The notes under the pieces are model-generated. The model worked only from the letters and a program-made list of their open reading frames with translations, made no database searches and was not told the origin of the DNA. DNA of 64,000 nucleotides from Pseudohalioglobus sediminis (lineage in GTDB: Bacteria; Pseudomonadota; Gammaproteobacteria; Pseudomonadales; Halieaceae): assembly GCF_008370495.1 (NCBI RefSeq), contig NZ_VTUX01000009.1, forward strand, positions 186,376 to 250,375, read 5' to 3'. Shown one piece after another: positions 1-64,000 of this stretch (positions are counted from its first letter, which is position 1; the number at the start of each line of letters is the position of its first letter). The position numbers and the translations under genes are program-made.

Positions 1-541
1 CATCCAGTTCCGCCGCGTCCAGCACCGCCTCGTAAATGCCCACGTGACCCAGGTCCAGGGTGTACCGGGCCGGCAGTTCGGCGGCGTCGAGCGTCGCCAG
101 CATCAGGCGAATAATTTCCACGTCGGCGGCGACACTGTCATCGCCATAGAGCTCGGCGCCCAGCTGGATGGGCGACCGCGAGGCCATCAGTGACTTGGGC
201 CGGGTGTGCAGGGTGGAGCCGGCATAGCACAGGCGCGAGACCCCGTCCGGCGCCAGGCTGTGGGCATCGATGCGCGCCACCTGCGGGGTGATGTCGGCGC
301 GCACGCCCATGCTGCGGCCGGAAAGCTGGTCGGTAAGCTTGAAGGTCAGCAGGTCCAGGTCCTGGCCCAGGCCGGTGAGCAGGGAGTCGGTAAATTCCAC
401 CAGCGGCGGGATCACCAGTTCGTAGCCCCAGCTGCGGAACAGGTCCAGCAGGCGGCGGCGCAGCGCTTCCACGGTAGCGGCCTGCGCGGGAAGGACTTCC
501 TCTATGCCGTCGGGCAGCTGCCAGCGATCAACCGATGTCAT
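1..541 (-). CDS. hisZ: ATP phosphoribosyltransferase regulatory subunit HisZ (partial)
   Basis: HisZ is the catalytically inactive histidyl-tRNA-synthetase paralogue that activates short-form HisG in the first step of histidine synthesis in the cytoplasm. The first 180 residues are visible, starting [12 protein letters not shown]. They carry the class II synthetase-like segments [10 protein letters not shown] (81-90) and QLGAELYG (126-133). The rest lies beyond the left edge of the window. The gene is the last visible member of the minus-strand hfl run, just after the DUF2065 gene, which is the same order as in pseudomonads. A true HisS is less likely because the motifs have diverged and the hfl/purA-side context is typical of hisZ. 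Confidence 0.9.
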
Positions 542-550
542 GCGGGGCCT

Positions 551-742
551 TTAATTCACCAGGTAAAGCAGGATCACGCCCAGCATCATACTGCCGAAAC
601 CGATCCTGCGAATCACGCGATCATCCATCTGCGCCACCAGTGCCAGCATATTGCGCCAGTGGTTGGGGCTGATAAAGGGCATCAGCCCCTCGATGATCAA
701 CACCAGTGCCAGGGCTGCGGGGAATACCTGCCAAAAATCCAA
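551..742 (-). CDS. DUF2065 (YjeT-like) small membrane protein
   Basis: This 63-residue protein has two hydrophobic segments, about residues 6-24 (ALALVLIIEGLMPFI) and 43-61, which is the whole DUF2065 fold; its function is unknown. I chose a TTG start at 742 because GGGGAG stands about 7 nt upstream and the resulting length matches the family. An ATG at 787 would add 15 residues unlike the family. It sits between hflC and hisZ, as it does in Pseudomonas, and is probably co-transcribed with them. Confidence 0.8.
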   Translation of the reverse strand: MDFWQVFPAALALVLIIEGLMPFISPNHWRNMLALVAQMDDRVIRRIGFGSMMLGVILLYLVN

Positions 743-884
743 AATTGCTCCCCAGAATCTGCCGGACACAAAAAACCGCGGGCCCATTGTCTGCAGCGCA
801 AACGACGAGTCCCACGGTTGCGGAATGCTACCACAATGTATCGTGGTATTACCCGTGATTTTTTCCGGTTTGGGATGGGGGTTA

Positions 885-949
885 TCGCGGCTGTGGCCGC
901 TCCTACGGGGTTGGTGCGCTGCACCTTGTAGGAGCGGCTACAGCCGCGA
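885..949. repeat. REP pair (copy A), hisZ/DUF2065 side of hflC
   Basis: Two inverted REP units, 885-906 and 928-949. Each has a GCGGC-4 nt-GCCGC hairpin core and a GTAG-type end, and they face each other across 21 bp. The pair lies just downstream of the hflC stop codon, so the mRNA can fold into hairpins there. Confidence 0.85.
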
Positions 950-974
950 GCATGGCAGGTAACCCGCCCGGGGC

Positions 975-1850
975 TTATTTACCGCCCTGCGGGTCTTTCA
1001 GGTAACGGAAGAACTCGCTGTCAGGCTGCAGCAACAACACATCGCCCTGGCCGCTGAACGACTCCTGGTAAGCCTTGAGGCTGCGCGTGAAGGAGTAGAA
1101 CTCCGGGTCCTGGTTGAAGGCATCGGCGTAGATGCGCGTGGCCTCGGCATCGCCCTGACCACGGATCTGCTCAGATTCCTTGTAGGCGTTGGCGCTGATC
1201 ACCGTGACCTCGCGGTCGGCGGCGGCGCGGATACCCTCGGCCAGCTCCTGGCCCTGGGAGCGCAGCTCGCGCGCTTCCTTCTCACGCTCGGCGTTCATGC
1301 GCCGATACACCGACTCGGAAACATCCGGCGGCAGGTCGATCTTCTTCACCCGCACGTCTACCACCTGCACCCCCAGTTCCTTCAGGGCTACCTCGTTGAG
1401 TTCGGTGGTGATGTCTTCCATCAGTTGGTCACGTTCACCGGAAACCACTTCCTGCACCGTGCGCACGGCCACCTGGTTACGCAGGCCGTCGTTGATACGC
1501 TGGGCCAGCAGGCCCGCGGCACGCGCCTCTTCACCGTTGGTCGCGGTGTAGAACTTGGCAGTATCGGCCACCTGGAACTTGGCGTAGGAGTCCACGATCA
1601 GCGCTTTTTTCTCCTGGGTGAAGAAACGCTCGGGCTGTGAATCCACCGTCAGCACCCGGCCGTCGAACTTGCGTACGTTGTTGACGAAGGGAATCTTCAC
1701 ATGCAGGCCCGGCTTGATATCCGGGTTTACCACCTCACCGAAACGCAGCAGCACGCCGCGTTCCGTTTCCTTGATCACGTACAGGGCATTGCTGGCGATG
1801 AACACCACCAGGGCCAACCCAATCAAAAGTGTCATATTACGGCTGGACAT
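975..1850 (-). CDS. hflC: HflC, SPFH/band-7 modulator of FtsH
   Basis: HflC forms, with HflK, the large inner-membrane HflKC cage that encloses the FtsH protease and modulates degradation of membrane proteins. The 291-residue protein has one N-terminal membrane helix (about 7-25), then the SPFH domain starting near 'ETERGVLLRFGEV', then a long charged helical region rich in E/A/Q ('MNAEREKEARELRSQG'). Length and layout are normal. It starts 2 nt after the hflK stop, so the two are translationally linked. The REP pair follows its stop codon. Confidence 0.97.
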   Translation of the reverse strand: MSSRNMTLLIGLALVVFIASNALYVIKETERGVLLRFGEVVNPDIKPGLHVKIPFVNNVRKFDGRVLTVDSQPERFFTQEKKALIVDSYAKFQVADTAKFYTATNGEEARAAGLLAQRINDGLRNQVAVRTVQEVVSGERDQLMEDITTELNEVALKELGVQVVDVRVKKIDLPPDVSESVYRRMNAEREKEARELRSQGQELAEGIRAAADREVTVISANAYKESEQIRGQGDAEATRIYADAFNQDPEFYSFTRSLKAYQESFSGQGDVLLLQPDSEFFRYLKDPQGGK

Positions 1851-1852
1851 GA

Positions 1853-3025
1853 TCAGCGACCTCCCCTGCGTGCGGTGCTGCCGTTCGCGGCATCGCGACG
1901 CAGCTGTTCAGTTACGGCGTTGGTGATTTCGCGCAGCGAATTGGTATCCAGGCCCGGTGCGCGCATGGCGCGTGACTGGCTCTGCTCGGCGAGCTTGTCC
2001 AGCGGCAGGTACATCACGTTGTTGCCGCCCTCCACATCTACCATCACCTTGCTGGTGTTGCTGTAAACGCCCTGCACCGCGTCGAGGTAGAGACGCTCGC
2101 GCGTGACCTCGGGTGCCTTGCGGTATTCGGTCAGCAGTTTGCCGAAGCGATCCGCCTCACCCTGGGCGTTGGCGATCACCTGCTCCTTGTAGGCGCTGGC
2201 TTCCTCGATCACCCGCTGGGCGGCACCACGCGCTTCCGGCACGATGCCGTTGGCGTAGGCCTGGGCCTCGTTCTTCACGCGCTCCTCGTCCTCGCGGGCC
2301 TTGATCACGTCATCAAACGCGGCCTGCACCTGGCTGGGCGGCTTGGCGTCGTCGACGTTGATCTTGCTCACCAGGATGCCGGTCTCATAGGTGTTGAGGT
2401 AAGCCTGCAGGCGCTGCTGGACATCGCCGGCAATACGCGCACGACCTTCGGTCAGCACCAGGTCCATCACGGTTTCACCGACCACGTGACGCAGGGCGCT
2501 CTGCGCCGCGTGCTGCAGCGAGCGCTCGGGGTCGCGCACCTTGAGCACGAACTTGTCGGGATCGTTGATCACATACTGTACAGACATGTTCACCTCGACG
2601 ATGTTCTCGTCCTTGGTGAGCATGATTTCGCGGAAGCTGGCCGCACGTACCTTGGTGGTGTTGACCTTGATGACTTCGTCGATCAGGGGCGGGTTCCACT
2701 GCAGGCCCGGCTGCACGGTTTCGTGGTACTTACCGAAACGCAGCACCACGGCGCGCTCCTGCTCGTCGATCTGGTAGAAACCCATCAGGGCCCAGATCAC
2801 CAGCGCCACGATGGCGAGCACACCAAACAGTGCGCCCGACACGGCGGGACCACCGCCGCCACCGCCACCGCCACCGCCGGAACCGGGCTTGCGGCCAAAC
2901 AGCCCGCCCATTTTTTCCTGCAGTTTCTTCAGCGCCTCGTCGAGGTCAGGGGGACCCTGGTTGCCACCACCCCAGGGATCGTTAGGCCCCTTGTTGTTAC
3001 CGCCACCCGGTTCATTCCAGGCCAT
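1853..3025 (-). CDS. hflK: HflK, SPFH/band-7 modulator of FtsH
   Basis: Partner of HflC in the HflKC-FtsH complex, with the bulk of the protein in the periplasm. The 390 residues comprise a Gly/Asn/Pro-rich cytoplasmic tail (1-60), a membrane helix (about 62-84), the SPFH domain (starting near 'IDEQERAVVLRFGKY') and a helical tail. Residues 50-59 are ten glycines in a row, encoded by a GGN repeat at about 2849-2878. HflK tails are usually Gly-rich, but this homopolymer is long. The tail is followed directly by the membrane helix. It is co-transcribed with hflC. Confidence 0.97.
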   Translation of the reverse strand: MAWNEPGGGNNKGPNDPWGGGNQGPPDLDEALKKLQEKMGGLFGRKPGSGGGGGGGGGGPAVSGALFGVLAIVALVIWALMGFYQIDEQERAVVLRFGKYHETVQPGLQWNPPLIDEVIKVNTTKVRAASFREIMLTKDENIVEVNMSVQYVINDPDKFVLKVRDPERSLQHAAQSALRHVVGETVMDLVLTEGRARIAGDVQQRLQAYLNTYETGILVSKINVDDAKPPSQVQAAFDDVIKAREDEERVKNEAQAYANGIVPEARGAAQRVIEEASAYKEQVIANAQGEADRFGKLLTEYRKAPEVTRERLYLDAVQGVYSNTSKVMVDVEGGNNVMYLPLDKLAEQSQSRAMRAPGLDTNSLREITNAVTEQLRRDAANGSTARRGGR

Positions 3026-3079
3026 AGTCAGCTCCTGTGTTCAAAGTCGGAAGAGTCTAGCATTGTCGATGTCATATTC

Positions 3080-3107
3080 GCACCCTGTGTCGACCGGTAC
3101 AGGGTGC
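3080..3107. promoter_or_regulatory. Hairpin between hflX and hflK
   Basis: Perfect 9-bp inverted repeat GCACCCTGT / ACAGGGTGC with a 10-nt loop in the 120-bp gap between the hflX stop and the hflK start. No T-tract follows on the minus strand, so it is not a classical terminator. It could act as an mRNA processing or stability element. Confidence 0.45.
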
Positions 3108-3146
3108 TTCGGATTTTCCTGCCCCGCGGCGAAGTGCTCGCGGCCG

Positions 3147-4418
3147 CTAAAACAAGGGTTCCGGGCCCTTTTTCATCAATCGGTTCCAGTCTGCGCGCGG
3201 CAGGCGCACCTGCAGGTGGGCCACGCCGTCATCACTGTAGTTTTCCGCCTCCACCGCACCCAGTCGATAGAGGGCGGCGCGCAGGCTGCCCTGTTCCGGG
3301 GTCAGCTCCAGCTCTTCGTTGACCATGTCCTGGCCGATCAGTTCGCTTACCGCCTGCAGCAACAGCTCCACACCTTCACCGGTGGCGGCGCTGAGCCAGA
3401 CGCGCTCGGGCCGCCCGTCAGCGTTTCTATCTATACGCGGTGACTGCTCCAATAGATCGAGCTTGTTGAACACTTCCAGCCGCGGGATCTGGTCGGCGCC
3501 GATCTCGCTGAGCACGTCGTGCACCTGGAAAATATTGTCCTCGCGCTCATCGCTGGCGGCATCGATCACGTGCAGCAGCAAGTCGGCGTTGAGGGTTTCT
3601 TCCAGTGTCGCCTTGAAGGCCTCCACCAGCTTGTGCGGCAGATGGGCGATAAAGCCCACGGTGTCGGCCAGCACCACGGGGCCGACATTATCCAGCTCTA
3701 CCCGGCGCAGGGTGGGGTCGAGCGTGGCGAACAGCTGGTCGGCAGCGTACACACCCGACTCGGTAATGTAATTGAACAGGGTAGACTTGCCGGCGTTGGT
3801 ATAGCCCACCAGCGACACCGTGGGAATCTCCTGCCGGCGGCGGGAGCGGCGGCCCTGCTCGCGCTGCTTGTGCACCTTTTCCAGGCGCGCGGTGATGGAC
3901 TTGATGCGCACGCGCAGCAGGCGTCGGTCGGTCTCCAGCTGGGTCTCACCCGGGCCGCGCAGGCCGATACCGCCTTTCTGCCGCTCCAGGTGGGTCCAGC
4001 CGCGCACCAGCCGGGTGCTCATATGCTGTAACTGGGCCAGCTCAACCTGCAGCTTACCCTCGTGGGTGCGCGCGCGCTGGGCAAAAATATCGAGGATCAG
4101 CCCGGTGCGGTCCAGCACCCGGCATTTGAGTTCCTGTTCCAGGTTGCGTTCCTGGCTGGGGCTGAGGCTGTGATTGAACATCACCACCTCGGCCTCGTGC
4201 AAAGCCACGGCTTCGCGTATCTCTTCCAGCTTGCCGGAGCCGACAAAGGTGCGCGGGTGCGGCGCGCTGCGCTGGCCCATGAGGTAGGCAGCCGGGTCCC
4301 CTCCTGCCGAAAGCACGAGTTCTTCAAATTCGCGGGGGTCTTCCCGCTCGGATTCGCTGTCGAGATTCAGGTGCACGAGCACGGCTCGCTCCCCGGAATC
4401 GGGTCGATCAAAAAACAA
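3147..4418 (-). CDS. hflX: HflX, ribosome-rescue GTPase
   Basis: HflX is a GTPase that splits stalled or stressed 70S ribosomes. The 423-residue protein has the HflX N-terminal domain (to about 190, including 'GSGKLEEIREA' and the glycine-rich 'GIGLRGPGETQLE'), then the G domain with G1 GYTNAGKSTLFN, G3 DTVGFI and G4 NKLD, then a short C-terminal domain. Length is normal. It lies between hfq and hflK in the conserved order, but a GC-rich palindrome separates it from hfq and another hairpin from hflK, so its message may be separately processed. Confidence 0.97.
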   Translation of the reverse strand: MFFDRPDSGERAVLVHLNLDSESEREDPREFEELVLSAGGDPAAYLMGQRSAPHPRTFVGSGKLEEIREAVALHEAEVVMFNHSLSPSQERNLEQELKCRVLDRTGLILDIFAQRARTHEGKLQVELAQLQHMSTRLVRGWTHLERQKGGIGLRGPGETQLETDRRLLRVRIKSITARLEKVHKQREQGRRSRRRQEIPTVSLVGYTNAGKSTLFNYITESGVYAADQLFATLDPTLRRVELDNVGPVVLADTVGFIAHLPHKLVEAFKATLEETLNADLLLHVIDAASDEREDNIFQVHDVLSEIGADQIPRLEVFNKLDLLEQSPRIDRNADGRPERVWLSAATGEGVELLLQAVSELIGQDMVNEELELTPEQGSLRAALYRLGAVEAENYSDDGVAHLQVRLPRADWNRLMKKGPEPLF

Positions 4419-4444
4419 ACTTACCTCGGGTGGGGAATTGTATA

Positions 4445-4462
4445 CGGCCGCCGTGGCGGCCG
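4445..4462. promoter_or_regulatory. GC-rich palindrome between hfq and hflX
   Basis: CGGCCGCC-GT-GGCGGCCG, a perfect palindrome in the 56-bp gap between hfq and hflX. On the minus strand it is followed at once by TATACAAT, which resembles a -10 box, so it may belong to an internal hflX promoter or be an intercistronic hairpin. Confidence 0.4.
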
Positions 4463-4474
4463 GGAACGCATCGC

Positions 4475-4723
4475 CTAGCTGTCACCGCCCTCTTCCGGCG
4501 GGTGCTGCATGGGCAGGCGCACCACGCGGCTTGGCACCACGGTGGAAATCGCATGCTTGTACACCATCTGGCTGACCGTATTCTTCAGCAGCACGACAAA
4601 CTGGTCGAAAGACTCGATTTGTCCCTGCAGCTTGATGCCATTAACCAGATAGATGGAAACCGGTACGCGTTCCTTACGCAGAATGTTCAGGTAAGGGTCT
4701 TGTAGCGTGTGCCCTTTTGACAT
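4475..4723 (-). CDS. hfq: Hfq RNA chaperone
   Basis: Hfq is the hexameric Sm-like chaperone that pairs small RNAs with mRNAs. All 82 residues fit: the N-terminal '[16 protein letters not shown]', the Sm1 strand region '[18 protein letters not shown]', and the Sm2 signature YKHAIST. The C-terminal tail is short and acidic (EEGGDS). The start is preceded by AGGAG at 8 nt. It is transcribed with miaA upstream and hflX downstream. The leader holds a U-tract and hairpin that could serve autoregulation. Confidence 0.98.
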
Positions 4724-4739
4724 AGCTATTTCTCCTGGA

Positions 4740-4769
4740 GGCTCAACTCGAGCCGAAAAAAATAAAAAA
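4740..4769 (-). promoter_or_regulatory. U-rich tract and hairpin in the hfq leader
   Basis: On the minus strand the hfq leader reads T6-A-T7 (4769-4756), then a 5-bp hairpin GGCTC-5 nt-GAGCC (4754-4740), then the Shine-Dalgarno AGGAG. U-rich single strands beside a hairpin are typical Hfq ligands, and E. coli Hfq represses its own translation. That this site does so here is inference. Confidence 0.4.
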
Positions 4770-4875
4770 CTGGCCTTCTTGCCCCGTCGCTACCCGTGTA
4801 ATCACGCCCCGGGTCAGCAAACAGGATGACGGGCCCTCGATACCGCTCTGCACAGTATAGTGCATCCGCGACAAA

Positions 4876-5907
4876 CTACATGGGGTCGCCCTGCAAATAG
4901 TTCAAGGCACCTTCAAGCACTGATGTCACCGATGAAAGAGCATACGCGCTGGCGGCCGCGGCGGATGACCCACGGGCGCTCCCCGCGCCGGCCTCAACAT
5001 GCGGTGGCAGCAGCATTTCCTCGAGGTTACCCTCTTTATCGGTGTATATCCATGCAAGATCAGGCCATTTGCGCAGCCACGTCAGCTGCCGCTTGGCCAG
5101 CTGCCGGGTCGCCGCCACCGCCCTGTCCACCGCCTCCTCCAGGCTGCACTCACCCGCCAGGTGCTGCCACAATTGCCGGTATCCCACCGCGCGGATAGCG
5201 GGCAGGTCTGCATGCAGGTCGCCGCGCTGGTACAGGGCGCGCACCTCGTCGAGGAAGCCCGCTTCCAGCATCAGCTCGAAGCGCAGCGCAATGCGCTGGT
5301 GCAGCACACTGCGCGGCCGCGGGCAGATCGCCAGCTGGCGGATATCATAGGTGGCAAACGGATCCGGGCCAGCGGCCTGCTCGCGGTGCCAGTCACTCAG
5401 GCTGCGGCCGCTGGCCCGGTACACCTCCAGGGCCCGTGTCAGGCGCTGGGAATGATTGGGGTGAATGCGCGCGGCGGCCTGTGGGTCAACCTCGGCCAGC
5501 TGCGCGTGAACGTGCGGCCAGCCATGCGCCGCGGCCTCCGCCTCGATCTCCCGGCGAATGGCGGCATCCGCCGACGGCATCTGTGCCAGGCCCTCGAGAA
5601 AGGCCTTGAAGTAAAGCATGGTGCCGCCCACCAGCAGCGGGATTTTCCCGCGGGCGGTGATTTCGGCCGCCAGGCGCGTGGCATCAGCGGCAAACTCGGC
5701 GGCGGAATAGGGTTCGGCGGGGTCGCGTATATCCACCAGGTGGTGTGGGTAATCCGGCTTGGCGCTGCCGATGTCCAAGCCGCGGTAGACCAGGGCGGAA
5801 TCCACGCTCACCAGCTCGCAGTCCAGCTGTGCGGCGAGGTCGATGGCAAGATCGGTCTTGCCCGAGGCGGTCGGGCCCATCAGGCAGATGAGAAGAGGTT
5901 TAGCCAT
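4876..5907 (-). CDS. miaA: tRNA dimethylallyltransferase MiaA
   Basis: MiaA transfers a dimethylallyl group to A37 of tRNAs that read UNN codons. The 343 residues begin with the P-loop [15 protein letters not shown] (about 11-25), followed by '[18 protein letters not shown]' and 'YPHHLVDI'. The '[12 protein letters not shown]' segment near the end is the family's tRNA-binding region. After it comes an Ala/Ser-rich tail of about 60 residues, somewhat longer than usual. Only 4 bp separate it from mutL upstream; hfq follows after 152 bp. Confidence 0.97.
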
Positions 5908-5911
5908 GGCG

Positions 5912-7804
5912 TCAGCGCCCGCGCAGGAACAGTTTGTCCAACTCCTCCAGACCCAGCTGCGTCCAGGTGGGGCGGCCGTGGTTGCACTGCCCGGAACGCT
6001 CGGTTGCCTCCATATCGCGCAGCAGTGCGTTCATCTCCGGCACCGTGAGCCGGCGGTTGGCGCGCACGCTGCCGTGGCAGGCCATGGTGGAGAGAATTTC
6101 GTCCAGGTGCGCCTCGATGCGCTCGGAACTGCCGAATTCGATCAGGTCGGCCAGCACGTCGCGCAGCAGCTGCTCGACATTGGAATCGCGCAGCAATACC
6201 GGGATTTCACGAATCACCAGCGATTCCTCGCCGGCCACGTCCACGGTCATACCCAGGCGCTGGAACAGTGCCGCGTGCTCCCCCGCCACCTGCACCTCGC
6301 GCTGGCTCACCGCCACCGACTGCGGCACCAGCAGCGGCTGGCTGCGGATGCCCTGCTGGTCGCGGGCCGCTTTCAGGCCCTCGTAGGTAATGCGTTCGTG
6401 GGCCGCGTGCATGTCCACCAGCACCAGGCCGGCGGCATTTTCAGCGAGAATATAAATGCCCTTGAGCTGGGCCAGCGCATAACCGAGGGGCGGGATATCC
6501 TCCTCCCCGGACTGCTCCGGCAGCGATGGATGTACCTGCTGGTAAGAAGACACCTGGGCCAGGGCCGCGCCACCCTGCAGGGGCCGCGAACCCGGATGTG
6601 GCTGCCCGCGCCCGGTGCCGAAGGAGGCGAAGCCGGCTTGCGGGCTGCCCGGCTCCGCCACGGCGTCGCCGCGCCATGCCAGCGACGCCTGCGTGGTGAT
6701 CTCGCCGGTCCGGGTGTCGATGGCCATGCCATCCTCGGCGGCCACCGCGCCTGCGGGCAGGTTGTTCGCCGCGGATGCGCCGGGGCGCACTTCCGCCAGG
6801 GCCCGGTGCAGGGTAGAGAAAATAAAGTTGTGCACGCTGCGCCCGTCGCGAAAGCGCACCTCGTGCTTGGTGGGATGCACGTTCACATCCACCTGCGCCG
6901 GGTCGACTTCAAGATAGAGCACAAAAGCCGGGTGGCGGCCGTGATAGAGCACGTCGCGATAGGCCTGCTTGACCGCGTGGGCGATCAGCTTGTCGCGAAT
7001 CACCCGGCCGTTGACGAAGAAATACTGCAGATCCGCCTGGCTGCGCGAGAACGTGGGCAGGCCCACCCAGCCCCACAGGCGCAGCCCGTAAGCCGCCTCG
7101 CTGCCGCGCTCATTCTCGATATAGATCGCCTGTTCCATGAACGCAGGGCCACACACCGTGGCCACGCGACGCTGCTGCTCGACCTGGCCGGTACCGGCCT
7201 TGAGCTGGTGAATGGTGCGACCGTTGTGGCGCAGGCTGAAGGCCACATCAAAGCGCGACAGGGCCAGGCGCTTGACCACTTCTTCCAGGTGGTTGAACTC
7301 GGTTTTCTCGGTGCGCAGGAACTTGCGCCGGGCCGGGGTATTGAAGAACAGGTCGCGCACTTCCACCGTGGTGCCCCGCGGATGCGGCGCCGGTTTCACC
7401 AGCACCTCCATTTCGCGGCCCTCACAGGCGGCGGAGTTGCCCTCGCTGCCTGTTTCCGCGGCGTTGCTGGTCAGGGTGAGCCGCGATACCGAGCCGATAC
7501 TGGCCAGCGCCTCGCCGCGAAAGCCCAGGCTGCCTACTGCTTCCAGGTCTTCCAGCGAGTGGATTTTGCTGGTGGCGTGGCGCGCCATGGCCAGGGGCAG
7601 GTCATCCGGCTCGATACCACCGCCGTTATCGCGAATGCGGATCAGCTTGACGCCACCGGACTCAACGTCGATATCAATGCGGGTAGCACCCGCGTCCAGG
7701 CTGTTTTCCAGCACTTCCTTGACCACCGAGGCCGGACGCTCCACCACCTCACCGGCGGCGATCTGGTTGGCAAGGCGGGTGGAGAGGCGGTGGATCCTGG
7801 ACAT
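5912..7804 (-). CDS. mutL: DNA mismatch repair protein MutL
   Basis: MutL couples MutS mismatch recognition to strand incision. The 630 residues contain the GHKL ATPase domain (1-330) with '[25 protein letters not shown]', 'DNGGGI' and '[10 protein letters not shown]', a disordered linker (about 340-430), and a C-terminal dimerisation domain (430-630). The DQHAXXE-type endonuclease motif is replaced by 'MHAAHERI', and the CPHGRP motif by 'CNHGRPT'. Methyl-directed MutLs also lack full endonuclease activity, so this is probably a MutH-type partner or an altered enzyme. REP pairs lie between it and amiB. Confidence 0.96.
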
Positions 7805-7955
7805 CAGGTTTCAGTAACGGCTCGCGCTGAGGGCTGGCTGTGCCTGCGAGGGCGCAAGTCCAGCGTGGATTAGACCGGCGATGTTACTGGATTCCGCAGG
7901 GGCCGGCCACCGGGGTGAGGCTATGAGCAGGGTGCCGGGTGTGGTGCGGGGTTTA

Positions 7956-8023
7956 TCGCGGCTGCGGCCGCTCCTACGGGTTGGTTGCTGAGCCCGCACC
8001 TGTTGGAGCGGCTGCAGCCGCGA
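7956..8023. repeat. REP pair (copy B) between mutL and amiB
   Basis: Inverted units at 7956-7977 and 8002-8023 with a 24-bp spacer. The pair is nearly identical in sequence and length (68 bp) to copy C at 8069-8136, so the two are a recent tandem duplication. Both lie in the 332-bp mutL/amiB gap, which holds no gene. Confidence 0.85.
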
Positions 8024-8068
8024 TTGCTATGCCTGTTTACCCGGCACTGCGTTGCTTACACAACTCTT

Positions 8069-8136
8069 TCGCGGCTGTGGCCGCTCCTACGGGTTGGTTG
8101 CTGAGCCCACACCTGTTGGAGCGGCTACAGCCGCGA
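8069..8136. repeat. REP pair (copy C), abutting the amiB stop codon
   Basis: Units at 8069-8090 and 8115-8136. The last base touches the amiB stop codon (8137-8139 on the minus strand), so the amiB message ends in a hairpin immediately after translation termination. Confidence 0.85.
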
Positions 8137-9441
8137 TCAGGTTGCCGGGATGGTCAGTTTCTGGCCCACGCGGATAGTGGAGCTGCTCAGGTTATTGGTG
8201 CTCTTGAGTACCGACAGCGACACATTAAAGCGCTGGGCGATACCCGACAGTGTGTCGCCGCTGGCGATGGTGTACTCGGTGCCGCCCTGGGACTTGCGCC
8301 AGGCCACCAGTGTGCCTGAGGGCGGGTGGGCCATCAGGTAGTTCTTGATGCCGGCGTGGATGGCGCGCGCGACCCGTTGCTGGTGGCTGCGCGTGGAGAG
8401 TTTCCTGGCCTCGGTGGGGTTGGAGATAAACCCGGTTTCGACAAGTATCGAGGGAATATCCGGTGACTTCAGCACCGCAAACCCGGCCTGCTCGACGTTG
8501 CGCTTGTGCAAGCGGGTGACGTTGTTCATGTTGCGCAGCACCTCCGCACCGACCTGCAGGCTGGCGTCCAGGGTGGAGGTCATGGACAGGTCTGCGAGCA
8601 CACCGGCGAGCACGTCGTCCTTGTCCGACAGGCGCACCCCGCCGACCAGGTCCGCGGCGTTCTCGCGCTGGGCCAGGTAGCGGGCGGCGGTACTGGTGGC
8701 GCCGCTGGTGGACAGCGCGTAAACGGAGGCGCCATTCGCCTCCCGGCGCTTGAAGGCATCCGCGTGGATGGAAACAAACAGGTCCGCCTGGCGTTTGCGG
8801 GCCAGGTCGCGGCGGCCCTTCAGGCTGATGTAATAATCGCCGGTGCGGATCAGCGTGGGGGAAAAACCGGTGTCGGCCTTGAACAGGGCATAGACATCGC
8901 GGGCGATGGCCATCACCACGTCTTTTTCCCGGCTTTTGCCGGGGCCCAGGGCCCCGGGGTCCTCGCCACCGTGCCCGGCGTCGATGGCGATAACGATATC
9001 GCGCTTGCTGTTCTGGCTGGCGGTTTTCCTGACCGCCGGCTGGGCGCTCGCCGCCTGCTGGTCGTAGAGATCCAGCACCAGGCGATCGCCGGTTTTCTCG
9101 TTGGCCTTGAGAGTGAAACTGCGCGGGTCCACGGCGGCGCTGACGTCGAGCACGATACGCAGGTCATTGCCCTCGCGCACTGCGGAGCGCACCTGGCGGA
9201 TCGGCGTGTCTGCCAGCGGCAGATCGGACAGGTTGGATTTCAGGCGGGTGTTCTCCACATCGAGCACGATGCGGTCCGGGTTGTTGAGCATGAACAGCTT
9301 GTGATCCACCGGACCGGTGAGGTCGAATACCACGCGTGTGTGATCCGGCGCACGCCACAGGCGCACGTCATGCACTTCCGCCGCCTGCACGGTGACGGCC
9401 GTCAGCAAACCCAGGATCGCCCCGATCCACGCCCTGCCCAT
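8137..9441 (-). CDS. amiB: Periplasmic N-acetylmuramoyl-L-alanine amidase with AMIN and LysM domains
   Basis: The enzyme cleaves the amide bond between muramic acid and the stem peptide during cell separation. The 434 residues show a signal peptide (cut near AQA, about 21), an AMIN septal-targeting domain (25-125), a zinc Amidase_3 domain (about 150-370, with 'IDAGHGGEDPGALG', 'SIHADA' and 'VETGFISN') and one C-terminal LysM (about 388-433, 'YTIASGDTLSGIAQRFN'). This is the AmiB layout of pseudomonads and the gene is in its usual place between tsaE and mutL. AmiC lacks the LysM, which argues against it. Confidence 0.95.
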   Translation of the reverse strand: MGRAWIGAILGLLTAVTVQAAEVHDVRLWRAPDHTRVVFDLTGPVDHKLFMLNNPDRIVLDVENTRLKSNLSDLPLADTPIRQVRSAVREGNDLRIVLDVSAAVDPRSFTLKANEKTGDRLVLDLYDQQAASAQPAVRKTASQNSKRDIVIAIDAGHGGEDPGALGPGKSREKDVVMAIARDVYALFKADTGFSPTLIRTGDYYISLKGRRDLARKRQADLFVSIHADAFKRREANGASVYALSTSGATSTAARYLAQRENAADLVGGVRLSDKDDVLAGVLADLSMTSTLDASLQVGAEVLRNMNNVTRLHKRNVEQAGFAVLKSPDIPSILVETGFISNPTEARKLSTRSHQQRVARAIHAGIKNYLMAHPPSGTLVAWRKSQGGTEYTIASGDTLSGIAQRFNVSLSVLKSTNNLSSSTIRVGQKLTIPAT

Positions 9442-9485
9442 GTCACTCCCGCGTTAGTACGCTTTTTTGTTATGACGCCCCTGGC

Positions 9486-9959
9486 TCAGGTGCGCAACTG
9501 CAGGCACTTGATCACCGCGAACCCCTCCGCGGTATTGGCCTTAAGTTGCAGCGATCGCCCCGATCCTTTGCGCTCTATGTTAATCACTAAATCCGCCGGG
9601 GGCAAAACACCTTCTCCCCGCGCCGGCCACTCCACCAGGCAGATGGAATCTGTGGTGAAGTAATCGCGAATACCCATGAACTCCAGTTCCTCGGCATCGC
9701 CCAGTCGATATAGATCAAAATGGTACAGGTTTAGTTCCCCGAGTTCGTAGGGCTCTACCAGTGTATAGGTCGGGCTTTTTACCGCGCCGCGATGACCCAG
9801 GGCCTGCACAATGCCGCGGCTCAGGGTGGTTTTGCCCATGCCCAGATCGCCCTGCAGGTATAGCACCAGGCCCGGTTGCAGCGCCGCGGCCAGGCGCGCG
9901 CCGCAGGCCACCATCGCCTCCTCGCCGTCTGCCTCCAGCACCATTTCCGCGTCGTTCAT
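9486..9959 (-). CDS. tsaE: TsaE, ATPase for tRNA t6A modification
   Basis: TsaE works with TsaB and TsaD to make threonylcarbamoyl-A37 on ANN-decoding tRNAs. The 157 residues carry the P-loop GDLGMGKTTLSRG (about 37-49), the 'SPTYTLVEPYE' switch region and the family's 'YHFDLYRLGDAEELEFMGI' block. Length is standard. The start codon overlaps the stop of nnr by 4 nt (ATGA), so the two are translationally coupled; amiB follows after 44 bp. Confidence 0.97.
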   Translation of the reverse strand: MNDAEMVLEADGEEAMVACGARLAAALQPGLVLYLQGDLGMGKTTLSRGIVQALGHRGAVKSPTYTLVEPYELGELNLYHFDLYRLGDAEELEFMGIRDYFTTDSICLVEWPARGEGVLPPADLVINIERKGSGRSLQLKANTAEGFAVIKCLQLRT

Positions 9960-11434
9960 CCCAGTAACTCCCGCAATACCGGGGCCAAGTCGCTGGCGGC
10001 GAGGCCGCGCTGCCCCTCCTCGGCGGCAATATCAGCGGCGGCACCATGCAGGCATACACCCAGCGCCGCAGACTGCAGCGGGGCCATGCCCTGTGCCAGC
10101 AGTGAACCAATCACCCCGCTGAGCACGTCACCCATACCGCCGCTGGCCATGCCCGGGTTGCCGTAATCGCTGAGCAGCAGCGCGTCGTCGCCGGCGACCA
10201 GTGAGCCGTTGCCCTTGAGCACCACCACGGCGCCGAACTTGTCCTGCAGGGCGCGCGCGGCAGCGAAGCGATCCGCCTGTACCGCAGCCGTGCTGATGCC
10301 GAGCAGGCGTGCTGCCTCGCCCGGGTGCGGGGTGAGAATCATCCCCGGCCGCGGCTGTACCGCCTGCGCCGCCAGCAGGTTGAGCCCGTCCGCGTCGAGC
10401 ACCATGGGCTTGCCGCTAGCCACGGCTGCCTGCAACAGGTATTGCGCCCAGGGTGATTGCCCGAGCCCGGGGCCGACTACCAGCACGTCGGCCGCCTCGA
10501 GCAAAGGCTGTAGCTCCTCGCCCGACTCGACCCCGCGGGGCATCACTTCCGGGGTGCGCGCTACCAGCGCGGCCACATGCTCGGGTCGCGTTGCCACGCG
10601 CACCAGGCCAGCACCGCAGCGCAACGCCGCTTCTGCCGCCAGCGCCGCTGCCCCGGCCATGCCGTAGTCGCCACCGACTACCAGCACCGTGCCATACAGG
10701 CCCTTGTGCGCGGTGGCCGGGCGCGGGACCAGGTCATCGAGCAGGGCCTCCAGTTCCAGTCGATGGCAGTCGGCCGGGACCTGCCGGTAGATCTGCGCCG
10801 GCACCATCAGGTCGGCAAACTGCAGTTCCCCGGTGTAGTCCATGGCCTGGAGGGTGAACAATCCGCGCTTGAGGCCGATAAAGGTCACCGTGAGGTCGGC
10901 GCGCACTGCGTGCCCGAGCACGCGGCCGGTGTCGGCGCACAGGCCGGAGGGGATATCCATCGCCAGCACGGCGGTGCCGGCGGCATTGATCTCAGCGATG
11001 GCGGTAGCGTACTCGCCGCGCACATCGCCCCCCAGCCCGGTGCCGAGCAGGGCATCCACCACCACCCCGATGGGCAGCACGGCGCCCTCTGCAAAGGGCA
11101 GGATCTCAACACCGTTGGCCAGCGCCTGTTGCCGGGCCAGCAGGGCGTCGCCGGTAATTTTTTCCGCATCACCCACCTGCAGCACCGTGGTGCGGATGCC
11201 GCGCTTGTGGGCCATGTCGGCAACCAGGAAACCGTCGCCGCCGTTATTGCCGGTACCGCAAAGTACCTGCACGCACTCCGGTTGCGGCCAGGTACTTATC
11301 AGGCAATCGAAAGCCGCGCGCGCGGCGCGTGACATCAGGGTAATGCCCGGCACCTTGTGGGTGTCGATGGCGCAGCGATCCAGCGCGCGGGTCTGCTCTG
11401 CGGTGTACAATGTTTCGAATCTGGTTAAATCCAT
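9956..11434 (-). CDS. nnr: Bifunctional NAD(P)HX epimerase/dehydratase
   Basis: The protein repairs hydrated NADH and NADPH: the N-terminal YjeF_N half (about 1-215, 'GTGNNGGDGFLVA') epimerises, and the C-terminal YjeF_C half (about 220-492, 'LTPHPGEAARLLG', 'GNPGMASGGMGDVLSG') dehydrates with ATP or ADP. The 492-residue length from the ATG at 11434 is typical, and GGAGAGG stands 6-7 nt upstream; the open frame continues upstream but without family similarity. It diverges from queG, with only 35 bp between the start codons. Confidence 0.95.
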   Translation of the reverse strand: MDLTRFETLYTAEQTRALDRCAIDTHKVPGITLMSRAARAAFDCLISTWPQPECVQVLCGTGNNGGDGFLVADMAHKRGIRTTVLQVGDAEKITGDALLARQQALANGVEILPFAEGAVLPIGVVVDALLGTGLGGDVRGEYATAIAEINAAGTAVLAMDIPSGLCADTGRVLGHAVRADLTVTFIGLKRGLFTLQAMDYTGELQFADLMVPAQIYRQVPADCHRLELEALLDDLVPRPATAHKGLYGTVLVVGGDYGMAGAAALAAEAALRCGAGLVRVATRPEHVAALVARTPEVMPRGVESGEELQPLLEAADVLVVGPGLGQSPWAQYLLQAAVASGKPMVLDADGLNLLAAQAVQPRPGMILTPHPGEAARLLGISTAAVQADRFAAARALQDKFGAVVVLKGNGSLVAGDDALLLSDYGNPGMASGGMGDVLSGVIGSLLAQGMAPLQSAALGVCLHGAAADIAAEEGQRGLAASDLAPVLRELLG

Positions 11435-11469
11435 TTTATCCTCTCCGTCACAACGGGAATTATACGCCG

Positions 11470-12546
11470 ATGTCATCACAAGATGACCCTCAAATTCCGC
11501 TGCTGGAACGACAGGCACTGTGGCGTGATGTCGAGCGCTGGGCAGGCGAGCTTGGTTTCCAGCAGGTGGGCGTGACCGACGTGGACCTGGGTGTGCACGA
11601 GGACTACCTGCAGCGCTGGCTGGACGCAGGCTACCACGGCAGCATGGATTACATGGCGCGCCACGGCAGCAAGCGCGCGCGGCCGGCGGAGCTGGTGCCG
11701 GAAACCTGCCGCGTGTTGTCACTGCGCATGAATTACCGGGTGGATGAGCGCGCCGAGGCAGTGCTGGCCGCAAAGGACAAGGCCTACATCTCGCGTTACA
11801 CGCTCGGCCGTGACTACCACAAGCTGATGCGCAAGCGCCTGGCGCAGCTGGCACAGCGCATTGAGGAACGTGCCGGCGGCGGCCGCTACCGGGCCTTTGT
11901 CGACAGCGCGCCGGTGCTGGAACGCGCCATTGCCGAACAGGCCGGACTGGGCTGGATCGCCAAGAACACCATGCTGATCAACCAGGACGCCGGTTCCTGG
12001 TTCTTTCTCGGCGAGATCTATACCGACCTGCCACTGCCGCCCACCGGGGCGCAAAAGAGCAAGCATTGCGGTACCTGCACTGCCTGCCTGGACATCTGCC
12101 CCACTGACGCCTTTGTCGGCCCGTTCCAGCTCGACGCACGGCGCTGCATTTCCTACCTCACCATCGAACACCACGGCAGCATCGACCCGCAACTGCGCCC
12201 GCTGATGGGCAACCGCGTGTTCGGCTGTGATGACTGCCAGCTGGTGTGCCCGTGGAACAAGTTCGCCCAGCCCAGCGACGAGGCCGACTTCCAACCGCGC
12301 CACGGGCTCGATGACAGCGCGCTGGCGGATCTGTTCATGTGGGATGAGGCGACCTTCCTCGCCCGCACTGAAGGCTCGGCTATTCGCCGTATCGGCTTCG
12401 AGCGCTGGTTGCGCAACCTGGCCGTGGGCCTGGGCAATGGCCCCGCCTCGGCGGCGGCCATCAGTGCCCTGCGCAGCCGCCTGGACTACCCATCGGAGCT
12501 GGTACGCGAACACGTGCAGTGGGCACTGGATCGGCTGCTGGCCTGA
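11470..12546 (+). CDS. queG: Epoxyqueuosine reductase QueG
   Basis: QueG is the cobalamin and iron-sulfur enzyme for the last step of queuosine synthesis on tRNA. The 358-residue protein has the DUF1730 N-terminal domain, 'GWIAKNTMLINQDAGSWFF' at about 170-190, and two 4Fe-4S cluster motifs, CGTCTACLDICP near 200 and CDDCQLVCPW near 255. The C-terminal HEAT-like end is complete. I use the ATG at 11470; an earlier in-frame start would overlap nnr. It is the only plus-strand gene of this block and shares a 35-bp promoter region with nnr. Confidence 0.96.
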   Translation: MSSQDDPQIPLLERQALWRDVERWAGELGFQQVGVTDVDLGVHEDYLQRWLDAGYHGSMDYMARHGSKRARPAELVPETCRVLSLRMNYRVDERAEAVLAAKDKAYISRYTLGRDYHKLMRKRLAQLAQRIEERAGGGRYRAFVDSAPVLERAIAEQAGLGWIAKNTMLINQDAGSWFFLGEIYTDLPLPPTGAQKSKHCGTCTACLDICPTDAFVGPFQLDARRCISYLTIEHHGSIDPQLRPLMGNRVFGCDDCQLVCPWNKFAQPSDEADFQPRHGLDDSALADLFMWDEATFLARTEGSAIRRIGFERWLRNLAVGLGNGPASAAAISALRSRLDYPSELVREHVQWALDRLLA

Positions 12547-12570
12547 TAGCAATAGGGGCCTTGCGGCCTT

Positions 12571-12639
12571 TCGCGGCTGTGTCCGCTCCTACAAGTTCAC
12601 GCGACAAGCCCACCTCCGTGGGAGCGGCCACAGCCGCGA
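12571..12639. repeat. REP pair (copy D) between queG and orn
   Basis: Units 12571-12592 and 12618-12639 between the convergent ends of queG and orn. The hairpins stand where both transcripts end. Confidence 0.8.
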
Positions 12640-12667
12640 GCCCTCTACACGATGCACTCCCACGCGG

Positions 12668-13231
12668 CTATGGGTGCTTGGGTTCGGGGTGCAACTGCAG
12701 GAAATGCTCGCGGTAGTAGCGCATTTCCGCGATCGACTCGCGGATGTCATCCAGCGCCAGGTGGGTGCCGGTCTTGGTAAATCCGGCTTCCAGTTCCGGG
12801 CGCCAGCGCTGCATGAGAATCTTGAGCGTGCTGACATCCAGGTTGCGGTAATGGAAAAACGCCTCCAGCGCAGGCATGTGCCTGGCCATGAAACGACGAT
12901 CCTGGCAAATGGTGTTGCCACACATTGGCGAGGCCCCGGCAGGGACCCACTGCTCGAGAAAGGCGATGGTTTCGGCGCTGGCGCGCTGTTCGTCGTAATC
13001 GCTGGCGCGGACCCGGTCCACCAGCCCGGAGCGGGTATGATGCGTGGTGTTCCACTCATCCATGGCGCTCAAAGTGGCGTCGCCCTGGTGGATGGCCAGC
13101 ACCGGCCCCTCCGCCAGGGTTTGCAGATCCGTGTCGGTGACAATGGTGGCGATCTCGATCACCACATCCTGCTCCGGGTCCAGACCGGTCATCTCCATAT
13201 CCACCCAGATCAGGTTGGTGGGGCTCTGCAT
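12668..13231 (-). CDS. orn: Oligoribonuclease
   Basis: Orn degrades 2-5 nt RNAs (and linear di-GMP) to mononucleotides. The 187 residues from the ATG at 13231 contain the DEDDh residues: D and E in '[12 protein letters not shown]' (about 9-20), the middle D in '[12 protein letters not shown]', and '[10 protein letters not shown]' near the end. Length is normal. The gene diverges from rsgA with 83 bp between starts, as in other gammaproteobacteria. Confidence 0.97.
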
Positions 13232-13314
13232 CGCTATCGACCTCAACTCAAGACTTGGCCCGCAGTGTAACAAATTGCCTCGACAGGCCCGAGGGCTGCC
13301 CCAATAATGCACCC

Positions 13315-14331
13315 ATGTCGAAACGCAAGCTCAGCCGCCAGCAGACCTGGCGAGTGGAAAAGATCCAGGAGGAACGCGCCCGGCGCGCCGCCCGGCGGGA
13401 TACCGCCGCGGAGGAAGCGCTCAGCGGCGGCGAACTGGGGCCGGAACAGGAGGGCCTGGTGATTGCCCACTATGGCACCCAGGTGGCGATCGAGTCCGCG
13501 CCCGGGGTCAGCCAGCGCTGTCATATCCGCGCCAACATCGACGGCCTGGTCACCGGCGATCGCGTGGTGTGGTGCGAGGGCGAACCCACCGGCGTGGTGG
13601 TGGCGCAACTGGAGCGCAATAGCGTGCTGTGCCGACCCGATCCCTACGGTAAACTGAAAGCAGTGGCGGCCAACATAGACCAGATCATGGTCGTGATCGC
13701 GCCCTACCCGGAGCCGCATGCCAACCTGGTAGACCGCTACCTGGTGGCTGCCGAGGTGGTCGGCATCGAACCAGTGATCGTGATCAACAAGCAGGACTTG
13801 CTGGCGCAGGATCCCGCCCTGCGTGAGCAGATGGCAGCGCTGACCGCAGTCTACCCCGGGTTGGGCTACAAGGTGCTGTATACCGCCAACAACGAGGCCG
13901 GCCTTGCCGGGTTGCAGGAAGCACTGCGCGAGCGTACCAGCGTGTTCGTTGGCCAGTCCGGGGTGGGGAAGTCATCGCTGGTCAACGCCCTGCTGCCGGA
14001 AGCGGCGCTGCGCGTGGGCGCCTTATCCGAGAATCGCCAGAAAGGCACCCATACCACCACCACGGCGCAGCTGTTTCATCTCGACTGCGGCGGCAGCCTG
14101 ATCGATTCACCGGGTATCCGGGAATTCGGTCTCTGGCATATGAGCAAGCAGGAAGTCGAACAGGGCTTTCGCGAGTTCCGCCCCTGTCTCGGCCTGTGCA
14201 AGTTCCGCGATTGCCGGCACGAACAGGAACCGGGCTGCGCGATTCTCGACGCAGTCGAAGAGGGCAGGATCACCGCATCCCGTCTGGACAGCTACCGCCA
14301 CATCGTGTCCACGCTCGAGGCCTCGGGCTGA
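13315..14331 (+). CDS. rsgA: Ribosome small-subunit GTPase RsgA
   Basis: RsgA is a circularly permuted GTPase that checks late 30S maturation. Of 338 residues, the basic N-terminal tail ([13 protein letters not shown]) and OB domain (to about 110) precede the permuted G domain: G4 NKQD comes before G1 [10 protein letters not shown] and G3 DSPG. The C-terminal zinc-binding segment has the C-H-C pattern in '[14 protein letters not shown]'. The start at 13315 matches family length. Its TGA stop overlaps the first base region of a REP unit, so the coding end and the REP array are fused. Confidence 0.96.
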
Positions 14332-14402
14332 TCGCGGCTGTGGCCGCTCCTGCGGGGACGTTTGGCGCGATGCATATTTTGTAGGAGCGGCTATAGCCGC
14401 GA
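14332..14402. repeat. REP pair (copy E), start of the rsgA-side array
   Basis: Units 14332-14353 and 14381-14402. This is the first of three tandem 115-116 bp modules (E, F, G), each made of an inverted REP pair plus a shared spacer beginning 'ggatRgtttccgccctggc'. Confidence 0.85.
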
Positions 14403-14447
14403 GGATAGTTTCCGCCCTGGCAACATTGTACGCATTCGCGGGATTGA

Positions 14448-14518
14448 TCGCGGCTGTGGCCGCTCCTACGGGGGAGTTTGGCGTAATACATATGTTGTAG
14501 GAGCGGCTACAGCCGCGA
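14448..14518. repeat. REP pair (copy F)
   Basis: Units 14448-14469 and 14497-14518, the second module of the array. It is near-identical to copies E and G in both REP units and intervening DNA. Confidence 0.85.
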
Positions 14519-14562
14519 GGATGGTTTCCGCCCTGGCAACATCGCACGCGTTCGCGGGATTG

Positions 14563-14634
14563 ATCGCGGCTGTGGCCGCTCCTGCGGGGGAGTTTGGCGT
14601 AATACATATCTTGTGGGAGCGGCTACAGCCGCGA
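14563..14634. repeat. REP pair (copy G)
   Basis: Units 14563-14584 and 14613-14634, the third module, ending about 60 bp before the 3' end of the RAYT gene. Confidence 0.85.
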
Positions 14635-14694
14635 CAATCGTTTCCCGCTCAACAGCAAGTCCACCTGTTTTCTAGCAAGCCACCGCAGCGAACC

Positions 14695-15165
14695 TTAGAG
14701 CCACTGCGCATCCCAGAGTGGGTAGTCGCCCACTCGTTCTACCAGACCCGCACGCAGGGGATTGGCGATGACATAGCGCGCACAGTTGAGGATGTGTTCC
14801 TCCCGGCGCAGGGCGTGATCGTGGAAGCCCCGTTGCCATACTGGCGTCTGCGTGCCCAAACGCTGCTGAACGGCATGGGAGGATCGCGACTTCACATGGC
14901 GGATCACGGCAGAAAGGTCAGGCCCGGCCTGCAACTGCATAAGCCAGTGCAGGTGATCCGGCATCACCACAAAGGCCAGCGTGCGCGCAGCCCCATGCGC
15001 GTCACGCAGGCTGTGCACCACGCAACGCCCCAATACCAGGTCGCTGAAAATGGGTTGACGACCATAAGTCGCCGTGGTGATGAGATAGATCTGCCCCGGG
15101 CGAGAAACCCGCCCGCGTCGGAGTCGATGAGTATTGTGTTTCTGTCCCGGCATACCCTTGGACAA
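14695..15165 (-). CDS. REP-associated tyrosine transposase (RAYT)
   Basis: A 156-residue Y1-type HUH nuclease of the IS200/IS605 superfamily, the single-copy kind that mobilises or processes REP hairpins. The metal-binding HLH is at 71-73 (MPDHLHWL), and the catalytic tyrosine is probably Y131 in 'YVIANPLRAGLVERVG', the RAYT signature. The start region 'RPGQIYLITTATYGRQPIF' is also typical. REP modules with the same spacer DNA lie on both sides (14332-14634 and 15242-15379). It stands between rsgA and psd, which are neighbours in many gammaproteobacteria, and appears intact. Confidence 0.93.
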   Translation of the reverse strand: MSKGMPGQKHNTHRLRRGRVSRPGQIYLITTATYGRQPIFSDLVLGRCVVHSLRDAHGAARTLAFVVMPDHLHWLMQLQAGPDLSAVIRHVKSRSSHAVQQRLGTQTPVWQRGFHDHALRREEHILNCARYVIANPLRAGLVERVGDYPLWDAQWL

Positions 15166-15241
15166 TGAAAAGGATAGACCACAAGCTTAGGCGCCTGGCC
15201 AATGAAGCACCACGATCAATTGTGCGCATTCTCGGGATTCA

Positions 15242-15312
15242 TCGCGGCTGTAGCCGCTCATACGGGGATACGTGGCGTGATGCATATCTTGTAGGAGCGG
15301 CTACAGCCGCGT
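15242..15312. repeat. REP pair (copy H), upstream of the RAYT gene
   Basis: Units 15242-15263 (one mismatch in the tail, CTCATAC) and 15291-15312. The DNA after it, 'tggtttccgccctggcaacatcgc', is the same spacer as in copies E-G, so the RAYT gene interrupts one array. Confidence 0.8.
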
Positions 15313-15357
15313 GGATGGTTTCCGCCCTGGCAACATCGCTCGCATGCGCGGGATTAA

Positions 15358-15379
15358 TCGCGGCTATAGCCGCTCCTAC
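15358..15379. repeat. Single REP unit (copy I) next to the psd stop
   Basis: One unpaired unit, TCGCGGCTATAGCCGCTCCTAC, 10 bp from the psd stop codon. Its partner is missing, which marks the outer boundary of the array. Confidence 0.75.
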
Positions 15380-15389
15380 GAGGGAGGTG

Positions 15390-16259
15390 TTACGAAATAG
15401 CGGTGGTTGCGTTCGGTCGCCGCGCCAGCGCTTCGCCGAGGCGTGTGGGCGCGCCTGCCAGGTAGCGTTCATCCCACTCAACGCCACCCTCGGGGAACAG
15501 CAGGATAACGGTGGAGCCCAGCTTGAAGCGCCCCATCTCCTCGCCCTTGGCTAACTCAACCGCATCGGGAAGACGCTGGTAGTCGAGGCGCGTGGGTGCG
15601 CTCGGCGGCGGGGCCACCTGCCCGCCCCACACGGTCTCGATGCCGGCGACCACCATGGCGCCCACCAGGATCAGCGCCATCGGCCCCGCCGCGGTATCGA
15701 AGTAACACACCAGGCGTTCGTTGCGCGCGAACAGGCGGTCAACATTCTGCGCGGTAACCGTATTCACGGAATACAGGTCGCCCGGGATATAGGTGGTGCC
15801 CAGCAGGCGCCCTGCTACGGGCATATGTACCCGGTGATAATCGCGCGGTGACAGGTAGATGGTGGCGAATTTTCCACCCGCGAAGCGTTCGGCCCATTCG
15901 GGGTCGCCGCCCAGCAGTTCGACACAGCTGTAATCCTGGCCCTTGGCCTGGAAGATACGTCCGCCGACAATATCCCCCAATTGACTCACCGCGCCGTCCG
16001 CCGGGCAGACCACATCCGCCTCGGCAATAGGCCGTGCGCCCTCGCGCAGGGGGCGGGTAAAGAACGCGTTGAAATTGGCGTAGCGACGGTGATCAGTTTC
16101 CCTGGCCTCGCTCATGTCCACGTCGAAGTGCTTGATGAACCGCCCGATAACCCAGTTCTTCAAGGCCGCAGGATGCTCGAGCTCTGCCAGCCAGCCGGTA
16201 AGGCGGGACAGCAAATGCTGCGGCACAAGATGCTGAAAAAAGATGAATAATGTGTCCAT
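15390..16259 (-). CDS. psd: Phosphatidylserine decarboxylase proenzyme
   Basis: Psd makes phosphatidylethanolamine at the inner membrane and cleaves itself to form a pyruvoyl group. The 289-residue protein from the ATG at 16259 has the self-cleavage motif LGST (Ser 249, in 'FKLGSTVILLF'), the active-site region 'YLSPRDYHRVHMP' and 'TARNERL'-like 'FARNERLVCYF'. The N-terminal helix 'FIFFQHLVPQHLLSRL' is usual. The frame is open further upstream but without similarity. Its 5' end diverges from the gene at 16308. Confidence 0.97.
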   Translation of the reverse strand: MDTLFIFFQHLVPQHLLSRLTGWLAELEHPAALKNWVIGRFIKHFDVDMSEARETDHRRYANFNAFFTRPLREGARPIAEADVVCPADGAVSQLGDIVGGRIFQAKGQDYSCVELLGGDPEWAERFAGGKFATIYLSPRDYHRVHMPVAGRLLGTTYIPGDLYSVNTVTAQNVDRLFARNERLVCYFDTAAGPMALILVGAMVVAGIETVWGGQVAPPPSAPTRLDYQRLPDAVELAKGEEMGRFKLGSTVILLFPEGGVEWDERYLAGAPTRLGEALARRPNATTAIS

Positions 16260-16307
16260 GCGGCGTAGTGTAACGTCAATAAAGACAAAGGTAATCAGGG
16301 CGTTAAC

Positions 16308-17378
16308 GTGAACAATTGGCTTGCCATTTCCCTGCTGGTGGCTGCAACGACGATGGTGCCGCCCGCGTCGGCGCAGTCTGCATCCGGCGCGCCCGCCGAC
16401 GCCAGAGAGGAAGATGAGGTGCTCGGCTGGGAACCCGTGCTGCCTGAGGACAATGCGGAACGCATCGAAGAGGCCGAAGACGAGCTGGTGGAAGTGCCCT
16501 GGGCCGATGAGCCCGAGGACGTGCCGGTCAACTGGGTGGATACCAGCCACGCCATAGCCACCAACCAGGCACAGGCACTCAGCGAATGGCTGGACGCCTT
16601 CTTTGGCGACCCTGAATATGACGCCGAACAGGCTGAATCCCTGCTGCGCCTCGAGTTCGTCAACGAGTGGGACGAGGACGACGGCAACGACTTCAATGTG
16701 CGCCTGCGCGGCAAGGTGCAGCTGCCAAAGATTTCCCGTCGACTCAACCTGGTATTTGCCGGCGAAGATGGCGAACCTGAAACCGAGGAAGAGCGCCGCG
16801 AGGAAGACCGCATCGGCCTGCAGTACAAGGTTCGCGAGGGTGGTCGCTCGCGTTTCGATATGACGCTGAATTACTCTTCGGGCTCACTGCGCCCGGGCGT
16901 GCGCTACCGCAATGAAGGCCGTTACACCGAAGAGACCAGCTATCGCTTCATCCAGCGCCTGCAATGGGATAACGACGAAGAATTCTTTACCACCGCCAAT
17001 TACGACATCAACCATATGCTGGATGCAGACAGCATTCTGCGCTGGGCCAACCGGATACGCTGGGGCGAAGACACCAACGGCGTGGAGTGGCGCACCCGCC
17101 TGGCCCTGCGCGAACGCAAGTTGCCCGAGAGCAGGCGGCCCATTGCGATCTCCTATTTCGGCAGCATTAACGGCGAAACGCGCCCCGACTCACTGGTGAA
17201 GAATTACCGTTTAGGCGTGGTGTGGCGGCGACAGATTTACCGCGATTACCTGTTCGCAGAAATCGAGCCGGCCTACAACTACCGCCGCCGCACGCTGGAA
17301 GACGACCGTGAACCCGCCTGGAGCATCGTGCTGCGACTGGAAGTTGCGCTGCAGCGGGATTTGCGCAGGGTGCGATAG
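16308..17378 (+). CDS. Exported acidic protein of unknown function
   Basis: Not recognised. The 356 residues from a GTG start (AGGG upstream) begin with a signal peptide cut near 'ASAQS' (about 23). A very acidic stretch (about 30-80, many E and D) follows. The C-terminal two thirds alternates hydrophobic and charged residues with many aromatic ends ('RFDMTLNYSSG', 'FTTANYDINHML', 'YLFAEIEPAYNYRRR'), which suggests an outer-membrane beta-barrel, but it ends in Arg rather than the usual Phe. It diverges from psd (48 bp between starts), and a REP pair follows its stop. Confidence 0.7.
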   Translation: MNNWLAISLLVAATTMVPPASAQSASGAPADAREEDEVLGWEPVLPEDNAERIEEAEDELVEVPWADEPEDVPVNWVDTSHAIATNQAQALSEWLDAFFGDPEYDAEQAESLLRLEFVNEWDEDDGNDFNVRLRGKVQLPKISRRLNLVFAGEDGEPETEEERREEDRIGLQYKVREGGRSRFDMTLNYSSGSLRPGVRYRNEGRYTEETSYRFIQRLQWDNDEEFFTTANYDINHMLDADSILRWANRIRWGEDTNGVEWRTRLALRERKLPESRRPIAISYFGSINGETRPDSLVKNYRLGVVWRRQIYRDYLFAEIEPAYNYRRRTLEDDREPAWSIVLRLEVALQRDLRRVR

Positions 17379-17384
17379 GGTTTA

Positions 17385-17446
17385 TCGCGGCTGTGGCCGC
17401 TCCTACGGGGGTGGTGCTGGACTTGTAGGAGCGGCCACTGCCGCGA
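17385..17446. repeat. REP pair (copy J), rightmost copy seen
   Basis: Units 17385-17406 and 17425-17446 between the convergent ends of the exported unknown and the PhoH-like gene. I see no further copy between here and the right edge of the window. Confidence 0.8.
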
Positions 17447-17459
17447 GAGGGCTGTACGG

Positions 17460-18902
17460 CTAGAGGTTCTCCTCGGCAAATGCCGCCAGCCGTGAGCGCA
17501 CGATGCCATTGACGTGCATGATCCCGGCATGGGGATATTGCTTGCTCTTCTCCACCAGGTAGGTCAGCCCGGAAGTGAGCGGGCTGATGTACTTGTTGTC
17601 GATTTGCGCCAGATTTCCCAGCACCACGATCTTTGAATCCGCCCCTACCCGGCTGATCACGCTCTTGAGCTGGAACTGGGTCAGGCCCTGGCTCTCGTCG
17701 ATGATCACGTAGGCGTTGTTGAACGAGCGGCCACGCATGAAGTTGAGCGATTTGAACTGGATATTGGCGCGCTCCTTCACGTAATCGATACTGCCGTGAC
17801 AGGACTCGTCAGTGCCGTGCAGGATCTCCAGGTTGTCATCGAAGGCGGCCAGCCAGGGCGCCATCTTCTCTTCCTCCGTACCCGGGAGGAAGCCGATCTC
17901 CTCTGCTATGGGCGGCGTGGAGCGCGCCACGATCAGCTTGGAGTACTTTTTTTCCTCGAGAATGGCATGCAAGCCATAGGCCAGCGCCATCAGGGTTTTG
18001 CCCGAGCCCGCCGGGCCGGTGAGCACGGTCATGTCCACGTTGTCGTCGTCCAGCAGCGACATCGCCATGGCCTGCTCCAGGTTCCGCGGCGACAGCCCCC
18101 AGAAACGCCTGTGCATCAGGTTGTCACGGCTGTCACAACGCAGGTACACATACTCGCTGTCCACGCGCTTGACGAAGGCCATGAATTCCTGGTCGTCATA
18201 GAGAAACTGGTTGGGGTAGGCGTTGGGCACCGACTTGCGCGGCAGCCGGTGCAGGGTGCAATCGCCCTCGCGCAGGGTATCGACCTCGCTGATACCGGAC
18301 CAGAAATCACCCTCAATATGCTCATAGCCCTTGGCCAGCAGGTCGATGTCGTCGAGCACGCGGTCGCGGCGATAGTCCTCAACGTGCACCAGGCCCGAGC
18401 CCTTGGCCTTGATGCGCATGTTGATGTCTTTGGTTACCAGGCAGATGAACTCCTCGGGGTTTTCCGCCTGCAGGCGCAGCGCCACATTGATAATGCGATT
18501 GTCATTGGCCTGGTCCGGCGTGCCGTCGAGATAGGGCACATCGGTGTTATCACCGAGCAGCTGGTCCGGGAAAATGGCCAGGGTGCCGGGAGGCAGGCCC
18601 TCGATACCCGAGCCTGGCACCTCCACCCCCTCCTGTATCTCTTGCGGCGAGGCGGCATCGACGACCTTGTCAATCATCTGGATGGCGATTCGCGCCTCGC
18701 GGCTGACGGTCTTGTCGCGCCGGTCCTTGATGTGGTCGAGTTCCTCGAGCACGGTCATGGGAATGACAACGTGGTGTTGCTTGAAGGCGGTGACGGCGGT
18801 GGGGTCGTGCAGCAGGACATTGGTGTCCAGTACATAGGTTTTTTTGACAACGGGTTTCAGGGTGGCTGATTTTTCTACGCGCAGGGCGGAGCCTGAATCC
18901 AT
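17460..18902 (-). CDS. PhoH-like ATPase with N-terminal PIN domain
   Basis: The 480 residues join a PIN nuclease domain (about 18-150; 'YVLDTNVLLHDPTAV' with the first acidic residue) to a PhoH ATPase/helicase domain (about 235-470; Walker A 'GPAGSGKTLMAL', Walker B 'AYVIIDESQGL', 'VVLGNLAQID'). Such PIN-PhoH proteins act on RNA in a few tested cases; the role here is inferred. GAGAGGA stands before the ATG at 18902, which I prefer to the earlier in-frame ATG at 18959. It is monocistronic, facing away from RNase II. Confidence 0.93.
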   Translation of the reverse strand: MDSGSALRVEKSATLKPVVKKTYVLDTNVLLHDPTAVTAFKQHHVVIPMTVLEELDHIKDRRDKTVSREARIAIQMIDKVVDAASPQEIQEGVEVPGSGIEGLPPGTLAIFPDQLLGDNTDVPYLDGTPDQANDNRIINVALRLQAENPEEFICLVTKDINMRIKAKGSGLVHVEDYRRDRVLDDIDLLAKGYEHIEGDFWSGISEVDTLREGDCTLHRLPRKSVPNAYPNQFLYDDQEFMAFVKRVDSEYVYLRCDSRDNLMHRRFWGLSPRNLEQAMAMSLLDDDNVDMTVLTGPAGSGKTLMALAYGLHAILEEKKYSKLIVARSTPPIAEEIGFLPGTEEEKMAPWLAAFDDNLEILHGTDESCHGSIDYVKERANIQFKSLNFMRGRSFNNAYVIIDESQGLTQFQLKSVISRVGADSKIVVLGNLAQIDNKYISPLTSGLTYLVEKSKQYPHAGIMHVNGIVRSRLAAFAEENL

Positions 18903-19419
18903 AGAGTATTCCTCTCGGGTAAATGGCAGGTTGGGTGTGGGGGATCTTGCGGCGGGCAAGGCAGGGTCACATTGCAGCGACCTGCCGATATTATGGCCGG
19001 CACGGCCCCAGGGGGGATGCCAGCGGGCTTCTTGCTCGAGATCGGGGCCGACTTCTGTGTTCGACCGGGGTTGGATGGAAACGGGTGGTGTGGTGCTGCC
19101 GGTGCTTTCGCGCCCGCGATAGTGCAGCGCGTAGCGGTTCTGGGCAGGTGAGGCCCGGTGGCAGCGCAGCAGCGCTGGTTGGATGACGCGTGACGGCCTG
19201 GTGTCACTGGCCGGCCTGCGTCGGGCACTGTTTCAAATTCAGCTTCCTGACGGATCGCGCACAGCGTGAATTTCAATATCAACACCCTGCGCCGAAACTG
19301 TCAATGCCTGTAACCGCATTAAGCAAATTGAAGCGGCAAAGCGCCGCCGCGCACTGACAGGGCAGCTGTTTTCCGCTACGATAGGCGGCTTGAATTGCTG
19401 ATCTTAAGAACCCCCTTCC
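18903..19419. other. Intergenic region with no recognisable gene
   Basis: About 520 bp between the divergent PhoH-like and RNase II genes. Open frames here have no signal, family similarity or good ribosome site. The region should hold both promoters; I could not assign boxes with confidence. Confidence 0.5.
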
Positions 19420-21408
19420 ATGCTCAATCAGGACTCCCTCGCCCAGCTTAAGGGCCTCAAAACGCAGATGGAGGCGGAAAAAGAGCGCGCCGAGGCGGTG
19501 GTCAAGGGCACCCAGGCCCGCTATGGCTTCGCTGTGCTCGACGACGGGCGGGAAGTGTTCATTCCCCCCGACGAGATGCTCAAGGTGTTCCCCGAGGACC
19601 GGGTGCAGGTGTGCATCCGCCCGACCAAAGACAACAAGACCATCGCTGACATCGAGAAACTGATCGATTGCCCGCTGGGGGACTTTACCGGTCGCTGCGT
19701 GCGCAAGGGCAAAGCCCTGTTCGTGGAGCCGGACCTGCCGCAACTGCGGCGCTGGCTGTTCATTCCGCCCCATGCGCGCAATGGCGTCAAGGACGGTGAT
19801 TACGTGCGCGCCGCCGTGCTGCGCCACCCCATTCGCGACGGCAAACCGCAGGCAAAGATTCTCAGCGTGATCGGTGATGAAACCACACCGGGCATAGAAA
19901 ACCTGTATTCCATGGCCAAGTACCACCTGTCTGCCGAGTGGGCCACGGCAAGCCGCAAGGAGCTGGAACAGCTACTGCAGGATTGCCGGCCGCTGGAACA
20001 GGAACATCGTCGCGACCTCACCGACCTGGAATTCATCTCCATCGATGCGGCCAAGACCCAGGATATCGACGACGCACTCTATGCGCAGATTTCCGATGAA
20101 GGCTGGACGCTGTTCGTGGCCATCGCTGATCCCACGTCCTATATCCCCATGGACTCCAGCCTGTATCGCGATGTGGCCGCGCGCGGCACTTCGGTGTACT
20201 TCCATGGCGACGTGCTGCCCATGTTGCCCGAGGAGCTGTCACAGGAAACCTGCGCCCTGTCCGAGGGCGCGGATCGTCCGGCCCTGGTCTGCAAGATTGC
20301 GATCAACGACAGCGGCCAGGTGGGGGAATACGAATTTATCGAAGCCACCATCCGCTCCCGGGCGAAGCTGTCCTACTACGCGGTAGACAAGTACCTGACT
20401 GGCCAGAACCAGGAATTGATGATGCACGCCTCGCCGCTGGAGGCGCTCTACCAGGTGTACCGGGCCCTGCGCGGTCATCGCGAGGAACATCACCTGGTGA
20501 TGGAAGATCGCCAGGAATACCGCTGGATCATGGGCGACGACAAGCAAATCGACCACATCGAGCCATTCGAGAAACTGCTGTCACAGAAGCTGGTGGAAGA
20601 GTGCATGATCGCCGCCAACCGCTGTGCCGCGCGCCACCTCGCCGAGAGTAGCGCCTCCGGCCCCTTCATCACCCACCCGGGCTTTCGCAGCGACCGCCAG
20701 AAGGAAGCGCAAAAGTTCCTGGAGATGCACGCGGCCGATGTGGCCGCTGCGGACCTGTCCACGGTGGATGGCTATCGCAAGGTCATCCGTGAATTGTCCC
20801 GGCCCGAACACGAGCTGCCCCTGCGCACCATGGTCAACCGCCTGCTGACACGCGCGGAGATCAGCGCCCAGCCGGCGCCACACATGGGCATGGCATTGGA
20901 GTACTACACCAACTGCACGTCGCCGTTGCGCAAGTACCTGGATTTCCTGGTGCACCTGCAAATCAAGGCCAGCCTGCACGAGCAACCGGCCAAGCTGGTG
21001 GACACCGCCCTGCTCGAAAACCTCGCCGGCCGCATCAGCACGGCGCGCTCGGCCACGCTGGAGGCCGAGCGCTGGCTTGCTGGCAAGCACCTCGCTCGCG
21101 TGGTGGAGCGCCAGCCCGAGAAGACCTTCAAGGCGACGGTAGTGCACGTCAACAGCAGCGGCTTCAATGTACGCCTGACTGACAACGGGCTGGATGGCTT
21201 CGTCGACCTGCGCAAGGATCCGGAAAAATTCAGCTACGACAAATGGACTGCCAGCCTGACCAGCACCACCCGTCGCTTCCAACTGGAGCAGGAAGTGGAA
21301 GTGTTGTTCACAGGTGTGGATCGGGAAAACCAGCACCAGGCCAGCTTTGAACTGGTGGCGGGCTGCGGGCTGAAACCGCCCAGGGAAGACAAGAAAGCCG
21401 AGGAATAG
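19420..21408 (+). CDS. rnb: Exoribonuclease II family protein
   Basis: RNase II hydrolyses single-stranded RNA from the 3' end. The 662 residues have two N-terminal cold-shock-like OB domains (to about 190), the RNB catalytic domain (about 205-530; 'SIDAAKTQDIDDALYAQI' holds the metal-binding aspartates) and a C-terminal S1 domain (about 570-640, 'KATVVHVNSSGFNVRL'). Length is close to E. coli RNase II (644), and the lysine-rich tail typical of RNase R is nearly absent, which favours rnb. It stands alone on the plus strand. Confidence 0.9.
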   Translation: MLNQDSLAQLKGLKTQMEAEKERAEAVVKGTQARYGFAVLDDGREVFIPPDEMLKVFPEDRVQVCIRPTKDNKTIADIEKLIDCPLGDFTGRCVRKGKALFVEPDLPQLRRWLFIPPHARNGVKDGDYVRAAVLRHPIRDGKPQAKILSVIGDETTPGIENLYSMAKYHLSAEWATASRKELEQLLQDCRPLEQEHRRDLTDLEFISIDAAKTQDIDDALYAQISDEGWTLFVAIADPTSYIPMDSSLYRDVAARGTSVYFHGDVLPMLPEELSQETCALSEGADRPALVCKIAINDSGQVGEYEFIEATIRSRAKLSYYAVDKYLTGQNQELMMHASPLEALYQVYRALRGHREEHHLVMEDRQEYRWIMGDDKQIDHIEPFEKLLSQKLVEECMIAANRCAARHLAESSASGPFITHPGFRSDRQKEAQKFLEMHAADVAAADLSTVDGYRKVIRELSRPEHELPLRTMVNRLLTRAEISAQPAPHMGMALEYYTNCTSPLRKYLDFLVHLQIKASLHEQPAKLVDTALLENLAGRISTARSATLEAERWLAGKHLARVVERQPEKTFKATVVHVNSSGFNVRLTDNGLDGFVDLRKDPEKFSYDKWTASLTSTTRRFQLEQEVEVLFTGVDRENQHQASFELVAGCGLKPPREDKKAEE

Positions 21409-21416
21409 CGGGCGCG

Positions 21417-21743
21417 CTAGTGCGTCGGGCGATCCAGCATGCTTGTACGGGGCGCGCGGGACTCACCGCCGGCAGGGCTTGTCGGCATATCCAGCAGCAA
21501 TTGCGCCTGCACGGCGCTGACCAGCTTGATCATTTCGCCGACGCCGAGAGCCCGCAGATAGGCCCCCATATCGCGGTGTGAATCAAAAACCACGTTGTTG
21601 TCCACCGCCCGAAAGGCCTGGATAATCAGCAGTTCCCGGTTGCTGTACTGACTCTCTTCACCAAAAATCAACTTGGTGAAGGTGTCGACGATGGCCATCT
21701 CACTGACCGGGCCCATGTGCATACTCGCTTTGACGCGTTTCAT
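21417..21743 (-). CDS. Small unknown protein
   Basis: Not recognised. 108 residues with a possible helical core ('MAIVDTFTKLIFGEESQYSNRELL', here cut short; then 'AYLRALGVGEMIKLVSAVQAQLL') and a Pro/Ser/Arg-rich tail. GGGAAG stands 4 nt upstream of the ATG at 21743. It has no signal peptide and no membrane segment. It converges on RNase II with an 8-bp gap and lies downstream of asnS. Confidence 0.6.
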   Translation of the reverse strand: MKRVKASMHMGPVSEMAIVDTFTKLIFGEESQYSNRELLIIQAFRAVDNNVVFDSHRDMGAYLRALGVGEMIKLVSAVQAQLLLDMPTSPAGGESRAPRTSMLDRPTH

Positions 21744-21935
21744 TTTCTTCCCTACCTTGCTGCGTCCGGTGCCGCCCGACTCCCTGGGTCGACATTACCT
21801 TGCCTTGTTCCGGCGCGCCTATTCTCATTGTTACGATCTCAGTATGACCCACAGCAGCGGGGCAACTGTCTAAATATTAGGCAATATTTCACATTCTGCC
21901 GCCGGAAATGGCGCTTTTTACCCGAATTGGGCAGG

Positions 21936-21954
21936 AAAAACGCCCTCCGGGCGC
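21936..21954 (-). terminator. Probable Rho-independent terminator of asnS
   Basis: On the minus strand, 71 nt past the asnS stop: CGCCC-GGA-GGGCG followed by TTTTT. The stem is short (5-6 bp) but GC-only and the T-tract is immediate. Confidence 0.55.
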
Positions 21955-22024
21955 TGCCTGGGGCTGGCAGGGCGCGCTACCGGCGCCAATAACGCCGGCG
22001 CTGGAAAGGCCGCGGGAACCCGGT

Positions 22025-23422
22025 TCAGAAGTGCGCGCTGCCCGGCGTACGCGGGAATGGAATCGCATCGCGAACGTTTTCCATACCGGTGACGTAGTTC
22101 AGCAGGCGCTCAAAGCCGAGGCCGAAACCGGCGTGAGGTACGGTTCCGTAGCGGCGCAGATCGCGATACCACCACAGTTCATCGCGCAGGTGCGGGTCCA
22201 TGCGCGCATCCAGCACCTCGAGACGCTCCTCGCGCTGGCTCCCACCGATGATCTCTCCGATGCCGGGCGCGAGCACATCCATGGCCGCCACCGTCTTTTC
22301 GTCATCGTTGAGGCGCATGTAGAAAGCCTTGATGTCCTTCGGATAGTTCATCACCACCACCGGCCTGCCCACGTGCTCCTCGGAGAGGAAGCGCTCGTGC
22401 TCCGAGGCCAGGTCCACGCCCCACTCCACCGGAAACTCAAATTGCTTGCCACTGTTCCTGAGAATGTCGATGGCCTGGGTGTAATCCATGCGTTCAAAGC
22501 TGTTGTCGATCACAGTGCGCAGGCGATCAATCACGGTGTTATCAATGCGCTGCTGGAAAAAAGCCATATCATCCTCGCGCTCGTCCAGCACCCGGGTAAA
22601 CACGTGCTTGAGCAGGTCCTCCGCAAGGTCGGCGTCGTCGTTGAGGTCAGCGAAGGCGATCTCCGGCTCTACCATCCAGAATTCTGCAAGGTGCCGGCTG
22701 GTGTGCGAGTTCTCGGCGCGGAAGGTTGGCCCGAAGGTGTAAACCTTGCTCATCGCCAGGCAATACGACTCCACCTCCAATTGGCCGGACACGGTGAGAA
22801 AAGCCTCGTCGTGGAAGAAGTCCTGGCTGTAATCCACCGCCCCGCTTTCGGTGTGCGGCAGATTGGCCATATCGAGGGTGCTGACCCGGAACAGTTCACC
22901 GGCGCCCTCGCAGTCGCTGCCGGTAATGATGGGGGTATTGATCCAGTTGAAACCGTTCTCGTGGAAGTAATTGTGAATGGCATTGGCAAGCGTGGTGCGC
23001 ACGCGAGTGATGGCGCCAAAAGTATTGGTACGCGGCCGCAGGTGGGCCTGGGTGCGCAGGTACTCAAAGCTGTGGCGCTTCTTGGCGATAGGGTAACTCT
23101 CGGCATCGTCCACCCAGCCCACAACCTGCACATCAGTGGCCTGGATTTCCACGCTCTGGCCCTTGCCCTGCGACTCGACCAGTTCGCCGCTGACGATCAC
23201 AGCGCAGCCAGTAGAGAGCCTCAGCACATCTGACTCGTAATTTTCCAGGGTGTTTGGCACCACGGCCTGGATGGCGTCGAACGCGGTACCGTCATGCACC
23301 GCCAGGAAAGAAATGCCGGCCTTGGAATCCCGTTTACTGCGCAGCCAGCCCTTCACGGTAACCTGGCTACCGGTGTCGACATGGCCCTTTAACGCGGCGA
23401 AAACGGTGGTGAATGCTGACAT
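22025..23422 (-). CDS. asnS: Asparaginyl-tRNA synthetase
   Basis: AsnRS charges tRNA-Asn. The 465 residues have the N-terminal OB anticodon-binding domain (1-100, '[16 protein letters not shown]') and the class II catalytic domain with '[17 protein letters not shown]', motif 2 '[20 protein letters not shown]' and motif 3 '[15 protein letters not shown]'. Its presence suggests tRNA-Asn is charged directly rather than by GatCAB. It is monocistronic with a probable terminator downstream. Confidence 0.97.
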
Positions 23423-23548
23423 GGACTGTTCTCCTGTAGTTCAAGCCGCGGAGGATACCGGAATCAGTTTGTAGCGTCATGCGGGAACTGCGCTGTTTGG
23501 TTCTACCGGCATTACGGCAGCCGCTGATGGCCACTTTTCAGGGGGACA

Positions 23549-23664
23549 GGCCCGCGTGCTCTGTGTTTCCTCCTGAAAAACGCAAAAGCGCCGTCCATGG
23601 CAGCTCGGGCTCGGCCATCCCTGGCCTCGCACGTTTTCTGGAGCAAACACAGAGCCCACAGGCC
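23549..23664. repeat. Imperfect 34-bp inverted repeat
   Basis: Arms 23549-23582 and 23631-23664 share GCTCTGTGTTT and an A/T-rich inner end (CTGAAAAACG against CGTTTTCTGG), with about 48 bp between them. It fills much of the 323-bp gap between asnS and the SYLF gene, which has no coding frame I trust. It could be a small non-autonomous repeat or a long hairpin. Confidence 0.5.
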
Positions 23665-23745
23665 TCTATCTACAGGGAGGCTCTGCCCAGTCGGAGGCCA
23701 CGATCATGCGATGCAGGCCGGCGTGTAAAGCAGCGGCACCCGCGA

Positions 23746-24297
23746 CTACCGGGCCAGACGCGTAATCTTCGACCCCTCCAACGTCAGGTTCGCCATCAGG
23801 CCCTCGTTGGAGAAAATAAAGGCGACCACAGGCTTATCGAATTCCCGCGTGGAGAACGTCGCCCCGCCACCGGCATTGAACAACGCCACGCTGGTGTCGA
23901 CACCAACCTCCCAGCCACGGTTTTTGCGGAACGCCGCCAGCGCCTCGTCGGTGCGGAACACAATGACCTTGGACTTGATCTGTGCGCCCAGTTGCAGCCC
24001 GAAGGATGCGCCGGAGGTCGCGTAATACGACTGCGGCTCGTCATCCACCAGCAGCACGCCTTCACCGTATTCACCGCCGACGCCAAAACCCAGTTTGACG
24101 ATGTCGGGAAACACCAGCACACCCGCGGCGGTATTGATCAGCTTGTCAGTGCCCTCGACATGAGACTGCAGGGCATCGAGCGCGGTACTGCTGCCGGAGT
24201 TGATCTGCTCAACGGAGTCAGCGCGCAGCGACTGGGAGACCAGGGCGAGCGCCAGGCAAAGTAGAGCAAGTATTTGTCGGTATGTTGCCATGGTCAT
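23746..24297 (-). CDS. Exported SYLF-domain (Ysc84-like) lipid-binding protein
   Basis: The 183 residues have a signal peptide (cut near LRADS, about 26) followed by the SYLF/Ysc84 domain seen in bacterial and eukaryotic lipid-binding proteins. Marks are 'GVLVFPDIVKLGFGVGGEYG', 'YYATSGASFGLQLGAQ' and 'RTREF'-like 'FSTREFDKPVVAFIFS'. The start at 24297 has AAGGAA 7 nt upstream. It lies 4 bp after the SDR gene, so the two form an operon. The function in bacteria is not established. Confidence 0.88.
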   Translation of the reverse strand: MTMATYRQILALLCLALALVSQSLRADSVEQINSGSSTALDALQSHVEGTDKLINTAAGVLVFPDIVKLGFGVGGEYGEGVLLVDDEPQSYYATSGASFGLQLGAQIKSKVIVFRTDEALAAFRKNRGWEVGVDTSVALFNAGGGATFSTREFDKPVVAFIFSNEGLMANLTLEGSKITRLAR

Positions 24298-24301
24298 TTG
24301 C

Positions 24302-25252
24302 TTATTCCTTGAAGTTAAAACGTTGACCCACCAGTGCTTCCGAGAGCTGCCACAGTTTGTCCGCCTCGCCCGGGTCCAGGGCGTAGGCCTCCACGCCGCC
24401 CTCCGCCTCGGCTGTCGCCGGCTCGGCGACATGGCAATCCTCCAGGTAGAGCCCGCCCTTTCCATCCAGGTCTGGCGAGGTAGCAGCCCAGACACTGGTA
24501 GCGGAACCCTGGGCAACCGATTTGAACGGCAGTTCCTCGGGTTTGCGGCCACGAGCGATCAGTTCGAAATCGGAGGCCTCCATATGCCGACCCAGCTCGG
24601 TCATGATCATCCCCGGGTGGACCGCAAATGCGCGCACGCCGTGTTCCCGCAGACGCTGGTCCAGGCCTACCGAAAACAGGGCGTTGGCCGTCTTGGACTG
24701 GCCGTAGGACTGCCACTTGTCATATTCCCGCTGCTGGTAATTTGGGTCATCCATATCCACCGGCGCGAAGCGATGGCCGGCGGAACTGAGATTCACCACC
24801 CGTGCCGGGGCGCCGGCCAGCAGGGCCGGGGCCAGAAGGCCGGTGAGCAGGAAGTGTCCGAGATGATTGGTGCCAAACTGCATCTCAAAGCCCTGCGCGG
24901 TGCGCGAGAGCGGGCAGGCCATTACCCCGGCATTGTTTACCAGCAGGTTGATCACGGGCGCTTTCTGCAGGATATCGGCAGCACCCGCGCGCACGCTATC
25001 GAGGTCGGCCAGGTCCAGCAGCGCCGTATCGAGGGTCGCTGCAGGCACGGACTCTCGCACCTCGGCAACCGCGGCTTCGAGCTTGGCCGCATCGCGAGCC
25101 ACCATCAACACGGCGGCACCGCGGCTGGCCAGTACCCTCGCCGTCTCCACCCCCAGGCCGGAAGACGCGCCAGTGATCACCGCCCGGCGCCCGCTGAGAT
25201 CTATGCCCTCGGCGACATCTTCTGCCGTGGACTGGAAACCAAATTCGCTCAT
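24302..25252 (-). CDS. Short-chain dehydrogenase/reductase
   Basis: A 316-residue NAD(P)-dependent oxidoreductase of the classical SDR family, closest in look to retinol-dehydrogenase/WWOX-like enzymes. The cofactor motif is TGASSGLG (about 27-34), NNAGVMA is at about 107, and the catalytic YGQSK follows Ser in 'NLSSAGHRF'. The insert 'EYDKWQSYGQSK' is typical of the retinol-dehydrogenase type. The substrate cannot be told. It is the first gene of an operon with the SYLF gene and diverges from the PPOX gene. Confidence 0.92.
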   Translation of the reverse strand: MSEFGFQSTAEDVAEGIDLSGRRAVITGASSGLGVETARVLASRGAAVLMVARDAAKLEAAVAEVRESVPAATLDTALLDLADLDSVRAGAADILQKAPVINLLVNNAGVMACPLSRTAQGFEMQFGTNHLGHFLLTGLLAPALLAGAPARVVNLSSAGHRFAPVDMDDPNYQQREYDKWQSYGQSKTANALFSVGLDQRLREHGVRAFAVHPGMIMTELGRHMEASDFELIARGRKPEELPFKSVAQGSATSVWAATSPDLDGKGGLYLEDCHVAEPATAEAEGGVEAYALDPGEADKLWQLSEALVGQRFNFKE

Positions 25253-25353
25253 CGCTGCTCTCCTTCCGGGTATAACCTGTTATTGTCATGGGGCATTTGC
25301 CCTTGAATTATCATGGCGCCCAGGCGCCCGTGTCCCGGAGAACAGCTTCAACC

Positions 25354-25740
25354 ATGAATGCGCAACAAATCAAGCAATTTGAGGCCGGAGAGTACATGAG
25401 CTTCGCCACCCTGAAGAAATCCGGCGATTTCGTGGCCACACCGGTGTGGTTCGCACCACTGGACGGTGCCTACTACGTATTCTCGGCAGGAGACGCCGGC
25501 AAGGTAAAGCGCCTGCGCAACTTCAGCGATGCGCGCATTGCCCGCTGCACGGTGACAGGCAGGGTTACCGGCGAGACCTTCGACGCCGATGCCTACCTGC
25601 TGGACACCCCGGAAGACGAGGCCACCGCACTGCGCGCGCTGCACAAAAAATATGGCATGAAAATGAAATTTACCGATGTGCTGTCGGCCCTGACCGGCAA
25701 AAAACAGAAACGGGCGTACATCCGCGTGGTGCCGCGCTGA
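25354..25740 (+). CDS. PPOX-class (pyridoxamine-oxidase-fold) oxidoreductase
   Basis: A 128-residue split-barrel flavin- or F420-binding protein. 'YMSFATLKKSGDFVATPVWFAPLDG' (trimmed: SFATLKKSGDFVATPVWF) and 'RIARCTVTGRVTGETFDADA' are the usual PPOX signatures. Members use FMN, F420 or haem; which applies here cannot be read. I chose ATG 25354 because the family starts here; a longer frame upstream gives no similarity. It is monocistronic and convergent with the transglutaminase lipoprotein gene. Confidence 0.85.
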   Translation: MNAQQIKQFEAGEYMSFATLKKSGDFVATPVWFAPLDGAYYVFSAGDAGKVKRLRNFSDARIARCTVTGRVTGETFDADAYLLDTPEDEATALRALHKKYGMKMKFTDVLSALTGKKQKRAYIRVVPR

Positions 25741-25747
25741 AGCCGGG

Positions 25748-26932
25748 CTAGCGGGATGCCGCCAGCTGGCGGGTCAGCTCCAGCCAGGTCGCTTCGTAGC
25801 TCTGCTTTTCTGACATCAGTGAGGCCTGCTCGCGCGCCCGACCCACGTAGCGCAGGGCGGCCCTGGGCTCACCCAGTTCCCGGTAAATCAGGCCAACGCT
25901 GAATAACAGGCCCGCGTCCTCCGGTGCCAGCGACAGGGCCTGGCGATAATGGCCCAGTGCGCCCCGCCAATCGCCCTCCTCAGCGGCCTGGTCGCCCAGC
26001 CAGGCATGGTAGTAGGGATTGCCGTCGCGGTGGCGCTCCACCCGCGCCTGCCAGTAATCACGCTCTTCGTGCCGGCCCTGCAGTTCGTACAGCACCGTGA
26101 GGTTGTTCATGGCGGAGCGCTCGTGCGAGTCCAGGCCCAGGGCCGCCAGATAGGCCGTTTCCGCCGCGTCGTACTGGGCGGAACGCCGGTAAACCACACC
26201 CAGATTGACCCAGAGGTGGGGCATTTCCGGGCTCAACTGCAGAGCGCGCATGGCATTTGCCCAGGCCTGCTGCAGCTGCTCGTCCGCCAGCGCATCCATG
26301 GCCACATTACTGTGATAGAGGGCCTGTGCGTCCCGGTCACTGATCTCCCTGGCATCGGTAATGTCCCGTGACGGCAGCGGATCAAGATCTACCATGAAGC
26401 GATCCCTGGCGCTCAGGTGCACCACCGCGTTGACGTGCAGCCGCACTGCCACCCGCTCGCCCATGCGCGTCCACTGGGGACGCACATCAAGCCACTGGTA
26501 ACGGGCATCAAGGCCGGCCTCGCGAGCAAGGGCGATGAACAGGTTGGCGTAGGAAAGACAGTTGGCGGTTTGCGCATGAAAGGCTTCGCTGGCGGTCCCC
26601 TGCGCCGCGGGATCATAGTCGATACCCAGTGTCGCCCGCCCCCTGATGGCCCGGTGCAGGCTGAGCAGGCGCTGGCGTTCGGAGCCGATATCGCCGGTAT
26701 AGCGGGCCACAAAATCGAGCATGGCGTCGTCGGTGTGCAACAGCTCCGGCGTCGGCGCCAGTGCGGCCACCTCGCTGATCTCGACCCGCCGGTCCTGCAG
26801 TTGCAACGGTGGCATCTGCGCGAGCTTGGCACCACCGACACCGCCGGTCACGCAGGCGGAGAGCAATACGCTGCAGGCCAGCAGGAAACAGCGCCCCGCG
26901 CGCACCCACACTGCAACCCTCTGCGTCACCAC
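25748..26932 (-). CDS. Lipoprotein with transglutaminase-like and TPR domains
   Basis: A 394-residue outer-envelope lipoprotein: signal peptide with lipobox LLSAC, then a transglutaminase-like domain (about 65-210) with a possible catalytic triad (Cys in 'TANCLSYANLF', His in 'RLHVNAVV', Asp in 'MVDLDP'), then about five TPR-like helix pairs to the end. Such proteins are peptidase-like rather than cross-linking; the substrate is unknown. I take a GTG start at 26932, behind GGGAGGTGAGG; the longer frame would include the probable promoter. It faces a small membrane gene across an inverted repeat. Confidence 0.82.
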   Translation of the reverse strand: MVTQRVAVWVRAGRCFLLACSVLLSACVTGGVGGAKLAQMPPLQLQDRRVEISEVAALAPTPELLHTDDAMLDFVARYTGDIGSERQRLLSLHRAIRGRATLGIDYDPAAQGTASEAFHAQTANCLSYANLFIALAREAGLDARYQWLDVRPQWTRMGERVAVRLHVNAVVHLSARDRFMVDLDPLPSRDITDAREISDRDAQALYHSNVAMDALADEQLQQAWANAMRALQLSPEMPHLWVNLGVVYRRSAQYDAAETAYLAALGLDSHERSAMNNLTVLYELQGRHEERDYWQARVERHRDGNPYYHAWLGDQAAEEGDWRGALGHYRQALSLAPEDAGLLFSVGLIYRELGEPRAALRYVGRAREQASLMSEKQSYEATWLELTRQLAASR

Positions 26933-26949
26933 GGTTACCTCACCTCCCA

Positions 26950-27017
26950 CACCAGTATAGCGGAGTTTGATCGAGGTCAATGCACAGCGCGCCGGCCGGG
27001 CGCAGCCTATACTGGTG
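26950..27017. promoter_or_regulatory. Divergent promoter region with 11-bp inverted repeat
   Basis: CACCAGTATAG (26950-26960) and CTATACTGGTG (27007-27017) are exact inverted copies 46 bp apart. Each holds a TATACT -10-like box reading outward. For the minus strand, TTGACC at 26980-26975 gives a -35 with a short 15-bp spacer. For the plus strand no good -35 is seen. Confidence 0.45.
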
Positions 27018-27056
27018 AGACGTGTATCCGACTAACTCTAAAAATGGAGCATGGAC

Positions 27057-27188
27057 ATGACGCAACATATACTCGAACAGGATACCCTGGAAGACACTCG
27101 TACCATGAGACGCCTGGCCGCGGTGATCGGCGGTTTCCTGGTGGCCACCGTAATCCTCGCCCTGGCCGTGGGCATGGCGATGGGGTGA
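27057..27188 (+). CDS. 43-residue single-pass membrane peptide
   Basis: Unrecognised small protein. It has an acidic N-terminus (MTQHILEQDTLEDTRTMRR) and one membrane helix, 'LAAVIGGFLVATVILALAVG', about residues 20-39. GGAG ends 8 nt before the ATG at 27057 (another ATG at 27051 is too close to it). A TATACT box lies about 45 bp upstream. Charges suggest the N-terminus is cytoplasmic. It is followed by the convergent cysH, 19 bp away. Confidence 0.65.
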   Translation: MTQHILEQDTLEDTRTMRRLAAVIGGFLVATVILALAVGMAMG

Positions 27189-27207
27189 CCGCGCTGCGGC
27201 TGAGGTA

Positions 27208-27909
27208 TCAGGCCGCCGTGTGCAGGCCGCATTCGCGGCCGTCGTGAACCTTGGTGGGGTCGAAGTAGTGGCGGCAGGAGGGCAACTCGTGCTCTTCCAT
27301 ATAGGCTTCCACATCGTCTTCTGACCAGTTGAAGATCGGGGCCACCTTGATAATGCCCCGATTATCCAGTGAGACGATATCCAGCGTCTTGCGGTGCTCT
27401 GTCTCCTCGCGGCGTATGCCGGTCAACCAGATATCCGGGCTGAATTCCTCGAGGGCACGGGCGAAGGGCTCCAGCTTAACCTGGCGGGTGAATTCCTGGT
27501 GGCGCTCTTCCTCGTCCACCGTGGGCACGCCACCCATGATGGCGTTGCGCCGTTCCGACGTCATCTGTGGTGAATAGACGTGTATGTTCAGCTCCAGGTC
27601 ACGGATCAGGCGCTCCGCCACCACATAGGTGTCGCGCAGGTTATACCCGGTATCAACCCAGATTGTCGGCACGCTTTTGTCCACCTCGCTGACCAGGTGC
27701 AACATCACCGCGGCATTCTTGCCCATGCTGGTGGTGGCGATGGTTCGGGCCTGCAGGGATAGTGCCCAGCGCACGATGTCGCTGGCGCTGGCATTGCGCA
27801 AAGAGGCGTTAACGCTGTCCAGGTCGAGATCCAGCAAGGCAGTAGTTTCCAGCAGAGTTTCGGGAAGGTCGAACTTTAAAGAATCAAAACCACAGATACA
27901 AATAACCAA
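27208..27909 (-). CDS. cysH: Phosphoadenosine phosphosulfate reductase CysH
   Basis: CysH reduces activated sulfate to sulfite with thioredoxin. The 233 residues show the nucleotide-binding 'TTSMGKNAAVMLHLV' region, 'WVDTGYNLRDTY', 'TGIRREETEHRKTL' and the catalytic Cys227 in ECGLH near the end. The four cysteines (CC...CxxC) of iron-sulfur APS reductases are absent, so PAPS is the likely substrate. No other sulfate-assimilation gene is nearby. Confidence 0.94.
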   Translation of the reverse strand: MVICICGFDSLKFDLPETLLETTALLDLDLDSVNASLRNASASDIVRWALSLQARTIATTSMGKNAAVMLHLVSEVDKSVPTIWVDTGYNLRDTYVVAERLIRDLELNIHVYSPQMTSERRNAIMGGVPTVDEEERHQEFTRQVKLEPFARALEEFSPDIWLTGIRREETEHRKTLDIVSLDNRGIIKVAPIFNWSEDDVEAYMEEHELPSCRHYFDPTKVHDGRECGLHTAA

Positions 27910-28026
27910 AGTTTATATGGTTATTACCCCGGGTACGCCGGCCAGGGCCCCTCAACGGCGGCGATAGTCACCCCGGTGACCGCCACCGGCCACTACAATG
28001 GCGGCCAGTGCGGGGCTACGGCCAAC

Positions 28027-28827
28027 CTAGGCCGCAACTCTCGCTGCGGTCTTTTCCAGTTCTGTGTGCAGGTCCAGAAACTGGCCGGTAAGCTTGTGAC
28101 TGGGCGCAAGGTCTATGAGCGGGCGATGTTCCCGGTGCGACTCTTTCATCTTTACCGAGGTATTGAGATAGGTATCGAAAATTGGATACCCCTCCTCCTC
28201 CAGCTCGGCCACCAGTTCCCCCGGCAGGCGCGCCTGGGAATTGAACTGGTTGATGACAATGCCTTCCACTTCGAGGTCGGGATTGTGGTCTTCCTGCAGT
28301 TCCGCCAGGTTGTCCATCAGCGAATACAGGCTCTGGCGTGCAAAACTGTCGCAATCAAAGGGCACCAGTACTGAGTCCGCGGCGATCAGGGCCGACTTGG
28401 AATAGAAATTGAAATTGGGCGGGGTATCAATGTAGATACGATCGTACTCGCCATCCAGCTTTTGCAGGGCGTCGCGCAACTTGTAGATCTTGTAGCGCGA
28501 TTCCAGCTCTTTTTCCATGTCTGACAACACCGGGCTGGACGGCATCAGGTACAGGTTCTCGTAGGGCGTTTCCCAGACAAAGGAATCCGGGTTCTTCTGC
28601 ATGCGCCGCGAACCGACAGTCTGCTTGAACAAACCCGCCACACCCTGCGCCTCGGCGGGAAAAGCCTCGGCATCGATCTCGCCGACCAGGTAGTGAGTGG
28701 TATTGCCCTGCACATCGAGGTCTATGACCAGGGTGCGATAGCCCATGGCGGCACCGATGGCAGCCAGGTTACAGGTGATGCTGGTCTTGCCGACCCCGCC
28801 TTTCTGATTGAATACGACACGTTTCAT
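28027..28827 (-). CDS. ParA-family ATPase without a ParB partner
   Basis: A 266-residue deviant Walker ATPase that probably positions some cargo on the nucleoid or membrane. Walker A is KGGVGKTS (9-16), A' is 'VIDLDVQGN', Walker B is 'RIYIDTPPNF'. No parB, partition site or cargo gene is visible next to it. It has its own transcription unit between cysH and the alcohol dehydrogenase gene. Chromosomal ParA would normally sit with gidB/parB, so this is a separate paralogue. Confidence 0.9.
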   Translation of the reverse strand: MKRVVFNQKGGVGKTSITCNLAAIGAAMGYRTLVIDLDVQGNTTHYLVGEIDAEAFPAEAQGVAGLFKQTVGSRRMQKNPDSFVWETPYENLYLMPSSPVLSDMEKELESRYKIYKLRDALQKLDGEYDRIYIDTPPNFNFYSKSALIAADSVLVPFDCDSFARQSLYSLMDNLAELQEDHNPDLEVEGIVINQFNSQARLPGELVAELEEEGYPIFDTYLNTSVKMKESHREHRPLIDLAPSHKLTGQFLDLHTELEKTAARVAA

Positions 28828-28992
28828 GCTGGTGTTACCGCGCTGACTGGTGGTGAACAGGAAGAATCCAGAGTGTAATCAATCGCGGTTTTCAATGTAA
28901 GCGTGGCGGCGTTTTTTCTGGCCGCCAGAGCGGGTTTTTTAGTGCTCCATCGCCGATTACGGCGTGATCGCAGGGTCTTGCGACAACAGTCT

Positions 28993-30156
28993 TCAACCCG
29001 CCCAGACGCGTTGGTACAGCACAATGATGTCGTCCGCCTCGGGCACCCGTGGGTTGTTGGCCGGCGACCCCGAGGCCAGGGCCTGCTCTGCCATCAGGGC
29101 CAGGGAGTCGTGCCAGGTGTTTTCGTCGATGCCGTAGTCGCGAGGTGTCGGCACGGCGAGGTCGGCATTGAGCTGGCGCAGGCCGTCGCTCAGCTTGCCC
29201 AGAGCCAGTGAATCAGCATCACCGGCGTCCGCCAGGTTCATGGCGCGCGCGGCGGTGGCATAGCGTTCGGTAGCGTGGCCCACGGACCACGCCGTGACCT
29301 CGGGCAGCAGCATGGCATTACTCAGGCCGTGGGGCACGTGAAACAGGCCGCCAATGGGCCGACTCATGCCGTGTATGAGCGTGACCGAGGCATTGGAGAA
29401 AGCCATGCCGCCCTGGGTCGCAGCCAGCATCATCGCTTCCCGGGCGACGCGATTGTCCGGTTCGGCGCAGGCTGTGCGGATATGCTGGTGTATGGCATGC
29501 ATGGCGGTCAGGGCAATGCCGTCGGTAAACGGATTGGCCTTGCGGCTGACATACGCCTCGAGAGCGTGACACAGGCTGTCGATACCGGTATCGGCAGTGA
29601 GCCGATAAGGCATGGTAAGGGTCAGCTCATAATCGACCAGCGCGGCCACGGGCATGAAGCCCAGGCCCATGCACAGCATTTTTTCGCTGGTCTCTGAATC
29701 GGTAATCACAGCGGCCCGCGTGGCCTCTGACCCGGTGCCGGCGGTGGTGGGGATGGCGATGACGGGCAGGCCGCTGTCGATCTGCTGCGGGACCTTGTAA
29801 TCGCGCATGGGGCCCTGCCGCTCGACCATCACGGCCATGGCCTTGGCGGTATCAATCGCACTGCCGCCACCCAGCGCCACCAGGCAGTCATAGTCGCCTG
29901 CGCGCAGCGTTTCCAGACCGAGTTCGACACTGTCGGTCGTGGGGTCAGGCACGGAATCTGAAAACTGGCCGCAGGGCACCGACGCCGCGCCAAGTGCGCC
30001 CGAGATACGCTCGGCATAGCCGCACTGCACCATGAATGGGTCAGTGACCAACAGGGGGCGCTGCAAACCCAACTGGCGCAGCACATCGGCGACCTCGGCG
30101 CTGGCACCCGCGCCAACCCGCAGAATCCGCGGGAGGTTGATATTTGCTGTCGTCAT
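28993..30156 (-). CDS. Iron-containing alcohol dehydrogenase
   Basis: A 387-residue group III dehydrogenase that oxidises or reduces a small alcohol or aldehyde with NAD. The nucleotide motif GGGSAIDTAKA is at about 92-102. Metal ligands are in 'DSLCHALEAY' (Asp, His) and 'LIHGMSRPIGGLFHVPHG' (two His). The start at 30156 follows AGGGGG. It is 19 bp after the FKBP isomerase gene, in one operon. The substrate is unknown. Confidence 0.93.
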   Translation of the reverse strand: MTTANINLPRILRVGAGASAEVADVLRQLGLQRPLLVTDPFMVQCGYAERISGALGAASVPCGQFSDSVPDPTTDSVELGLETLRAGDYDCLVALGGGSAIDTAKAMAVMVERQGPMRDYKVPQQIDSGLPVIAIPTTAGTGSEATRAAVITDSETSEKMLCMGLGFMPVAALVDYELTLTMPYRLTADTGIDSLCHALEAYVSRKANPFTDGIALTAMHAIHQHIRTACAEPDNRVAREAMMLAATQGGMAFSNASVTLIHGMSRPIGGLFHVPHGLSNAMLLPEVTAWSVGHATERYATAARAMNLADAGDADSLALGKLSDGLRQLNADLAVPTPRDYGIDENTWHDSLALMAEQALASGSPANNPRVPEADDIIVLYQRVWAG

Positions 30157-30175
30157 ACTGCCCCCTGCGCGGTCA

Positions 30176-30808
30176 TCAATCCTTGATTTCGATGAGGTGA
30201 ATTTCAAACACCAGGGCGGTATTGGGCGGGATGCTGTCGCCGGCACCCTGCTCGCCGTAGGCCAGGCTGGGCGGGCAGGCAATGCGCCACTTGTCACCCA
30301 CCGACATTAATTGCAGGGCCTCGGTCCACCCCGGGATAACCTGGGATACGCCAAATTCGGCCGGCTGGCCGCGTTCGATGGAGCTGTCAAACACGGTGCC
30401 ATCGACAAAGGTGCCGTGATAATGCGTCACCACCGTCGATTGCGCCGAGGGGCTGGCGCCGCTGCCGGACTCCAGCACCTCGTACTGCAGGCCACTGGCC
30501 GTTACCGACACTTCATCCCGCTGCGCGTTGGCACGCATGAACTGTTCGGCGAGCGCCTTGCGCTTACTTTCCAGCTCAGCCGCCCTGGCCTCCTGCTGCG
30601 CCTGGATCACCTGGTACGCGGCATTGATTTCGTCGTCCGTCAGCGCAGACTGACGCTCCCGATACCAATGCTGAACGCCGGCGATCACGGCCTCCAGGTC
30701 GAGGCCGTCAAAGGCGTTGCGCGCCAGCTGGTCGCCAAATTGCAGGCCGAAGCCGTAGCTGGCTTTCTGCTCGTCGGTGGTCAGGTCCACCTCGGGATTG
30801 AGTGCCAT
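30176..30808 (-). CDS. FKBP-type peptidyl-prolyl isomerase
   Basis: A 210-residue protein of the FkpA/Mip/FklB type: a helical N-terminal dimerisation domain (1-100) with 'TTDEQKASYGFGLQFGDQL', then the FKBP domain (about 105-208) with 'VVTHYHGTFVDGTVFDSS', 'VIPGWTEAL' and 'IPPNTALVFEIHLI'. No signal peptide is seen, so it is likely cytoplasmic, like FklB. It leads an operon with the alcohol dehydrogenase. Confidence 0.93.
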   Translation of the reverse strand: MALNPEVDLTTDEQKASYGFGLQFGDQLARNAFDGLDLEAVIAGVQHWYRERQSALTDDEINAAYQVIQAQQEARAAELESKRKALAEQFMRANAQRDEVSVTASGLQYEVLESGSGASPSAQSTVVTHYHGTFVDGTVFDSSIERGQPAEFGVSQVIPGWTEALQLMSVGDKWRIACPPSLAYGEQGAGDSIPPNTALVFEIHLIEIKD

Positions 30809-30880
30809 GAGAAATTTCCACTATGCTGATAAAACCAGCCCCGCACCATAGCATATTGCGCCGCGACAGGGAGGACAGGC

Positions 30881-31471
30881 ATGACACAGGAGATCGAGGA
30901 AGTGCTCACTTTCTGGTTTGGCGAACTGGACGAGTTCGGAATGAGCCCCGCCGACCGCCGCGCCCTGTGGTTCAAGCCCAGCGAGGATACCGATACCTTC
31001 TGTCGCCTGCGCTTTGGCGAGCTCGTGGAGCAGGCGCTGGCCGGCGGGCTGCAGGACTGGGAACAGTCAGACCACGGCACCATCGCCCTGGTGCTGTTAC
31101 TGGACCAGTTCACCCGCAATATTTTTCGCGGCACTGCGCGGGCCTTTGCCGGCGACCCCCGCGCCCGGGCAATCTCACGTCACTGTATCGCCCATGGCCA
31201 TCACCAGCGCATGCCTGCCATTCACCAGGTATTCCTGTATTTACCGCTGGAACACAGTGAAGACCCGGAACTGCAGGATGAGTGCGTCATGCTGTTCCAG
31301 CAACTGGCCGAGATCACCGGCTCGCAGGAGATCGCTGATTTCACACGCTATGCGGTGGCACACCGTGATGTCATCGCCCGCTTCGGCCGTTTTCCCCATC
31401 GCAACAGCATCCTCGGGCGTGAATCCACTCCCGATGAACTGGCACATCTCGAACGACATGGAGGCTTCTGA
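30881..31471 (+). CDS. DUF924 family protein
   Basis: A 196-residue cytoplasmic helical protein whose family has no assigned reaction. Typical blocks are 'VLTFWFGELD', 'WFKPSEDTDTFCRLRFG', 'LLLDQFTRNIFRGTARAFAGD' (here LLLDQFTRNIFRGTARAF) and 'RFGRFPHRNSILGRESTPDE'. Length is normal. The stop overlaps the start of the next gene in TGATG, so the pair is coupled. Confidence 0.92.
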   Translation: MTQEIEEVLTFWFGELDEFGMSPADRRALWFKPSEDTDTFCRLRFGELVEQALAGGLQDWEQSDHGTIALVLLLDQFTRNIFRGTARAFAGDPRARAISRHCIAHGHHQRMPAIHQVFLYLPLEHSEDPELQDECVMLFQQLAEITGSQEIADFTRYAVAHRDVIARFGRFPHRNSILGRESTPDELAHLERHGGF

Positions 31472-31980
31472 TGCAAGCATTGCTGGTTACACTGATATTG
31501 TTGCTATTGCCCCTGGCCGGCAGCGCGCAGACCCGGCCCTTCGATTGTGTCAATTCGGAACCCCACCGCCGTTTTGACTTCTGGCTGGGAGCCTGGGAGG
31601 TGCGTGACGGCGAGGGCACTCTGCAGGGGCACAACGAGATCACCTCGGTAGAGAAAGGCTGCGCGCTGCTTGAGCAGTGGCGCAGCGTCAACGGCGGCAC
31701 CGGGCGCAGCCTGAACTACTTCGATCCCGAGACCGGCACGTGGCGGCAGTTGTGGCTGGACGCCGGCGCCAGCATTATCGACATCAGCGGCAACGTCGAT
31801 GACGGCAGCATGGTGCTGGAGGGGGATATCTACTACCTGCAAAGACAGCTTTCCCGGCCCTTTCGCGGCACCTGGACACCACTGCCTGACGGCCGGGTGC
31901 GGCAATTCTTTCAGCAGCAGGATGCGTCGGGACAGTGGCAGACCTGGTTCGAAGGCTTTTACAGCCGGGTCGAGGAGTAA
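31471..31980 (+). CDS. Exported DUF1579-like protein
   Basis: A 169-residue protein with a signal peptide (cut after AGSAQ, about 20) and a beta-rich body: 'HRRFDFWLGAWEVRDGEG', 'SLNYFDPETGTWRQLW', 'GTWTPLPDGRVRQFFQQ'. This pattern belongs to a lipocalin-like/DUF1579-type family of unknown role. It is coupled to the DUF924 gene by a TGATG overlap. Confidence 0.8.
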   Translation: MQALLVTLILLLLPLAGSAQTRPFDCVNSEPHRRFDFWLGAWEVRDGEGTLQGHNEITSVEKGCALLEQWRSVNGGTGRSLNYFDPETGTWRQLWLDAGASIIDISGNVDDGSMVLEGDIYYLQRQLSRPFRGTWTPLPDGRVRQFFQQQDASGQWQTWFEGFYSRVEE

Positions 31981-31986
31981 GTCGTC

Positions 31987-32565
31987 TCAGCGCTCGGCCA
32001 CGGACCAGAAGTCGTAGCGTCCCTCGGTCATTTCCGCCTGCCAGACGTCAAAGCGCCCGGTTTCCAGGTCGGCGTAGGCCTGCAGCACCGAGTCATTGAC
32101 CTCGGGGTAGGCGACCTGGTCCCAGGGGCAGTCTTCCTGCGAGAAAAAACCACAGTCCAGGGACTCGGTACCCGGATCACAGAAATCGGTGTCCACGCGT
32201 GCGCGGAAACCGATATAGACCTGGTTGATAAAGGTGATGGTGCCAGTCATATACAGCTGCAGCTGTTCGGGCGGCAGCAGGATACCGGATTCTTCGTGCA
32301 ACTCCCGCGCTGCGGCCTGCGCCAGGGTCTCACCACTTTCCATAAAGCCGCCGGGAATGGCCCAGGCGCCCAGGCGCGGCTGAATGCCCCGCTGCACCCA
32401 GAGCAGGCGATCCTCATGGGCAACGAAACAGGTGACCACGATCATCGGATAGGCATAGTCCAACTCGCCGCAACCCGTGCAGCGCCAGTGGTTACGTGTT
32501 TCCCCTGCGACCACACGGCGTTCAAGCGCCGCGCCGCAGTCGGGACAGTATTTATGTTCGCTCAA
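31987..32565 (-). CDS. Nudix hydrolase with N-terminal zinc ribbon
   Basis: A 192-residue protein. The zinc ribbon is C-x2-C...C-x2-C ('YCPDCG', 'RCTGCG') in the first 40 residues. The Nudix box runs from 'GGFMESGETLAQAAARELHEESGI' (trimmed: GGFMESGETLAQAA, ARELHEESG). It resembles NudC/YjaD-type NAD and RNA-cap pyrophosphatases in part, but substrate is open. I choose a TTG start at 32565 behind GGGAGG with 7-nt spacing; it gives 'SEHKYCPDCG' as N-terminus, as in relatives. Confidence 0.87.
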   Translation of the reverse strand: MSEHKYCPDCGAALERRVVAGETRNHWRCTGCGELDYAYPMIVVTCFVAHEDRLLWVQRGIQPRLGAWAIPGGFMESGETLAQAAARELHEESGILLPPEQLQLYMTGTITFINQVYIGFRARVDTDFCDPGTESLDCGFFSQEDCPWDQVAYPEVNDSVLQAYADLETGRFDVWQAEMTEGRYDFWSVAER

Positions 32566-32665
32566 CAGCAGGCCTCCCGCCCTGGTACAAAAACCATAGC
32601 ACTTTGCTCCAGTGAAAGCATTGGCGCTATGCTTAGCCACTTATTCGAATCTGCGAGACACCAGC

Positions 32666-33952
32666 ATGACAAACCATACGCCACGGGTGCAGCTCCTGCT
32701 GACCGGGAACGAGATCATGAGCGGCGACACCGTGGACTCCAATTCCGCCCTCATCGCCAAGCGTCTCGATGAACTGGCGATAAGCGTTTATCGCAAGGTC
32801 ACGGTCGGAGACGATCCGGCGCTGCTGAAAAGCGAGCTGGCGTCGATGGCGCAGGCTGCGGACGTGGTCATCATAAACGGGGGCCTGGGACCAACAGTGG
32901 ATGACCTGACCGCAGAGATACTGGCTGCCGTCGCCGGCGTTGAACTGGCTGAGCACCCGGAGGCGCTGGCGCACCTGGAAAGCTGGTGTGCGGGACGCAA
33001 CCTGCCGTTGAATGCCGCCAACCGCAAGCAGGCCCTGCTGCCGGCGGGCTGCCATGTGATAGACAATCCGATAGGCAGCGCGGTGGGGTTTGAAATGACG
33101 GTGTCAGACTGCCGCATCATCTGCACGCCGGGCGTGCCCGGTGAACTGCGCGCCATGCTCGACTGGATCATCAGCGACCTGGCCAGGGGACTGCAGCGCC
33201 CGGTAGAAAGGGACATACTGCGCCTGCAAACCTTCGGCCTCGGTGAATCCTCTGCCCAGCAACTGATTTCAGACCAGATACCAGACTGGCCGCAGGAAGT
33301 GGAACTGGGCTTTCGCGCCGGCGCACCGCAGATGGAGATCAAACTGAGCATCGATCGCAATGAAGACCAGCCGGCCCGGGCACATTGCCTGGCACAGCTG
33401 GAGGCTTTGTTCGGCGATCACATCATCGGCCAGGGTGACACCCTGCTTGCCGGGCGAGTGCTGTCCCTGTTGCGCGAACGCAAGGCAACGCTGGCCACTG
33501 CCGAGTCCTGCACCGGCGGTCTTATCGCCTCCATGCTGACACAAATCCCCGGCTCTTCAGACGCTTTTCACGCCGGTTTCGTCACCTATGCCAACGACAT
33601 CAAGCGCGACGTCCTGGGTGTATCCCAGGCCGACCTCGATACCCATGGTGCCGTCAGCGAGGAGGTGGTGAGAGCCATGGCGCTGGGTGCCATGGACAGG
33701 GCCCGGGCAAATTACGCCGTGGCGGTGTCCGGGATTGCCGGCCCCGGCGGTGGCAGCGACGACAAACCGGTCGGCACAGTCTGGCTGGCCTGGGGCGAGC
33801 GCGAGCACCTGCGTACCCGCTGCCTGTGCTGGCCGGTGGAGCGCTCACTGTTCCAGACCATGATCGCCGCGGCGGCGCTGGATATGATCCGCCGCATGCT
33901 GCTGGGCATTGATGAAGAACCGCGCTATTTCCGCCAGCGCCGGGCCCGGTAG
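32666..33952 (+). CDS. cinA: CinA-like protein with C-terminal nicotinamide-nucleotide amidase
   Basis: The 428 residues combine a CinA N-terminal molybdopterin-binding-like domain (1-250, 'LTGNEIMSGDTVDSNSALIA', 'NGGLGPTVDDLTAE') with a PncC-type nicotinamide mononucleotide deamidase (about 275-425, 'ATAESCTGGLIASML', 'SGIAGPGGGSDDKPVGTVWL'). Both halves look intact. The protein recycles pyridine nucleotides. I use ATG 32666; the frame continues upstream without similarity. It diverges from the Nudix gene and is convergent with the lipocalin-like gene. Confidence 0.92.
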   Translation: MTNHTPRVQLLLTGNEIMSGDTVDSNSALIAKRLDELAISVYRKVTVGDDPALLKSELASMAQAADVVIINGGLGPTVDDLTAEILAAVAGVELAEHPEALAHLESWCAGRNLPLNAANRKQALLPAGCHVIDNPIGSAVGFEMTVSDCRIICTPGVPGELRAMLDWIISDLARGLQRPVERDILRLQTFGLGESSAQQLISDQIPDWPQEVELGFRAGAPQMEIKLSIDRNEDQPARAHCLAQLEALFGDHIIGQGDTLLAGRVLSLLRERKATLATAESCTGGLIASMLTQIPGSSDAFHAGFVTYANDIKRDVLGVSQADLDTHGAVSEEVVRAMALGAMDRARANYAVAVSGIAGPGGGSDDKPVGTVWLAWGEREHLRTRCLCWPVERSLFQTMIAAAALDMIRRMLLGIDEEPRYFRQRRAR

Positions 33953-33962
33953 CCAGGGTTAC

Positions 33963-34433
33963 TCAGGAACCTGCCTCCAGCGGCGGGTCCTGCTCTGTCG
34001 GCGATGATTTGTGCCACACCAGTGAATGAAAGCGCTCGACGCCGCCGACCATGTCCTTGCCACTGAGCACCAGGGTCTGGCCATCCAGTTCCGCGTGACG
34101 CAATTGTTCGGTACCGGGAAAGTTGGGATTCAGGCTCATGCTCACATAGTGAATCACATCGCCGTCCTGCACCCGGTAGCGACCGGCGTAATGGAAGTAG
34201 GAGGTGTAGGCCTCGCCCTTGGCAGCATCCGGTATTTTGCGGAAGGCCACGTCTTCCGGAAACCGCTGCCGCTGCGGCCGCGCAATGGCTGCGCTCATCC
34301 AGCCATCCTCCGTGTACAGCAACAGGCCCCGGGGTTCTTCGCCGTAGGGATAACTCAGGTCATCACGGTCGGCATAGCCGATCGCCCAGGACTCCAGCTC
34401 CCACGCCCCGACCAGATCTGATTTACTGATCAT
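33963..34433 (-). CDS. Lipocalin-like domain protein
   Basis: A 156-residue cytoplasmic beta-barrel candidate of the lipocalin-like family: 'SDLVGAWELESWAIGYAD', 'GLLLYTEDGWMSAAIARPQR', 'YFHYAGRYRVQDGDVIHYVSMSLNPNFPG' (each in part). No signal peptide. Ligand unknown. It is the second gene after pdxH, 15 bp downstream. Confidence 0.8.
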   Translation of the reverse strand: MISKSDLVGAWELESWAIGYADRDDLSYPYGEEPRGLLLYTEDGWMSAAIARPQRQRFPEDVAFRKIPDAAKGEAYTSYFHYAGRYRVQDGDVIHYVSMSLNPNFPGTEQLRHAELDGQTLVLSGKDMVGGVERFHSLVWHKSSPTEQDPPLEAGS

Positions 34434-34448
34434 GCTCTGCTCCTCCAG

Positions 34449-35087
34449 TTACGGTTGCAACTGTTCAATTTGCCAGCTGTCATCGGCCTGGCGTCGATAC
34501 TGGAAGCGGTCATGCAGACGGTGCTCTCCTCCCTGCCAGAACTCGATGCGCTGGGGGATGACCCGATAACCGCCCCAGAAATCCGGCAACGGGATCTCGC
34601 CCTTGCCAAAGCGTTCCCTGAGCACAGCCACCTGCTTTTCCAGCAGGGCCCTGGCCGATATGGGGCGGCTCTGCCTGGAAGCCCAGGCCGCGATCTGGCT
34701 CTCTCGCGGACGGGTGACGAAATAGGCCGCAGATTCGGCTACGCTCATTTTCTCGGCGCGGCCGCCGATAGTTACCTGGCGATCAAGTTCGTTCCAGGGA
34801 AAGTTCAGCGATACCAGCGGATTCGCCGCGATAGCCTGCGCCTTGTCACTGCCGTAATTGGTGTAGAACACAAAGCCGCCATGGGACAGCCCCTTCAGTA
34901 ACACGATCCGCTGCCAGGGCAGGCCCTCGTCGTCCACTGTAGCCAGCACCATCGCGGTGGGGTCAGTGAGACCGGCGCGCACAGCCTGCTCCAGCCAGCT
35001 CTCGAACTGGCGCAGGGGGCAGCTGTCCAGCATCTCCCGGTGGAGCCCGCCGGCGGTGTATTCGCGCCTGAATGCCTCGTAATGCAA
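34449..35087 (-). CDS. pdxH: Pyridoxamine 5'-phosphate oxidase
   Basis: PdxH oxidises pyridoxine or pyridoxamine phosphate to PLP with FMN. The 212 residues have the FMN/PLP-binding '[21 protein letters not shown]' region, '[18 protein letters not shown]', 'SRQSRPIS' and the C-terminal '[10 protein letters not shown]' with the usual final block. Length is standard. It leads an operon with the lipocalin-like gene and diverges from the GNAT gene. Confidence 0.97.
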
Positions 35088-35165
35088 TGTTCTTTCCTGC
35101 TAACCTGCCCAGCTTGAGGGCGACCATATTAGCGGCCGCGCGCAAGGGACGTAAAGGGGACTGTC

Positions 35166-35765
35166 ATGCAAGGCTTACCGGACATCATCGACGCGGACGC
35201 GGCGCATACTGAAACCCTGGCCGATGTGCTTGCCGACGCCTTCGCGGAGGACCCGGTAATGAACTGGGTGCTGCCGGCACAGAGCCTGTACCCGGAATTT
35301 TTCCACCTGTTGGTGCGCGATGTTTTCCTGCCGGGGGGCATCATGCACTATGAATCAGCCGAGCGCGGTGCGGCCCTGTGGCTGCCACCCGGCGGCAGCT
35401 TTACCGTGCCGCCCAGCCTCGCCCTGGCTGGGCTGTTCGCACGATTGCTGCTGCGCTGCGGGCCGGCACCGATACTGCGTATTCCCCAGCAGGGGCGGGT
35501 ATTCGACCGCCATCACCCGAAAGCGCCCCACTACCACCTGGTCTTTGTCGGCGCGCGACAGAGCTGCCAGGGCCTGGGCGTGGGTTCGGCACTTATCAAG
35601 CAGGGATTGCGGATTTGCGACCAGCAGCACATGCCCGCCTACCTGGAGAGCTCCAATGAAAAGAACGTGCCGCTATACCAGCGTCACGGTTTTGAGGTTA
35701 TCGCGGAAGAGGCCATGCCCGGCGGCGGCCCCAAAGCCTGGTTCATGTGGCGAGAAGCCCGCTAG
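35166..35765 (+). CDS. GNAT-family N-acetyltransferase
   Basis: A 199-residue acetyl-CoA-dependent acetyltransferase. The acetyl-CoA loop is probably 'QSCQGLGVGSALIKQGL' (about 135-151), preceded by the strand 'YHLVFVGAR' and followed by 'YLESSNEKNVPLYQRHGFEVI'. The acceptor is unknown. Its stop overlaps the end of the convergent DUF4136 gene by 4 bp. Confidence 0.9.
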   Translation: MQGLPDIIDADAAHTETLADVLADAFAEDPVMNWVLPAQSLYPEFFHLLVRDVFLPGGIMHYESAERGAALWLPPGGSFTVPPSLALAGLFARLLLRCGPAPILRIPQQGRVFDRHHPKAPHYHLVFVGARQSCQGLGVGSALIKQGLRICDQQHMPAYLESSNEKNVPLYQRHGFEVIAEEAMPGGGPKAWFMWREAR

Positions 35766-36322
35766 GCAGGCGGGAACTGTGCGAAAATGGCGGCTGCCGC
35801 TTCCTGGCGACGGACATCGGCCCGCTCCTGGTCCGGCTCGGGCTGCAGGCGCGACTCAATGATCGAGCGCCACACTGACTGGTTCCTGGCCGGATCAATC
35901 ATATCCACGATAAACGTACCCTGCGTGTATTGGCGCACACTGACATCAGACACCGCAGGCCCACAGCGCCAGCAATTGTAGTAGCTCATGCTGTTATAGG
36001 TGCGTACATCCGTGCGCTCTTCCGTCACCAGGTGCCAGGTGAGATACATATCCGCCTGGCTGTTGTCACTGACAATTTCAAAACCCTTGCGCTGCAGCTC
36101 GTCTGCCAGCGCCTGGTCGATGCGCTGCACCTGGATATCGCTGATCCTGATGTTGGAGAGCTCGGTTCTGTCCACCGGCTGCAGGGCGATCTTGCGCACC
36201 TTGGAGAAATCAAACTGCCCGTCGTAATCCATATTGGCCTCAAGCGTGGACGCACAAGCGACCAGCACACTGACCAGGGTAAGCAATCCAAGCGAGCGAA
36301 CAACGTTAGCGACCATGGGCAA
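35762..36322 (-). CDS. DUF4136 lipoprotein
   Basis: A 186-residue lipoprotein with lipobox LVAC (about 20-23) and the DUF4136 block: 'YDGQFDFSKVRKIALQP', 'IDQALADELQRKGFEIVSDN', 'ADMYLTWHLVTEERTDVRTY' and 'GTFIVDMIDPARNQSVWRS'. The role is unknown. It shares its 3' end with the GNAT gene (convergent). A single-gene unit. Confidence 0.88.
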   Translation of the reverse strand: MPMVANVVRSLGLLTLVSVLVACASTLEANMDYDGQFDFSKVRKIALQPVDRTELSNIRISDIQVQRIDQALADELQRKGFEIVSDNSQADMYLTWHLVTEERTDVRTYNSMSYYNCWRCGPAVSDVSVRQYTQGTFIVDMIDPARNQSVWRSIIESRLQPEPDQERADVRRQEAAAAIFAQFPPA

Positions 36323-36351
36323 AAATCCTCTTTAGTTACAGCGCATTATAG

Positions 36352-36651
36352 TCAATCTTTGGTGCTGGGATATACCGGCGCGCGCTGCGCGATCGCGGGT
36401 ATCTGCGGGAAGGGAAACAGTGTAGCCCAGTCCTCCCCGAAGGTCGCGGCAAGGCTCTCACCAAAGGCATCCCTGTGGCAGGCGGCGATGGCCGCACGCA
36501 ACTCCGCCTCGCTGGCAGCGCCAGCCAATACCAGGGCCTCCATCATGCCCTCAGCGCGCAATCGCGGGCCCGGAGGCAGATCCTCGCCCCGCGAGAGCGC
36601 ATCGAACATGATGCGCCACCGCCTGTTGAGTTCATCTACGACCGCCTGCAT
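36352..36651 (-). CDS. Small unknown cytoplasmic protein
   Basis: A 99-residue helical protein not recognised: 'MQAVVDELNRRWRIMFDALS', 'GMMEALVLAGAASEAELRAAI', and 'ESLAATFGEDWATLFPFPQIPA'. No signal or membrane segment. It diverges from the 36795 operon and could be co-regulated with it, but nothing in the sequence shows a function. Confidence 0.6.
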   Translation of the reverse strand: MQAVVDELNRRWRIMFDALSRGEDLPPGPRLRAEGMMEALVLAGAASEAELRAAIAACHRDAFGESLAATFGEDWATLFPFPQIPAIAQRAPVYPSTKD

Positions 36652-36685
36652 TGCGTACCCCCCGTTATAGGATCCCGGTGCAGTA

Positions 36686-36732
36686 TGACGTCAATCACTG
36701 CATTTTTCAGTACATCGAGCAGCGTATATACT
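36686..36732 (+). promoter_or_regulatory. Probable promoter of the envelope-machine operon
   Basis: TTTTCA (36704-36709), 17 bp, TATACT (36727-36732): an acceptable sigma-70 pair, about 60 bp before the first gene. Just upstream is the perfect palindrome TGACGTCA (36686-36693), a possible operator. Confidence 0.45.
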
Positions 36733-36794
36733 TTCTATTGCACACGAACACGTTGTGGACACGACTGCCGCGGGCAGCCAGCGCGAGAGAGGTA

Positions 36795-38039
36795 ATGAGC
36801 AAAACGTCCATCACAGCTTTATGGTCATGCATTGTCCTGCTCGCGGGCACGATGAGCGTGCACGCCGCGGCCAACAGTGCGATACCGGAAACGGCTGCCG
36901 CCGAGCCGCTGATGCCGTCGCCGAGAGACGAGGCGCTGACCGCGGAAGAATACCGGGCGCTGGTCACCGACCTGGAATCATCGGCCGGCGCCTATGCGTC
37001 GCAACTGCCTGAGTCACTATTCAGCCTGGGCGTTAGCCTGCAAAGCGAGGGTGAACACCGCGCGGCGATCGCTGCCTTCAAGCGCGGCGTGCACCTGGCA
37101 CGTATTAACGATGGCCTGTACTGTGAACAGCAGGTTCCGATGTTACAACGGGAGATTGCCAGCCACCTGGCACTGGGGCAGTACGCCGAGGCCGACGAGC
37201 GCCAGTCCTACCTGTACCGGGTACAGATGCGCGCGGTGGAAAACGGCAAGGCGCGCGCGCAGGCATTCATGCAACAGGCGCACTGGCAGTACACCGCCTA
37301 CCGATTGGACCTCGACGGCCAGGGTTTTGCCCGCCTGATGAGCATGTGGGACCTCTATCGCCTGGCACTCAACGACATTGCCGGACGCGAGGGGCAAGCG
37401 TCACCCGCCCTGCTGGAACCCCTGGAAGGCATGCTGCTGGCGCAATACCTGATTGCTGACCAGGAACCGCAGGGCATAAATGGTTACCAGGCCAATATCG
37501 ACAATTTCTCCATGCAGCAACAGATGAACCGCTTCAATGCCTATCGCGGGCAGAGCTACAAGAAAGGACAGGCCGTGATTCAGGCCATTTATGACATTCA
37601 GCGCGCTGAACACGGCGAACACAGCCTGGAAACGGCACAGGCTCGCAGGATGCTGGGCGACTGGAAGCTTTGGCACGGCGAGCGGGAATCCGCTATGCGC
37701 GCCTACCGCGAGGCGATAGCGGAACTTACCCCGCGGGATGATGCCGAAGAAATGATAGGGACACTTTTCGGCAAGCCTGTTCCCCTGCCTGATGTTGCCG
37801 GGGCAAGCCAACTGCCACCGGAAGCGGATGCAGGCGAAAACTCGCTGCAACTGCGCTTCACCGTGAACCAGCGCGGCAAGGTGGAAGAACTGGAACGTGT
37901 GGACGACAACGAACTCGATGATGCGGCGGCAAATCGCCTCATGCGCACGCTGCGCAAGACCCCGTTTCGGCCGCGGTTTGCGCTCGGCGAACCCCAGGTG
38001 ACGGAGGCAGTAACAAGATCTTATGCAATTCAACCCTGA
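36795..38039 (+). CDS. Exported helical-repeat protein with TonB-C-like end
   Basis: First gene of the cluster, 414 residues. Signal peptide cut near VHAAA (about 25). The middle (about 60-300) is helical with TPR-like pairs ('LFSLGVSLQSEGEHRAAIAAFKRGVHLA', in part). The last 85 residues resemble the TonB C-terminal fold ('LQLRFTVNQRGKVEELERVD', 'KTPFRPRFALGEP'), a domain that contacts envelope partners. GAGAGGTA precedes the ATG at 36795. No membrane helix beyond the signal, so periplasmic. The next gene starts 1 bp after its stop. Confidence 0.75.
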   Translation: MSKTSITALWSCIVLLAGTMSVHAAANSAIPETAAAEPLMPSPRDEALTAEEYRALVTDLESSAGAYASQLPESLFSLGVSLQSEGEHRAAIAAFKRGVHLARINDGLYCEQQVPMLQREIASHLALGQYAEADERQSYLYRVQMRAVENGKARAQAFMQQAHWQYTAYRLDLDGQGFARLMSMWDLYRLALNDIAGREGQASPALLEPLEGMLLAQYLIADQEPQGINGYQANIDNFSMQQQMNRFNAYRGQSYKKGQAVIQAIYDIQRAEHGEHSLETAQARRMLGDWKLWHGERESAMRAYREAIAELTPRDDAEEMIGTLFGKPVPLPDVAGASQLPPEADAGENSLQLRFTVNQRGKVEELERVDDNELDDAAANRLMRTLRKTPFRPRFALGEPQVTEAVTRSYAIQP

Positions 38040-38040
38040 T

Positions 38041-39165
38041 ATGCCCTCGCTCCTGACCCGCACGCTGGTGCCTGCGGCCATGGTTTGCGCCTGCCTGCTG
38101 TTGACCGGCTGCCCCAGCGCCAGCAATCCGACCCAGCCGCAGCCGCCCTTCCCCCCCACCAGCGGCGGTTCCAGCGCGCCACCCTCGTCGAGCGGCACCC
38201 CCGCCAGCGAGAACTCATCGGCAAGCCAGTCAACGTCAAGCAGTTCCAGTTCCGGCAGTGCCGGCGCGGCCGAGCCCGGCGCCAACCAGTCCGCATCCAC
38301 GGGCGACTCAGACGCTAACAGCGCTGCCGAAGCGTCGGCGGAAAACACGGGCGACCCTGCAGGCGATATCGCGTCTGACTCAGCTGGACAAGCCGGGGGT
38401 GAAGGCAGCCCGGGAGAAAGTGGCTTCGAGCCTGCTGGCACAGGCGGCGCTGGCGAACCCGGCTTTGAGCCAGCTGGCGATACCGGCATTGTGGACATGC
38501 GCGACACCCCCACATTCGAAGACATCAGCGGGGGCATGGGCAACGGCATGGAGGGCGCAGCGGGCAGCGCCGGCGAGGCCGCTGCTGCAGGAACGAGCCC
38601 GGGAACCGGCACGGGAACTGGTGCTGGAACAGGAACAGTCCTCCAACCCGGCAATGACAGCAGCCAATACCCTGGAGGCGTGCCCGGCCAGGGTGCAGAA
38701 CCCGGGGTGCCTTCTGGCCAGGGCACAGGTCGCGGGCCGCTGACCCCGGCGGAACAGGTGGCCATCCTCGACGCCAGGCTGGAACAGGGCACCGGTGATT
38801 TCGACACCATGATACTGGAGGAGCAGGCGCGCCAGAGGCAGGCAACCCGCGAGGGTGCCGCAGAGCAAGCCAGCACCGCCGCCAGCACATCCAGTGGCGC
38901 CTCCGGCGGCAGCGAAAAACGCAGCGAGTATGAAACCGCCAGCGCTGGCAGCGGCAGCTACGGAGGCGGCATCGGCGGGCCCAGCGGCGGCGGACGAGTA
39001 CCTCAAAACACTGCCAAATATCCCCCGCCCGCCGATATTCCGTCCGGTGACAATGACGATGTGGTAGCGCGGCAGCTGCGCGAAGCCGCCATGCGCGAAC
39101 CAGACCCGGCAGTGCGGGAGAAACTGTGGGATGAATACCGCAAATACAAGGGCATAGAGAAGTGA
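38041..39165 (+). CDS. Low-complexity Ser/Gly/Pro lipoprotein
   Basis: 374 residues: signal peptide with lipobox LLTGC (about residue 19-20), then about 180 residues of Ser, Gly, Ala, Pro, Glu and Asn runs, followed by a coiled segment ('AEQVAILDARLEQG', 'ARQRQATREGAAEQA') and a folded end ('DDVVARQLREAAMREPDPAVREKLWDEYRKY', in part). The long disordered arm would let the C-terminus reach deep into the periplasm. No known domain. Start ATG 38041 chosen because it begins the signal peptide. Confidence 0.72.
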   Translation: MPSLLTRTLVPAAMVCACLLLTGCPSASNPTQPQPPFPPTSGGSSAPPSSSGTPASENSSASQSTSSSSSSGSAGAAEPGANQSASTGDSDANSAAEASAENTGDPAGDIASDSAGQAGGEGSPGESGFEPAGTGGAGEPGFEPAGDTGIVDMRDTPTFEDISGGMGNGMEGAAGSAGEAAAAGTSPGTGTGTGAGTGTVLQPGNDSSQYPGGVPGQGAEPGVPSGQGTGRGPLTPAEQVAILDARLEQGTGDFDTMILEEQARQRQATREGAAEQASTAASTSSGASGGSEKRSEYETASAGSGSYGGGIGGPSGGGRVPQNTAKYPPPADIPSGDNDDVVARQLREAAMREPDPAVREKLWDEYRKYKGIEK

Positions 39166-39167
39166 TC

Positions 39168-40388
39168 ATGACGGCGGGGCGCACATGGGTTTACCTGGTG
39201 CTGGCGGCGCTGCTGTCGGGCTGTGTCAGCCAGACTATCAAAACCACCTCGGTACCTGCCATCAATACACCCGGCGAAGCGGTGTCCGAAGCCCTGCTCC
39301 TGGACGTGGGCATCGCCCTCTTCGACCCCGGACTCGACGATTATGACGAGGACCAGCGCATCTACCCGGAAGTACGCAAGGCCGAAGCCCGCTTCATGCC
39401 CAACCTGTTGTCGCAGGCCATGCAGGAAAGCGGCGCCTGGGGCGCAGTGCGCGTGGTGCCAGATCCCGAGCGCATCTCCGACCTGTCAGTGCACGGCACA
39501 ATTCTTTACTCCGACGGCGAAACACTGGAGCTGGCCATTCGCGCCGAGGACTCGCGCGGCTACGAATGGCTGGACAAGACCTACAAGGGGAAGGCCAGCG
39601 CCTATGCCTACAAGGCCAGCACCCGGGAACGCTACGACCCGTTCCAGGCCGTCTACAACACCATCGCCAATGACCTGCTCGAAGCGCTCGACAAGCTGCG
39701 CCCGCAGGACCGGGAAAATGTTCGTCTTACCACCGAGTTATTGTTCGCACAGAGTTTTTCCGAGGAAGCCTTCGCCGGCTACCTGGCCAGGAATCGCAGC
39801 GACGTCTACCTGGTCATGCGCCTGCCCGCGGAGAATGACCCGATGCTGGAGCGCGTGCGCACCATTCGCGAGCGTGATCACCTGTATATCGACACCATGC
39901 AGGAATACTACAACGGCTTCAGTTCGCAAATGGCCGGGCCATACAACGAGTGGCGTAAAGACACCTACGATGAAGCAGTGGAACTGGCGGAGTTGCGGCG
40001 ACGCAGCAACGCACAGATTGTCGGCGGTATTCTCTCGGTAGTGGCTGGCGTATACGGCGCCACGCGCTGTGACAATACACAAAACGACAGTGCCTGCCGC
40101 GCGGCCAGCACCGTGGCAATCGGCGGCGGCGCTGCCATCCTCAAGAGCGGTATGGAGAAGCGCGCGGAAGCGCAGATCCACGTGCAGGCGCTGGAAGAGC
40201 TGGGCCTCTCCCTGGAAGCCGAAATCACACCGCAGATCATCGAGCTCGAGGACAGATCGATCACGCTCAGCGGTAACGTGGAAGAGCAGTACGCGCAGTG
40301 GCGCCAGCTGCTGGCAGATATTTACGCTGCAGAGATCGGCGCACTGGCCGGTCCTGCGGACGATGCTGTCACCACTGATACACTGTAG
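39168..40388 (+). CDS. Lipoprotein of unknown function, cluster member
   Basis: 406 residues. Lipobox LLSGC near residue 20. The body has an early beta-rich part ('LLLDVGIALFDPGLDDYDED'), then alpha-helical stretches, then a hydrophobic glycine-rich segment ('IVGGILSVVAGVYGA', about 285-300; 'VAIGGGAAILKSGM') that could cross or insert in a membrane. No family recognised. ATG 39168 has AGAGAAG upstream; a GTG two codons earlier would overlap the previous gene. Confidence 0.72.
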   Translation: MTAGRTWVYLVLAALLSGCVSQTIKTTSVPAINTPGEAVSEALLLDVGIALFDPGLDDYDEDQRIYPEVRKAEARFMPNLLSQAMQESGAWGAVRVVPDPERISDLSVHGTILYSDGETLELAIRAEDSRGYEWLDKTYKGKASAYAYKASTRERYDPFQAVYNTIANDLLEALDKLRPQDRENVRLTTELLFAQSFSEEAFAGYLARNRSDVYLVMRLPAENDPMLERVRTIRERDHLYIDTMQEYYNGFSSQMAGPYNEWRKDTYDEAVELAELRRRSNAQIVGGILSVVAGVYGATRCDNTQNDSACRAASTVAIGGGAAILKSGMEKRAEAQIHVQALEELGLSLEAEITPQIIELEDRSITLSGNVEEQYAQWRQLLADIYAAEIGALAGPADDAVTTDTL

Positions 40389-40432
40389 ACTGGATTCTAC
40401 CCATTCCGGGGCACAGGGGTTTCACGCGGTAA

Positions 40433-41971
40433 ATGTCTTCCCATAACGAGCAACTGGAGCCGACGCCCTTTGAGCCTGCGCCGGCCCCGAAGGCTGATGC
40501 GCAGTCCGCATCACCGGGCACACCAACCTGGGTGTGGCCAACGCTTGCAGGGCTTGCCGCACTGGCGGTGCTGGTTGTGTTCTGGTTACCCTCCAAGGTG
40601 GGCCAGCGCTCGCCTGACGCTGCCGGGACGGCCGCGGCGACAGCAACCGAAACGACACAGGACACCACGCCGCCGGCCACGCGCACACCCGTGGACCAGC
40701 CCGCTGCAGCAGATGCCTCACCCTGGTCCGAAGCCCAGGCAGCACGTTTGCGCAAGGAGGCAAAATCGGTACTGCAGAGCCTGCTGGACCTGCAGTTCAC
40801 GCTCGAGGAACGCGGTGCCGCGCAATGGGCCGCGGATGACTGGGCCACGGCCACCGCTTCAGCACAGGCCGGCGACGAACTTTACCGTCAGCGCCAGTAT
40901 GTCGACGCCAGGGATCAATATGCCCAGGCCCTGCAGCAACTGGAGGCCATCGAGTCACAGATACCGGCAACGATAGACACCACCATCGAGACGATTCGTG
41001 CTGGCCTGGAAGCGGGATCCCGGCAACAGGTAACCGCAGGGATAGAGACACTGACGCTGCTGGCGCCGGATCACGACCAGCTTGCAGGACTGCAGGCGCG
41101 CGCAGCGGCGCTGGAAGCCGTGGCGGAGCGCCTGGCGACCGCGGCATCGGCAGAAGCCGAAGGTGATCTCGGCCGTGCCGAAACCCTGCTGGGCGAGGCG
41201 GTGGCACTGGACCCGCAGCACCAGCGCGCTGCTGCCGAGCTGGCTCGCGTCAGCGCGGCCTATATCGACCAGCGCTTCAACGACGCCATGAGCGAAGGCT
41301 ACGCAGCACTGGACCGGGGCGCCTACGACAGCGCCCGCGAACAGTTTCGCACCGCTGCGGCACTCAAGCCCGGCGCCGGCGAAGCAGGCAGTGCCATCGT
41401 GGAAGTGGACAGCGCGCAGCAGGCGAGCAGGCTCAGCGCCATCAAATCACGGGGAAACCGGCTTGAGCAAGGCGAACAATGGCAGCAGGCGGTTGCCGCC
41501 TACCGCAGTGCCCTGGAGCTGGACCCGAACATACTGTTTGCCCGCGAAGGCCTGCAGCGCAGCCAGGCGCGGGCGCGACTGGATAAGCAGTTACGGCAGT
41601 TCATGGAAAAACCGGAGCGGCTATCTGACATCGCCGTGGCAGAATCCGCGGGCACACTGTTAAGAAACGCACGCGCCATTGAACCCAGGGGAGCGCTACT
41701 CACCCAGCAGATAGCGGCGCTGGAAAACCTGCTACAGGATTACAACAGGACAATACCGGTAACCCTGCGCTCGGACGGCGAGACCGAGGTAATCGTCTAC
41801 AAGATCGCACGCCTCGGCCGCTTTACCGAAACACAACTGGAGCTTCGTCCCGGCAGCTACCGGGTGCGCGGCAGTCGACTGGGATACCGCGATGTATTGC
41901 ACACACTGGACATCAGCCCACAGGACCGAAGTCCAAGCCTGACCGTCAGCTGTACGGAGCGCATTCCTTGA
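40433..41971 (+). CDS. Membrane-anchored TPR protein with PEGA-like end
   Basis: 512 residues. A cytoplasmic N-terminus, one membrane helix (about 34-52, 'PTLAGLAALAVLVVFWLP'), then a periplasmic helical domain with several TPR-like repeats (about 100-400; 'AERLATAASAEAEGDLGRAETLLGEAVALDP' in part) and a C-terminal PEGA-like sheet (about 435-510; 'QLELRPGSYRVRGSRLGYRDV'). TPR and PEGA both bind proteins or cell-wall-associated partners. The ribosome site is weak. It overlaps the next gene by 4 nt (TTGA). Confidence 0.75.
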   Translation: MSSHNEQLEPTPFEPAPAPKADAQSASPGTPTWVWPTLAGLAALAVLVVFWLPSKVGQRSPDAAGTAAATATETTQDTTPPATRTPVDQPAAADASPWSEAQAARLRKEAKSVLQSLLDLQFTLEERGAAQWAADDWATATASAQAGDELYRQRQYVDARDQYAQALQQLEAIESQIPATIDTTIETIRAGLEAGSRQQVTAGIETLTLLAPDHDQLAGLQARAAALEAVAERLATAASAEAEGDLGRAETLLGEAVALDPQHQRAAAELARVSAAYIDQRFNDAMSEGYAALDRGAYDSAREQFRTAAALKPGAGEAGSAIVEVDSAQQASRLSAIKSRGNRLEQGEQWQQAVAAYRSALELDPNILFAREGLQRSQARARLDKQLRQFMEKPERLSDIAVAESAGTLLRNARAIEPRGALLTQQIAALENLLQDYNRTIPVTLRSDGETEVIVYKIARLGRFTETQLELRPGSYRVRGSRLGYRDVLHTLDISPQDRSPSLTVSCTERIP

Positions 41972-44031
41972 ACCCGCAGGACAACCACAACCCAATCCAG
42001 CCCAGTGCGTTCGAGCCATTGTCTGCGCACGCACCGCAGGCACAACGCCAGCGCCATCCCTGGCGCTGGGCACTGGGCGCGGTGGCGCTGCTGTTCCTGC
42101 TGATAATGGGATTTCTGCTTAGCGCCCGCTCACTGCAGATATCGGTACAGGCAAGCGCGCCAGTGGACATCGACATCGATGCCATCACCCTGCCTTTCGG
42201 CAATCGCTATCTGATCAGGCCCGGCGTCTACCGGGTGCGGGCTACCGCCGAGGGCTACCACCCGCTGGAAATCAGCGTCACTGTCACCGATGAGGACAGC
42301 CAGCGCAGCGAACTGGTGATGGCGCCGCTACCCGGCAAGCTGGATATTGTGTCGCAGCCCTCCGGAGCCAGGGTCTTCATCGACGAGCAACACGTCGGTG
42401 ACACACCACTGCAGTCACTGTCGGTAGAGGCAGGCACATATACCCTGCGCCTGCAGGCCGAGCGCTACCTGGCACATGAACAGCAGCTCGAGGTGGAAGG
42501 ACGCAACAGCTCACAGCAATTCACCATTGCGCTGCAACCGGGATGGGCTGAAGTGAGTGTCAGCAGCACTCCCGCAGGTGCACAAATACTGCTGGACGGT
42601 GAAGTGGCCGGCGTTACACCGGCGAAACTGGAAGTCATGCAGGGTGAGCACCAGCTGATGCTGCAGCATCCGACTCACGCCGACTGGCAACAGGACCTCG
42701 AAATTACCGCCGGCATGGCACAGGACCTCGGTAACATAACTTTGCAGGCGGCCGCTGGCCTGCTGCAGCTGGACAGCCAACCCAGCGGCGCCAACGTCAC
42801 CCTGGACGGGGAATTCCAGGGGCAAACGCCACTGGAGCTGGCGGTATCGCCGGGGCGCCCGCATCGCCTGTCCCTGTCCAAGCCGGGCTATCGCCGTTTC
42901 AGCGAAGAGATCAGCATGCAGGCCGCGCAGCGCGACACGCGCACGGTCAGGCTGAGTGCCAGGCTGGGCGAGGTGAATTTCCGCATCTCACCGGCACAGG
43001 CAACACTGCGTATCAACGGAGTACCCAGGGGTACGGGCAGCCAGGTGCTGTCATTACCCGCGGTAGAGCAACGAGTGGAGATTGCGCTCGACGGCTACGC
43101 CACTGTCAACCGGCGCATCACCCCCAGGCCGGGACTACAGCAGCTGGTTGAGGTGTCCCTGAAAACCGAGGCCCAGGCCCGCGCAGCGCGCATACCCTCA
43201 CAGGTGATTTCCGCGCTGGGGCAGACACTGCTGCTGTTCGACCCGGCGCAGTCACCCAACGCTGACTTCACCATGGGCGCCTCCCGGCGCGAGCCCGGTC
43301 GACGCGCCAACGAGGTGCTGCATCCGGTGGCGCTGCGACGCAGCTTCTACCTGCAGACGACGGAAGTGACCAACGCCCAGTTCCGGCTCTTCGACCCCAA
43401 ACACGACTCCGGCCAGATCGAGGGCAACAGCCTGAATCGCGACCACCAGCCCGCGGTCCAGGTCAGCTGGCAGCAGGCGGCGGCGTTCTGCAACTGGCTC
43501 AGCAAGCGCGAGGGCCTGCCGCCTTTCTACCGCGAGAGCAACGGCATCATTACCGGCTACAACCCTTCCGCAACAGGGTATCGCCTGCCCAGCGAGGCCG
43601 AGTGGGCCTGGGCCGCGCGCAGCAACGGCGCGACACTGCTGAAATTTCCCTGGGGCGACACTTTTCCGCCCGTCGACGCGGTGGAGAACTACGCCGACAA
43701 TACGTCCGCCTACGTGACCGGCCGCATCCTCAGTGGTTACCGCGATGGACACGTTGTCAGTGCGCCTGTCGGTTCGTTCCCGGCCAGCGCGCGCGGCCTG
43801 TATGATATGGGCGGCAATGTCGCCGAATGGGTACACGACGTGTACATCATCCCGTCGGCCAACGGTGACACCGAAACCGACCCGCTGGGCGCCCAGTCGG
43901 GCGACAACTACGTGATTCGTGGCGCCAGTTGGTCGCACAGCCGGATCGGCGAGTTGCGTCTCTCCTACCGCGATTATGGGCAAGCCGGACGCGATGACGT
44001 AGGATTCAGGATTGCGCGATATGCGGAGTAA
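41968..44031 (+). CDS. Membrane-anchored five-PEGA protein with degenerate FGE domain
   Basis: 687 residues from a TTG start (GGAG 8 nt upstream; no ATG precedes the membrane helix). A membrane helix (about 32-51) is followed by five tandem PEGA-like repeats of about 70 residues (54-400; e.g. 'LDIVSQPSGARVFIDEQHVG', 'LLQLDSQPSGANVTLDG'), then a formylglycine-generating-enzyme (SUMF1) fold (about 415-685; 'TTEVTNAQF', 'YRLPSEAEWAWAARS', 'GGNVAEWVHDVY', 'GFRIAR'). The two copper-binding cysteines of true FGEs are absent: the region reads 'IRGASWSHSRIGELRLSYRDYG'. A structural role is likely. Confidence 0.85.
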   Translation: MNPQDNHNPIQPSAFEPLSAHAPQAQRQRHPWRWALGAVALLFLLIMGFLLSARSLQISVQASAPVDIDIDAITLPFGNRYLIRPGVYRVRATAEGYHPLEISVTVTDEDSQRSELVMAPLPGKLDIVSQPSGARVFIDEQHVGDTPLQSLSVEAGTYTLRLQAERYLAHEQQLEVEGRNSSQQFTIALQPGWAEVSVSSTPAGAQILLDGEVAGVTPAKLEVMQGEHQLMLQHPTHADWQQDLEITAGMAQDLGNITLQAAAGLLQLDSQPSGANVTLDGEFQGQTPLELAVSPGRPHRLSLSKPGYRRFSEEISMQAAQRDTRTVRLSARLGEVNFRISPAQATLRINGVPRGTGSQVLSLPAVEQRVEIALDGYATVNRRITPRPGLQQLVEVSLKTEAQARAARIPSQVISALGQTLLLFDPAQSPNADFTMGASRREPGRRANEVLHPVALRRSFYLQTTEVTNAQFRLFDPKHDSGQIEGNSLNRDHQPAVQVSWQQAAAFCNWLSKREGLPPFYRESNGIITGYNPSATGYRLPSEAEWAWAARSNGATLLKFPWGDTFPPVDAVENYADNTSAYVTGRILSGYRDGHVVSAPVGSFPASARGLYDMGGNVAEWVHDVYIIPSANGDTETDPLGAQSGDNYVIRGASWSHSRIGELRLSYRDYGQAGRDDVGFRIARYAE

Positions 44032-44034
44032 GAC

Positions 44035-44295
44035 ATGAGCATCCGAGCAGCCGTGATAACGGCGGCACTGTTTGCCACACTTGCCAGCGGCGTCCTGCTG
44101 GCGCAGCAGGCGGATCCGGCTGAAAAAGAGGACGGGACTGCGACTGCCTCCGCCAACCCGGGCACCGGAGCTGAATCCGGGCAGACGCCAGGCCGTGACG
44201 AGGCCGCGCCGGCTGGTGACAGCGATCCATTCGACTACGAATCGTCTGAGCAGATTTCAGAAGACCTGTCGGTCTCCTTCCCGGTGGATATTTAG
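44035..44295 (+). CDS. Small exported acidic protein
   Basis: 86 residues: a signal peptide (cut near LAQQA, about 24) and a short acidic, Gly/Ala/Ser-rich tail ending 'DLSVSFPVDI'. GGAG stands 7 nt before the ATG. It sits 3 bp after the PEGA/FGE gene and just before the channel gene. No family recognised; it may be a small accessory subunit or periplasmic plug. Confidence 0.6.
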   Translation: MSIRAAVITAALFATLASGVLLAQQADPAEKEDGTATASANPGTGAESGQTPGRDEAAPAGDSDPFDYESSEQISEDLSVSFPVDI

Positions 44296-44304
44296 GGCCT
44301 ACCC

Positions 44305-45099
44305 ATGAAACAAAGGATGTCATCCGAATTCATTTACCAGCTGTTCGCGCTGCTCATCGCGGTCATCGTGGTGCACGCCGTGTACGTGGGCGCGATTCGG
44401 CCCGCCGCGGATGCACAGATCCGCGAGGAAATGGCGCTGCAGGCTGCCGGCGCCGACTACGTACCCGAGCGCAGTTTCGTCGTGGTGATCCGCGATTTCG
44501 AGCAGGAGGCCTGTTTTATCCTGTTGATCTGGGCGCTGGCGATTATGGGCTACAAAGGCAGGCGCACGCTGCGCGAGCAATCGCTGCTCGATCGGCGCCT
44601 GCTGGATATTCCCGAGGGCACCAGCGTGCTGCCCGCCGACGCCCGCGAGTACAGTCGCTCACTGGAGGCCCTGCCCGATGAGGAGCAAGATTACCTGCTG
44701 CCGCGCACCCTGCTCTCGGCGCTACAGCGATTCGCCACCACGGGCAGTATCCAGGCGGTGTCGGACACCATCAAGGAGAGCTGTGAGATTGAAGCCGACC
44801 GGCTCGATTCTGAGCTGTCCATGGTGCGTTACATCGCCTGGGCCATTCCCTCGATCGGTTTTATCGGCACCGTGCGCGGTATCGGCGAAGCGCTGGGGCA
44901 GGCCTACAAGGCCGTGGAAGGCGATATCACCGGTGTAACGGTAAGCCTTGGAGTGGCCTTTAACAGCACCTTCGTCGCCCTGGTGCTGTCCATCATTATC
45001 ATGTTCTGCCTGCACCAGCTGCAGCTTTCGCAGGAGCGCCTGGTGCTGGATTGCCAGCGCTATGCGGACAAGCGCCTGCTGCGGCACCTTGTCTCCTGA
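44305..45099 (+). CDS. MotA/TolQ/ExbB-family proton channel protein
   Basis: 264 residues with an inner-membrane topology of four helices: about 10-30, 70-86, 176-198 and 210-240. The last two and the loop between them are the MotA_ExbB signature ('AIPSIGFIGTVRGIGEALG', 'GVTVSLGVAFNSTFVALVLS'). In this superfamily five copies surround two single-helix partners and pass protons. No ExbD/TolR/MotB gene is adjacent; the two vWA proteins downstream may take that place. Its stop overlaps the next start in TGATG. Confidence 0.88.
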   Translation: MKQRMSSEFIYQLFALLIAVIVVHAVYVGAIRPAADAQIREEMALQAAGADYVPERSFVVVIRDFEQEACFILLIWALAIMGYKGRRTLREQSLLDRRLLDIPEGTSVLPADAREYSRSLEALPDEEQDYLLPRTLLSALQRFATTGSIQAVSDTIKESCEIEADRLDSELSMVRYIAWAIPSIGFIGTVRGIGEALGQAYKAVEGDITGVTVSLGVAFNSTFVALVLSIIIMFCLHQLQLSQERLVLDCQRYADKRLLRHLVS

Positions 45100-46352
45100 T
45101 GACTGTCGCCCTGCTGGACATCAACGACTGCAACCTGCAGCTCTGGGGCAGCACACGCCTTGTGCAGAGCCCCGGTTATGCACTGCTTGAGGGTAGCGAA
45201 TACCGCTTTGGCAGCGACGCCAGGGGGCGCGCCCGCCTGCAACCACGAGCAATCAACAATCGCTTCTGGTGGCAACTGAACACGGAAGCACTGCAACCCT
45301 CATTGGGACCCGCACGACACACGGCTGACCTCGCCCATGCGCATCTGCAGTGCATTCACCGGGAGGGCGGCGAGCCGACGGAACTGCTGCTGGCCTGTCC
45401 CGGGAGCATGCAGCGCGAGCAGCTGAGCCTGTTACTGGGCATCGCCCAACAATGCCCCTTCCAGGCCGTGGGCCTGGTGCATCGCAGCGCCCTGCTGGGC
45501 AGCCTGCACGGCGGTAATGGGCCACTGTTCCACCTCGAGCTGCAGCTGCACCAGGCCCTGGTCACGCAACTGCAGGCAGACGGCAAAGAAATAACAGTGC
45601 AGCGCGCAGTGCCGCTCCCTGGCTGCGGCATGCTCCAGGTGCAGGAACATCTGGTGACCGTTGTTGCCAACGCCTTCATCCAGCAAACCCGCTTCGATCC
45701 GCGACGCAAGGCGGCAACTGAGCAACAGCTCTACGACGCGCTGCCGTCTGCGCTGCAGTCACTGGCCGTGCAGGCAGAGACCAATATCGAGATCAACGGC
45801 TATCGTGCCAGGGTGTCAAACACAGACATGGCCACTGCCGGCACGCGCCTGTTTACAGCTGCGGCCGATGCCGTGAAGAAAGAGGCGGCAGGCGCACAGG
45901 TAATCGTAGACCCATTGCCGGCCATGCTCCCGGGGTTGCACACACACTTTGGCAATCTGCAGGTGAGTGACGGGGATGCTCTCTGGCAGGCAGCGCAGCG
46001 GCACGGGGGAGCGCTGGTCAATCGCGAAACGGCACTGAGCTTCATTGCCACCCTGCCCTGCCTGGGCGGCGAACAGGTGACTGCAATAACCCCGGAGCCC
46101 GTCGCCGAACCGGAGGTGATCGAGCCCGTCAGCCATCCCACGCACCTGTTGATCGGGGCCAGTGCGCAAGCACTGGCAACTCACATGGACGCCGCACCCG
46201 GGCTGAGCCTGGAACAGGACGACCGCGGCTGGCGACTGTGCGACACCGCGGTCGTCAATGGTGCCAGTTGTCACGCCGGCACTGTCCTGCGCACCGGCGA
46301 CCGCATTGCCCTGGGCGATACGGTGGCCCTGTTGATTGAGGTGCAGCCATGA
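45099..46352 (+). CDS. Cytoplasmic actin-like (Hsp70-fold) protein with FHA-like end
   Basis: 417 residues without signal or membrane segment. The first ~200 residues have the layout of the actin/Hsp70 ATPase fold: beta-strand start 'VALLDINDCNLQLW', 'LLLACPGSMQREQLSLLLGI' like the Hsp70 'VPA.F...QR' block, and 'PFQAVGLVHRSALLGSL' like 'INEPTAAAL'. The glycines of the nucleotide loops are poorly kept. The last ~70 residues ('DTAVVNGASCHAGTVLRTGDRI') look like an FHA domain. Assignment is by pattern only. It is coupled to the channel gene. Confidence 0.6.
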   Translation: MTVALLDINDCNLQLWGSTRLVQSPGYALLEGSEYRFGSDARGRARLQPRAINNRFWWQLNTEALQPSLGPARHTADLAHAHLQCIHREGGEPTELLLACPGSMQREQLSLLLGIAQQCPFQAVGLVHRSALLGSLHGGNGPLFHLELQLHQALVTQLQADGKEITVQRAVPLPGCGMLQVQEHLVTVVANAFIQQTRFDPRRKAATEQQLYDALPSALQSLAVQAETNIEINGYRARVSNTDMATAGTRLFTAAADAVKKEAAGAQVIVDPLPAMLPGLHTHFGNLQVSDGDALWQAAQRHGGALVNRETALSFIATLPCLGGEQVTAITPEPVAEPEVIEPVSHPTHLLIGASAQALATHMDAAPGLSLEQDDRGWRLCDTAVVNGASCHAGTVLRTGDRIALGDTVALLIEVQP

Positions 46353-46408
46353 ACCGCTTGCACAGCGCGCACAACAAGCCCTGCCTGCAGTCAGCGATGC
46401 GGGCGTGA
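46349..46408 (+). other. Possible 19-codon coupled mini-ORF
   Basis: ATGA overlaps the previous stop; the frame reads MNRLHSAHNKPCLQSAMRA and ends just where the Shine-Dalgarno GAGGTG of the first vWA gene lies. It could carry ribosomes to the next start or be chance. Confidence 0.3.
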
Positions 46409-46417
46409 GGTGCGGCC

Positions 46418-47512
46418 ATGGCAAGGAAACAGAAACGCCAGTTCACCACATTCAACCTCAGCTTCCTGGACATCATGTCCTGCGGCTTTGGTGCGGTGGT
46501 GCTGGTATTTCTGATCATCGATCACTCCATGGCGGTGCACTCACGCGACCTTAACCAGGACCTGCTTGCAGAAGTGGATTTCCTCGAGGAGGAGGTCACC
46601 GAGGGCGAGGCCGGACTGGTGCGCCTGCGCAATACGCTTTCAGACCTCGATATGCAGATGGTGGAAGCCAACGGCCGCGCCACGCGTATCAGTGAGGAAA
46701 TCGAGGAGTATGAAGCCCTGATTGCGGCGCTGCGCACGGACGGCTACACCGAAAGGGAAGACATCGAGCAACTCAAGGCCGAGATACAATCCCTGGAACA
46801 GGAAGTGAAAAAACTGCGCGAATCGGCACCGGAACCCGGTGGCGACAGTGCGCGGACCTTCATTGGCGAGGGCAACCGACAGTACCTGACCGGTCTCAAC
46901 CTGGGCGGACGACATATCGCCATCCTGCTGGACGTATCGTCGAGCATGCTCGCAGACCGACTTGTAAACATCATTCGTCTGCGCAACATGGGCGAAGATG
47001 TGCAACGCCGGGCCGACAAGTGGAAACGGGCACTGGAAACCGTTGACTGGCTGACGGCACAGCTGCCCGTGAGTTCGGACTACCAGGTGATAACCTTTAA
47101 CACCCAGGCGACTCCGGCCCTGGCGGGCACCGAAGGCAAGTGGCTGGAGGTCGCCAACCAGGCACAGCTGGAACAACTGTCGCAGGCGTTGCGCAAGATT
47201 GTTCCCGGGGGCGGTACCAGCCTGGAAAACGCCTTCATCGCGCTGCAGCGGCTGAACCCGGCACCCGATAACATTTTCCTGATCACCGACGGCCTGCCCA
47301 CCCAGGGCACCAGCGCGCCGCGCGGCAGCAAAGTCAGTGGCAAGGAGCGGCTGGCGCTGTACCAGAAAGCCGTGCGCCAGTTACCTGGTGGCGTGCCGGT
47401 GAACATCATCCTGGCGCCAATGGAGGGCGATCCCATGGCTGCGGCGGCATTCTGGCAGCTGGCCCAGGGCAGCAATGGTTCATTCCTGAGCCCCTCGAAG
47501 GACTGGCCCTGA
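46418..47512 (+). CDS. Membrane-anchored vWA-domain protein, paralogue 1
   Basis: 364 residues. A basic N-terminus (MARKQKRQF), a membrane helix (about 14-34, 'LSFLDIMSCGFGAVVLVFLI') with Asp18 at its start, a periplasmic coiled coil (about 45-135) and a vWA domain (about 160-360). The MIDAS metal site is complete: DVSSS (D172, S174, S176), the Thr of 'GGGTSLENA' and 'ITDGLPTQG'. The helix resembles the ExbD/TolR helix 'PFIDVMLVLLIIF', where the Asp carries the proton. GAGGTG precedes its ATG. Its stop overlaps the next start. Confidence 0.85.
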   Translation: MARKQKRQFTTFNLSFLDIMSCGFGAVVLVFLIIDHSMAVHSRDLNQDLLAEVDFLEEEVTEGEAGLVRLRNTLSDLDMQMVEANGRATRISEEIEEYEALIAALRTDGYTEREDIEQLKAEIQSLEQEVKKLRESAPEPGGDSARTFIGEGNRQYLTGLNLGGRHIAILLDVSSSMLADRLVNIIRLRNMGEDVQRRADKWKRALETVDWLTAQLPVSSDYQVITFNTQATPALAGTEGKWLEVANQAQLEQLSQALRKIVPGGGTSLENAFIALQRLNPAPDNIFLITDGLPTQGTSAPRGSKVSGKERLALYQKAVRQLPGGVPVNIILAPMEGDPMAAAAFWQLAQGSNGSFLSPSKDWP

Positions 47513-48510
47513 TGGCGCGGCGGCGAGCAACAGAAGAGTTCTCCCTCTCCTTCCTGGACGTCATCTGTTGTGGCTTTGGCGCGGTGATCCTGTTGCTGAT
47601 GATCACCAAGACGGTGGAGCCACAGATAATCGAGGCCTCCACCGTCAACCTGAAAGGCAGGCTTGCCGACCTGCAGGAGCAGCTGTACGAGATTCGCGGG
47701 GATTCCGTGGTGCTCAATCGCGACCTGAATGCAAAGCACGAGCAGCTGTCGGAGTACGAGGAGCGAATCGCGATCCTGCGCGGCCAGCTGGCCAGCGCGC
47801 GCTCCCGGCACGACAGCATCCAGGTTCAGCGCAACAGCAATGATGTGGTCAGCGAACAGCTGGCGATTGCCCGCCAGCAACTCAGCGCGGAAATGAAGCG
47901 GCTGCTGGGCACGCAATACCAGTCGAAGAATAACCTGATTGGCGGGATTCCCGTCGACAGCGAGTACATTATCTTCATCATCGACACGTCCGGCTCCATG
48001 TTCTCCTACGCCTGGGAGCGCATGATCAACGAGGTCGAGGCCACCCTGAGTATCTATCCGGAGGTCAAGGGCATCCAGGTGATGAATGACATGGGGCAAT
48101 ACATGTTCAGCCGCTACCGGGGGCAGTGGATTCCCGACTCTCCGGGGCGCCGCCAGGTAATCATGCAAAATCTCAGGAACTGGAACGTGTTCAGCAACTC
48201 CAGCCCCGTGGAAGGCATTACCGCAGCCATTCGTACGTTTTATGATCCGGGCAAGAAAATAAGCCTGTATGTGTTCGGGGACGAGTTCACCGGCAATTCG
48301 ATAGCAGAGGTGGTGGCAACCGTGGATCGTATCAACCGCGAGGATGCGCAGGGCAACCGGCTGGTGCGCATCCATGGGGTCGGATTTCCCGTACAATTTA
48401 TCCGTGCGCCGCATTTGCAGGCAACCGGAATACGGTTTGCTACGCTGATGCGTGAACTGGCCTATCGCAATGGAGGAACATTTGTTGCGCTCAATGATTA
48501 CCGCCCCTGA
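47512..48510 (+). CDS. Membrane-anchored vWA-domain protein, paralogue 2
   Basis: 332 residues, built like the previous protein: MARRRATEEF, helix 'LSFLDVICCGFGAVILLLMI' with Asp16, coiled coil (about 40-130), then a vWA domain (about 150-330) with MIDAS DTSGS (D158, S160, S162). The second metal-site Thr is less clear. Both paralogues share FLD(I/V)-x2-CGFGAV in the membrane helix, so a heterodimer is likely. It is translationally coupled to the first (TGATG). Confidence 0.85.
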   Translation: MARRRATEEFSLSFLDVICCGFGAVILLLMITKTVEPQIIEASTVNLKGRLADLQEQLYEIRGDSVVLNRDLNAKHEQLSEYEERIAILRGQLASARSRHDSIQVQRNSNDVVSEQLAIARQQLSAEMKRLLGTQYQSKNNLIGGIPVDSEYIIFIIDTSGSMFSYAWERMINEVEATLSIYPEVKGIQVMNDMGQYMFSRYRGQWIPDSPGRRQVIMQNLRNWNVFSNSSPVEGITAAIRTFYDPGKKISLYVFGDEFTGNSIAEVVATVDRINREDAQGNRLVRIHGVGFPVQFIRAPHLQATGIRFATLMRELAYRNGGTFVALNDYRP

Positions 48511-49228
48511 TAACAGGCTGTTCAGCGCTGTACTGGTACTCACCGCGATGCTACTCGCCGGCTGTGGGCCCACGCACGTGAAAGTGGAGGGCAATTTCCC
48601 CGCACCGCTGATGGAACCGGTGCCTTTGAAACTGGGCGTCTGGTATCCCGAAGAATTCGCCACGCATGAGTTCTTTGACGAAGCCAAGAGCCGCAGGGAG
48701 TCCAGTTGGGTGGTGAACACCGGGGATGCGCAGGTGGCGATGTGGGATACGCTGCTCAGCGGCATGTTCTCTGAGCTGACCCACATGAAAGGACGGCCGT
48801 CGCCGTCACAGATGAACCAGGTGGTCGACGCGGTACTGATTCCGAGTGTTGACGAACTGCAGTACGCGATTCCCCAGCATACCAACGTCAAAGTCTATGA
48901 GATATGGATGCGCTACCGCTTCGAACTGGTCACGGTCAGAGGTAAACCCATCGCCGAATGGACCATGTCGGCTTATGGCAAGACCCCGACCGCATTCCTG
49001 CGCAGTGACCAGGCCGCCGTCAACCTGGCCGCGGTGATGGCACTGCGTGACGCAGGGGCGAACTTTGCCACCAACTTTACCCGGGTACCGGAAGTGGCCG
49101 CCTGGATGCAGAGCAAACCTGCTCGCCGTGGCGCTGCGGCGGCTACAGCGCCCGGAGCCAAAGCGTCGCCCGTCAATGAGTCGGCAGGTGGTCAGGCAGG
49201 AGCCGAGCGACAGGAGGACTCAAAATGA
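48485..49228 (+). CDS. Lipoprotein of unknown function, cluster member
   Basis: 247 residues from a TTG start at 48485, behind GGAGGA with 7-nt spacing; ATGs at 48470 and 48494 are alternatives. Signal peptide with lipobox LLAGC, then a globular domain with 'LKLGVWYPEEFATHEFFDEA', 'TLLSGMFSELTHM', 'VYEIWMRYRFELVTV'. The Ala/Pro-rich tail may be flexible. No family recognised. It overlaps the end of the second vWA gene. Confidence 0.7.
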   Translation: MRSMITAPDNRLFSAVLVLTAMLLAGCGPTHVKVEGNFPAPLMEPVPLKLGVWYPEEFATHEFFDEAKSRRESSWVVNTGDAQVAMWDTLLSGMFSELTHMKGRPSPSQMNQVVDAVLIPSVDELQYAIPQHTNVKVYEIWMRYRFELVTVRGKPIAEWTMSAYGKTPTAFLRSDQAAVNLAAVMALRDAGANFATNFTRVPEVAAWMQSKPARRGAAAATAPGAKASPVNESAGGQAGAERQEDSK

Positions 49229-49884
49229 TCAAATACTGTTTGCCGTTCGCCCTGGGTACATTGCTATTGCAAGGCTGCGTTACGTCCACCGTCGATGAGA
49301 TGGTATTCAACGAACCCGTTGAGGGCATCGGCGACGCCACGGTAGTGATTCTCGGCCGCCGGCATGCCAGTGATTACGAAACTGAACCGGACTTCATAGA
49401 GTGCGTCGGCGACCACATTTCCTCACGCGACAAGACCATCACCGTGGTAGATGAAATCGAGTTCGTCAATTCCCTGTACCCCTGGTTCGAGCCCCGCACC
49501 GCCCCCCTGCACCCGGCAGACATAGAGCGCCTGCTGGAACAGGAACCGGTTGCAGAGCGCATGCGCGAGCTCAAGACGGAGTACATGATCTGGATTGACG
49601 GTGTCACCGTGCGATCAGACTCCGCAGGCTCCATGACCTGCGGTATCGGCCCCGGGGGCGCGGGTTGTTTTGGCTTTGGCACCTGGAGCAACGACTCCAA
49701 CTACGAGGCCGTGATCTGGGACTTTACTGATCGCGCCGAGGTCGGCCGTGTCAACACCACGGCCAGCGGCCAGTCCTACATGCCCGCAGTGGTTGTGCCC
49801 ATCCCCATCATCGCCCCGGTGCAGGGCACGGCGTGTGACGGGATCGGTGACCAGCTTCTGGAATTCCTCTCCAGCGAGTATTGA
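49225..49884 (+). CDS. Lipoprotein of unknown function, cluster member
   Basis: 219 residues with lipobox LLQGC (about 14-18). 'DATVVILGRRHASDYE', 'KTEYMIWIDGVTVRSD', a Cys/Gly-rich loop ('TCGIGPGGAGCFGFGTW') and a hydrophobic C-terminal stretch ('AVVVPIPIIAPVQG') stand out. AGGAGG precedes the ATG, which overlaps the previous stop (ATGA). Family unknown. Confidence 0.72.
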   Translation: MIKYCLPFALGTLLLQGCVTSTVDEMVFNEPVEGIGDATVVILGRRHASDYETEPDFIECVGDHISSRDKTITVVDEIEFVNSLYPWFEPRTAPLHPADIERLLEQEPVAERMRELKTEYMIWIDGVTVRSDSAGSMTCGIGPGGAGCFGFGTWSNDSNYEAVIWDFTDRAEVGRVNTTASGQSYMPAVVVPIPIIAPVQGTACDGIGDQLLEFLSSEY

Positions 49885-51260
49885 TGATGCCTTTCGCCCG
49901 CCTGCTACTGGCCTGCCTGATCGGCTTCGGCGCGACCCTGTCACTGGCTGACAGTGCCGGTGAAGAGGGGCACCAGAAGATTGTCGCCTCGGGCCAGGTC
50001 TATGAAGATCCGGAACTGCAGGAGTACATTAATCGCGTCGGCCAGCGCCTGGTCGCCAATTCAGACAGCCCGAAACAGAAGTTCACTTTCACCGTGCTGG
50101 ATTCGGAAACCATCAATGCCTTTGCTGCACCCGATGGTTTCATCTACATCAGCCGCGGCCTGCTGCCTTATCTCGACTCGGAGGCGGAACTGGCCGGCGT
50201 GCTCGCCCACGAGATAGGACATGTCACCGCCAACCACCACGGGCGTCGCGGGCGGGCCGACATCACCAGCAAAATTGTCGCTACTACCGCCTACATTCTT
50301 ACTGGCAGCCGCGACCTGGCCGACGTCTCCACGATGTACGGTGCGGAACTGATCAGCGGCTATGGCCGGGAAATGGAGCTGGAAGCAGATCGCCTCGGTG
50401 CCGAGTACATGCACCGCACCGGTTACGATCCGCAGGCCCTGCTCCAGGTTATCGGGGTGCTCAAGGACCAGGAACAGTTTCAGCGTGTCAAGGCCAAGGC
50501 CACGGGCAAGCCCGCCGGCACCTACCACGGCCTCTACGCGACCCACCCGCGCAATGACAAACGCCTGCAGGAGGTGATCCGTAAAGCCGGCGAGCTGGAA
50601 CTGGACGAGTACCAGGAAAGCCCGGAACAACCCGGCGAATTCCGCCGTCACCTGCAGGGGCTGGTATGGGGAAAAAGCGTGCAGGGGCAACGCGAGGAAA
50701 ACCGCTACTATCACAACAAGCTGGCGTTCACCTTTGAACACCCGGATGGTTGGACAGTTGCCTCGGGCAGTCAGTCGATTGTAGCCAGTGCACCTGACGG
50801 GAGCGCCTCACTGACTGTTACCCTGCGCCGTCGCGACCGCAATGCGCCGCCGGAACAAGTGCTCAACGACAGCGCCCGGGGCAGCCTTGCCGAGGCCGCG
50901 CCACTGGATCAGGCCGGGCTCAAGGGCTATACCGCCATCGCCAGCAGCGGTGGCACCTCCAAGCGGCTGGCAGTGATTGACTACAACTATACCTACCTGT
51001 TCGAGGGGCAGGGCCAGGGACCGGCCGCCGACGCGACACTGCTGCAGATCATTCAGAGTTTTCGACCACTGCATCCGCGGGAAAGACAGGCCGGCACGCC
51101 ACGCTATGTGGATTATGTGCAGGTGCCCAGGGGCGCCACCTTCGCCACGATCGCTGCCAGCATCCGCATACCCTATGCAGAGGAACAGCTGCGCCTGCTC
51201 AATGGCATGTATCCGCGTGGGGAACCCCGCACCGGGGACTGGATCAAGGTCATCCGCTGA
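49884..51260 (+). CDS. Periplasmic M48-family metalloprotease with C-terminal extension
   Basis: 458 residues. Signal peptide (cut near LADSA), then an M48 peptidase domain with the zinc motif HEIGH (about 110) and the third ligand in 'ELEADRLGAEYM'; 'YATHPRNDKRL' is the usual C-terminal mark. The extension (about 240-458) has a beta-rich part and a LysM-like end ('ATIAASIRIPYAEEQLRLLNG'). BepA-like relatives check outer-membrane assembly. Start taken at ATG 49884, coupled to the previous stop; 49887 is an alternative. It closes the operon. Confidence 0.88.
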   Translation: MMPFARLLLACLIGFGATLSLADSAGEEGHQKIVASGQVYEDPELQEYINRVGQRLVANSDSPKQKFTFTVLDSETINAFAAPDGFIYISRGLLPYLDSEAELAGVLAHEIGHVTANHHGRRGRADITSKIVATTAYILTGSRDLADVSTMYGAELISGYGREMELEADRLGAEYMHRTGYDPQALLQVIGVLKDQEQFQRVKAKATGKPAGTYHGLYATHPRNDKRLQEVIRKAGELELDEYQESPEQPGEFRRHLQGLVWGKSVQGQREENRYYHNKLAFTFEHPDGWTVASGSQSIVASAPDGSASLTVTLRRRDRNAPPEQVLNDSARGSLAEAAPLDQAGLKGYTAIASSGGTSKRLAVIDYNYTYLFEGQGQGPAADATLLQIIQSFRPLHPRERQAGTPRYVDYVQVPRGATFATIAASIRIPYAEEQLRLLNGMYPRGEPRTGDWIKVIR

Positions 51261-51342
51261 GCCTCGGCCCAGGGTCGGCGACGGCACGCAGACTTTGTAC
51301 TAGGCTTGATTGATCCACCGCTTAACCAGAGCACCGACGCTT

Positions 51343-53055
51343 ATGCTGCCAATTCGTACATTGCTCCTGCTGGCACTGATTACTCTCCCCGGCGCCGTCC
51401 GCGCCGCAGAGATGGTGCTGTACACCGCCAGCAAGATCATCACCATGGAACACACTCTCCCGGAAGCCACGGCGGTTGCTGTCGAGGACGGGCGCATCGT
51501 GGCTGTTGGCTCCAGGGAGGAACTGGAACCACTGCTCCAGGCGCGCGGTGGCAGGCTGGACCAGACGCTGGAGAACAAAGTATTGATGCCCGGCTTCATA
51601 GACCCCCATGTGCATCCGTCCCTGCCCGCAGTATTGACCCAGTTTCCATTTCTCGCCCCGGACGACTGGCACCTGCCGACCGGGGACTTCCCCGGCGCCA
51701 CAGACCCGACCGCTTTCAAGGCGAGCCTGCAGGCGCTGGTGCAGGATTACCGTAACGATGGCGTGCCCTTTATCGCCTGGGGCTACCATCCGCTGTGGCA
51801 CGGGGAGGTTTTCCGGGAACAGCTCAACGCCTGGTTTGGAGACACACCGGTGATGTTGTGGCACCGTTCCTTTCACGAGTTGATCGGGAATGACGCCGCT
51901 CTGCAAATGCTGGGCGTCACCGAGGAAGAGGTGGCGAACCATCCGGAGATCGACTGGCCCAGGGGGCATTTCTGGGAAAACGGATTGAAATTCCTGGTGC
52001 CGAGGATGTCGTTCCTGTTCAGCCCCGATCGCTTCGGCCAGGGTATGGCCAACTTCCTGGAGATGATGCATCGCGCCGGTGTCACCACCGCACTGGACAT
52101 GGGCACGGGCATTTTCGGCAACCCGGAACAGGAAATTGCCCTGATACGCCAGGCAGCAGAAGGCCGGGCGGCGCCCGCGCGCATTGTACTAACGCCCATC
52201 ATTACCGACTTCCTCGCACGCAAAAAAACGCCGCAACAGGCACTGCAGGAGATTCAGGCCTGGCAAGCAGACAACTCCGGTCGCGTCTCCGTTGGCAACC
52301 ACTTCAAGATCATGATGGATGGCGCCATTTTCAGCGGCCTGTCGCAGATGGGGCCGCCCGGTTACCTGGATGGCCACGAGGGATTATGGATGGCGCCGCT
52401 GGAAGTCACCACCGCCTGGGCGCGATTTTTCTGGCAACAGGGTTTCCAGATTCACGCCCACACCAATGGCGACAAGAGTGCCGCGGCGCTGATCGACCTT
52501 GTGCGGACCCTGCAGGCGGAACACCCGCGCGTTGACCATCGCACAACACTGGAACACTTTGCCTATTCCACTGAAGATCAGAGCCGCCAGATGGCGGCGC
52601 TGGGGATGTTGGTGTCGGCCAACCCCTATTACCACTACCTGCTTTCGGACATGTACGCCGAGCGCTGGCTGGGACCGGATCGCGCGGCACAGATGGTCAG
52701 GCTGGGCTCACTCGAGCGCCTGGGTATGCCCTTCGCACTGCACTCGGACAGTCCCATGGCACCGCTGTCACCGCTGACCCTGGTCGCAACCGCAGTGAAC
52801 CGCGTGACCATCAATGGGCATCTCAAGGCCCCCAGGGAAAGAACGAGCCTGCAAGCCGCCCTGCGCGCCATAACCATTGATGCCGCCTGGATAATGGGAG
52901 AGGAAAATGACATCGGTTCCATCCGCGCCGGCAAGCGCGCTGACTTCGCTGTTCTGGAGCAGGATCCCTATACCGTGCCCCCGGAGCAACTGCAGGAGAT
53001 CCCGATCTGGGGAACGGTATTTGCGGGAGAGCTATACCCCGTTGACGAACCGTGA
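51343..53055 (+). CDS. Exported YtcJ-type amidohydrolase
   Basis: 570 residues with a signal peptide (cut near VRAAE, about 21). The amidohydrolase fold: 'PGFIDPHVHPS' (metal-binding HxH), 'HTNGD' and 'LHSDSPMAP' for further ligands, and a C-terminal beta sandwich ('IGSIRAGKRADFAVLEQDPY'). These enzymes hydrolyse amide or N-formyl bonds; the substrate is unknown. It begins 82 bp after the M48 protease gene, so it may be read from the same transcript, but its start is not overlapped. Confidence 0.9.
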   Translation: MLPIRTLLLLALITLPGAVRAAEMVLYTASKIITMEHTLPEATAVAVEDGRIVAVGSREELEPLLQARGGRLDQTLENKVLMPGFIDPHVHPSLPAVLTQFPFLAPDDWHLPTGDFPGATDPTAFKASLQALVQDYRNDGVPFIAWGYHPLWHGEVFREQLNAWFGDTPVMLWHRSFHELIGNDAALQMLGVTEEEVANHPEIDWPRGHFWENGLKFLVPRMSFLFSPDRFGQGMANFLEMMHRAGVTTALDMGTGIFGNPEQEIALIRQAAEGRAAPARIVLTPIITDFLARKKTPQQALQEIQAWQADNSGRVSVGNHFKIMMDGAIFSGLSQMGPPGYLDGHEGLWMAPLEVTTAWARFFWQQGFQIHAHTNGDKSAAALIDLVRTLQAEHPRVDHRTTLEHFAYSTEDQSRQMAALGMLVSANPYYHYLLSDMYAERWLGPDRAAQMVRLGSLERLGMPFALHSDSPMAPLSPLTLVATAVNRVTINGHLKAPRERTSLQAALRAITIDAAWIMGEENDIGSIRAGKRADFAVLEQDPYTVPPEQLQEIPIWGTVFAGELYPVDEP

Positions 53056-53076
53056 CCGGGTTGCGCGCGATCGCAA

Positions 53077-53391
53077 CTACTGATCCCTTTGCTGCACCAG
53101 CACCCAGGGCGGCGCTACCACGGCCCAGAGTTCCTGGTTACGTTCGTACCAGGCCAGTGCCCGCTCGTCCCCTACCGGGGCGACCTGTCCGGCGGCGATC
53201 CACGCCTGGAACTGGTCGGTGTTGTCCAGCCCCAGTTGCACGGCCACTTCAACCAGGTCGAGGTCGGCACTGATGGTGACCACACTGCCGTGGGCATAAT
53301 AGGTTTGCAGATCATGCCAGTTGATGCGGGCCGTCTGGCTCAGGTACTCACGCCGCAGCAGAGTCTCCCTGTCTTCAGGCAGCTCATCCAT
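53077..53391 (-). CDS. DUF2288 protein
   Basis: 104 residues of the DUF2288 family: 'INWHDLQTYYAHGSVVTISADLDLVEVA' (in part), 'AWIAAGQVAPVGDERALAW' and a short acidic N-terminus. Function not known. It overlaps the 3' end of the upstream MBL-hydrolase gene by 8 bp and is probably co-transcribed with it. Confidence 0.87.
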   Translation of the reverse strand: MDELPEDRETLLRREYLSQTARINWHDLQTYYAHGSVVTISADLDLVEVAVQLGLDNTDQFQAWIAAGQVAPVGDERALAWYERNQELWAVVAPPWVLVQQRDQ

Positions 53392-54034
53392 ACCGGGAAT
53401 CGGCTACAAACGGATTTGTACGCCGCTCCTGCCCGAACGTGGAGGTCGGACCATGACCCGGTATAAACGTAATATCGTCACCCAGCGGGAACAACTTGTC
53501 GCGTATGCTGCTAATGAGCTCATCGTGGTTGCCCAGCGGGAAATCAGTGCGGCCGATCGACCCCTGGAATAACACGTCGCCAACCCATGCCACCTTCTGG
53601 GGTGAGTAGTAAAACACCACGTGACCCGGCGTGTGCCCCGGGCAATGCACCACCTGCAGGGTCTGCTCGCCCACGGTGACCGTGTCTCCCTGCTCCAGCC
53701 AGCGGTCCGGCTCGAAGGGATCGGCATGCGGAAAGCCCGACATCTGGCACCACTCAGGCAGCTTCTCCAGCCAGAAGGTATCGCCTTTCTGGGGGCCTTC
53801 AATGGGTACTTCCAGTTGCTGGCGCAGCACATCCGCCGCAGCACAGTGATCCAGGTGCGCGTGCGTGAGAATCACTTTTTCCACCACGGCGTCCATTTTT
53901 TCAACGGCCTCCATGATCCGTTCGACGTCGCCACCCGGGTCGACAATCGCGGCCTTACCAGTAGCCTGGCACTTGATAATGGAACAGTTTTGCTGGAAGG
54001 GGGTGACGGGCACTATTGTGCACTGTATCGACAT
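53384..54034 (-). CDS. MBL-fold hydrolase, glyoxalase II-like (YcbL type)
   Basis: A 216-residue metallo-beta-lactamase fold protein. The metal motif is HAHLDH (about 57-62), followed by HCPGHTPGH and 'VLFQGSIGRTDFPLGN'. This matches the YcbL/type II glyoxalase branch, which has no glyoxalase II C-terminal domain. Cytoplasmic. The gene overlaps DUF2288 downstream. A substrate cannot be told. Confidence 0.91.
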   Translation of the reverse strand: MSIQCTIVPVTPFQQNCSIIKCQATGKAAIVDPGGDVERIMEAVEKMDAVVEKVILTHAHLDHCAAADVLRQQLEVPIEGPQKGDTFWLEKLPEWCQMSGFPHADPFEPDRWLEQGDTVTVGEQTLQVVHCPGHTPGHVVFYYSPQKVAWVGDVLFQGSIGRTDFPLGNHDELISSIRDKLFPLGDDITFIPGHGPTSTFGQERRTNPFVADSRYG

Positions 54035-54102
54035 ATCTGGAACCCGGATTCTCGTCTGAAATTGGTGGCAGAGGATACCACAGCCCGCTACCGAAGCGTG
54101 GT

Positions 54103-55428
54103 TCAGGGCGTTGGTGTGGTTAGCGCCTCGTCGCGAGTTCCCGCACCGTCCTGGTCGGCAAGAGGATCCTCGAAAACATACTGATCGAACTGCTTCTCGC
54201 TCTTGCCGACAATGACCGCGACCGTGGCATCACCGGTAACATTGACCGCGGTACGTACCATGTCCAGCAGCCGGTCTACGCCAATGATGAGCGCTATACC
54301 CTCAACTGGCAGCCCGGCCTGCTCAAGAACCAGGGCCAGCGTAATCAGGCCAACACCCGGCACCGCCGCAGTGCCAACCGACGCCAGGGTAGCGGTGAGG
54401 ATCACGGTGATGAAATCGCCCATGGACAGATCTACGCCATAAACCTGAGCAATGAAGACAGTCGCCACGCCCTGCATTATCGCAGTGCCGTCCATGTTGA
54501 TAGTGGCGCCGAGTGGCACCGTGAATCCGGCAACAGAGTTATGTACACCCATGCGCTTTTCGACGGTACGTAGGGTAATTGGCAGGGTGGCCCCCGAGGA
54601 TGCCGTGCTGAAGGCAAATGCCCAGATGGGGCGCATCTTGCGCATCATCATTGCCGGAGACAGCCCGGTGAGGCCCTTCAGCAACAGGCTGTATACGCCC
54701 AGGGCATGCAAAAGCAGCACACCGATTACTGTGAATACATAAGCCGCCAGGTCAAGTATGGCGGCAATACCCAGGTTGGAGAACAGCTTCGACAGCAGCG
54801 CATAGACACCATACGGTGCCAGGGACATCAGGATCTCCACCATCTTCATGATGGCCGCATCCACGTCGCGAAAGAAGCTGGCAAGGCGACGGCCCGGCTC
54901 CCCGGCATGCGAAATCGCGTAGCCGAATAACAGGGCGAAGACGATTATCTGCAACATCTTGCCCTCGGCCATGGCCTGCACCGGGTTGGACGGGAAGATG
55001 TCCACCAGCACATCAGTCAATGGAGGTGCTTCACTGGGCTCGAAACTCGCTGCGCCCGGCATTTCCACGCCGGCTCCCGGACTGATCAGGGACGCAAAAC
55101 ACAGCGCCAGGGTAATCGCCACGGCGGTTGTGAGCAGGTAAAAAGCGAGCGTTTTCCCCGCTATGGGGCCCATACGCGCGCTGTCGCCGAGAGAAGAGGC
55201 GCCGCATATCAACGAGACCAGCACCAGTGGCACCACCAGCAGCTTCAACGAGGCGACAAATATACGGCCGACCACGTCAAACACCCCGTCGACCAGGTAC
55301 ACATCGATGCTGGATTGCAACGCATCCGGCACGGCCGGCGCATTCAACAACAGATTGAGCACGGACCCGGTGGCAATGCCCGCCACCATGGCCAACAGGA
55401 TGCGGTTGGTCAGTGTCACTCGGGACAC
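54103..55428 (-). CDS. Dicarboxylate/amino-acid:cation symporter
   Basis: A 441-residue DAACS (GltP/DctA) carrier with about eight helices and two re-entrant loops. The serine-rich loop is 'STASSGATLPITL', and 'INMDGTAIMQ' is the Na+/substrate site. I take the GTG at 55428; it lies inside the upstream Kazal gene by 13 bp, so expression may be coupled. Substrates are probably glutamate, aspartate or dicarboxylates, with H+ or Na+. Confidence 0.94.
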   Translation of the reverse strand: MSRVTLTNRILLAMVAGIATGSVLNLLLNAPAVPDALQSSIDVYLVDGVFDVVGRIFVASLKLLVVPLVLVSLICGASSLGDSARMGPIAGKTLAFYLLTTAVAITLALCFASLISPGAGVEMPGAASFEPSEAPPLTDVLVDIFPSNPVQAMAEGKMLQIIVFALLFGYAISHAGEPGRRLASFFRDVDAAIMKMVEILMSLAPYGVYALLSKLFSNLGIAAILDLAAYVFTVIGVLLLHALGVYSLLLKGLTGLSPAMMMRKMRPIWAFAFSTASSGATLPITLRTVEKRMGVHNSVAGFTVPLGATINMDGTAIMQGVATVFIAQVYGVDLSMGDFITVILTATLASVGTAAVPGVGLITLALVLEQAGLPVEGIALIIGVDRLLDMVRTAVNVTGDATVAVIVGKSEKQFDQYVFEDPLADQDGAGTRDEALTTPTP

Positions 55429-55649
55429 TCGCCTTTCAGGTAGCCGCTAACAGCGTCGTCGGCACAGGCGTTGCAACCTGAGGCGTACTGTTGCTTGCCG
55501 CCTGCTGCCAGTTCTGCACAGACGGGGTCATATTCCATGGTACACACCTGTGGCCGGGGATCGGCACACTGGGTTACCAGGCTTGGTGTAGGCGGGGTTT
55601 CACATGCAGCGAGCAGCAATACCAGCAACGCGCCAGACACGATGCGCAT
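55416..55649 (-). CDS. Kazal-type protease-inhibitor lipoprotein
   Basis: 77 residues: lipobox LLAAC, then one Kazal-like domain with six cysteines, including 'CTMEYDPVCAE', 'CNACADD' and 'GYLKGEC'. Kazal inhibitors bind serine proteases through a loop near the second cysteine; bacteria have few. Its 3' end overlaps the symporter start, so the two share a transcript. ATG 55649 gives a normal signal peptide; the longer open frame does not. Confidence 0.8.
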   Translation of the reverse strand: MRIVSGALLVLLLAACETPPTPSLVTQCADPRPQVCTMEYDPVCAELAAGGKQQYASGCNACADDAVSGYLKGECPE

Positions 55650-55740
55650 ACGTGTACTCCATTCGTTTTTTCGGGGGCGATGCAAGCCTAACATCCTTTC
55701 AGCCTGCGCGCACCGCACACCCGCCACCACGGGATGTGAA

Positions 55741-57150
55741 CTAGCGAGCGCCCTCACGCAGCATCTTCTGCGCGATCAGGATAGTATTTTCAAAGCTGGC
55801 GACGGAAATTTTCTCGTCGGTGCCATGGATGCCGCTGGTGTGCGCTGCGGGAACCTGCATACCGTGAAACCGGTACTGGTTGTCTGCCAGATCGACGTAG
55901 TGCCGGGTATCGGTGGTGGCGACCAGCAACGACGGCACCACCACCGCGTCGGGGTATACCGCGCTGACCGCGTTGGCTATCACCCCAAAACCCTCGGCGC
56001 GGTGATCCGCCACGCCAGGCCGGTTTTCCCAGGGCAGGTAATCAATGCTGATGCCCGGATCGTCGATGACGTCACGGACATAGGCGACCACCGAGTCCAC
56101 GGTGGTACCCGGCAACAACCTGAAATTAACCTTCGCCTCGGCTCGCTGCGGGACCACATTCTCTTTCACGCCGGCGTTGAACATGGTGAGTGCGGTAGTG
56201 GTCTGTACCATCCCGGCAGTCTGCCTGTCTTCCGCCATCTGCGATGCTACCAGCCCCTCGAACAACCAGAGATTGGCAAACGCAAACCGCCGCGGCTGCT
56301 CTACATGGGGAGCCAGCGTCTCCAGCATCAGGTCTACCGGAGCGACCAACCGGGGAGGAAACGGCTGCTGCTCAAGCCTGGCCAGCGCCCGCGATAGTCG
56401 CCCGATGGTACTCTGTGCCGGCGGCTGCGAGGAGTGCCCGCCTTCTCCCGCAACCGTTAGCGCCAGGGTCAAATAGCCCTTCTCAGCCACATTAATCATG
56501 GCCAGCGGTTTCTCAGGCAGTACCGGATTGTCGCTCACCACCAGACCGCCCTCGTCCACCATCCAGTCGAAGTAGCGCCCTTGTTCGCGCAGGCGGGCGG
56601 CCAGTGCCGCCGCGCCATGGAGACCGCTGACCTCTTCATCGTGGCCAAACGCCAGTACAATCGTCTTGCGCGGTTGATACCCCTCGGCCAGTAGCGTATC
56701 CACGGCCTCCAGCAAACTGAGTACGCCGACCTTGTCATCGAGGGTGCCGCGGCCATAGATCATGCCATCTGCGATAACCCCCGCGAAGGCAGGGTGGGTC
56801 CAGTCATCCTCGGTGCCAGGCTCCACCGGCACCACATCCGTATGGGCAGTGAACAGTATCGACCCGGCTTGCGCCTCCGTCCCCGGCCATGTGAACAGCA
56901 GACTGTAATCATTTATCGTCTCTACCTGCAGCTGCGTAAACACCCGGGGATAGCTGGTGCGCAGGAATGCATTGAAGGCCTGGAAAGGGGCATAGTCGGT
57001 CTGCTCCGGATCCTGTGAACTGATGGTCTGGAAGGTCACCGCCTCGGCCAGGCGTTCTGCTGGCGATGCGTGCACAGCAGTAGCCGCCAGCAGCGACAAC
57101 CACGAAGCAAAAACAATCACCACGTGGAATGTTATCTTGGAAGTCGTCAT
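55741..57150 (-). CDS. Exported M20-family peptidase (PM20D1/CPS1-like)
   Basis: 469 residues: signal peptide (cut near VHASP), then the M20 zinc-peptidase domain with 'FTAHTDVVPV' and 'GRGTLDDKVG' (metal ligands), 'GHDEEVSGL' (catalytic Glu), and a lid domain with 'GEGGHSSQPP'. The fold and length fit the CPS1/PM20D1 branch, which acts on acylated amino acids or dipeptides; the true substrate is open. Its start overlaps the SixA-like gene stop by 4 nt (ATGA). Confidence 0.92.
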   Translation of the reverse strand: MTTSKITFHVVIVFASWLSLLAATAVHASPAERLAEAVTFQTISSQDPEQTDYAPFQAFNAFLRTSYPRVFTQLQVETINDYSLLFTWPGTEAQAGSILFTAHTDVVPVEPGTEDDWTHPAFAGVIADGMIYGRGTLDDKVGVLSLLEAVDTLLAEGYQPRKTIVLAFGHDEEVSGLHGAAALAARLREQGRYFDWMVDEGGLVVSDNPVLPEKPLAMINVAEKGYLTLALTVAGEGGHSSQPPAQSTIGRLSRALARLEQQPFPPRLVAPVDLMLETLAPHVEQPRRFAFANLWLFEGLVASQMAEDRQTAGMVQTTTALTMFNAGVKENVVPQRAEAKVNFRLLPGTTVDSVVAYVRDVIDDPGISIDYLPWENRPGVADHRAEGFGVIANAVSAVYPDAVVVPSLLVATTDTRHYVDLADNQYRFHGMQVPAAHTSGIHGTDEKISVASFENTILIAQKMLREGAR

Positions 57151-57650
57151 ATTTTTTCCAGGCTCCGCGGCAGGAGCAGGTCTTGCATTACACCACAGCC
57201 CGCGTCGAGACCAGACCAACCGGGGATAGCCAGTTCGAGCCGGGCATAGGCCGCGGTGGGTAAATTGTTCAGTGAATGCTCGCCAGTCAGCCAGTTGATG
57301 AGCACGGTCAGGGCGGGATTATGTCCGATCAGGAACAACTCGCCAACGCTGTCGTCCCGGGCGGATATCCAGTATGCGAGATCGTCGCCGGAAAATGTAT
57401 ACAGGGCTTCTTCCGTGTGGTGTGGAAGTGTGGCCACGGCAGGCCAGCTGCTGCACAAGCCCTCCAGGGTCAACCGGGCACGGCGAGCCGGGCTGGTGTG
57501 GATCGAAACCGGTTCAATGCGCCGGGACAGCGCTATGCCCATACGCGGCGCGTCGCGGCGTCCGCGCTTGTTGAGCTCGCGTTCACGGTCAGCCAGTCCC
57601 GGCTGGCTCCAGGAGGACTTGGCGTGTCGCATAAGGTGCAGTACTTTCAA
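57147..57650 (-). CDS. sixA: SixA-like phosphohistidine phosphatase
   Basis: 167 residues of the histidine phosphatase family: the catalytic 'LMRHAKSSW' near the N-terminus, 'TSPARRARLT', and 'LIGHNPALTVL' with the second His. SixA removes phosphate from His residues of phosphotransferase proteins such as NPr. I use a TTG at 57650 with GGAGGGG before it; the frame is longer but the family starts here. It is followed by the M20 peptidase, coupled by overlap. Confidence 0.88.
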   Translation of the reverse strand: MKVLHLMRHAKSSWSQPGLADRERELNKRGRRDAPRMGIALSRRIEPVSIHTSPARRARLTLEGLCSSWPAVATLPHHTEEALYTFSGDDLAYWISARDDSVGELFLIGHNPALTVLINWLTGEHSLNNLPTAAYARLELAIPGWSGLDAGCGVMQDLLLPRSLEKI

Positions 57651-57740
57651 GCTGGCCCCTCCCCCGAATATTGGCCTGACCGGGACCCTGGCGGTCAAAT
57701 GAGTCTATACTCTACACTGGATTCATACGAGAGGTGCTTC

Positions 57741-58142
57741 ATGCTCAAGTCTGTCAAACTTCGCGACTACCTGATAACGCATCCGGCGAAGGTTCACCCC
57801 GACGACAGCGTTATGGAAGCCATGCGCGTGATCATTGACAACAAGATCTCCGGGGTTTGCGTGGTGGATGAGCGGGAAAACCTGGTCGGCATTCTCTCTG
57901 AACTTGACTGCTTGCGCGCAGCAATGGGCTCGCTGTACAACAACAGCAAGGTTGGACTGGTCAGGGACTACATGGCATCTGACAATCTGGTGGTTGCGCA
58001 TCCGGAAGAGGATATTGTCGACGTGGCCCAGGATATGCTGGACAAGAACAAGCGGCGCAGGCCGGTAGTGGAGAACGGAAGGCTGATCGGCCAGGTCACC
58101 TGTCGACAGTTGCTGAAGGCAATTCGCCAGTTTAACAAGTAA
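57741..58142 (+). CDS. Two-CBS-domain protein
   Basis: 133 residues carrying two CBS domains in one small protein (about 8-62, 'VMEAMRVIIDNKISGVCVVD', and 75-130, 'DVAQDMLDKNKRRRPVVENG'). CBS pairs bind adenosine ligands such as AMP or ATP and sense energy state. GAGAGGTG precedes the ATG. It is divergent from sixA and upstream of tex. No partner is fused to it. Confidence 0.9.
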   Translation: MLKSVKLRDYLITHPAKVHPDDSVMEAMRVIIDNKISGVCVVDERENLVGILSELDCLRAAMGSLYNNSKVGLVRDYMASDNLVVAHPEEDIVDVAQDMLDKNKRRRPVVENGRLIGQVTCRQLLKAIRQFNK

Positions 58143-58253
58143 GCCCTGATACACATTTCCTGTCGTATTTCCATCTCGTAATGGAACTCGGGCTGGCGCA
58201 TAATGCGCGGCCCATCCTCAGTATCACTAGTTCACACAAGACTCTAATTCACT

Positions 58254-60563
58254 ATGAATAAAACCATTTCCCAACGTATTGCGGAGGAGCTGGCCGTGCG
58301 TGAAGCACAGGTCAATGCCGCAATCGATCTTCTTGATGAGGGCGCGACGGTACCCTTTATCGCCCGCTACAGAAAGGAAGCTACCGGCGCATTGGATGAC
58401 ACCCAGATGCGCCATCTGGAGGAGCGCCTGCACTACCTCCGTGACCTGGATGAGCGCAGGGATGCCATCCTCAAGAGTATTGACGAGCAGGGCAAGCTCA
58501 CAGCGGAGCTCAGTCGCGCCATCGCCGCTGCAGACACCAAAAACCGCCTGGAAGACCTGTATCTCCCGTTCAAGCCAAGGCGACGCACTAAAGCGCAGAT
58601 AGCGCGCGAAGCCGGACTGGAGCCACTGGCGGACAAGCTGCTGCAGGACCCGATGCTGGACCCTGAATCTGAAGCCGCTGGTTTCCTCAACGCCGAGGCT
58701 GGTTTCACTGATATCAAGTCAACATTGGACGGTGCCCGCCAGATTCTTATGGAACGCTTCGCAGAGGATGCCGACCTGCTGGAAAAACTGCGTCAGTTCC
58801 TGCTGGAGCATGGCCAGCTAAGTTCTGCGGTGGTGGCCGGCAAGGAGCAGGAAGGCGCCAAGTTCAGTGACTACTTTGAACACATCGAACCGCTGTCAAA
58901 AGTGCCTTCGCACCGTGCACTCGCCATGTTCAGGGGGCGCAACGAGGGCGTGCTCAATCTTCACCTGTTAATGCATGCCGAGGAAAAACCCACCGATGCT
59001 CACCCGTGCGAAGGCATGGTGGCGGAGCACTGGGCAATCCGCGATGAGGCCCGCCCGGCAGATACATGGTTGCGGGAAGTCGTGCGCTGGACATGGCGCG
59101 TCAAGTTACTGACCCACTTGCAAACAGACCTGCTGGGGCAGTTGCGGGAGCGCGCGGAACGGGAGGCAATCGAAGTTTTCGCCGCCAACCTGAAGGACCT
59201 GTTGCTGGCAGCACCCGCCGGCCAGAAGGCGACAATCGGCCTCGACCCGGGACTGCGCACCGGCGTGAAAATGGCGGTGATCGATGCCAACGGCAAAGTG
59301 CTGGATCACGGCAGTATCTTCCCACATGCTCCGCAGAAGCGAACCCATGAAGCGGAATCAACGCTACGACAAATGATTGAAAAGTACGACGTTGACCTGA
59401 TCGCTATAGGCAACGGCACGGCCGGGAGGGAAACAGACCGGTTTGTCGGCGACCTGCTGAAAGCCCATCCGCAACTCGGTTGCCGCAAGGTGATGGTGAA
59501 CGAGGCCGGCGCCTCGATTTACTCCGCGTCAGAGTTTGCGGCCCGGGAGTTCCCCGAACTGGACGTTACCATACGCGGCGCTATCTCAATCGCGCGTCGA
59601 CTGCAGGACCCGCTGGCGGAACTGGTGAAAATTGAACCCAAATCCATCGGCGTAGGCCAGTACCAGCATGATGTCAGCCAGGTACAGCTGGCGCGACAGC
59701 TCGATGCCGTGGTGGAGGATTGTGTCAACGCGGTGGGCGTGGACGTCAATACGGCATCAGTGCCGCTGCTGGCAAGGGTGTCGGGCCTGAACCAGAGCCT
59801 GGCCAGCAACATCGTGCAGTTACGCGACCAGGAGGGCAGCTTCACCTCGCGGCGAGCGTTACTGAAAGTGCCCCGCTTTGGCGACAAGACATTTGAGCAG
59901 GCGGCGGGGTTTCTGCGCATCCACGGTGGCGAGGACCCCCTGGACGCGTCAGCGGTGCACCCGGAGTCCTACCAGGTGGTGGCAAGGATCGCTGCGCACA
60001 AGGGCAAGGACATTGCCAGTATCATCGGTGACAGCGGTTTCCTGTGCGGCCTGCAGCCGGCTGACTACACCAGCGACAGCGTGGGGCTGCCCACGGTCAG
60101 GGACATCATCGCCGAACTGGACAAACCGGGGCGCGACCCAAGACCTGAATTCAAGATGGCAGAATTCCAGGAAGGCGTTGAGAAGCTCTCGGACCTGCGC
60201 CCGGATATGGTATTGGAAGGCACCGTCACCAACGTGACCAATTTTGGCGCTTTCGTGGATATCGGTGTGCACCAGGATGGCCTCGTCCACATCTCCGCAC
60301 TGGCAGACAAGTTCGTCAAGGACCCGAGGGAAGTGGTAAAAGCCGGCGATATCGTGCGCGTGAAGGTCATGGAAGTGGATGAGGCTCGCAAACGGATCGG
60401 CCTGTCAATGCGCCTGGCCGACAAAGCCGGTGAAGCAGGCAGTGGCCGCAGCGCCAAGGAGAGTAAGCGGCAGCGAGGGCACAGCAGGGCCAAACCGAGG
60501 CCGGAGAAAGCCGCGACCAACACCGCGCTGGCTGATGCGTTTGCACGGGCCGGGCGCAAGTAA
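58254..60563 (+). CDS. tex: Tex, RNA-binding transcription accessory protein
   Basis: 769 residues: the Tex N-terminal helices ('[20 protein letters not shown]'), the YqgF-like nuclease-fold domain (about 325-450, '[17 protein letters not shown]'), two helix-hairpin-helix regions (about 490-560, '[19 protein letters not shown]') and a C-terminal S1 domain (about 645-715, '[18 protein letters not shown]'). The last 50 residues are basic. Tex binds nucleic acid and affects transcription and toxin expression in some species. Monocistronic. Confidence 0.97.
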
Positions 60564-60620
60564 GCCCAATACCGGCTGGCCGGTAGCCGCAGGTGCCGTG
60601 CTTTTTGACTTTGATCTACT

Positions 60621-60644
60621 TGCACCCTCGCGCCTGAGGGTGCA
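60621..60644. promoter_or_regulatory. Perfect 9-bp hairpin between tex and the WS/DGAT gene
   Basis: TGCACCCTC-GCGCCT-GAGGGTGCA, 35 bp before the WS/DGAT start and 58 bp after the tex stop. No T-tract follows, so not a classical terminator. A repressor site or leader hairpin is possible. Confidence 0.45.
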
Positions 60645-60679
60645 CAGTCTCCTGACGCAGCCGCGCACGGGAGAGTCAC

Positions 60680-62131
60680 ATGGAACAGCTTACGGAGATA
60701 GACAACACGTTCGTGCAAATGGAGAGCAATCGCACGCCCATGCACATTACCCCGGTGATGTTCTATGACCAGTCGCAGGCGCCAGGAGGCAGGGTCAGGT
60801 TCAAGGACATTCTCGAGGTATTCAGCAAGAACCTGCACAAGTCCAAGGTTTTTCGACGCAAACTAGCCGGCGGCGCACTGGGCTTCGATACGCCTTACTG
60901 GATAGAAGACGCGGACTTTGATCTGGAGTTTCATGTTCGCCATATCGCCCTGCCCAAGCCAGGTGACTGGCGCCAGCTGTGCATCCTGATGGCTCGCCTG
61001 CATGCCCGCGGCCTCGACATGAGGCGGCCGCTCTGGGAAGCCTACGTGATAGAAGGCCTCAATGAAGTGGAAGGCCTGCCTCCCAACAGTTTCGCCATCA
61101 TGATCAAAATTCATCACGCAGCAATAGACGGCGTATCCGGCGCTGAAATCATCACCGCCATCCACAGCATGGCGCCGGACGATCCGCTGCCGGATGTAGA
61201 CGACGACTGGCAGGGGGAGGTACAGCCGCCACTGGGCAAGGTTGTCACCCAGGCCTATATCAACAATGTGAAGCGCCCGCTCAGGCTGGTAAGCACCGTC
61301 AGCGAACTCGTACCAAACCTCATCAAAGCCAACCGCCTCACCGAGGCCCACCATGAGGGTGAGGAAGAGGCCTCAACCAGCAAGACCCGCTTCAATGGGC
61401 GCGTCAGTTCGCACCGCGTAACAGATACGCTGGTAATGGAACTGGCGCGTATCAAAAAGATCCGCCAGCACGTGCCCGGCAGCACCATAAACGATGTGAT
61501 CGTCACTGTTGTCAGCGGCGCCATGCGCAAGTATCTGCTGGCCAAGGACGAACTGCCCGAGCATAGCCTCACCTGTGCCGCACCCATCAACGTGCGCAGG
61601 GAGCGCAACAGTGGTTCCAAGGGCAACGAGGTAGGCATGATGACCATAGACATGGCAACGGACAGGGAAGATCCGCTGCTACGTCTTCAAGCGGTGCTAA
61701 AACATTCGCAAAACTCGAAGGAGACCTCGCAGGTAATTGGCACCGGAGTGATGATGGATGTTACACGCAGTCTATGGCCGCAGTTTGCCAAGTTGACCAT
61801 GCGTGCAGCCACCTTCGCTGCTGAGCGGGATGCGGTGCCCATGCCAATCCACACTGTGATTTCGAACGTCCCCGGACCGCAACAGCCGCTGTATCTCGCC
61901 GGCGCGAGGTTACATATGTTGATGGGGCTCGGGCCCCTGGTAGACATGGCCGGCTTGTTTCACGCGGTTATCAGTGGCATGGGGCTGATCAGCATCAACT
62001 TCCTGTCCTGCCGGGAAATGATGCCGGACCCTGACTTCTACAAGCAATGCCTGGAAGAGTCCTATGATGAGCTGGAAAAGGCTACTTTCCGCAAAGCGAA
62101 ACCGCGTAAGCGCCGTGCGAAACGCGCCTGA
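60680..62131 (+). CDS. Wax-ester synthase/diacylglycerol acyltransferase
   Basis: 483 residues of the bacterial WS/DGAT family, which joins acyl-CoA to fatty alcohol or diacylglycerol to make storage lipid. The active-site motif HHAAIDG is at 145-151. 'INVRRERNSGSKGNEVGMMTID' (part) and 'NVPGPQQPLYLAGARLHML' are family blocks. The C-terminal basic tail is 'KRRAKRA'. Preceded by GGGAGAG. The perfect hairpin lies just upstream. Confidence 0.93.
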   Translation: MEQLTEIDNTFVQMESNRTPMHITPVMFYDQSQAPGGRVRFKDILEVFSKNLHKSKVFRRKLAGGALGFDTPYWIEDADFDLEFHVRHIALPKPGDWRQLCILMARLHARGLDMRRPLWEAYVIEGLNEVEGLPPNSFAIMIKIHHAAIDGVSGAEIITAIHSMAPDDPLPDVDDDWQGEVQPPLGKVVTQAYINNVKRPLRLVSTVSELVPNLIKANRLTEAHHEGEEEASTSKTRFNGRVSSHRVTDTLVMELARIKKIRQHVPGSTINDVIVTVVSGAMRKYLLAKDELPEHSLTCAAPINVRRERNSGSKGNEVGMMTIDMATDREDPLLRLQAVLKHSQNSKETSQVIGTGVMMDVTRSLWPQFAKLTMRAATFAAERDAVPMPIHTVISNVPGPQQPLYLAGARLHMLMGLGPLVDMAGLFHAVISGMGLISINFLSCREMMPDPDFYKQCLEESYDELEKATFRKAKPRKRRAKRA

Positions 62132-62137
62132 CCGGGG

Positions 62138-63070
62138 TTAATCCCAACCCTGCTCAGATGCATCGATGACTATTGAGGGCGGACCGGCTGGTGCAAACCG
62201 CTGTTGTAGCCAAGGTGCTATCGCGCCCGGTAACGCGTTTGAACTGCTTATGATTGGCAGTGACAGCAACAGCGAATCGTCCGAGGAATTGAGCCTGACA
62301 AGGTGTGCTGGCTGCCCCGGTGATGCCTGTATGCGTATTGCATCCCATTCTATGAATACGCCGTGGCGCTGCTGCCAGGCGATCTCGGTAGCCAGCATTT
62401 CAACTTCCTGCATAAATTGCTGACAGATACTTTTTTGTGCGGCGAGGCGCCCCGGGGCGCGAAACTGGACGCTCAGCCCCCTGTAATGGCACCGTGGACC
62501 GAGCTCACTGAACTCCCAGTCGGGCGTCACCAGCTGCGGTGACACAGGAATCGGTTGCGCCGTCCTCGCTGCCGTCAACGCCGTACAGGTAATTCCCGTA
62601 CAGAATTGTTTCAGAACGCGCTGCTCATAACCCGCCTGCTGATCACTGCGAGGGTGGGCCAGCATAACCGTACGGCCGTCGACGCTGACTGACGGCACCT
62701 CGCGCTCGTTCAGTCGCAACGCCACCGGCATGCCCTGATCGATTGCGGCGACCAGCGCCACCAGCCCTTCTGCATAACGCCCCACAGCTCGCGACCAGAA
62801 CACCAGGCGCTGCGCCTGTTCAGAAGAATCCGCTTCGCTGCGGGCGAGATCCGCCTCGGCAAGGTATGTCTCCGCCAGTTCCAACAGGGCAACGCTGGCA
62901 AAGCGTGAACGCGCGTCATCATCTGCTACCTGCAGCGCCGTTATGGTGCGCTCAAAGCGACTGTCGGCAGCCTCCACTGTTGCCAGCGAGGCCACCTGCG
63001 GTAGCAGGAACAGCGCCAGTGCCAAAGGCGCTGCAGCCAGGAAGCTCAAACTTCTCACCCGACAGCGCAC
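62138..63070 (-). CDS. Exported protein of unknown function
   Basis: 310 residues with a signal peptide (cut near ASLAT or VEAAD, about 28-35). A helical first third ('FASVALLELAETYLAEADLARSEA') is followed by a beta-rich body with cysteines ('FCTGITCTA', 'GPRCHYRG', 'QKSICQQF') that could form disulfides. No family recognised. It converges with the WS/DGAT gene, 6 bp apart, and follows the VOC gene. Confidence 0.65.
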   Translation of the reverse strand: MRCRVRSLSFLAAAPLALALFLLPQVASLATVEAADSRFERTITALQVADDDARSRFASVALLELAETYLAEADLARSEADSSEQAQRLVFWSRAVGRYAEGLVALVAAIDQGMPVALRLNEREVPSVSVDGRTVMLAHPRSDQQAGYEQRVLKQFCTGITCTALTAARTAQPIPVSPQLVTPDWEFSELGPRCHYRGLSVQFRAPGRLAAQKSICQQFMQEVEMLATEIAWQQRHGVFIEWDAIRIQASPGQPAHLVRLNSSDDSLLLSLPIISSSNALPGAIAPWLQQRFAPAGPPSIVIDASEQGWD

Positions 63071-63105
63071 TGCTGGGGGCCACTGACGCCTGAGCCTGCG
63101 CTCAA

Positions 63106-63477
63106 TCAGCCAAATACGTAGAACGCGATCTTGTTACCGTCTGGATCGCGCACGTAGGCACCGTAAAACATGTCGGGGATACGCTGCCCGGGCTCACCCT
63201 CGCAGCTACCGCCCAATGACTTGGCTTTATGGTAGAGCTCGTCCACCTTCTCCTTGCTGGGAGCGGTGATGGCGATCATGTTGCCGTTTCCGGGTTGCGG
63301 GTCACTTTCATTGTAGGGCACGCACACCGCCAGCATTGGCGCATCCATTCCCGTGCCAATAAATGCGATGCGATCCATATCCATAATGACGGAAGCACCC
63401 AGGTCACTAAGCAGGTCCGAGTAGAAGGCTTTCGCCTTTTCCATATCCGTGACGCCAATCGTTACATATCCAATCAT
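63106..63477 (-). CDS. VOC-family (glyoxalase-fold) protein
   Basis: 123 residues, one VOC module pair: 'IGYVTIGVTDMEKAKAFYSDLL', 'MDRIAFIGTGMDAPMLAVC' and 'GAYVRDPDGNKIAFYVFG' (each in part), the last being the family's most typical end. Metal ligands are not clear enough to name an enzyme. Cytoplasmic. The gene precedes the exported unknown by 35 bp. Confidence 0.9.
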   Translation of the reverse strand: MIGYVTIGVTDMEKAKAFYSDLLSDLGASVIMDMDRIAFIGTGMDAPMLAVCVPYNESDPQPGNGNMIAITAPSKEKVDELYHKAKSLGGSCEGEPGQRIPDMFYGAYVRDPDGNKIAFYVFG

Positions 63478-63566
63478 TTCTCACGTGCTCCTCAAGTGAA
63501 TTCCGGAGACAAAGGCTACATGATGTAGCCGGGTAAAGGTAGGGCCTGGGCACACTGGCCAACGCG

Positions 63567-64000
63567 TCAGGGGGCGGTGCCGATCTGAAGGGCCAACTGC
63601 TCCGAATCGAGTTCCTCGGGCCCGCGTTTCACAACGACAAAATGATGCAGGCAATTTATCGAGGCGATGATTCCCGGATGGTAAAGCGACACTTCAAGCA
63701 ATTCGTGAACCAGCTGGTGCAGCGGCTCATCGGCCGACACACCATCGCGGTGGCGAACCAGCAAACTCGCCTTCCAGTCTTCGAGTATGTAGAGTCCGCC
63801 CGGGCGCAAGCGGGGAAACAGGGTTTCGAATGTTACTCGTGAGGGGCCATAGAGGTGCGATGCATCGTCAATCACCAGATCCAGCGTCTGGTCAGCAAAG
63901 GTAGTATCAACCACCTTGACCATTTCCTCCCGATCCGACTGATCAACGCCAAAACAGGTGTGCAAGCTGCTGTGCAGGTCCTGGTCTTTCTTGTAGTGAT
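63567..64000 (-). CDS. Class I SAM-dependent methyltransferase-like protein (partial)
   Basis: The N-terminal end lies beyond the right edge; about 143 residues are visible, beginning 'HYKKDQDLHSSLHTCFGVDQ'. The fragment has the C-terminal half of a Rossmann methyltransferase: 'LDLVIDDASHLYGPSRVTFE', 'LFPRLRPGGLYILEDW', then a helical tail and 'NCLHHFVVVKRGP'. This is like the Methyltransf_24 family, whose members act on sugars or polyketides. The substrate is unknown. Confidence 0.75.
   Translation of the reverse strand, partial: HYKKDQDLHSSLHTCFGVDQSDREEMVKVVDTTFADQTLDLVIDDASHLYGPSRVTFETLFPRLRPGGLYILEDWKASLLVRHRDGVSADEPLHQLVHELLEVSLYHPGIIASINCLHHFVVVKRGPEELDSEQLALQIGTAP

Follow-up and report, generated by a model that had tools for sequence, protein, structure and literature searches.

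A candidate trans-envelope machine built around a TolQ-type channel and paired vWA proteins in Pseudohalioglobus sediminis and its family

Introduction

Do thirteen neighbouring genes of Pseudohalioglobus sediminis, here g1 to g13, build one machine that spans the cell envelope, and has such a machine been described before? To our knowledge few machines driven by the proton-motive force (PMF) reach across the envelope, namely Tol, Ton, the flagellar stators, the type IX/gliding motors and Agl-Glt. The genes lie within a stretch of 64,000 nucleotides (the window), all on the plus strand at positions 36795..51260, and the open reading frames overlap at 8 of 12 junctions, confirming the thirteen-gene layout given in an initial annotation made from the DNA letters and their reading frames. 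The interpretation which that annotation placed on the genes is supported in part. Most directly, its remark that the set was not recognised as a described system no longer stands for the motor core, since a TolQ homologue with a heterologous vWA pair replacing TolR was predicted in 2025, with no function reported in the accessible text (Williams-Jones et al., PMC12204202), whilst the rest of the set was not found in print.

Results

A gene set inherited together, with an eight-gene core

In order to follow the cluster beyond the window we compared the best 80 of at least 559 loci, mostly from the host family and its neighbours. Gene presence and gene order were conserved across these 80 loci, the co-occurrence expected of a real unit, the conservation of order being partly shared descent because the loci come mostly from one family and its neighbours. 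Each of g2 to g13 was kept in relatives, at 62/68 to 79/79 in this sample (best 80 of at least 559), with g1 standing outside the retention count (0/0). Some raw counts held repeats and cut ends, and were recounted using different sequences only; locus L196 duplicates L177. The locus maps of the 80 also showed odd extra hits in L052 and L053 and, in L103, g13 on the opposite strand. Among genomes of the phylum g3 and g10 mark the identical 16 of 398, and among 185 genomes all 11 that were g3-positive also match g10 or its paralogue. The g10 profile is matched by 94/100 genomes of the host family; within the family five genomes show g10 lacking a strong g3, two show the reverse and four show neither. 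The idea that the genes form one unit thus holds in the sense of a set inherited together. Of the thirteen genes proposed, eight make up the core (g2, g3, g4, g5, g6, g7, g9 and g10), which occurs in another class as well, and g1, g8, g11, g12 and g13 fall outside this universal core. The cluster is retained in a 1.3 Mb genome (L188), its carriers including Luminiphilus and HTCC2080, which are plankton bacteria, and its neighbourhood is housekeeping in type. Plasmid-borne spread was rejected, since a search of 72,556 plasmid records at E 1e-5 gave no match to g10. A sigma-70-like promoter candidate given by a motif scan upstream of g1 (36704..36732, plus strand) is weak, because two were found in the scanned region against 3.1 expected by chance.

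The cluster might instead serve two separate functions from a single operon, with a TolQ/vWA motor (g6–g10) beside an unrelated lipoprotein/PEGA assembly (g2–g5). In favour of this, two genomes (L100, L109) are split, keeping g2–g5 and g6–g13 as separate blocks, with g2–g5 together elsewhere in the same genome, and the motor also occurs in company of another kind. Relatives in which channel, vWA and PEGA genes occur apart, which the initial annotation had named as evidence against a single machine, do exist in what we call here the sister system (L035, L194 and L195): a TolQ-like channel is accompanied by a protein whose helix is related (SALDLFAS.MGAF or SALDLFASALGAF), by PP2C and FHA genes, and by kinase-FGE, trypsin-FHA or FHA-ABC proteins, with one kinase among the three loci. 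Here there is one vWA or TPH protein and not two, and no PEGA hit or P-x-D-I ORF was found in these loci. Against two functions, both split genomes hold both blocks, and blocks that were independent should also occur alone rather than in the same 16 genomes throughout the phylum. We consider the two-function reading improbable.

The motor core

On its sequence, g7 (44305..45099), a TolQ/ExbB/MotA-like proton channel subunit, is of the TolQ type and has both pore threonines. It matches PF01618 (E 2.5e-14), and its T189 and T222, which align with TolQ T145 and T178, are kept in 95/95 relatives (94 different sequences); its score against the TolQ model, 25.8, is below the curated cut-off of 221. 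The first and second vWA proteins, g9 (46418..47512) and g10 (47512..48510), share one plan. Each begins its single membrane helix (the transpore helix) with a TolR-type aspartate, and after the helix come a coiled coil and a vWA domain whose DxSxS metal site is complete. In g9 the aspartate, Asp18, is found in all 96 sequences with a residue there (7/103 being gapped) and the MIDAS DxSxS in 103/103, whilst in g10 Asp16 and the DxSxS are each found in 94/94 (93 different sequences). Three g7, one g9 and nine g10 ORFs had been dropped by length from these residue alignments. For genus g382 an apparent early TAG stop in g10 was rejected in the one genome inspected (L187), where the frame is open. 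Domain and curated-model scans gave no match to the ExbD/TolR model within the unit.

As in the TPH-vWA/TolQ family, which the accessible text of PMC12204202 describes as a TolQ homologue with a heterologous vWA pair, a transpore helix bearing the TolR aspartate and no TolR/ExbD, the window has a TolQ-like g7 near the vWA genes g9 and g10 without tolR or exbD, together with a conserved transpore-helix Asp in the vWA pair and a conserved ring of channel Thr. A 5:2 complex holding the helix pair within the pentamer is a further trait of the family. Going by that text, the window's motor and this family are almost certainly the same core.

The likeness to Tol-Pal lies in the TolQ-type channel, the TolR-type aspartate and, in its predicted model, the resemblance of g3 to the TolB N-terminal domain; unlike Tol-Pal, the unit has no match to the TolA, TolB or Pal models. 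Replacement of Tol by the cluster was rejected because the same genome carries a complete separate tol-pal operon, tolQRAB-pal-cpoB (L192; tolA called by position). A MotA/TolQ-like motor with a non-flagellar partner also recalls ZorAB, and a Zorya-like system for phage defence or conflict, in which such a motor works with partners, could be read into the weak ZorA hit (E 0.008) that PADLOC gave for g7. However, in the scan of 10 of the 13 proteins this was the only ZorA match, ZorB and effectors had none, and no defence model was convincing, matches being weak or due to coiled coils only; in addition the cluster is a core gene set of its family with a housekeeping neighbourhood, and its distribution is not patchy like that of defence islands. 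A role in defence is therefore disfavoured, and we regard it as very improbable.

A candidate PEGA/FGE hub and the lipoproteins

The protein encoded by g5 (41968..44031) has a membrane helix, four PEGA domains (E 3.7e-52) and an FGE-fold domain (E 9.2e-40). The catalytic cysteine pair of the formylglycine-generating enzyme (FGE) sits near the C-terminus; in g5 it is absent there, with no Cys at all in the last 60 aa of any of 88 different full C-termini. PorK and GldK are the best relatives, PorK being the best PDB match (E ~1e-17), so that the comparison with Gld/Por FGE lipoproteins drawn in the initial annotation agrees with the sequence, whilst by its curated score against the GldK model TIGR03525 (99.1 bits, cut-off 350) g5 is not a PorK/GldK equivalog. 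Thus g5 carries a PorK-like FGE fold with no cysteines near its end, in addition to its membrane helix and four PEGA domains. Its neighbour g4 (40433..41971) has an N-terminal TM helix, TPR repeats (TPR_2, E 2.6e-11) and a C-terminus that looks PEGA-like by eye. In three loci the g4 homologue is fused to a Hanks-type Ser/Thr kinase, with Pkinase E values of 3.9e-29 (L026), 3.3e-30 (L027) and 9.3e-4 (L110), the last below cut-off. An FHA domain at the g5 N-terminus, apparent by eye in the same three loci, had no Pfam call and is not claimed.

In PorK the FGE fold is reported to lack cysteines and to act as a docking hub, with PorN bound in what was once the substrate groove (PMC12421860, in its accessible text). 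The cluster resembles the type IX/gliding motor (PorLM/GldLM with the PorKN ring) in having a PMF motor next to an FGE-fold protein that lacks catalytic cysteines, a candidate hub on which the motor could act. Unlike that motor, the axle carries vWA heads, and where PorK is an outer-membrane lipoprotein, g5 has a TM helix as its anchor together with PEGA repeats. None of the cluster genes scanned matched the PorM/GldM, PorN or Sov models.

The lipoprotein g2 (38023..39165) is Ser/Gly-rich and probably disordered, and ends in a conserved motif, DDDVVARQLREAAxREPDPxxREKLWxEYRKYK, both halves of which occur in 87/91 HMM hits (71/75 different sequences); g2 itself is present in 56/58 relatives from the best 80 of at least 559 loci. 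A second lipoprotein, g3 (39162..40388), had no solved relative by sequence, nor had g11, with a best match no better than E 0.16. In its predicted model, which has long helices and a glycine-rich low-confidence stretch at residues 289–325, residues 34–184 resemble TolB-N/CsgG/PelC/FlgT, a group of outer-membrane proteins with a common alpha/beta fold that form rings, the fold matches having low TM-scores of about 0.2, so that the resemblance of its N-terminal half is put forward as one of the weaker assignments here.

A secretion or surface-display motor that exports surface proteins or adhesins, or sets them in place, in the manner of type IX, with g3 as the outer-membrane ring or pore and the M48 protease g13 processing cargo, would account for the PorK-like fold of g5, the CsgG/PelC-like look of the g3 model and the adjoining protease. 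Yet Pfam gave no outer-membrane barrel family for any of the 13 genes, and the end of g6 described below is not a shared cargo tag. We consider this reading unlikely.

The exported protein g6

Between g5 and g7 lies g6 (44035..44295), with the free C-terminus SEDLSVSFPVDI. The initial annotation had called it a small acidic exported protein, which it is, and had overlooked its most telling part, the conserved C-terminus. A recount of HMM-found relatives gave 81 different sequences, of which 80 have the stop in view, and all 80 end in P-x-D-I; the remaining one, in L052, is a copy that lies inverted at the edge of a contig. In 13/13 loci missed by the g6 HMM (L029 by eye), and in L197, the g5–g7 interval holds a P-x-D-I ORF. 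A script found such an ORF directly upstream of g7 in 87/95 loci; of the eight misses, five (L052, L053, L084, L099 and L112) do carry a g6 that the HMM found, L028 carries it at another place in the cluster, L029 was the locus read by eye and L035 is truly without g6. Equivalents in compact clusters are 41–94 aa long, and the share of P-x-D-I among twelve compact ORFs is no test because these were picked by that end. In such compact forms signal peptidase may release a peptide of ~17–20 residues as the entire exported product.

The pattern FPVDI plus stop was found at the cluster in 14/16 positive genomes and in 2/382 others, the reversed pattern used as a control giving 9 matches against 22. 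In the window's own genome this end occurs once, at g6, and hence does not mark many proteins as shared cargo. The sulfatase motif that FGE reads is C/S-x-P-x-R; the g6 tail SFPVD resembles it weakly, because T, P, A or L may stand in place of the Ser.

Putative signalling and accessory genes

The cytoplasmic protein g8 (45099..46352) has the fold of the Hsp70 nucleotide-binding domain over residues 1–310 and an FHA-like C-terminal domain, the FHA domain being found in its relatives and weak by profile in the window copy. The phosphate-binding motifs of Hsp70 are IDxGTT and GGGT; in g8 the nucleotide motifs are degenerate, each pattern occurring in 1/29 sequences. Most compact clusters are without g8. 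With this protein the parts named in the initial annotation are borne out, that is an ion-channel motor and vWA, PEGA/FGE and actin/FHA-like (here Hsp70/FHA) proteins.

The accessory gene g1 (36795..38039) encodes an exported TPR protein with a TonB-C-like C-terminus. TPR is below cut-off in the window copy and TPR_12 is found in 14/14 members, TonB_C in 9/14 at E <= 0.1 (best 3.8e-5), and the gene lies upstream of g2 in 13/18 loci, counts that are rough because few sequences went into the HMM, among them a doubtful one from the other strand of L026. The g1 profile matches TonB2 in the PDB (2k9k, E 3.8e-8). Two accessory lipoproteins for which no family was found follow the motor genes: g11 (48452..49228), with the lipobox Cys in 22/22, retention in 73/74 near relatives and a true start probably some codons downstream of the called one, and g12 (49225..49884), with the Cys in 19/19, retention in 69/72 near relatives, a position upstream of g2 in L176 and no solved relative by sequence up to E 1. 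The last accessory gene, g13 (49881..51260), encodes an exported M48 metalloprotease (PF01435, E 5.3e-36) and is kept in 62/68 near relatives.

A TolQ-like motor accompanied by TPR, FHA and TonB-like parts and by a GldK-like FGE protein could also suit gliding or surface motility comparable with Agl-Glt or Gld. Such a role is, however, hard to square with near-universal presence in the host family, retention in the 1.3 Mb genome and carriers such as Luminiphilus and HTCC2080, and reading through the 22 commonest flanking families by eye revealed no motility gene. We judge it highly improbable.

Discussion

We think it reasonably probable that the cluster encodes one trans-envelope PMF machine, with a Tol-related motor working like that of type IX, gating from the cytoplasm and an output in outer-membrane maintenance. 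In this machine five g7 subunits would enclose a pair of helices, one each from g9 and g10, and proton flow would turn or rock this unequal pair. The vWA heads would then grip and move a scaffold formed by g4 and g5 from the inner membrane and by g3 and g2 from the outer membrane, comparable with the way in which PorM works on the PorK/PorN ring. A docking peptide could be formed by the g6 tail, our first guess for its site being the former substrate groove of the g5 FGE fold and our second a vWA metal site bound by its aspartate. From the cytoplasm g8, as an Hsp70-like pseudo-ATPase with FHA, would switch the machine on and off, a setting that the kinase on g4 may likewise control in relatives. 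The output is the least certain step: the machine may transfer cargo such as lipoproteins or lipids between the two membranes, maintaining the outer membrane beside Tol-Pal, and outer-membrane maintenance is a first guess.

The PEGA/FGE hub, the lipoproteins, the Hsp70/FHA protein, the kinase fusion and the P-x-D-I end set the cluster apart from the TPH-vWA/TolQ description, going unmentioned in the accessible text of PMC12204202. Among the matches listed in a literature search, with bioRxiv and most subscription papers outside its coverage, nothing linked PEGA or FGE to a TolQ/vWA cluster; we did not find in print the PorK-like FGE/PEGA hub without C-terminal cysteines, the Hsp70-fold/FHA protein, the kinase-fused relatives, the TolB-N/CsgG-like lipoprotein g3 or the P-x-D-I-ending g6. 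Tentatively, and with somewhat less than even confidence, we suggest a separate class of machine, combining an asymmetric 5:1:1 motor, two different vWA heads, a PorK-like FGE/PEGA hub, TolB/CsgG-like lipoproteins, gating by phosphorylation (kinase, FHA and Hsp70-like switch) and a required, dedicated peptide that docks on the hub through its free P-x-D-I C-terminus.

Such a system would join the world of TolQ motors to that of the FGE hubs of type IX secretion, and would add phospho-signalling. Its two invariant handles, the aspartate pair and the four-residue C-terminus, would open the mechanism to point mutation in cultured strains. The cluster is near-universal in a whole marine bacterial family, is retained even in a 1.3 Mb genome and stands beside Tol-Pal in the genome of the window.

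Gene layout and genomic setting

All thirteen plus-strand genes claimed in the initial annotation (g1-g13) are present at 36795-51260 of the window, and eight of their 12 junctions overlap, the remaining four gaps measuring 3, 9, 44 and 65 nt. Its domain list was correct apart from small changes when the window was scanned with Pfam: MotA_ExbB in the channel protein g7, vWA in g9, TPR in g4, four PEGA stretches plus FGE in g5 and M48 in g13 scored above the cut-offs, whilst vWA in g10 and TPR in g1 fell below. The TonB-C-like character proposed for g1 found no TonB_C match in the window protein but held in its family, where 9 of 14 members matched TonB_C (E ≤ 0.1, best 3.8e-5), and the g1 profile matched TonB domains among solved structures (2k9k, E 3.8e-8). 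The surroundings are those of a housekeeping chromosome (Pfam on 10 flanking ORFs, one without a match), with neighbours that we take to be hflK, mutL, an amidase, psd, phoH and RNase R-like and tex-like genes. Directly upstream of g1, and divergent from it, lies a DUF4136 lipoprotein-like gene (35762-36322, minus strand; 3.8e-30).

Conservation of the cluster as a unit

Relatives found by a g10-profile scan of the genome collection numbered at least 559; the analysis used the best 80, with HMMs built for all 13 genes. Among these best 80 of at least 559, the highest g10 identities were in Halieaceae (91% at locus L037, 90% in Pseudohalioglobus), and gene order was retained nearly everywhere, apart from odd extra hits (L052, L053) and a reversed g13 (L103). 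Counted only over those of the best 80 loci with enough flank, retention was 56/58 for g2, 58/60 for g3, 60/62 for g4, 65/67 for g5, 68/68 for g6, 69/69 for g7, 71/72 for g8, 79/79 for g9, 77/77 for g10, 73/74 for g11, 69/72 for g12 and 62/68 for g13. g1, assessed on longer flanks, was present in 13/18 loci; no other flanking family was as widely retained, the best reaching 37 of the best 80 loci. Two loci (L100, L109) have the cluster without g2-g5, and both genomes carry g2-g3-g4-g5 in the same order at a second site (L161, L162), on another contig for L100 and some 27 kb away on the same contig for L109. The channel gene g7 is relocated behind g10 in L028, and g12 lies upstream of g2 in L176. 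The cluster very probably encodes one machine.

Two side observations concern individual loci: between g5 and g6 of L156 (1986-2644) are two small ORFs, Phd-type antitoxin- and PIN toxin-like by eye, and L113, titled as a Klebsiella pneumoniae MAG and possibly a mislabelled bin, has the cluster otherwise listed in marine-type Gammaproteobacteria.

Compact clusters in another class (L149-L155, L158), and also L030 and L031, hold just g2, g3, g4, g5, a tiny ORF, g7, g9 and g10, and the core is therefore eight genes, with g1, g8, g11, g12 and g13 as additions. Second, compact copies occur in the HTCC2080 genome (L177, 1571-8979, the same stretch as L196; g2 uncalled by HMM) and in a genome with another copy (L197, 3729-11339); two forms of the system can thus coexist in one genome.

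Searches of family libraries gave no match for the lipoprotein g3, which serves as a clean marker of the cluster. Across 185 genomes of the class it occurred in 11, all within the 13 with g10 (or its paralogue g9); of the two g3-less genomes, one is a fragmented assembly whose 4.6 kb contig (L034) carries g5-g6-g7-g9, and the other has a sister system (L035). Across 398 genomes of the phylum, g3 and strong g10 matches (E 2e-86 or better) picked out one and the same set of 16; in three other genomes g10 matched near 1e-4 and g3 was not found. The g10 profile matched 94 of 100 family genomes (in G674 and G681 the match was g9-like only) and 73/75 of the good ones; cluster-type g3 (E < 1e-100) was found in 91 and both genes in 89, leaving five with a g10 match only (G594, G599, G624, G672, G678), two with g3 only (G635, G653) and four with neither (G607, G627, G663, G684). 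In the order, 35/145 genomes matched g10, 31 strongly. The 1.3 Mb genome G717, listed as 100% complete, retains g2-g12 (L188; the stretch begins inside g2). Many family genomes also appear to have a lone g3 paralogue with the rest of the cluster absent, as at L178 (9621-10697; G000:C11).

The predicted motor

Alignment of g7 with E. coli TolQ placed TolQ T145 and T178 at g7 T189 and T222, which are Thr in 95/95 g7 sequences (94 different). N220 of g7 (window 44305-45099) lies in the third channel helix, two positions ahead of the second pore Thr; it is likewise invariant (95/95), TolQ having Ile there, and may mark this motor family. The transpore helices of g9 (SFLDIMSCGFGAVVL) and g10 (SFLDVICCGFGAVIL) each bear Asp at the TolR place, in 96/96 g9 sequences with a residue there (7/103 gapped) and 94/94 g10 sequences, and the MIDAS DxSxS is complete in 103/103 and 94/94 respectively. 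Downstream of the helix both proteins match coiled-coil families. A Cys in each helix (g9 C22, g10 C20; window 46418-48510) is invariant in nine-row alignments, and E. coli TolR has none there. We consider it highly likely that the machine is driven by the PMF.

A second vWA family has been described (Williams-Jones et al. 2025, PMC12204202, section 8) whose genes adjoin tolQ homologues where tolR/exbD are absent, mostly as heterologous pairs, with a transpore helix, the conserved Asp and the Thr ring. The core motor g7/g9/g10 is already in print. By term search, 'PEGA' is absent from the main text of that paper and 'FHA' occurs there only within FhaC, and the text of a 2026 review citing it has no 'vWA'. 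5:2 PMF motors are a known kind, to which the core of the cluster would belong.

P. sediminis itself carries tolQRAB-pal-cpoB (tolA by position), two ExbB-ExbB-ExbD-like sets and another ExbBD-like pair, with PF01618 matches at eight places in all, the window's included. That the cluster substitutes for Tol-Pal was rejected, since this genome has tolQRAB-pal-cpoB. In L025 (1-7096) the cluster end adjoins yebC-ruvCAB-ybgC-tolQRA-like genes (named by eye) and so lies beside the tol operon.

The proposed g5 hub and the g6 C-terminus

Against solved structures the g5 FGE domain (residues 490-684) matched PorK best (E ~1e-17), then FGE itself (1.5e-12); in NCBIfam GldK came first (3.5e-28), yet at 99 bits against a cut-off of 350. 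In all 88 different g5 C-termini the last 60 residues, the region in which FGE carries its catalytic Cys pair, are free of Cys. According to PMC12421860, PorK likewise lacks those cysteines and binds PorN in what was once its substrate groove, and the ring is thought to be driven by the PMF motor PorLM. Because g5 is PorK-like and cysteine-less near its C-terminus, and given this docking and drive of PorK, the cluster would work like type IX, a likeness in way of working by analogy and not a claim of type IX membership.

The small exported protein g6 varies in length and most of its sequence, but the HMM-found proteins end in P-x-D-I in 81/81 cases, with the stop codon in view in 80 and SEDLSVSFPVDI the commonest end. 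In compact clusters missed by the g6 HMM, 13/13 g5-g7 intervals examined (12 plus L029, MPSDI) contain a small ORF, exported or membrane-bound, that likewise ends in P-x-D-I, and in the further compact cluster L197 a g6-like ORF ends LPQDI. By a crude pattern, candidate signal-peptidase sites in 7/8 compact ORFs would leave some 17-20 residues. Among 93 g6 sequences (12 picked by motif) there were 89 different DNA 36-mers versus 42 different 12-residue ends; the peptide is therefore what is kept, not the DNA. A DNA pattern for FPVDI plus stop gave 22 matches in 398 genomes versus 9 for the control: six read TGG and no stop, and of the remaining 16, 14 belonged to the cluster of a positive genome and two lay at other places. 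The FPVDI end is unique in the P. sediminis genome.

The sister system (L035, 7121-11749; L194, 5359-13910; L195, 1-8423) has only one vWA or TPH protein beside its TolQ-like channel, together with a PP2C phosphatase, FHA proteins and genes for kinase-FGE, trypsin-FHA or FHA-ABC transporter proteins. No PEGA match and no P-x-D-I protein was found at these three loci; the FGE domain of L194 is fused to a kinase. Since these PEGA-less systems showed no P-x-D-I end, we lean weakly towards g5 as the partner of g6. For the g6 tail, a docking site on g5 is possible but less likely than not, and one on a vWA protein is unlikely.

Implications

Outer-membrane maintenance is only tentatively suggested as the output of the machine. 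The kind of motor and its core were already known; in the literature searched, no account was found of the module as a whole, of its hub, of its signalling parts or of its C-terminal peptide.
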